DNA from: a virus | IMG/VR virus record: IMGVR_UViG_3300033142_000339 | Span: 1 to 25,219 of that record | Length of the DNA: 25,219 nucleotides | Direction: 5' to 3' (one strand) | Shown here: one piece after another, positions 1-25,219 of the stretch | How positions within the stretch are numbered: the first letter of the stretch is position 1 | Layout of the letters: every line of letters starts with the position of its first letter | Program-made: the position numbers and the translations under genes | Notes under the pieces: generated by a model | Databases searched by the model: none | What the model was told of the DNA's origin: nothing | Seen by the model: the letters and a program-made list of their open reading frames with translations, nothing else

Positions 1-29
1 TCTCACAAAACTTTGTAATTTTTTTTATT
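1..29 (+). promoter_or_regulatory. Leader of first gene with weak -7-like element
   Basis: Short A/T-rich leader before the ATG at 30. Positions 8-15 (AAACTTTG) match the Bacteroidota -7 consensus TAnnTTTG except at the first base. Positions 5-9 and 12-16 (ACAAA / TTTGT) could form a very small hairpin followed by a T-run at 19-26, so this could instead be the end of an upstream terminator. The window edge hides any -33 element, so neither reading is secure. Confidence 0.25.
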
Positions 30-359
30 ATGCAAAAGTATTTAAACATTTATTTAACGGGCTCAACAGCGTCAATGCTAGTGAGTGCGACAAACGTAAC
101 CGCTGTAAATATGGCGACAGTAGGAACAGTAAAAATTTGGTATCACGATGGTGGTAGTGCAACTTTAACATTAAGCGATAATATGGCAGCTAATGATATA
201 AGTGCTTCCAATTATTTTGCAGACCAAATTGTTGCAGCTTTAGAAACAAGTTGGACAAATGTGGTTCGTGAAACCGTAACAGCGGATTCTCAAGCTATAC
301 CGGGTGTAGTCGATGCAGCAGCAGCGGCAGTTACAGTTACATCTATAGTTATAGCCTAA
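30..359 (+). CDS. Small Ala/Thr-rich phage protein, possibly minor head protein
   Basis: A 109-aa protein rich in Ala, Thr, Val and Ser with alternating hydrophobic residues typical of beta-strands, an internal segment ending in YHDGGSATLTL and an Ala/Val-rich C-terminus. It has no enzymatic motif, signal peptide or membrane helix. It is followed directly by a strong terminator, so it is the last gene of a transcription unit that begins upstream of the window. In podovirus genomes the genes just before the adaptor/tail genes are usually head genes, so a small capsid-associated or decoration protein is a reasonable inference, but only from position. I do not recognise a named family. The ATG at 30 is preceded by a T-rich leader without a Shine-Dalgarno sequence, as elsewhere in this window. 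Confidence 0.7.
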   Translation: MQKYLNIYLTGSTASMLVSATNVTAVNMATVGTVKIWYHDGGSATLTLSDNMAANDISASNYFADQIVAALETSWTNVVRETVTADSQAIPGVVDAAAAAVTVTSIVIA

Positions 360-385
360 GCTTAACTATAATGTAAAAAGATAAG

Positions 386-418
386 AGAGGGTAAAAAAAA
401 CTTGCCCTCTTTTTTTTT
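386..418 (+). terminator. Intrinsic terminator after first gene
   Basis: AGAGGG at 386-391 pairs with CCCTCT at 405-410 around an A-rich 13-nt loop, and the right arm runs straight into a T-tract (411-418 and beyond). This is the classic stem plus U-run form. It isolates the 109-aa gene from the tail genes, which restart at the promoter at 421. Outer arms 377-385 and 419-427 are also complementary; see findings. Confidence 0.8.
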
Positions 419-420
419 CT

Positions 421-428
421 TATCTTTG
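421..428 (+). promoter_or_regulatory. Bacteroidota-type -7 promoter element for tail genes
   Basis: TATCTTTG at 421-428 is a perfect TAnnTTTG element. The ATG of the next gene is at 434, only 5 nt after the element, so transcription should begin at or next to the start codon and give a leaderless or nearly leaderless mRNA. A TTG at 402-404 lies 16 nt upstream, a possible -33 element at slightly short spacing, inside the terminator loop. The same ten bases (TATCTTTGTA) recur at 9068 and, on the minus strand, at 22876. Confidence 0.75.
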
Positions 429-433
429 TATCT

Positions 434-1450
434 ATGATAAACGAAGTAAGAAATGCGGTACTTGCATTTTTAAATAAAAACAACTATGGTTATATAACAC
501 CTCAAGATTTTAACTTGTATGCAAAGCAGGCACAGTTAGATATTTTTGAGGATTTGTTTTATCAATATAACTATCAGATAAATAAAGAAAATGTACGTCA
601 ATCCGGTACAGGATATGCTGATATAAAAAAAGGATTAGAAGAGGATATAGATATCTTTACACAAGATGTAATACTATATAACTCCCCTGCTAATCTTTAT
701 GCTACTAATAACACAAGTAATCTATTTGCATTACCGGATGATTATTATTTTATTAATAAAGTTTACTACCGACCTAAGTTCGTTATCTATAATGCTATAA
801 ATACAGGACCTGTAGCACCTTATAGATTACTTATGGGAGCTACTGAAGATACTACCAACGTATCAACAGGTGATTGGGTTGTTAATATAAATTCATTAGT
901 AGCAGGAAGTCCTACAGCTTTTGCTCAAGTAACAGCTATATTTGGTAATAAAGAAGTAGGGGTAAGTAGAGATATATTTACTACATCACCTGTGGGGTAT
1001 TCTATATATAGTAATATAGATGTGGTAGAAATAGAAAAAGTTCATCAAAACAGAATAATGAGATTACTGAGTTCTAATCTAACAGCTCCTAGTCGAGAGT
1101 TTCCTGCGTATACAGTAGATGGGAGTAATATAATGGTATATCCACTAGAAGTTACCACTCCTAGTTTTTATGCAAATGGTCTTGGTCCAACTAACACTAA
1201 TACTAATTTTGTTATGTGCCAATACATAAGGTACCCTAGAGACCCTAAATGGACATTTTTAAATATAACAGGGGGTGAACCTGTATTTGACCAATCACAA
1301 CCTGATTTTCAAAATTTTGAATTACCTCTTGATTCTTTTCAGGATTTAATATTTAGAATTTTACAATACTCAGGAGTTGAAGTAAGAGATATAAATGTAG
1401 CTAATTATGCTACCACACAAATAACCAATACTAACCAAGAAGAAGCATAG
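434..1450 (+). CDS. Head-tail adaptor / ring-type tail protein
   Basis: A 338-aa protein with a helical N-terminus (INEVRNAVLAFLNKNNYGYI) followed by a segment with YAKQAQLDIFEDLFYQYN, then a mixed beta region containing LPDDYYFI. N-terminal helices that scan a DNA- or ring-binding surface followed by a 'LPDDY' strand are characteristic of adaptor/connector proteins such as T7 gp11 and crAss-like ring proteins; this is family knowledge, not a measured match. It is the first gene after the promoter at 421 and ends in TAG, 2 nt before the next ATG, so it is co-transcribed with the second adaptor-like gene and the nozzle gene. It probably sits between the portal and the nozzle. Two adaptor-like genes in tandem suggest either a two-ring connector or a collar protein; which of the two contacts the portal cannot be told from sequence alone. 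Confidence 0.6.
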   Translation: MINEVRNAVLAFLNKNNYGYITPQDFNLYAKQAQLDIFEDLFYQYNYQINKENVRQSGTGYADIKKGLEEDIDIFTQDVILYNSPANLYATNNTSNLFALPDDYYFINKVYYRPKFVIYNAINTGPVAPYRLLMGATEDTTNVSTGDWVVNINSLVAGSPTAFAQVTAIFGNKEVGVSRDIFTTSPVGYSIYSNIDVVEIEKVHQNRIMRLLSSNLTAPSREFPAYTVDGSNIMVYPLEVTTPSFYANGLGPTNTNTNFVMCQYIRYPRDPKWTFLNITGGEPVFDQSQPDFQNFELPLDSFQDLIFRILQYSGVEVRDINVANYATTQITNTNQEEA

Positions 1451-1452
1451 TT

Positions 1453-2400
1453 ATGACACAGTATAGTAACGTAAATAACAAATATATTTCTCAGTACACG
1501 TATTACGAGAATAATGGTAATGTTCCCACAAACCTTAATTGGGGGTCTTACCAATACGTTAGCTTAAAGGAGGTTGTTAATAATTTTATGTTAATGTACA
1601 ATGGTAATCATTCTTTGGTTAATAATGAAGAAAGGTATAAAATACTTTTTCACGCAAAGAGAGGTATTCAAGAATTAAACTATGATGCTTTTAAAGAAAT
1701 AAAAGTATTAGAGATGAAAATAGATGGTAATTTAAGATTTATACTTCCATCAGATTATGTTAATTGGGTTAGAATATCTTTATATAAAGATGGCTTTTTG
1801 AGACCGTTAACAGAAAACGTGCAAGTAGGAAGCGCTTTAGCTTACTTAAAAGATAATGATAATAATATTTTATTTGATGAGCAGGGAAGAGCATTGAGTC
1901 CTGAGTATTCAAATTTAGATATAGATAGAATAAAGGGTTCTAAAAGAAGTATTTATTTAAATAATGATAGTTTGTTTAATAATCAAGAGGGATATTATTG
2001 GGAAGGAAATTGGTTTTTTGATTATAATATAGGAGCTAGATTTGGATTGAATACAGAAACTGCCAATGCAAATCCTACTTTTACTATAGATAAAAAAAAC
2101 GGGGTTATAAACTTTAACTCAGGAATGGCAAATGAACTTTGTGTTTTAGAGTATGTATCAGATGGTATGGAAAATGGAGATAATTCTTCAGTGATGGTAA
2201 ATAAATTATTTGAAGATTATATATATGCTTATATTAAGTTTGCGATTTTAAATAGCAAACAAGGTACTCAAGAATATCTTGTTTCAAGAACTAGAAAAGA
2301 AAAAGCAGCATTACTTAGAAATGCTAAAATTAGAATTAGTAATATACACCCCGGTAGACTTCTTATGAATTTAAGGGGACGCGATAAATGGATAAAATAA
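1453..2400 (+). CDS. Tail tubular protein A / adaptor-like ring protein (T7 gp11-like)
   Basis: A 315-aa protein. Residues about 35-80 are helical (KEVVNNFMLMYNGNH, then HAKRGIQELNYDAFKEIKVL), followed by FILPSDYVNWVRISLY, and a C-terminal helical part (EDYIYAYIKFAILNSKQG, then RKEKAALLRNAKIRI). This arrangement of N-terminal helices, the 'LPxDYVxW' strand and C-terminal helices is the pattern of adaptor proteins that join the portal to the tail nozzle (T7 gp11, P22 gp4, crAss ring proteins). It stops with TAA one base before the ATG of the nozzle gene, the same gp11-gp12 order as T7. I am fairly sure it is a structural tail-connector protein, less sure which ring it forms. Confidence 0.68.
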   Translation: MTQYSNVNNKYISQYTYYENNGNVPTNLNWGSYQYVSLKEVVNNFMLMYNGNHSLVNNEERYKILFHAKRGIQELNYDAFKEIKVLEMKIDGNLRFILPSDYVNWVRISLYKDGFLRPLTENVQVGSALAYLKDNDNNILFDEQGRALSPEYSNLDIDRIKGSKRSIYLNNDSLFNNQEGYYWEGNWFFDYNIGARFGLNTETANANPTFTIDKKNGVINFNSGMANELCVLEYVSDGMENGDNSSVMVNKLFEDYIYAYIKFAILNSKQGTQEYLVSRTRKEKAALLRNAKIRISNIHPGRLLMNLRGRDKWIK

Positions 2401-2401
2401 G

Positions 2402-5400
2402 ATGGCAGAATCAACTAGAATAATAAGAAGTTTTGTCAAGGGAAGAATGAATAAAGCTATAGATGAGCGACTTCTTCCTGAAGGAGAATATGTAGATGGG
2501 CAAAATGTACGTTTAGGTTCTACCGAAGATACCGAAATAGGCTCTGTAGAAAACGCAAAAGGTAATGAGCAATTAACCACCCTTACCTATATTGATGCGG
2601 CTAACACACCTTTAAGCACCTCTACTAAGTGTATTGGAGCTTATGAAGATTCTTCAAATAATACACTATATTGGTTTGTGCACGACCCCGCTTTTATTTT
2701 AAGTGGAGTAACGTATACGCTTGATATGATAGTATCATATAACTCTGTTAATGCTACTTTAACTTATCACGTGGTTAGTATTGGTACAGGGGGTCCTAAT
2801 ACATTAAATTTTAATCCTACGTATTTAATAACAGGAGTAAATTTAGTGGATAATATGTTATTTTGGACAGATGACTTTAATCCTCCAAGGAAAATTAATG
2901 TTACAAGAAGTTATGCTTACCCTACACAACCGGGTAACGTAGACCAAATAACAGCCGAAGAATTACTTGTAATAAAAAAACCACCCACAGAATCTCCCGA
3001 GGTTGTAACATCCTCCACTACAGGTCAGGAAAATTTTATGGAAGGAAGATTTATTTGTTTCGCATATAGATACAAGTATGAGGATGGAGAATATTCAGCT
3101 ACTTCTCAATTTAGTGCACCTGCATTTGTTCCTAATAACTTTCAATTTAGTCCTGATAGTTTTTTAAATGGAGGTATGGTAAACATTAATAATGCGGCTA
3201 CTATTAGTTTTAATTCCGGAAATGAATTAGTTAAAGAAGTAGATTTATTATTTAAAGAAGCTGACAATAGTACGATTAAAAAAATTGAAGGGTTAAATAA
3301 AATTGAAGTAGGTTATTTAGATAATACAGTTTATACCTATTTCTTTGACAACAGTAAAATATATACTGTTTTAGTTGAGTCGGAAATATTAAGATTATAT
3401 GACAATGTTCCTAAGTTAGCTAAAGCTCAGACAATAATGGGTAATAGATTAATATATGGTAACTATACAGAAAATTATGACTTATTAGATACTGATGGAG
3501 ATAAAGTAGATGTTTCTTATGTTACTTCACTTGTAAGTACACCTATAGATGAAACTGAATTAGATTTTAGTTTAGCAAATTTTACTTATACGGTTAACGG
3601 TACAAACACGGTAAATGATGCGGAGATTACTATAAGTACAGCAGGGTTAACATTAGCGGCTCAATCAGTGTTAGTAATAGGGGTAAGATTAGTTCACGAT
3701 TCATTTACTGCCACTGCTCCTGCTGTAACAGCAATTGCTCCCGTTGACGATGTGTACGTAACATTAGCATTTACATTACCACAAGATTACACCAATGGTT
3801 TTGGTTTAGCCTCTAGTGTAGAATTTAACGCAGCAGTAGGTTCTGCTACTTTTATTAATCCTCTTGCGGTTACGTGTGCGTCTACCCCTACATTGAGTGA
3901 TAGGTATAATTGTACAGTAGCTACTTCTATTGCTGCAACTCAAGTAGCTCCCGGAGTCCCTCTTAACCCTACTCTGTATAGATATCAAAGTGGTGTTACA
4001 GTTTTAAATCAAGGCATACAAATATCAGCAGCCGCTACATCGCCTGATGAATTTAAAATAATTTTCCCTGCTATTAGGTATATAGATAATGGTGTAGACC
4101 CTAGACCTGCAATACCTTATTTAAACACACCTACTATGGGAGATGTTTATAATTATTATAGACCAACTCAAATAGAGCCTACTTTTAGGTCTTTAAATAT
4201 TCCTAGAAGTTTACATAGTAATAGAGGATATGAATTAGGTATTGTTTATATGGATGAATTTAATCGTTCTACTCAAGCAATAGTTAGTGAGAGTAATACT
4301 ATACACGTTCCTTGTGAAAACTCGGCTGACCAAAACAGAATAAAGGTTACAATACCAACTACACAAAGAGCTCCGGGGTGGGCGTATAGATATAAGTTTG
4401 TGGCTAAACCGGATATGTTAGGTTTTAATACTATTTTTAGTAATATAGTATATACATCTCAAACTACTAATTACAGTTATGTTTTACTTGAAGGAGAGAA
4501 TGCAGCTAAAGTTACGGAAGGAGATTCATTAATATTAAAGAGTGATATAGATGGACCTATTTCAAGCTGTGTAACTATAACAGTCTTAGAAAAGGAAGCT
4601 CAACAAAGAAACTTTTTAAGTATAGATGGTGGACTTTCCCCTGATACAATAAGTGGTTTAGTTCCATTTGCGGGGGTTTATATGAAGATAAATAACAATG
4701 GGTTTAATGCAGTTATGCCGGCAGATTCTTTTATATTACCGGGACAAGTTTCAGAAACACAAAGTAGCGGAGGAGATTGTGTACATTTAAATTATAACTT
4801 TTCAGCATACGATGGAGCTAACTATACCCCTTATAATATACCTGCGGGTTCTCGTATTAGAGTAAGATTAAGATGGAAAAGAAGAGGTTCAGGTGATGGA
4901 AATAAATCGTGTGAAAGAAGAATAGGGAAGATTGATAGATTTTTTACAGCTACCCAAGATTATAGTAATGCTAAAGATTGGTGGGACGGTGAAAATATAG
5001 CGGCTTCAGTATGTAATCCTGACCCTGATATAGCTTTTGATTATTATGAAATAGGGGGTACAGGGTGTCCTATGGTAAATTCTTACAATCCCGCTTTGTT
5101 AGTGGGAGCTAATCTCTCGGCAGCAACCACGAATTTTGTAAATAACAATTGTAACTTGTGTACTAATTATTTACAATGGTGGGATGGGGGTGCTGCATTT
5201 GGTTTAAGACTTTTTGTTTCAGGTACGCAAGCTTGTGCTAGTGCTAAACTAAGTAAAAAAAGAAGGTCTACTGTGGATGCTACATTTGAAATTTATCAAG
5301 CAGATAATGTATTGGTTTTTGAAACAGAACCGGGAGATGCCTTACCTGATTTATGGTACGAAGGAGAAGCTTCTTATCCTATTGATAGAGCTACCGGTAA

Positions 5401-7264
5401 TCATTTAGGTAATACTACAAGATATGTAGGCAACACTGACCAAAATATAGCAGGAGGGATAGCAGGAATTATTTATTCTCAATTCTTTAATTGTTACGCT
5501 TTTGGTAATGGTGTAGAAAGTTATAGAATAAAAGACTCTATGAAAGGTAAGACTTTTTCATTAGGTAATAGAGCTTATTCTACACAGGCACAAGATGCGG
5601 GAGAGGCAGACAGATTTTCAGACTTAACATATAGTGGAGTTATTAATGATGAAAGTAATGTTAATAAGCTAAATGAATTTAATTTAGGGTTATTAAATTT
5701 TAAACCATTAGAAGATTCTTATGGAGAGATAATGAAATTGGATGGTAGAAAAACAGATATATTAGTTTTACAAGAAGATAAAATATCTTATGTCTTAACA
5801 GGAAAAGATTTATTAACAGATGCAGGAGGAGGAGGTGCATTAACTTCTACGCCTACAGTTTTAGGTCAACAAGTAGCAAGGGTAGAAGAATATGGTATTA
5901 GTAGAAACCCTGAAAGTTATACGCAATATGGAGTAGATAAGTTTTTTACTGATGAAAAAAGAGGAGCTGTGTTACAATTAAAAGGCTCTGCTATGCAAAA
6001 TGAACAGCTTACTGTTATATCAGAGCAAGGGATGCGTTCTTATTTCAGAGACCAATTTATAAACCCTACTTATGTGGGTAAACAAAAGCTTGGAGCATTT
6101 GACCCTTATATGAATGAATATGTATTAAGTATTAATGATATAGCAATACCTGCTCCTGAAATTTGTTTACAATGCGGACTTCAATATACGGTAGATACAA
6201 GATTTAATAATCCTTTTAGTTATTGTATGGATGTAGGAGAGGCAATCGGTCCTATTACTATTTCTTGGCAAATGGTTAATGCAGGTTCTTGGGGAGGTAC
6301 GATAACTTATAATTCAACAGTAACCCCTATACCGGGAGCTCCTATAAGTACATCGGGAAGCTTTACTTTTACAGGAAAGACTTCAGCTTTTCCAACTACA
6401 ATACAAATTGATGGTGCATCTAGTGGTGGTACAACACCAAGTTTTGATTTAACAGTGGGATGTCCTACACCAAGCGCTTTAACGGTAGTATTAGTTTGTT
6501 TAACAGATGATATAGATGCTACTAAAACTATACACAATCAAGTTAATTGGACAGATGCGGTAACGGGAGTTCCAACAGCTTTCGTTCCTACCAATGCATC
6601 AGCACCTGTTACTTTTGCATCAGGTACAGACAATCCTCTTATTTCACAATATCAAACATTTAATGGGTTACAAGGTCAAGCAGGTATACCTCTAGATGGG
6701 TCTACTGTTACCGTGTATTCTCGAGTTTTAGGAGCGGATAATTTTGTGTTTATTGATACGGCGGATGAATTTTATCAATTAAGAACTGCTACATTATACC
6801 CTAACACTCCAACCGGTATGACTAATTTAATGACAGCTATTTCTGCGGCAGGCGCATCTTCCGGACCCTTAGCTATTAATTCTATATTAGCTCCTGCTCA
6901 ATATTCAGCCGATTTCACAATGCCTGCGGGAGCAGCAAATGATTACTTATATTTGGTATATGATTATAGAAATGCGGTAGACACGTGGTTGTGTTACACT
7001 TTAACGGGAGCAGGAGCTACCGCTGATAAACAAGCTGCGTGCTGTGAGTGTGTAGATTGTGATACTCAATGTACAGAATATAGTATAATATGGAACTCAG
7101 GACCTGCAAGTATTATTGAGTTTGTAAATTGCGCAGGGGGTACGGTTCAAACACTTTTAGCAGAGGGAGGGAAAGTAAAAATATGTGCGTATCAAGGAAC
7201 TTCATTTACAGTTCTTAATGCAAGCACAGTAGTATCAAGTACAGTCACAGATTGTGGATGTTAA
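2402..7264 (+). CDS. Tail nozzle / tail tubular protein B-like (gp12/gp10/muzzle type)
   Basis: A 1620-aa beta-rich protein. The N-terminus carries the pattern NKAIDERLLPEGEYVDGQNV (residues about 17-36), the hallmark opening of P22 gp10 / T7 gp12 / crAss-like muzzle proteins that form the nozzle of short tails. The propeller-like body continues to about residue 1245, with GAYEDSSNNTLYWFV early and LGAFDPYMNEYVLSI near its end. After that lie Ig-like or fibre-like beta segments starting at ICLQCGLQY, and a Cys-rich C-terminus (Cys 1547, 1548, 1550, 1553, 1557, then 1618 and 1620). T7 gp12 is about half this length; the extra sequence is inserted beta material plus the C-terminal extension. 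It follows the adaptor gene by 1 nt and is separated from the next gene by an A-rich leader of 12 nt. Nozzle assignment is good; the role of the Cys-rich end is unknown. Confidence 0.75.
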   Translation: MAESTRIIRSFVKGRMNKAIDERLLPEGEYVDGQNVRLGSTEDTEIGSVENAKGNEQLTTLTYIDAANTPLSTSTKCIGAYEDSSNNTLYWFVHDPAFILSGVTYTLDMIVSYNSVNATLTYHVVSIGTGGPNTLNFNPTYLITGVNLVDNMLFWTDDFNPPRKINVTRSYAYPTQPGNVDQITAEELLVIKKPPTESPEVVTSSTTGQENFMEGRFICFAYRYKYEDGEYSATSQFSAPAFVPNNFQFSPDSFLNGGMVNINNAATISFNSGNELVKEVDLLFKEADNSTIKKIEGLNKIEVGYLDNTVYTYFFDNSKIYTVLVESEILRLYDNVPKLAKAQTIMGNRLIYGNYTENYDLLDTDGDKVDVSYVTSLVSTPIDETELDFSLANFTYTVNGTNTVNDAEITISTAGLTLAAQSVLVIGVRLVHDSFTATAPAVTAIAPVDDVYVTLAFTLPQDYTNGFGLASSVEFNAAVGSATFINPLAVTCASTPTLSDRYNCTVATSIAATQVAPGVPLNPTLYRYQSGVTVLNQGIQISAAATSPDEFKIIFPAIRYIDNGVDPRPAIPYLNTPTMGDVYNYYRPTQIEPTFRSLNIPRSLHSNRGYELGIVYMDEFNRSTQAIVSESNTIHVPCENSADQNRIKVTIPTTQRAPGWAYRYKFVAKPDMLGFNTIFSNIVYTSQTTNYSYVLLEGENAAKVTEGDSLILKSDIDGPISSCVTITVLEKEAQQRNFLSIDGGLSPDTISGLVPFAGVYMKINNNGFNAVMPADSFILPGQVSETQSSGGDCVHLNYNFSAYDGANYTPYNIPAGSRIRVRLRWKRRGSGDGNKSCERRIGKIDRFFTATQDYSNAKDWWDGENIAASVCNPDPDIAFDYYEIGGTGCPMVNSYNPALLVGANLSAATTNFVNNNCNLCTNYLQWWDGGAAFGLRLFVSGTQACASAKLSKKRRSTVDATFEIYQADNVLVFETEPGDALPDLWYEGEASYPIDRATGNHLGNTTRYVGNTDQNIAGGIAGIIYSQFFNCYAFGNGVESYRIKDSMKGKTFSLGNRAYSTQAQDAGEADRFSDLTYSGVINDESNVNKLNEFNLGLLNFKPLEDSYGEIMKLDGRKTDILVLQEDKISYVLTGKDLLTDAGGGGALTSTPTVLGQQVARVEEYGISRNPESYTQYGVDKFFTDEKRGAVLQLKGSAMQNEQLTVISEQGMRSYFRDQFINPTYVGKQKLGAFDPYMNEYVLSINDIAIPAPEICLQCGLQYTVDTRFNNPFSYCMDVGEAIGPITISWQMVNAGSWGGTITYNSTVTPIPGAPISTSGSFTFTGKTSAFPTTIQIDGASSGGTTPSFDLTVGCPTPSALTVVLVCLTDDIDATKTIHNQVNWTDAVTGVPTAFVPTNASAPVTFASGTDNPLISQYQTFNGLQGQAGIPLDGSTVTVYSRVLGADNFVFIDTADEFYQLRTATLYPNTPTGMTNLMTAISAAGASSGPLAINSILAPAQYSADFTMPAGAANDYLYLVYDYRNAVDTWLCYTLTGAGATADKQAACCECVDCDTQCTEYSIIWNSGPASIIEFVNCAGGTVQTLLAEGGKVKICAYQGTSFTVLNASTVVSSTVTDCGC

Positions 7265-7276
7265 AAAATTAAAATT

Positions 7277-8236
7277 ATGGCATATAACAGTTATTCAATA
7301 AACGGACCTGATTTATTATCATCAACTACGGTTTTCGGACCTTCTCCGGCAACTACAGCAGCTCCCGATGGTTATTATTCGGATGGAACTACTGTAAGGC
7401 AACAAGTGAGTGGGGTTTTACAACCGGCAGAATACTGTCCAAATTGTATTGGGGGATGCGATATTCCGGTAACAGAGAATAACGGTAATGTAGGTATATA
7501 TAGAACATCGGTAGATGTGGGTACAGCATCAACAGGAGCTATCTACATAACATTTTTTGTATATGGAGTTCCGGATGGTATATTAGTAAATTATGGTGGA
7601 AATGTTTATAATAAACTTAGTTCACAAGATTCAGGTTATATGAATACAGGAGTGCCAACTAATTTACCCATTTATGTAGGCACAAACTCAGCGTGGTGTG
7701 ACAACCCTCCGAGTTCAGGTATACCTATATCACCTTGTGTTGCTCCGTGTACTGCATTATCTGCTTTGCCTATATATAATTATAATCCTCCTGCATTTGT
7801 AGATTCGGGAACAACAGGTGCGGTTACCATTCTTGCTACTCAAGATGCAACGACACTTACTCCTCCCGGTAAATGTGTAATGATAATACCTAAAACAAGT
7901 GTTGGTACGACAATAGATGTTACAGTATATGGTGTTTGCGATGGAACAGTTTGGGAGTTAACAATAGGGTGTGCAGCGGCTTTACCTTCTATTGTTACCA
8001 CAGGTTATGACGCGGCTAATGCTATACTAGCCTGTGCAGACGCAACAGTTCTGACTTTATACCGAGGAAAGGTAAATGGTACAGATGTTTTACCGGGATT
8101 GTATGATTGGGTTTTTACAGATGACTCAGGGGTGACTCCGGCAACAGCAGGTTATTATAAATATGTAGATGGAGGGGTAGACAAATGGTTTTTAGTAACC
8201 GCCGATGGAGTAATTGGTAATATGGGTAATTGTTAA
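7277..8236 (+). CDS. Cys-containing beta-rich tail appendage protein
   Basis: A 319-aa beta-rich protein. After a variable N-terminus comes a Cys cluster EYCPNCIGGCDIP (Cys 54, 57, 61), then a motif region with VPDGILVNYGGNVYNKLSS, a segment I associate with phage or prophage surface proteins of Bacteroidota. Further Cys pairs follow (for example SPCVAPC), and the end is a WVFTDDSGVTP / YYKYVDGGVDKWFLV strand pair. It has no enzyme motif. It lies between the nozzle gene and another tail-like gene, 12 nt and 13 nt away, so a nozzle-attached appendage or fibre is the most likely role. Its leader (AAAATT before ATGGC) closely resembles that of the next gene. The exact function is not known. Confidence 0.6.
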   Translation: MAYNSYSINGPDLLSSTTVFGPSPATTAAPDGYYSDGTTVRQQVSGVLQPAEYCPNCIGGCDIPVTENNGNVGIYRTSVDVGTASTGAIYITFFVYGVPDGILVNYGGNVYNKLSSQDSGYMNTGVPTNLPIYVGTNSAWCDNPPSSGIPISPCVAPCTALSALPIYNYNPPAFVDSGTTGAVTILATQDATTLTPPGKCVMIIPKTSVGTTIDVTVYGVCDGTVWELTIGCAAALPSIVTTGYDAANAILACADATVLTLYRGKVNGTDVLPGLYDWVFTDDSGVTPATAGYYKYVDGGVDKWFLVTADGVIGNMGNC

Positions 8237-8249
8237 AAAAATATAAATT

Positions 8250-9059
8250 ATGGCTTATAAAACAATATCATATAGTGAAACTTCAGAAGGTTTTCCTTCT
8301 TTTTATAGCTTTCAACCGGAATGGATGATAGGTATGAATAACTATTTTTATAGTTTCAAGGAAGGTAATTTATGGAGACATAATTCAGATAGTGTAAATA
8401 GGTGTAGTTTTTATGGTGTAGACAATCAGTTTTCAATAACTAGCGTTTTTAACCAACTACCTATTGTTAGTAAAATATTTAAAACACTTAATCTTGAATC
8501 TTCAACTTCTTTTGCAGCTACGTGTTCAACCGATATAGGTAATGAACAAAATATAGCTATTCAAGCTTCAGAGTTTGTGGAGAAAGAAGGAGCTTACTTT
8601 GCTTATTTAAGATATACTGATATGGCTAACCCTGTAATCACAACTGTTTATCCATTAAGATATGTAAATGGTATAGGTAAAACGGATATAACAATTACAG
8701 GACCTGCCAATGCTTCGGTAGTAGAGTTCCCGGCAGGAGTAGAGGTTAATTCTATATTGAGTGTAGGAGATTCTTTTTATTTTTCTTTAGTAGCAACCGC
8801 TTATGCCACTTTAGAGTTTATGGGAACAGTAACAGCTATTAACAGAGCAACTAGACAAGTAACTGTAGATGCTACCGCGGGTACAGTACCTGTATTAGCG
8901 CCGGGGGTAACAGATGCTTTTTTTGTATATATAAAAAACCGACAAGCCGAGTCTTATGGAGCTTTAGGTCATTATATGAATTTCGTCTTATCATCTGCCT
9001 CTACCTCAGCGGCGGAATTATTTGCAGTAGAATGTGAATATATGCCAAGTAGTCCGTAA
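8250..9059 (+). CDS. Tail-associated protein with SFYSF/PEWMIGMNN motif
   Basis: A 269-aa protein starting MAYKTISYSE. Residues about 14-55 hold SFYSFQPEWMIGMNNYFYSF and, shortly after, NLWRHNSDSVNRCSFYG. As I recall, this block is common in tail proteins of Bacteroidota podoviruses and crAss-like phages, where it can form part of the nozzle/muzzle polypeptide; here it is a separate gene. The middle (STDIGNEQNIAIQASEFVEKEG) and a later beta-barrel-like segment (VNSILSVGDSFYFSL, then FMGTVTAINRATRQVTV) suggest an OB-like or jelly-type beta domain, an inference from strand pattern only. It ends 23 nt before the next gene, and that gap carries a fresh promoter, so it is the last gene of the tail transcription unit unless transcription reads through. 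Confidence 0.6.
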   Translation: MAYKTISYSETSEGFPSFYSFQPEWMIGMNNYFYSFKEGNLWRHNSDSVNRCSFYGVDNQFSITSVFNQLPIVSKIFKTLNLESSTSFAATCSTDIGNEQNIAIQASEFVEKEGAYFAYLRYTDMANPVITTVYPLRYVNGIGKTDITITGPANASVVEFPAGVEVNSILSVGDSFYFSLVATAYATLEFMGTVTAINRATRQVTVDATAGTVPVLAPGVTDAFFVYIKNRQAESYGALGHYMNFVLSSASTSAAELFAVECEYMPSSP

Positions 9060-9067
9060 AAATTTAG

Positions 9068-9075
9068 TATCTTTG
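9068..9075 (+). promoter_or_regulatory. Bacteroidota-type -7 promoter element for internal-virion genes
   Basis: TATCTTTG at 9068-9075 lies in the 23-nt gap between the tail genes and the GNAT-like gene, with the ATG at 9083, 7 nt after the element. No clear -33 TTG is seen at the usual distance. Its position at the exact border between tail genes and the T7 gp13-16-like block suggests that block can be transcribed separately, again with almost no leader. Confidence 0.7.
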
Positions 9076-9082
9076 TAGTCAA

Positions 9083-9493
9083 ATGATATTTAATTTAAGA
9101 CCACTGCACAAAGATGATTACGATAACACCCTTTTAGGGTGGTGGAAAGATTGGGGATGGGAAGCTCCATTAAAGGATTTTTTACCTGATAATGGAAAAG
9201 GTGGACTTATGGTATTGGATAAAGAAACTCCTGTGTGTGCAGGATTTATTTATATGACTAATTCTAAAGTAGCATTAGTGGAATGGGTTATCTCTAATAA
9301 AAATTATCGGAAAAACCCTGAAAGAAAAGAAGCTTTAGAGTTACTTATAAAAAGCCTAACCAATATTTGTAAAGATTTAGGTAGTAATTATACCTATGCT
9401 TTATTAAAACACGACGGCTTAATAGAAACGTATGAGAAAGTTGGTTACACGCAAGGAGATTCTTATACTAAAGAAATGATTAAAAAACTATAA
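9083..9493 (+). CDS. GNAT-fold-like protein, T7 gp13-type internal virion protein
   Basis: A 136-aa protein with the layout of a GNAT acetyltransferase: N-terminal strand (FNLRPLHKDDYDN), central strands (GGLMVLDKETPVCAGFIYMT, then VALVEWVISNKNY), a helix (RKEALELLIKSLTNICKDLG), a strand (YTYALLK) and a terminal helix-strand (LIETYEKVGYTQGDSYTKEM). The usual acetyl-CoA pyrophosphate loop (R/Q-x-x-G-x-G/A) is degenerate (NKNYRKNPERKEA), so catalysis is doubtful. T7 gp13, of almost the same length (138 aa) and the same place before gp14, has a related acetyltransferase-like fold by family knowledge. It ends 1 nt before the next ATG. Either a structural or assembly factor of the internal core or an active N-acetyltransferase is possible; position favours the first. 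Confidence 0.65.
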   Translation: MIFNLRPLHKDDYDNTLLGWWKDWGWEAPLKDFLPDNGKGGLMVLDKETPVCAGFIYMTNSKVALVEWVISNKNYRKNPERKEALELLIKSLTNICKDLGSNYTYALLKHDGLIETYEKVGYTQGDSYTKEMIKKL

Positions 9494-9494
9494 T

Positions 9495-10181
9495 ATGGCA
9501 TTAGCAACAACCGCAGCAGTTTTAACAGCAGCTCAAGTAGCAACTACAATAGGTACTACAGCAGCATCTTTTGCTCAAGCATCTAAACAAAAAAGAGCAC
9601 AACAAAGAGCAGAAAAAGATGCTAAACAAGCTATATTAAAAGCTCGTAAAAGATTAGATGTAAATGTATACGAGAAACTGTCTGTTGATATGGCTGCTTT
9701 TGATAAAGAAAGAGATGCTATGTTGAGCGCCGGCGCACAAAGTTTAGAGGCAGCGAAAGAAGGAGAGGAGAGGGGAGCAGGTACAATAGCGGGGAAAGTT
9801 TTACAAGCACAAAATAAAGCGCAATCAGATGTAACTGATAGGCAGACTAAAAAGTTAGAGGCAATTCAAAGAACTATATTGGATGAAGATAAATCTATAA
9901 TTGGGCAGCAGTCAAACTTAGATTTAGCTGAAGCTCAGGGTGCTCAATTAGCCGCTAGGGATGCAGAAGAAAATCGGAATCAGTCTCTACAACAAGGTAT
10001 GGCAGGAGTAACAAGTTTAGTAGGACAAGCGGCAAGTGCATTACCTTTATATGGTAGTCCATTTAAAGATAAAAGTATGGACCCTGCTGAATTAGCTGCT
10101 TATTATACAGCTATAGGTAACCCTGATATGGCAGCAGTAGTAAATCCACCACCACCTACAAATGACACACCTATACAATAA
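9495..10181 (+). CDS. Internal virion protein, T7 gp14-like
   Basis: A 228-aa protein with an Ala/Thr-rich hydrophobic N-terminal helix (residues about 3-28, LATTAAVLTAAQVATTIGTT), a long charged helical or coiled middle (KQKRAQQRAEKDAKQAILKA through ERGAGTIAGKVLQAQNKAQ), and a second hydrophobic stretch near the end (AGVTSLVGQAASALPLYG). It lacks enzyme motifs. T7 gp14 (196 aa) has the same type of composition and sits between gp13 and gp15; it inserts in the outer membrane during DNA ejection. The neighbours here are a gp13-like gene 1 nt upstream and a gp15-like gene 10 nt downstream. The equivalence is inferred from order, length and hydrophobic pattern, not from similarity. Confidence 0.6.
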   Translation: MALATTAAVLTAAQVATTIGTTAASFAQASKQKRAQQRAEKDAKQAILKARKRLDVNVYEKLSVDMAAFDKERDAMLSAGAQSLEAAKEGEERGAGTIAGKVLQAQNKAQSDVTDRQTKKLEAIQRTILDEDKSIIGQQSNLDLAEAQGAQLAARDAEENRNQSLQQGMAGVTSLVGQAASALPLYGSPFKDKSMDPAELAAYYTAIGNPDMAAVVNPPPPTNDTPIQ

Positions 10182-10191
10182 AATTTAAAGT

Positions 10192-12210
10192 ATGGCAAAA
10201 ACATTTTATAAATACGCGGAAAGAGATGCTGAGAATCGGATAGATTGGTCGGAAGTTGCCAAGAATATGAACGATGTTCTAAGCGCTGAACAGATAGCTC
10301 GTAGAAAGAAAAAACAAAAAATTGAACAACAACAAGAAGAAAGTTTAAAGTATGTAGAGAACGCTCCACAAGGACAACACGTAGGTAAAGATGAGTTTGT
10401 TTTAGATTATGCGGAGAAAGTTATGGAGACTATGCGTATTCAAAATCAATTATTAAAAGAAGGGAAATTAAGTTTAAAAGATTATAATATTCAACGTGCT
10501 AACATAATGAATGGTACGAAAGAGTTCTATGAAGTATCTGAGAATTGGAACACTACTTATGCTGAAGCTAAAAAAATGTTAGATGAGGGTGAATTATCCG
10601 AGTTTTCACAGAGCATATTAATGGATAATGAAAAGATGGGTAATTTTACAAATCACTCTTTATATATTAATCCTGTTGATGGTCAGGTTAGTATAGGTGA
10701 AAGACAACTTACAAACCCTGATGAACCTTACGACCCTCAAACAAACCCTTATACTACGGTAGTTGTTCCTAATGAAAATAGTTTACGACCACTTCAGGAG
10801 TTAAATAATAGGCACGACCAATTACTTAAACCATTTGATTTAGAGGTAAATTTAGATGAATCCGCTCAAATGTTAGCTGATACTTACGAAAAATTAAGAG
10901 AAGATGACCCCACACAAAGTGTAAATGATATCAGAGAAAATGGTAATTATACTGAGGCTGAAACTACTATTATAAACTCTACGGTCGGAGATAAGAATTC
11001 TATGAATGCCGTAAGTATATTGACTGATTCGCAAAATGAGGTTTTAGAGGGATTTGATAATGCCGGAGAAGAGTTTGATTTTACTTCAGACCCTAATGAC
11101 CCTCGTTTATTTAATGCAGATGGGTCAAGAAATCAATCAATGATTTTAAGAGTACAAGACCCTAACCAACCTAATTCAGGAAGGTTAGTTCCTCAGTTAA
11201 CCGACGAGCAGTTAGAGATGGCTAGACAGATAACTAAAGACAGACTTGATGTTATGGTTAATAGAAGTGTTACTACAAAAACTGAGTTCTCCCCATCACA
11301 ATGGGAGTATATGGCAGATAAAAAAAGTGAGCAAGACCAAGCTTTACTTACTAACTTATTAGATATATTTAGTGGTGAAGAGCAAGATATGGAATCTACA
11401 ATGATAGGATTAATGGACCTACCGGGTAACGAATGGATTAAAAATATTACAAGAAATAATGAGGAGATTATAATTAATAAAGGAATGGTTGACGAACAGG
11501 TTATACCTTTATGGACAGCCGGAGTTATAGATGGGACTGAAGGTGGTGAAGAATGGACAGAAGAAAGTTTCTTAAAAGCAGTAGCTTCTAAATTAGGTGG
11601 TTTCGATAATTACGCTATGGCTATGGAGGTGTTTAAAAAACTTAATCCTGAGAGAGTGGTGGGTAGTTTAACTACCTTTGATAACCAAAAAGAGATTGTT
11701 GTTAATAGACAACAACCGGAACCGAAGAAAGAGGCAATAGGTGTTAATTCTATGATGCCTCTTGAGACATCACAGGGTATACTAGCTGCGTTTAACGAGT
11801 TATTTGAAGATTACGATGTTCAGAATGTGACTGTAGGTAGCGCTTTTAATAATTTAGAAAGATTCTATACGGATGAGATTAAAAATTGGGATAAGTACGT
11901 ACCTGCGGTAACTGATTTAATAGAAGAAATTTTCCTAAAAGGTATACAAAATAATAATGTAGGTTTAACTGAAGATAATATAAGGATAATGCCTAATACA
12001 GATGAGAGGGTTATTTACTTAGGATTACAAGATGAAAACGGAAATGTAATTAATGGAACAACTATAGCTCTTGACCTAGAGAGTAAAACATATAGAGGTA
12101 AGAGTTTACAACAGGAATTATCTAATTATATGAATAAGATATTAAAAGTACCTACTCAATCTCAAAACACGAATAATGATGATGATGAGAGTGATGATGC
12201 TCCAATGTAA
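10192..12210 (+). CDS. Large hydrophilic internal virion protein, T7 gp15-like
   Basis: A 672-aa, strongly charged, mostly helical protein with no membrane helix and no enzymatic motif that I can see. The N-terminus (YKYAERDAENRIDWSEVAKN) is followed by a basic helix (ARRKKKQKIEQQQEESLKYV) and long helical segments; the extreme C-terminus is Asn/Asp-rich (TNNDDDESDDAPM). T7 gp15 (747 aa) is likewise a long helical soluble protein that forms part of the periplasmic tube during ejection and lies directly before gp16. Here the next gene, 15 nt downstream after an A-rich leader, is the giant gp16-like protein. The role is inferred from gene order and overall character. Confidence 0.6.
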   Translation: MAKTFYKYAERDAENRIDWSEVAKNMNDVLSAEQIARRKKKQKIEQQQEESLKYVENAPQGQHVGKDEFVLDYAEKVMETMRIQNQLLKEGKLSLKDYNIQRANIMNGTKEFYEVSENWNTTYAEAKKMLDEGELSEFSQSILMDNEKMGNFTNHSLYINPVDGQVSIGERQLTNPDEPYDPQTNPYTTVVVPNENSLRPLQELNNRHDQLLKPFDLEVNLDESAQMLADTYEKLREDDPTQSVNDIRENGNYTEAETTIINSTVGDKNSMNAVSILTDSQNEVLEGFDNAGEEFDFTSDPNDPRLFNADGSRNQSMILRVQDPNQPNSGRLVPQLTDEQLEMARQITKDRLDVMVNRSVTTKTEFSPSQWEYMADKKSEQDQALLTNLLDIFSGEEQDMESTMIGLMDLPGNEWIKNITRNNEEIIINKGMVDEQVIPLWTAGVIDGTEGGEEWTEESFLKAVASKLGGFDNYAMAMEVFKKLNPERVVGSLTTFDNQKEIVVNRQQPEPKKEAIGVNSMMPLETSQGILAAFNELFEDYDVQNVTVGSAFNNLERFYTDEIKNWDKYVPAVTDLIEEIFLKGIQNNNVGLTEDNIRIMPNTDERVIYLGLQDENGNVINGTTIALDLESKTYRGKSLQQELSNYMNKILKVPTQSQNTNNDDDESDDAPM

Positions 12211-12225
12211 AAAAATATATAAAAA

Positions 12226-15200
12226 ATGGACGAAAGAGAACAACGTATATTAGAAGAACATAGTAACTATATTTATAATTGGGTATCTCAATATGATGAG
12301 CAATTTGCTAATAACACCACCTTACAAGGATGGGAGGATAAGATACGTCGTGATGCTGCATATAGAAAAGAACTTTTTGATTGGATAAAAAGAAAAGAAC
12401 AGAAACTTTTACAACAAGCTGAAGACGAAGGGAAACAACCGTGGGAGGTTTTTGAAAAACCTACGGGTACGTTTGAATATTTTGAAGCTGATTTTTTTCC
12501 GGTAGATAAAAAAAAAAACCTCGATTCGGATTCCACTTCTCAAGAAGACATTATGGAATCAGATTCGGCAACTACTTTTTGGGACTCATCAAACGTAGAT
12601 AGTGACTACTACAAACCTCGTTCTGAGGATTATGTTTCTACTTTTGATGAACAAGGGTTTAATGATTGGTGGACTACTAACCCTGAAGTAGTTGCGTGGA
12701 AAGAAGATTATTTAAATAAATATGGAGTAGAACCTACTCTTGATGCTCCTCTAGAAAATGTTCCTGCATACTATGATATAAGAAGTGCTTATGAATTAGG
12801 TATTACCCCTCAGATAATAAACAATGAATATACTTGGTCTAACACTAATAATAGTGGTCAAGTAATAACATCAGCCAACTCTTACACACCGTCTACAGAT
12901 TGGAGACAACAGTTTGAAAAAGATACAGGTACCCCTGCTCCATCGGATATGACCCAAGCTGAGGCGTATGCTACCTATTATGATGCCAAAAATGGTAGGT
13001 ATACTTTAATTGATAGAGAACAGTATCAAGAATTAGATGACCTTAGATTTACCGAGAGTAAAGGGGATTATTCACATTTGAGTGCGGAAGATAGAGCTAA
13101 GTATGGGTTAGTAAATGAAGATGATTTATCTAGAGCTTATTATTCCTATTTTAAAGTAGACCCTTCAACACTTGGGTTGACTGCCCAAGATATGATACAG
13201 GCTCTTAATGAACACGAGCAAACAGAGTGGAAGAACTTAACTAATTTAGAAAATATGACTTGGTTGTTCGACCAACAAGAGGAAGTGGCAGCTCCCTTGT
13301 TAGAGCAAATGTTTAAGGAATACGGTTTTGAAGTAGGGCAAAGGAAGATTGGTAAAGATTATATAGAAATAACAGCCGCTAATGGCGAGAGTATTACCCT
13401 TTCAGTAGATAGAGATGAGGGTGGTTCTTGGTTAGAGGGAGAGACTTGGGTAATGGGAAATACTAATTCCTCAGCACAAAATGCTCAACAGGCTATAAAT
13501 TTTTTTAACAAACATAGACAAACAAGAGTTCCGGGGGAGCAAAAATTTCAAGACTCACAAGATGCTCAGTTTTTGAAAGATTGGAAAAAGCACCAAAGAG
13601 AAGCACAAGATTTTAAAAAACAAGTATCAGAATACGATAAGATAAATGAGGTGGTAAGTAAAACCCCTAGAAGTAAAATGGGTTCTGATGAATATATAGA
13701 GATGAGGGATAAGATTATTCCTATGAGGAATGAGTTAATAACAGAACAAGATAGATTAACACAACAAGACGCAAAGCTTTTAGGTATTCAAGAGGAGTTA
13801 AATTTAAGACCTATTGTCTCCGAAGAATGGGTGCAAGGGGAAGGTGCTTTTATGGATTTCTTTAATGATGTTTATCAAACATTTCAAGTAGGACAAACTA
13901 AAGGTGCTATGCAGGATGATGTGTTAAATGTTATGTGGGAAGGAGCTAATATTACCGAAGGTGAAATGAAAGATTTATTAGGTAATTGGGAAGCTATAAA
14001 AGCTAGTGGTATGCCTGATGAATTAAAGTTGTATAATAAAGAGGTGGCAGAATGTGGAGGAGATTTTGCTTGCGCCGCGAAAGCGTTATATAAATATCCA
14101 TCTGTTGCAACTATGGTTCTTGCGGAAAGTGTAGGTTCATATTTAAATATGACCACTTTAGAAATAGGAGCACAAACCTTGGGGAGTGTGTGGGCAGCCT
14201 CTACCGCGGGAGGTGCAGTAGCAGGGGGACCCGCAGGTGCAGCGGGAGGTGCTGCTCTAGGAGTTCCGGCGGGATTGATGGCGGCTGTAGGTGTGATGAG
14301 TGGTAGTATAGAGGCGACTATGACCTTTATGGAGTTGTTAAACGAAAAGACCGGGGGGGATATGAGTGATGAAGCTATTCGTAAAGTATTAAATGACCCT
14401 GACGCTCTTTCAGATATGAGGCGTGAAGCTATAGGTAGAGGTATGATAATAGGTGGGTTCGATACTCTAACGGCAGGTTTTGGTGGAATGGCGATAAAAT
14501 CATTAGGAGGTAAACCTTTATTAGCTGCTGCGGTAGGTATGGGTATAGAATCAGTAGGTGGAGCAGGGGGAGAGTTCGCTGCTCAAGTAGCCGCAGGTGA
14601 TGGTATTAGCGCGTCTGATGTTTTATTAGAAGGTGTGGCGGGAGTTGCAGGAGCGCCGGTAGATGTAGCAATAGCTTTAGCGGATTCTAGAAAAGGAGGT
14701 GTTGATGATGTGGATTCAGAGATGCAAGATTTTTTCGATGGAGATATGACCGGTGGAACATCTAATAGATTATTACCGGGTACCTATAAATTAAATGGTC
14801 AGCAGGTTAGTCCTGAAGATATGGTAGATTTTGTAACTAAAGGTACACCAAAACAAGTAGCTTCAGCGACTATAGGGATAGATGGTAACCCTAAGTTAAA
14901 AAGGTATACCCAAAATAAAAGAGATAATGCTATACAAAGGTATGAAGTAGATAAAAATATAGACCCTTTGATAAAAAATCCCGAAGACAGAAACGCTCTT
15001 ATTGATTTAGAACTTGAAAGAAAAAAGTTAGAAGGTAATGATACTTATACCGCTAAACTTAGGTTAAGACAAATTGATGGGGATATTAAAAGTATAGTAG
15101 ATAAATATACAAGTAAACCGGAGGGTAAAACAGATATTGAAAGCTTCTTTGAGGAGGACACTAAAAAAGGTACAAGAGGTTCACGTCTTGACCCTTTGCA

Positions 15201-18200
15201 AAGAATAGATAGTGATTCTCCTAATGTTTTACAAAATGATTTAAATAGAACTCAAGACCTTATTAAGTCTTTAGAAGGTCTTAATATTGATTTTGATAAT
15301 CCTAAAACTGATACGGAGAAAAGGCAAGCTGCTATTTATAATGAAGCTAAAGAGTTGGAGACTATTTTTAAATCTCAAATCAAAGGAGCGCCTGAACCTA
15401 CTACTAAACCATCTAGGTTTGTGGCAGGAAAAAGTTCTCCTGTTACTATTAACCCGGAAGGACCGGGTACATTAGGAGTTCTAGTAGTACCGAAGAGGAA
15501 AGATGGTGGTGTGGATGTGCAAATGAAATCCACTAAAGTAGTAAAAGGTAGGTCATTGGGTAGAAATATTTATTTAATAGATGAGAGTTTACAACCGGGT
15601 GAGCGTACTTCTTTTTCAAACCCCGACCCTATTGCTAGACAAAGAACTATAAAAGCAGCCGAGAAAGCTTTTAGGTCTATAAAGAAAATAGCTCCTAATG
15701 TAAACTTGTTAATGTATGAAACGCATAAGGAATATATGGCGGCAGGAAACTCCCGTGATAGTAGTGGAAACTTTAGTCCTTTAACTAATAATATATCTAT
15801 AAGCCTAGAAAAAACAAATCCATCGGTAGTTCCGCACGAAGTAATGCACGGTGTGTTGAAGAACTTATTTCCTGACCTCGCGGGTAAAGAACTTAAAACT
15901 AAAGAATTAGCAGAAGCTATTATAAGAATAGTTAAAAAGAGAAATGTTAAATTAGCTAGCGATTTAAAAAAGGCTAATCCTCAAGAAGCGGGCAACATAC
16001 AAACAGAGCTTAATGAAAACGACTCTTTTATAAAGGAATTACAGGGACACGTAGACAAGTATGAAGGGGTAAAACAAAGTGTTAAAAACGAAGAGTTTGT
16101 GGTTGAAGCAATAGCTTTAATAGCAACTCGATATCCTAAGCTACCTAAAGAAGCAAAAAGTAAAGTTCGTCAATTTATAGAATGGGTTTTAAATAAATTA
16201 GGACTCGGTAAATATATAGATAGAATCTACAAGAAAGCTCCTGATGATGTTATTGTTGATGCCTTAAATAGTATGGCTGACAAAATGAGAACAGGTGAAA
16301 CTATTACTACAGAAGATGTGTCAGAAGCAATGAGTTTATCTCCTGAGCAAGAAGCAAAAAGAAAAGAAGCAAGAGCAGGGGAGAAAGTGGATAGAGAAAG
16401 GTATAGAAACAAGATAGAAGAAATGAAGGAGAAAGCCGGTGGTGTAGAGAATATGACGGCAGATGAGTTAGTTATTTTAGAATCCTTAGAATTAGAACTT
16501 GCTGCACTCGAAAGGGGACAAAGGATTCCGGGTAAAGAATTAGTTGTAGAAGGAGTAGAAACAGATGTAGAGGAAAGTGTTAAAGACTTATTAGGGGTGG
16601 ATGAAGTTGTAAGAAAAAAAACCACTAAAACCCCTACCTACAAAGAACCGGATAGTGTCATTGAAGACACTCCTACTGAAGTTGAAGATACACAAGATAC
16701 ATTTTATAATGAGGAAGAGGATATTAATGTAGTAGATGGAGTGCAGATAGGATTTTTTCATAACACTAAAGATGCAGCAGGAGTTAATATTAAACCAATT
16801 GAAAAGGGGAAAGGAGAAGCCACTCAACTATATAAAGGAGCTTACCACCCTAAGCCGGGTAACCTTACATTTTTCACTCCTTCACGTAAAAAATTCTCTG
16901 ATTTAGGTAGAGGAAAAGGTGCTAGTAAAAAATATAAAGTCAAGCTTAATATTAAGAACCCTTACTTTGTAAAGAAAAATAAAGTATGGTCAGATGCAGA
17001 AGTATTTGAATTAAAAGAGAAAGGATATGATACTATTATAACTCACGTAGATAATTTAACTGACATCTATACTAACAGGGAGAATGAAATGAATATTATC
17101 CCTATAGATAAAAGTATAATTGAAGTAGTGGGAGAGGTTAATCCTCGTGAATCTAGATTTGAGATAAGTGAGAGGAAGATGGATAAAGAATCTAAAGCTG
17201 AGTCTCCGGAAGAACGAAACTCCGAGATAATAGATATAGTTCAAAAAGCAAGAGAGAATAACTTTAGTGATTTAGAAATTACAGATTACCTTGTAAGAAT
17301 TAAAAAATTTAAACCCGCTGAAGTGAAGAAAGCTTTGGAGATTAGTATAGATGAAACGACTTTGTTACCTAAAAGTTTTGCAGAATTAAAGGGAGGTATA
17401 GAGTCCGGGGTTAGATTATTTAAAAGAGTAAATAAATACAAAGACTCTTTAGTAGCACGAAATAAACAAGCTAAAAAGAAATTAAACCAAGAGCAGATTA
17501 CTGATAAAGTAATTCAATATTTAGAGCAGCAACCTGAGTTTACACGAGAGGGAAGTAAAAAAGAATTATCTCCATTACAAGCTAAGATGCAAGTAGAGTT
17601 ACAGTCCACGTTAGGGATGAGACCTACTAGAGATATGGCTAAAGTTCTAAGAGAGTCTAAAAGATTTATTAAGGGGGTAGAGAAAGGAGAGAAGAGCTTA
17701 CAAGCCTTTAAGCAGGACCTCCGAAACTTTATGCGTAAAGCTTTACCGGCAACTACTTACACTAAACCGGAAGTATTAAAAATGGTGGGTAAAATTGAGG
17801 CTGCTAACCGTTCAAGTATTAAGAACATAATGAATGAAGTAATTGATTTTACAAATGAAAAAGTCGCAACCTCTTTAGAAAAAGATATAAACACTAAACT
17901 TAACGCTAAGAATGAGGTTAAGTTAAGTGGTAGAAATAAAGCTACTAAAATAGATGCAGATGCTATAGAGCAAATTAAAATGATTAAGAAAGAAAGAGTG
18001 TCTCAGATAGCTACACCTAAAGAAATTTATGAAACCAATGCTAGATTAGCTGATGAATACAATGAGTTATCCAAAGAAATCAATCCTACTGACGCTCAAA
18101 TAAAAAGAATGGCGGTATTAGAAACAGTTATGAAGCTAAATAACGCGTCTCTAATGGAGAATTCTGACATCAACAAGGTGCAGGAGCTAAGTGATGTAAA

Positions 18201-20700
18201 TAATTCATTAGAGGAGATTATAGTAGGTGGTAGACAAAGGTTAGAAGAAGAGATACAGGCAGCACGAGAAGAGTATGAACGTCAACTTAGTATTGCGTGG
18301 GAGGCTATTACTAAAGAAAAAGTAGATGCCTCTACACAAGAAGGTAAAAATCAGATTCAGAAAACAACCAATTACCTTGTAACTAAAGAAGAAGTAAAGG
18401 CGACTCAAAATGTTTTAAGAAAAATATTAAGAGGTGTAGGTAATAACTTATCAGACATCTTTGTTTCTCATGAAGCGCTTGATGGTTTAATGGATAAAAT
18501 TACTTTAATGCCGGGAGAGTTATTTGGGGGTGCGTTAAAAGATTTAGTATATGAAAGAGTAAATGAAGGAACTCGTTTATATAAAGGTAGAAAGATGGCG
18601 GTTGAGAAATTAATCATAGATAAAGTAAAGGAGTTATATGGTAAAAAGTGGAGAACTAAAATGGTTTCAAACCGAAAGGTTGGTTACAATAAAATATATA
18701 AAGATGGAGACGCAGTTTTAGCAGCTCAAAAAAAATACAATGCGGATAAAACTAGCGCTAATAAAGAAGCTTTAAAGAGAGCAGAGTTAGAAAATAATAT
18801 ACAAGGAGTTACTTACGCAAGTCAAGAGCAGTTGTATTATTTATACAATCAATTTAAAGACCCTGCGCTTCACCCAACTTTTGAAAAAATGTGGGGAAAG
18901 GATTATAAAAAAGTAGCAGAGCAAATTGAAAAAGCTTTAAATCCGGAAGTTAAAAAGTTTGCAGATTGGCAAGTGGATGAATTATTTCCTGCGCTATATC
19001 CGCACTATAACAAAACTTATCGTAAGATTTACAGAACCAATATGCCGCAGAACGAACATTATGCAGGAACACTTTATAGAGAAGGGGTTAAGTCAGAGCC
19101 TGTAGATTTATTATCAGGAGACAATCAATTCTATACAAGTATAGGTGAATCATCTACTATCGCTAGGGTTAAAAACACCAACCCTATACAAAGTATGATA
19201 GGTACAGATGCCTTAATGACTTACGTTACTGATATGGAATACTTTGCTGCAATGGCAGAGCCACTGAGAGATATTGATAAACTATTTACAAATGAAAATG
19301 TAAAGAAAGCTATTATATCTATACACGGAAAAAACACTTACGGCTTAATTAAATCTGCTATTCAAAAATTAGCTAACAGGGGAGTAAGAAGTCACGATAT
19401 GAATAAATTTATAAACGGTATGAACAACGTGTTTATATATTCTCGTTTAGGTTTTAATCCTACTATTACAATTAAACAATTAACATCTATGTTTACCTAT
19501 GCTAATGATATAGGGTTTCGTAATTGGGTTAAGTATGGGTTTAAGAATATGCCGGAGCTAAAAAAATTATGGAAAGAAGTTCAGAGTAATTCAGTTTATT
19601 TGCAAGACCGAAGGTACAATGGTATAATGAGAAATATAGAAAGTTATACAGAGACGCAAATGCAATCTTTAGTTCCAAAAAGAAATAAACAATTTATGGT
19701 TAACTTTTTAATGTGGTTTACAAAATTTGGAGATATGGGAGCTATTATGCTTGGGGGTCTTCCTAATTATTCCTACTACAAAGCACAGTATAAAAAGAAA
19801 AATCCTAGAGCCACCGAACAACAAGCTATTGATTATGCAATTAGAAAATTTGAGAGTGACACTAAGAGAACACAACAGTCTGTAGACTTACAGGATAAAG
19901 ACGTATATCAAACATCTAATCCCCTTGTAAGAGCTATGAATATGTTCCTTACATCCCCTAAAGCTTACTTACGTAAAGAGATTCAGGCTAACCGAAATCT
20001 ATGGAGAATAGCTAAAGCTCGAGATTTTAAAGCCGGGAAAGGAACTCCGAAAGAAGCTATAAGAACCTTTATAATGTATCACGTCTTCTTACCTGTACTG
20101 TTTCAATTTGTAGCTATGGGATTCAAGATAGATGAAGAAGATGATTGGTGGGATTTAGCACGAGCAGCGGTAATAGGAAATCTAAATTCTCTATTTATAA
20201 TAGGAGACTTGTTTAATTATTTAGGAGATTTAGCTACCGGGAAACCGTGGGCAGGAGATAATGATGGAGCTCTACGTATATTAACTATAGCAAGTAAAAT
20301 CACAAAAGATTGGTCAAACTATTTAAACGCTAAGAAACAAGAGACTAAAGATAAGTATTTGAAAGAAATTATATTAGAAACTTTAACCCTAACAGGTTTA
20401 CCTTCTCATCAAATAGATAGGTTTATTGAAAATTATGGTAAGGTAATGACGGGAGATGTAGATAATATGCACGAACTTATATTAAGGTTACTTAATTATA
20501 GCCAATATCAAATTGAAGGAGGAGGTAAAGGGAAGAAAAGTAAAAAGAAAAAATACCCTCGTTCATCAGGAGGTTCTTCATCAAAAGGTGGTGAGTTTGA
20601 TATTGACTTTGGCTTTGATGAAAAGTTTAATTTTGATGAACAGTTTGATTTTGATTTTGACAAACAGTTTGAAGATTTAATAATAGAATTTGATTTTTAA
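12226..20700 (+). CDS. Giant ejected internal virion protein with metallopeptidase and ART-like domains (gp16-like)
   Basis: A 2824-aa protein, about a third of the window. Residues 1-640 are helical and acidic with no recognised domain. Residues about 646-825 are Gly/Ala-rich and hydrophobic, resembling a glycine-zipper membrane zone. H1204-E1205-V-M-H1208 is a zincin motif, with NEEFVVEAIAL at 1288-1298 giving a plausible third ligand (E1290 or E1294). Residues about 1505-1640 resemble ADP-ribosyltransferase domains of polyvalent phage proteins (FFHNT with H1512, LTFFTPS at 1547-1553, GYDTII at 1600-1605, E1621). Long charged helices follow. The C-terminal quarter (IYSRLGFNPTITIKQL; FGDMGAI; NMFLTSPKAYLRKE; hydrophobic FIMYHVFLPVLFQFVAMGF) looks like the conserved module of Bacteroidota phage polyvalent proteins. 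A basic Ser/Gly linker and a Phe-Asp repeat tail (2791-2824) end it. Position matches T7 gp16, the ejected channel protein. No transglycosylase motif is visible. Confidence 0.75.
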   Translation: MDEREQRILEEHSNYIYNWVSQYDEQFANNTTLQGWEDKIRRDAAYRKELFDWIKRKEQKLLQQAEDEGKQPWEVFEKPTGTFEYFEADFFPVDKKKNLDSDSTSQEDIMESDSATTFWDSSNVDSDYYKPRSEDYVSTFDEQGFNDWWTTNPEVVAWKEDYLNKYGVEPTLDAPLENVPAYYDIRSAYELGITPQIINNEYTWSNTNNSGQVITSANSYTPSTDWRQQFEKDTGTPAPSDMTQAEAYATYYDAKNGRYTLIDREQYQELDDLRFTESKGDYSHLSAEDRAKYGLVNEDDLSRAYYSYFKVDPSTLGLTAQDMIQALNEHEQTEWKNLTNLENMTWLFDQQEEVAAPLLEQMFKEYGFEVGQRKIGKDYIEITAANGESITLSVDRDEGGSWLEGETWVMGNTNSSAQNAQQAINFFNKHRQTRVPGEQKFQDSQDAQFLKDWKKHQREAQDFKKQVSEYDKINEVVSKTPRSKMGSDEYIEMRDKIIPMRNELITEQDRLTQQDAKLLGIQEELNLRPIVSEEWVQGEGAFMDFFNDVYQTFQVGQTKGAMQDDVLNVMWEGANITEGEMKDLLGNWEAIKASGMPDELKLYNKEVAECGGDFACAAKALYKYPSVATMVLAESVGSYLNMTTLEIGAQTLGSVWAASTAGGAVAGGPAGAAGGAALGVPAGLMAAVGVMSGSIEATMTFMELLNEKTGGDMSDEAIRKVLNDPDALSDMRREAIGRGMIIGGFDTLTAGFGGMAIKSLGGKPLLAAAVGMGIESVGGAGGEFAAQVAAGDGISASDVLLEGVAGVAGAPVDVAIALADSRKGGVDDVDSEMQDFFDGDMTGGTSNRLLPGTYKLNGQQVSPEDMVDFVTKGTPKQVASATIGIDGNPKLKRYTQNKRDNAIQRYEVDKNIDPLIKNPEDRNALIDLELERKKLEGNDTYTAKLRLRQIDGDIKSIVDKYTSKPEGKTDIESFFEEDTKKGTRGSRLDPLQRIDSDSPNVLQNDLNRTQDLIKSLEGLNIDFDNPKTDTEKRQAAIYNEAKELETIFKSQIKGAPEPTTKPSRFVAGKSSPVTINPEGPGTLGVLVVPKRKDGGVDVQMKSTKVVKGRSLGRNIYLIDESLQPGERTSFSNPDPIARQRTIKAAEKAFRSIKKIAPNVNLLMYETHKEYMAAGNSRDSSGNFSPLTNNISISLEKTNPSVVPHEVMHGVLKNLFPDLAGKELKTKELAEAIIRIVKKRNVKLASDLKKANPQEAGNIQTELNENDSFIKELQGHVDKYEGVKQSVKNEEFVVEAIALIATRYPKLPKEAKSKVRQFIEWVLNKLGLGKYIDRIYKKAPDDVIVDALNSMADKMRTGETITTEDVSEAMSLSPEQEAKRKEARAGEKVDRERYRNKIEEMKEKAGGVENMTADELVILESLELELAALERGQRIPGKELVVEGVETDVEESVKDLLGVDEVVRKKTTKTPTYKEPDSVIEDTPTEVEDTQDTFYNEEEDINVVDGVQIGFFHNTKDAAGVNIKPIEKGKGEATQLYKGAYHPKPGNLTFFTPSRKKFSDLGRGKGASKKYKVKLNIKNPYFVKKNKVWSDAEVFELKEKGYDTIITHVDNLTDIYTNRENEMNIIPIDKSIIEVVGEVNPRESRFEISERKMDKESKAESPEERNSEIIDIVQKARENNFSDLEITDYLVRIKKFKPAEVKKALEISIDETTLLPKSFAELKGGIESGVRLFKRVNKYKDSLVARNKQAKKKLNQEQITDKVIQYLEQQPEFTREGSKKELSPLQAKMQVELQSTLGMRPTRDMAKVLRESKRFIKGVEKGEKSLQAFKQDLRNFMRKALPATTYTKPEVLKMVGKIEAANRSSIKNIMNEVIDFTNEKVATSLEKDINTKLNAKNEVKLSGRNKATKIDADAIEQIKMIKKERVSQIATPKEIYETNARLADEYNELSKEINPTDAQIKRMAVLETVMKLNNASLMENSDINKVQELSDVNNSLEEIIVGGRQRLEEEIQAAREEYERQLSIAWEAITKEKVDASTQEGKNQIQKTTNYLVTKEEVKATQNVLRKILRGVGNNLSDIFVSHEALDGLMDKITLMPGELFGGALKDLVYERVNEGTRLYKGRKMAVEKLIIDKVKELYGKKWRTKMVSNRKVGYNKIYKDGDAVLAAQKKYNADKTSANKEALKRAELENNIQGVTYASQEQLYYLYNQFKDPALHPTFEKMWGKDYKKVAEQIEKALNPEVKKFADWQVDELFPALYPHYNKTYRKIYRTNMPQNEHYAGTLYREGVKSEPVDLLSGDNQFYTSIGESSTIARVKNTNPIQSMIGTDALMTYVTDMEYFAAMAEPLRDIDKLFTNENVKKAIISIHGKNTYGLIKSAIQKLANRGVRSHDMNKFINGMNNVFIYSRLGFNPTITIKQLTSMFTYANDIGFRNWVKYGFKNMPELKKLWKEVQSNSVYLQDRRYNGIMRNIESYTETQMQSLVPKRNKQFMVNFLMWFTKFGDMGAIMLGGLPNYSYYKAQYKKKNPRATEQQAIDYAIRKFESDTKRTQQSVDLQDKDVYQTSNPLVRAMNMFLTSPKAYLRKEIQANRNLWRIAKARDFKAGKGTPKEAIRTFIMYHVFLPVLFQFVAMGFKIDEEDDWWDLARAAVIGNLNSLFIIGDLFNYLGDLATGKPWAGDNDGALRILTIASKITKDWSNYLNAKKQETKDKYLKEIILETLTLTGLPSHQIDRFIENYGKVMTGDVDNMHELILRLLNYSQYQIEGGGKGKKSKKKKYPRSSGGSSSKGGEFDIDFGFDEKFNFDEQFDFDFDKQFEDLIIEFDF
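12508..12518 (+). repeat. 11-nt A homopolymer inside the giant gene
   Basis: Eleven consecutive A bases at codons for Asp-Lys-Lys-Lys-Asn near residue 96. The run is a potential site of polymerase slippage or sequencing error. The zero frame stays open for the rest of the gene, while both shifted frames reach stop codons within about 40 codons, so any slippage would give a truncated N-terminal product. Confidence 0.8.
20596..20697 (+). repeat. Degenerate TTTGAT repeat coding a Phe-Asp tail
   Basis: The last 34 codons of the giant gene are a degenerate repeat of TTTGAT-type units (FDxDF, FDEKFNFDEQFDFDFDKQF, EFDF). The encoded tail is acidic and aromatic, directly after a Lys-rich and Ser/Gly-rich linker. 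The unit length is irregular (3-6 residues). Confidence 0.8.
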
Positions 20701-20710
20701 AATAATAGAT

Positions 20711-20848
20711 ATGCCCTTTAAAAGTAAAGCACAAAGAAAATGGATGTATAAAAATTTCCCTGAGATGGCAAAGAGATGGGAAAAAGAATCGCCCTTACCT
20801 AGCAGACTTCCGGATAGAGTTAGACCGAAAAGACGTGGACGTAGATAA
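20711..20848 (+). CDS. Small basic conserved phage protein (45 aa)
   Basis: ATG at 20711 to TAA at 20846-20848 encodes 45 residues beginning MPFKSKAQRKWMYKNFPEMA, then KRWEKESP and a very basic end (RPKRRGRR). The core pattern SKAQRxWMYxxxPxMAKRWExE is one I recognise from many tiny phage and prophage proteins in diverse hosts, although no function is known to me; the charge suggests nucleic-acid or capsid-surface binding. It lies 10 nt after the giant gene and is the last plus-strand gene. The A-rich leader (AATAATAGAT) is in keeping with the other genes. It is too short for ordinary ORF cut-offs and would be missed, but the conserved pattern makes it convincing. Confidence 0.75.
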   Translation: MPFKSKAQRKWMYKNFPEMAKRWEKESPLPSRLPDRVRPKRRGRR

Positions 20849-20861
20849 ATAATTATTTATC
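20844..20861. terminator. Perfect 18-bp palindrome at convergent gene ends
   Basis: GATAAATAATTATTTATC at 20844-20861 reads identically on both strands. It contains the TAA stop of the plus-strand gene (20846-20848) and the TAA stop of the minus-strand gene (20855-20853). Without a loop it would form a poor hairpin, and it is all A/T except for its outermost pair, so a terminator role is only possible; a protein-binding site or chance are alternatives. Confidence 0.4.
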
Positions 20862-21005
20862 ACCCTCTCTTATAGAACACTGTTCACACATAATAGAACT
20901 ACCTGTAGTCATAAACTTTTCTTTACACCCTACACACTCTCTAACTACGTGCCCATTAGGTCTAATAGATAATGGTTTAGAAAAATCTTTATCTCTTTGG
21001 TACAT
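20853..21005 (-). CDS. Small zinc-ribbon-like protein (50 aa)
   Basis: The minus-strand ATG at 21005-21003 to TAA at 20855-20853 encodes 50 residues. Two Cys pairs, CVGC and CEQC, are separated by 15 residues (the first Cys pair is around residues 24-27, the second around 40-43), the layout of a small zinc ribbon or zinc knuckle. It begins only 1 nt after the stop of the nuclease gene, so it is the last gene of the minus-strand operon. Small zinc-ribbon proteins in phages often bind DNA or RNA polymerase, but nothing here fixes the partner. The tight coupling and the paired CxxC motifs support a real gene despite its size. Confidence 0.65.
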   Translation of the reverse strand: MYQRDKDFSKPLSIRPNGHVVRECVGCKEKFMTTGSSIMCEQCSIREGDK

Positions 21006-21006
21006 A

Positions 21007-21417
21007 TTAATATTTTAAATATTTAAAATCCTTACTCTTTTCAAAGTAGACCATTAGCTCCTCATCATTAACAGCTCCTTCCCTAGGTTTTCGACCTCCC
21101 CATCTTAACTCTCCTTCTACTTGTTTTATTTTAAGATAAATAATCCCATCATCACACGCCCATATAAGAATAGGGTTTAATCTTTTATTAGCAAGCTTAA
21201 CAATTTTTCTTGCAGCCACACAAAGAGGGAAAGCATTAGCTATAGTTCTTAATCTTCCCTTCACCTCAGCGTAGGCAATTAATTTATTATCAGCACCAAA
21301 CACTCTATAATCAATATCATTAGGTCCTAACTTTTTATAACTGCCACCAAATAAGTTTACAAATTTAGTTATAGCCTTTTTCTCTCTTTCTAAATCTTTA
21401 GTAGTTTCAAATCTCAT
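21007..21417 (-). CDS. PD-(D/E)XK-type nuclease-like protein
   Basis: A 136-aa protein. The core shows a helix with conserved Glu (LEREKKAITKFVNLFGG), then DIDYRVF (D34, D36) and IAYAEVKGR (E51, K53), i.e. the D...E-x-K signature of restriction-fold endonucleases, followed by a strand-turn-strand ILIWACDDGIIYLKI. The start is chosen at the ATG at 21417-21415 because it overlaps the metallophosphoesterase stop as ATGA, the usual translational coupling; an upstream in-frame ATG at 21468 would add 17 residues and a 55-nt overlap and is less likely. It could be a Holliday-junction resolvase-type or host-DNA-degrading nuclease. The surrounding genes (helicases, VRR-NUC, phosphoesterase) point to DNA replication or recombination. 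Activity is inferred from the motif only. Confidence 0.6.
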   Translation of the reverse strand: MRFETTKDLEREKKAITKFVNLFGGSYKKLGPNDIDYRVFGADNKLIAYAEVKGRLRTIANAFPLCVAARKIVKLANKRLNPILIWACDDGIIYLKIKQVEGELRWGGRKPREGAVNDEELMVYFEKSKDFKYLKY

Positions 21418-22130
21418 AACTCCATTAAACAATTTATAGCGGTGTGTCCTCCTAAAATCACCCCACAACCTACCGCTTGTTTTTTAAAGTGTTTAGCGTA
21501 AGCTGCGGCATAGGACGTACTATCTATACCGCAACCTACTTGCATTCCAAATATTCTAAAATTTCTACCCACCATCCATTCAGTATAACATTGGGTATGT
21601 ATATGTCCCTGAACGGTAGACATCATATCATTTTTTGCTTTTGTGCGCGCGGTCCCACCTTCTCCATGCACGTACTGAACACCGTCATAAACTATTCTTT
21701 CAGTCCAATTCCAATCTACACCCAACACTTCATTATAACTTTTTATCCATTGCTTTGGAACATCTGAATCGATTGCCCTCCTCATTATAATACGGTCATG
21801 ATTTCCAATTAGTATATCTGCTACAGGAAACGCTTCGTACCATTCTTGAACAATTGAAATAGCGTGCTCTAACTCTTCCCCACCACCCATTCCATTAGGG
21901 TCTGTATTATGAAATGAACTGTAGTGGTTATCTAAAATATCTCCTATGAAAATTACTTGATTACAATTGTGTTTTGCATAAACTTCTTTACAAAACTCTA
22001 AGTAACCATTAAGTACAAAGGGTGCGTGAATATCTCCGATAACAAGAATACGCTTTTCTTTTTTAGTAATGTAGTCATACGCAACTTTCGTGTTGCCGTG
22101 AATACGGGGTCTAAAACTATTATATTTCAT
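21414..22130 (-). CDS. Calcineurin-like metallophosphoesterase
   Basis: A 238-aa protein with the complete metallophosphoesterase motif series: GDIHAP (D33, H35), GDILDNH (D64), GNHD (N110, H111), HGEGG (H155) and QGHIHT (H176, H178). These residues bind two metal ions and cleave phosphoesters. A Gly-rich insertion (NGMGGGEELEHA) lies between motifs II and III. The fold is shared by DNA nucleases of the Mre11/SbcD type, cyclic-nucleotide phosphodiesterases and protein phosphatases, so the substrate is open; being among helicases and nucleases, a role on DNA or nucleotides is most likely. The start overlaps the preceding small gene by 11 nt and the end overlaps the next gene by 4 nt. Confidence 0.88.
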   Translation of the reverse strand: MKYNSFRPRIHGNTKVAYDYITKKEKRILVIGDIHAPFVLNGYLEFCKEVYAKHNCNQVIFIGDILDNHYSSFHNTDPNGMGGGEELEHAISIVQEWYEAFPVADILIGNHDRIIMRRAIDSDVPKQWIKSYNEVLGVDWNWTERIVYDGVQYVHGEGGTARTKAKNDMMSTVQGHIHTQCYTEWMVGRNFRIFGMQVGCGIDSTSYAAAYAKHFKKQAVGCGVILGGHTAINCLMEL

Positions 22131-22314
22131 CTTCTAAAGATTCGTGTACGTCTTTTAGACGCTTGATTAAATTAGTAATTTCTTTTTTTGCATCATCATA
22201 TTCTGAGTCAATAAAGTGTTCGTATAAATTATTGGTAGAATTATGAATCTCCGACATTAAATAATTAATGTGGTCTAACCTTCTTTGTTTGACTGCTGAT
22301 ATTTTTGCGGTCAT
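22120..22314 (-). CDS. Small helical protein of unknown function
   Basis: A 64-aa, highly charged, fully helical protein (KQRRLDHINYLMSEIHNSTN, then DDAKKEITNLIKRLKDVHES) with a heptad-like spacing of hydrophobic residues that suggests a coiled coil or helical hairpin. The ATG is preceded by an A-rich leader (AAACAAATAAA), typical for this genome. It overlaps the metallophosphoesterase gene by 11 nt and follows the 107-aa gene by 17 nt. I do not recognise a family; the operon position suggests a small accessory of the replication genes. Confidence 0.6.
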   Translation of the reverse strand: MTAKISAVKQRRLDHINYLMSEIHNSTNNLYEHFIDSEYDDAKKEITNLIKRLKDVHESLEDEI

Positions 22315-22331
22315 TTTATTTGTTTAAATTA

Positions 22332-22655
22332 TTATTCATTGATATTTATAGTTTGATTCTGATTTATACAATCTAAATATTCGTCGCAACTTATTTCTTC
22401 GACACCTAAATAGAGTGGTATTTCTTCGTGTTGTTTTAAAAATTCGAGCTTATAAAAAAAAGGTTTAGAAGATTTAACCACCCCGCATATAGCCTGTGAC
22501 CAACCATCTAACTCCGGTAGCTTGTCTGTATAATATTCTATATGGGTAATAATATCATTCACTACATAATGAGGACAGCTTGCAAGCTCCACCACGAACC
22601 ACTCGTCAAAGTCGTAAGACTTTCTAACCTTTATGTACTTCTGTTCTAAATCCAT
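22332..22655 (-). CDS. Hypothetical replication-operon protein (107 aa)
   Basis: A 107-aa acidic protein (WFVVELASCPHYVVNDIITH; LPELDGWSQAICGVVKSSKP; EISCDEYLDCINQNQ) with three Cys in its second half and no recognised domain. The start at 22655 overlaps the VRR-NUC gene by 32 nt, longer than other overlaps here, but the ATG is preceded by a clear A-run leader (AATTAAAAAAAT), which supports it. Function is unknown; it is likely co-expressed with the nuclease upstream of it. Confidence 0.55.
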   Translation of the reverse strand: MDLEQKYIKVRKSYDFDEWFVVELASCPHYVVNDIITHIEYYTDKLPELDGWSQAICGVVKSSKPFFYKLEFLKQHEEIPLYLGVEEISCDEYLDCINQNQTININE

Positions 22656-22863
22656 ATTTTTTTAATTCCTTTAATCTATATTCTTGCAACTTAGAGACCC
22701 TTCCTTTACTTGTTTTTATTTCGCTAAATAAAACTTCTGCATTGGGAGGGATTGCAATTAAATCCGGTATTCCATTCTTATTTGTTTTAATTAACTTAAT
22801 AACATAGTAGCCTTCTTGCTCTAGTTCTTTAATTCTTTTTGCTTGAATTTGTTGCTCCGTCAT
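22624..22863 (-). CDS. VRR-NUC domain nuclease
   Basis: A 79-aa protein that is essentially one VRR-NUC (virus-type replication-repair nuclease) domain: an N-terminal helix (QQIQAKRIKELEQEGYYVIK), then NKNGIPDLIAIPP (catalytic Asp), LFSEIKTSKGRVSKLQEYRL (Glu-x-Lys plus the Gln of the conserved helix) and a final strand (YGFRTEVHKG). Single-domain VRR-NUC proteins are common in phages, often beside SNF2 helicases and primases as here, and may resolve branched DNA. The ATG at 22863 is chosen; a GTG at 22866 directly before it is an alternative, giving an overlap with the helicase stop (TAGTG). The promoter element at 22876-22869 lies 5 nt before this ATG. Confidence 0.85.
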   Translation of the reverse strand: MTEQQIQAKRIKELEQEGYYVIKLIKTNKNGIPDLIAIPPNAEVLFSEIKTSKGRVSKLQEYRLKELKKYGFRTEVHKG

Positions 22864-22865
22864 CA

Positions 22866-24098
22866 CTACAAAGATAATAAATCACTTTTAAAGTGCTTGA
22901 TTGTATAATCTTTCTTCTTTATAACTGCTTTATAAATCTTATTTTCTATTCCCTTATCTGCAAAAACCCAATATACTTTATTAGTCTCTCTGTCTTTTGT
23001 TGTCATCCTATCACGAGACTGCCAATAACTTGTTGCGCTAAAATCTATATTGTAATAAACCAAACAATCCGCCTCTTTTAAAGAGATTCCCTCTCGCCCA
23101 CTTACGATTTGTAGTGCTATATTTTTATGTGTGTCTTTAAAGACACTTAGTTCGGTTGTCAAATTTTCTTTAAAAATTGTTTTTAATATATTTAATTCTT
23201 CTTTAAATTTATAAAATATACCTATTTTTTTTCCGTCAAAATATTTTTTTATAAACAACGCTTTGTTCATATCAAGTATCATAGAGTTCCCACTTTCAAA
23301 TTTAATCGTACCTGAATATATCTGATGAAGTTTAATCATTAGCTTAACCGGTGTGTCCGCAAGTATCACCTCTTCCTTTCCTTCTATTACTAAATCTTTC
23401 TGTAATCTTTTAGCTAAAGTGTAGGTAGATTCTTGCATTTTTACTAACAAAACTTTTTCATTTGTCTTAGTTTTAAAACCTGCTTGGCTTTGAGAAAAGT
23501 TAATAGTGTATGGTTTTAACATAGATAAAATCCTCTCTTGCCCTCTCGAATAATCTCTTATATGTATTCCATTAATTTTCTTTTCTACTATATTAACATA
23601 CTCTCTAGCGAATTTGTAAAAACTTTTATACTCCCTAAATGGATTAGTAGGGATGCCGTATACTTGATGGTATAATTGACTGTAGGATTCGGGGGTAGGA
23701 GTTCCGGATAATAAGATAACATAAGGATTGTGCTTTAGAATTAATTCCTTAATTTTTTTAGCGCGATTATTTGGCTTGGGAAAAGCGCCTAAACTATGTG
23801 CTTCATCACACACTATCATATCCCATTTTAAATCCGGAACTTTGTGAACAGATTCATAATTAATAACTATTAGTTTATATTTAGGAGAGAGTAATTTATA
23901 GTCCTGCTCAATAGATGTAATAGCTTTTTTCTTAGTAACAAACAAAACATTTTTTTGAAATAAAGTTTTAGCTATCCCTAAACTTGTAAGAGTTTTACCG
24001 GTTCTTACCTCCATAGCTAGATATAAAAATCTATGCTTCAATAAAATTGGTATTGATTTATCTATGATATCACTTTGATAATCTCTAAAATTCACCAT
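22866..24098 (-). CDS. SNF2-type DEAH superfamily 2 helicase
   Basis: A 410-aa protein with the SF2 helicase motif set: FRDYQ (Q-motif-like, residues 4-8), MEVRTGKT (motif I, Walker A, 29-36), NYESVHK (motif Ib region), CDEAHSLG (motif II, DEAH at 98-101), LLSGTPTPE (motif III, 129-137), then in the second RecA domain QIVSGREGISL (motif V) and WQSRDRM (motif VI). It is a minimal SNF2/Rad54-like ATPase without accessory domains. In phages such proteins act in DNA replication or recombination, moving on duplex DNA. It overlaps the upstream 73-aa gene by 7 nt (ATGGTGA) and its end carries a promoter for the next gene. Walker A lacks the usual first Gly (EVRTGKT), a variation common in phage SNF2 proteins. 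Confidence 0.87.
   Translation of the reverse strand: MVNFRDYQSDIIDKSIPILLKHRFLYLAMEVRTGKTLTSLGIAKTLFQKNVLFVTKKKAITSIEQDYKLLSPKYKLIVINYESVHKVPDLKWDMIVCDEAHSLGAFPKPNNRAKKIKELILKHNPYVILLSGTPTPESYSQLYHQVYGIPTNPFREYKSFYKFAREYVNIVEKKINGIHIRDYSRGQERILSMLKPYTINFSQSQAGFKTKTNEKVLLVKMQESTYTLAKRLQKDLVIEGKEEVILADTPVKLMIKLHQIYSGTIKFESGNSMILDMNKALFIKKYFDGKKIGIFYKFKEELNILKTIFKENLTTELSVFKDTHKNIALQIVSGREGISLKEADCLVYYNIDFSATSYWQSRDRMTTKDRETNKVYWVFADKGIENKIYKAVIKKKDYTIKHFKSDLLSL
22869..22876 (-). promoter_or_regulatory. Bacteroidota-type -7 promoter inside the helicase gene end
   Basis: On the minus strand, positions 22876 down to 22869 read TATCTTTG, followed by TAGTG and the VRR-NUC ATG at 22863. The element overlaps the last codons of the helicase (Leu-Ser-Leu-stop). 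Its 5-nt distance to the ATG equals that of the 421 promoter. An inverted repeat CACTTT-T-AAAGTG lies just upstream at 22883-22895. It would allow VRR-NUC and later genes to be expressed apart from the helicase and primase. Confidence 0.55.
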
Positions 24099-24313
24099 CT
24101 TTCATTTATATAATTCCTAATCTTAATACATTTCTCGTAATCTTCTTCGTCCTCAAAGTATTCTAATATTCCTTGTATGACATTTTCCTTAACCTCGTCA
24201 GTGGGGTCGTGAGCAAACATACCTAGTTCGGTAGATATAATATCTTCCGGTTCTTGTTTTTGAATAATAACTCTATACGAGTTAAGCATAGCTGTATGGA
24301 TATCTATTTCCAT
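24092..24313 (-). CDS. Hypothetical small acidic protein (73 aa)
   Basis: A 73-aa acidic, mostly helical protein (MEIDIHTAMLNSYRVIIQKQ; DPTDEVKENVIQGILEYFED; YEKCIKIRNYINERW). It starts directly at the nucleotide next to the primase-helicase stop (TAAATG) and ends with a 7-nt overlap with the SNF2 gene, so translation is likely coupled to both. No family is recognised. The C-terminal part resembles short proteins with a DEEDYEKC-type helix that are common beside phage replication genes, but no function can be given. Confidence 0.6.
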   Translation of the reverse strand: MEIDIHTAMLNSYRVIIQKQEPEDIISTELGMFAHDPTDEVKENVIQGILEYFEDEEDYEKCIKIRNYINERW

Positions 24314-25219
24314 TTAAGGTAAGTTTGATAGTAAAGTTTGAGCATTAACCATTTCTCTTTTTTCTTTTATTATTATCCATCTTCCACTAGAATCCCTTCC
24401 CTCTTCCGGTGGTACTCCTTCTTTAAACTTAGCATAAGAAATTAACCATTTATAAAATCGGGTACGCGATATAGTTAGTTTAGACTTAGGCGCATAGTCA
24501 GGATATTCCTCTACAAAATCTATGTATAGATTATGTTTATTTAATTTAGTCTCCACTACTAATTGAGTATTAGGTTTTTCTTTATCCAATAATCCACACC
24601 ACTCTATAAAGTCGTGAGAAGTTTCAGCAGATAGTTGTCGTATTTTTAGATTAACAAATTTACTTTTTTGTAATCCTTTATTTAAATAGTTTTGTAAACA
24701 CCCAATCATATAGTTATCAAATTGACACCACTCATCATCATCCCACTCCCCAAACATTAGTTTTCCAAAATCATCTAATGGGGTATGTTGCTTGTTATAA
24801 TGTTGGTGTAATTCCAATTCCCATTTTCTACGAGCAAAAGAATTACCCGCTCCTTTAATTGCATAATTAGTTGTTATAGCAATCTTAGGAGATTTGCTAA
24901 ACGGAATTTTAATTGCATCTTTATTTTTCTTTTCTAATGTCAACCCTTCGGTTACTACACTGAATAATCTTTCAAAGTCGAAATGTTTCCTTACATCATC
25001 AAACACAAGTATCTGTGTATCAGCAGACACTAATTGATAAGCAAAAGACCTTTCGAAAACGAAAGACTTTCCATCAATAGTAACCACCTTTTTCATTTGA
25101 GATAAAGCATTCATAAAAATTCCTTTACCCGTTCCTCCCTCCGGATTGTCCGAGATTAATTCATCATTTAAAATAACGGCAGGGCAATAAGATAAGTTCT
25201 TGTGCGCGTGCAATAAGAA
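24314..25219 (-). CDS. SF3 / D5-type primase-helicase, C-terminal part
   Basis: An open frame of 301 codons runs off the window edge; the TTG at 25213-25211 that could be read as a start lies inside the frame, and upstream codons continue open, so the true N-terminus (probably a primase or D5 N-terminal domain) lies outside. Visible motifs are NPEGGTGKG (Walker A), QILVFDDV (Walker B), KIAITTNYAIKG (motif C with Asn) and SFARRKWELEL (arginine finger). The opening LHAHKNLSYCPAVILNDE is typical of the SF3 helicase domain found with DUF5906/D5-like phage primases. A C-terminal winged-helix-like segment (ISRTRFYKWLISYAKF) follows. It would unwind DNA at replication forks. It is the first visible gene of the minus-strand operon. 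Confidence 0.82.
   Translation of the reverse strand, partial: FLLHAHKNLSYCPAVILNDELISDNPEGGTGKGIFMNALSQMKKVVTIDGKSFVFERSFAYQLVSADTQILVFDDVRKHFDFERLFSVVTEGLTLEKKNKDAIKIPFSKSPKIAITTNYAIKGAGNSFARRKWELELHQHYNKQHTPLDDFGKLMFGEWDDDEWCQFDNYMIGCLQNYLNKGLQKSKFVNLKIRQLSAETSHDFIEWCGLLDKEKPNTQLVVETKLNKHNLYIDFVEEYPDYAPKSKLTISRTRFYKWLISYAKFKEGVPPEEGRDSSGRWIIIKEKREMVNAQTLLSNLP

Follow-up and report, generated by a model that had tools for sequence, protein, structure and literature searches.

A giant polyvalent-type protein of a crass-like phage, a probable virion cargo, joins a predicted zincin metallopeptidase to an ART-PolyVal-like segment in a variable payload slot

The stretch of DNA analysed here (the window), an IMG/VR fragment of 25,219 bases, carries at 12226–20700 (+) a gene for a 2824-aa giant protein which, judged by its predicted domains, belongs to the class of polyvalent proteins described by Iyer et al. 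(2017, PMC5512222), in a crass-like lineage. Our overall reading is that it is probably a crass-like phage cargo protein of polyvalent type, which would deliver an ADP-ribosyltransferase (ART) payload released by a zincin metallopeptidase. A zincin-type domain and an ART-like segment stand in one reading frame, the zincin, the C-terminal domain and the gene position are conserved, and the payload slot is swapped in relatives.

The ORF given in the preliminary description of this DNA is intact from its ATG start, with zero internal stops. A second contig of the same virus (IMGVR_UViG_3300033155_000751) encodes an identical protein (100% across residues 1–2058). A weakly conserved N-terminal region (residues 1–533; 12226–13824, +), delimited by the relatives' coverage, is followed by a Gly/Ala-rich middle module (residues 534–970; 13825–15135, +), which resembles phrog_32588 (E 4.9e-34) and contains two hydrophobic segments (residues 671–691 and 799–819). 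A transmembrane segment upstream of the zincin was considered as a conserved feature and dropped, being seen in only 31 of 79 relatives. The whole protein gave no useful match in Pfam and NCBIfam, and PDB sequence searches with single domains, the ART profile, or the C-domain profile gave no match.

Because the window matches the crassvirus muzzle profiles PF25731 and PF25729, and both matching genes also match phicrAss001 gp44 directly, the phage is classed from its sequence as a crass-like podovirus and not as T7-like. In Pfam, the N-terminal part of the muzzle protein (PF25731 crAss_MUZ, E 1.2e-10) was found at 2402–7264 (+), and the C-terminal part (PF25729 crAss_MUZ_C, E 8.3e-10) in a separate gene at 8250–9059 (+). 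A 319-aa gene lies between the two; the split is common to many relatives, and a single-ORF muzzle occurs in Gundel_1, elemo, and some others. The giant gene had been likened to T7 gene 16, a parallel that does not hold: its neighbours are crassvirus muzzle genes, whose profile matches rule out a T7-like context, and Pfam scans of the giant protein detected no gp16 transglycosylase or channel domain.

In the window, the muzzle parts are followed by small genes, a 672-aa protein (10192–12210, +), the 2824-aa protein, and a strand switch; the order in phicrAss001 is muzzle gp44, gp45, gp46, gp47 (2341 aa), and a strand switch. The giant gene occupies the same genomic position as gp47. Upstream of it lie the muzzle, virion-structural PHROGs, and a cargo-like gene, that is, it is encoded amid virion structural genes. 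The 672-aa protein, a candidate companion cargo, is co-conserved with the giant gene, its homologue standing directly before that gene in 61 of the 76 relatives with enough upstream DNA. Downstream coding is mainly on the opposite strand in 63/67 relatives. Near the start of the minus-strand block of the window, 21414–22130 (−) encodes a calcineurin-like metallophosphoesterase (phrog_221), and the minus-strand block of elemo also encodes one.

In phicrAss001, gp45, gp46, gp47, gp49, and gp50 were found in virions by mass spectrometry, and ejection of the cargo was proposed to precede that of the DNA (Bayfield et al. 2023, PMC10172136). HMMER detected no sequence homology of the window protein to phicrAss001 gp45–gp50, and therefore the cargo role is inferred from synteny and class. 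By this analogy the giant protein is in all likelihood a virion cargo, and the earlier suggestion that its position fits an ejected cargo protein gains support from the phicrAss001-like order kept among relatives. The window gene and gp47 are alike in standing after the muzzle and before the strand switch and in encoding giant proteins, gp47 being a virion cargo. Unlike gp47, which is annotated as RNA polymerase (RNAP)-associated, the window protein has no detected RNAP domain. Its identity as an RNAP subunit was considered and rejected, the DFDFD at 2808 lying inside a low-complexity tail. phicrAss001 gp47 (16120–23145 in its record) has HEAFH at residues 2157–2161, near its C-terminus; hhalign of this region against the zincin family gave 15%, and the motif may possibly mark a zincin in gp47, whose annotation is that of an RNAP subunit.

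The zincin domain of the window protein was delimited at residues 1136–1372 (15631–16341, +) by the family profile, site conservation, and a structural model. Its predicted zinc-binding and catalytic motif HEVMH (residues 1204–1208; 15835–15849, +), already pointed out in the preliminary description, is the sole HExxH of the protein and is conserved in relatives; when the whole protein was shuffled with its composition kept, 1.75% of the shuffles contained an HExxH. In the zincin alignment of 49 relatives dereplicated at 80% identity, H1204, E1205, H1208, Y1279, E1289, and E1290 were invariant (49/49). The combination of HExxH with a downstream Glu ligand, a feature of zincin metallopeptidases, is therein present throughout, E1289-E1290 (16090–16095, +) being the candidate third zinc ligand in the relatives' alignment. 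Because these catalytic-site residues are invariant in all 49 dereplicated relatives, we do not regard HEVMH as a chance occurrence.

An AlphaFold2 model of the domain built from 41 sequences had a pLDDT of 85, and its order of helix, three strands, HExxH helix, and later helices fits the secondary-structure order of zincins. Foldseek matches of the model in the PDB were weak (E 0.33 or worse), the top rows including clostridial collagenase, selecase/jannalysin, and IrrE, and the VIA rows were dominated by long helices. The fold comparison that had been proposed for this region thus gave a fitting order of secondary structure, with Foldseek matches that stayed weak. A Pfam scan of family members gave weak matches to DUF5700 (a zinc peptidase), M78, DUF6782, Tox-MPTase4, SprT, and Astacin, together with non-peptidase families, and the PDB sequences best matched by the zincin profile were two IrrE proteins, aligned weakly across the HExxH region (E 0.037 at best). 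With the invariant site as the main ground, residues 1136–1372 almost certainly form a zincin-type domain; the 49/49 site, the model, and the weak zinc-peptidase and IrrE matches agree with the earlier reading of the motif as that of a protease.

Downstream of the zincin, profile and model delimited an ART-like segment at residues 1497–1640 (16714–17145, +). Its sole Pfam match in isolation was PF18760 (ART-PolyVal; E 0.045), and we call it ART-PolyVal-like because the score of 14.9 bits falls under the gathering cut-off of 31.2. hhalign of the window segment against 23 phage ART-PolyVal sequences gave 93%, compared with at most 2.5% for 60 shuffles and less than 1.5% for parts of the protein outside the ART region; the aligned core consisted of KYKVKLNIKNPY and ELKEKGYDTII. 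By hand alignment, FFHNT corresponds to [YF]HG[ST], TFFTP to [YF]F[ST], and EMNII to E-[YI]-[VI]-A-F, giving H1512, F1549, and E1621 as the candidate H-[Y/F]-E triad. MAFFT with full-length ART relatives placed motif I elsewhere, and the model was built from rows cut at the second motif. Motif I of the window has HN in place of HG, and the second triad position is F, not Y, F also being common across the ART-PolyVal family.

The model of the ART segment was modest (pLDDT 60), with a best-supported core of about 80–90 and the first ~50 residues mostly below 50. Nearly all of its best 50 Foldseek rows in the PDB were PARP/ART, each weak (E 0.12 or worse). In VIA, the best Z of 4.5 was to tankyrase/PARP, from model residue 16–17 onward (H1512 is model residue 16), and another row was a chain of the cyanophage A4 pre-ejectosome (Z 4.0, rmsd 3.3, 97 aligned). 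The top BFVD match was an 83% identical protein; matches named ART-PolyVal-like included the uncultured phages cr130_1 and cr116_1, and rank 8 was a Roseobacter phage vRNAP. The segment alone gave weak matches against phages (best E 2) and, against viral contigs, the same virus only. It is intact and identical in the second contig of this virus. Residues ~1497–1640 very probably adopt an ART fold, as a divergent relative of ART-PolyVal (PF18760). The hhalign result with its controls and the individually weak but PARP/ART-dominated matches to the modest model uphold both the ART domain that had been predicted at about 1505–1640 and the outcome of the fold search suggested for it, the core now running from FFHNT (1510–1514) to NEMNII (1620–1625).

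Relatives are encoded by two isolates, Gundel_1 and elemo, and by about 80 IMG/VR contigs; in most of them, sequence comparison shows a zincin and a C-terminal domain together with a payload slot that varies. The zincin alignment search found 80 viral contigs and the C-domain alignment search 13 loci, and by profile 87 ORFs contain the zincin and 42 the C domain, most of these being giant proteins of about 1600–4100 aa. Counted per residue, the relatives' coverage of the window protein was 85 at the zincin (1136–1372), a count biased by a set gathered via the zincin, zero at ~1501–1600, and 32–38 from ~1670 to 2765. Because coverage drops to zero at ~1501–1600, the ART region is the part not common to relatives.

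The C-terminal domain (residues ~1668–2765; 17227–20520, +) is 38–47% identical to that of the best relatives. This domain of about 1,100 aa is strongly conserved in ~38 relatives and belongs to no known family, with no match at useful significance in Pfam, PHROGs, or PDB. Other family members have different C-terminal groups, with mostly weak profile links among groups. In one relative, L078, the C domain spans two overlapping reading frames (5800–13722 and 13703–15049), which suggests a frameshift or an assembly error. The window protein ends in an acidic/aromatic low-complexity FD-repeat tail (residues 2790–2824; 20593–20697, +). Ends of the giant proteins are of low complexity, and those of several phages are built from short motifs in repeat. 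These differ by phage (NPM, D[NA]xIFK, KGLF, SRFTGPKI, STVPKLNK, RFGAS, and FD[IFE], from a comparison of window 20593–20697 with the ORF ends of L006, L038, L055, L070, L022, L040, L069, and L083) and are possible packaging or docking tags; a tail motif common to neighbour genes, as a packaging signal, was looked for and not found.

The payload slot swaps among relatives. A Pfam scan of 47 payload regions, window included, detected nine with LPD23 and four with ART-PolyVal; a few had RadC, DUF6782, M78, GNAT, methyltransferase, NlpC/P60, or other domains. The four relatives with ART-PolyVal above cut-off in the same slot are L089, L009, L069, and L047, and in each of them the ART sits in a segment that is absent or replaced in a close relative. 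L009 and L029 share ~74% on both flanks, and the ART of L009 lies in an extra 287 aa (1709–1995) where L029 has nothing; the same pattern of an ART in a replaced or missing segment was seen in L089 vs L087, L069 vs L043, and L047 vs L060. Over 87 related pairs, mean coverage was 99% for the C domain, 66% for the N-terminal region, and 46% for the payload, a descriptive comparison of non-independent pairs in which C-domain membership was required and some ORFs are cut by contig ends.

Polyvalent proteins are large proteins of phages and conjugative elements with predicted injection, in which the zincin MPTase is the commonest domain and ART is among the payloads (Iyer et al. 2017, PMC5512222). 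The giant protein resembles them in its very large size and in joining unrelated enzymatic domains (zincin and ART in 2824 aa). Its family does so in repertoire domains (MPTase; ART-PolyVal, weak in the window and above the Pfam threshold in four homologues; LPD23, present in nine of 47 members), in domain shuffling, and in being encoded among virion structural genes. It differs from other polyvalent proteins in its crass-like podovirus lineage, its fixed frame of zincin, slot, and C domain, and a C-terminal domain with no match of useful significance in Pfam, PHROGs, or PDB. The preliminary description had proposed an undescribed system, which goes too far: giant virion-borne proteins with zincin and ART are already covered by the polyvalent proteins (PMC5512222), and 'ART-PolyVal-like' already names uncultured-phage proteins in BFVD/UniProt. 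We found no description of this giant-protein family in the literature on crass-like phages, of which our coverage is incomplete.

N4-like vRNAP polyvalent proteins of Roseovarius/Roseobacter podoviruses combine MPTase and ART in one giant injected protein (PMC5512222); the window protein shares zincin and ART with them and differs in having no detected RNAP domain. T4 Alt is a virion-borne ART injected with the DNA (PMC9503650). Alt is a separate head protein, whereas the window ART is fused to a protease in a crass-like cargo gene and matches PF18760, not Alt. Among isolates, Gundel1_74 of Tenacibaculum phage Gundel_1 is homologous over the C domain and has a weak GNAT match, and the giant protein of Flavobacterium phage elemo is homologous over the zincin and has a DUF3293 match. 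ART-PolyVal was not detected in either record, and both homologues carry the record label 'structural protein' (a label only).

For the zincin, processing before or after delivery, or attack on host proteins, has been proposed (Iyer et al. 2017, PMC5512222). A zincin acting in assembly would cut the precursor before or in the head, so that the parts enter the cell already separate. P1 DdrB is cited as cleaved before packaging (Iyer et al., PMC5512222), and no other part of the family is shared as widely as the zincin, while payloads change, a pattern that a housekeeping enzyme for processing would show; on the other side, N4 virion RNAP with its MPTase domain is packaged uncut (PMC5512222), and we consider cleavage in assembly unlikely, though less so than the other alternatives below. 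That the zincin is instead an effector against a host protein is improbable: Iyer et al. list it as possible (PMC5512222), toxin MPTases exist, and Tox-MPTase4 was among the weak matches, but turnover like that of the payload slot would be expected of an effector, and the zincin is kept between the same modules in ~85 relatives (a zincin-found and hence biased set).

The substitutions of HN for HG and F for Y could possibly reduce ART activity. They would also suit a dead remnant that has retained the fold and lost catalysis, as would the lack of close homologues other than in this virus itself and in a single BFVD protein of 83% identity. Yet H1512 and E1621 are at the expected positions by hand alignment, F commonly occupies the second position in other family members, and the segment is intact and identical in the second contig, which makes a dead ART rather doubtful. 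A purely structural channel or ejection protein, whose enzyme-like folds serve assembly only, would suit the gene position, the hydrophobic segments, and the large conserved C domain; it is very unlikely, since the zinc-site residues are invariant and payloads are exchanged among unrelated enzyme families.

In the preferred reading of a delivered, zincin-released ART payload, the giant protein would be expressed together with the muzzle and cargo genes and packaged into the virion. By analogy with phicrAss001, it would exit partly unfolded via the tail, either along with the DNA or before it. In the cell, the zincin (1136–1372) would, as its likeliest role, cut the polypeptide and detach the payload from both terminal modules; we give such release about an even chance. 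The ART payload (~1497–1640) would then ADP-ribosylate a host macromolecule using NAD+, as T4 Alt does to RNA polymerase, the target here being conjectural. Activity of the ART on a host target seems somewhat more probable than release by the zincin.

More tentatively, and with less confidence than in any of these steps, the giant cargo protein may be, across a widespread clade of crass-like podoviruses, a fixed delivery rack: an N-terminal module, an invariant releasing protease, one exchangeable cassette slot, and a large C-terminal domain with phage-specific repeats as possible packaging tags. In that case the slot would hold a collection of early effectors directed against the host or its defences, and the region from zincin to C domain would list proteins delivered to the host before any phage gene expression. 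If right, this reading would link polyvalent proteins with the cargo model of crassviruses, where few cargo functions other than RNA polymerase are known. The cassette boundaries mark the stretch to express for single-payload tests.
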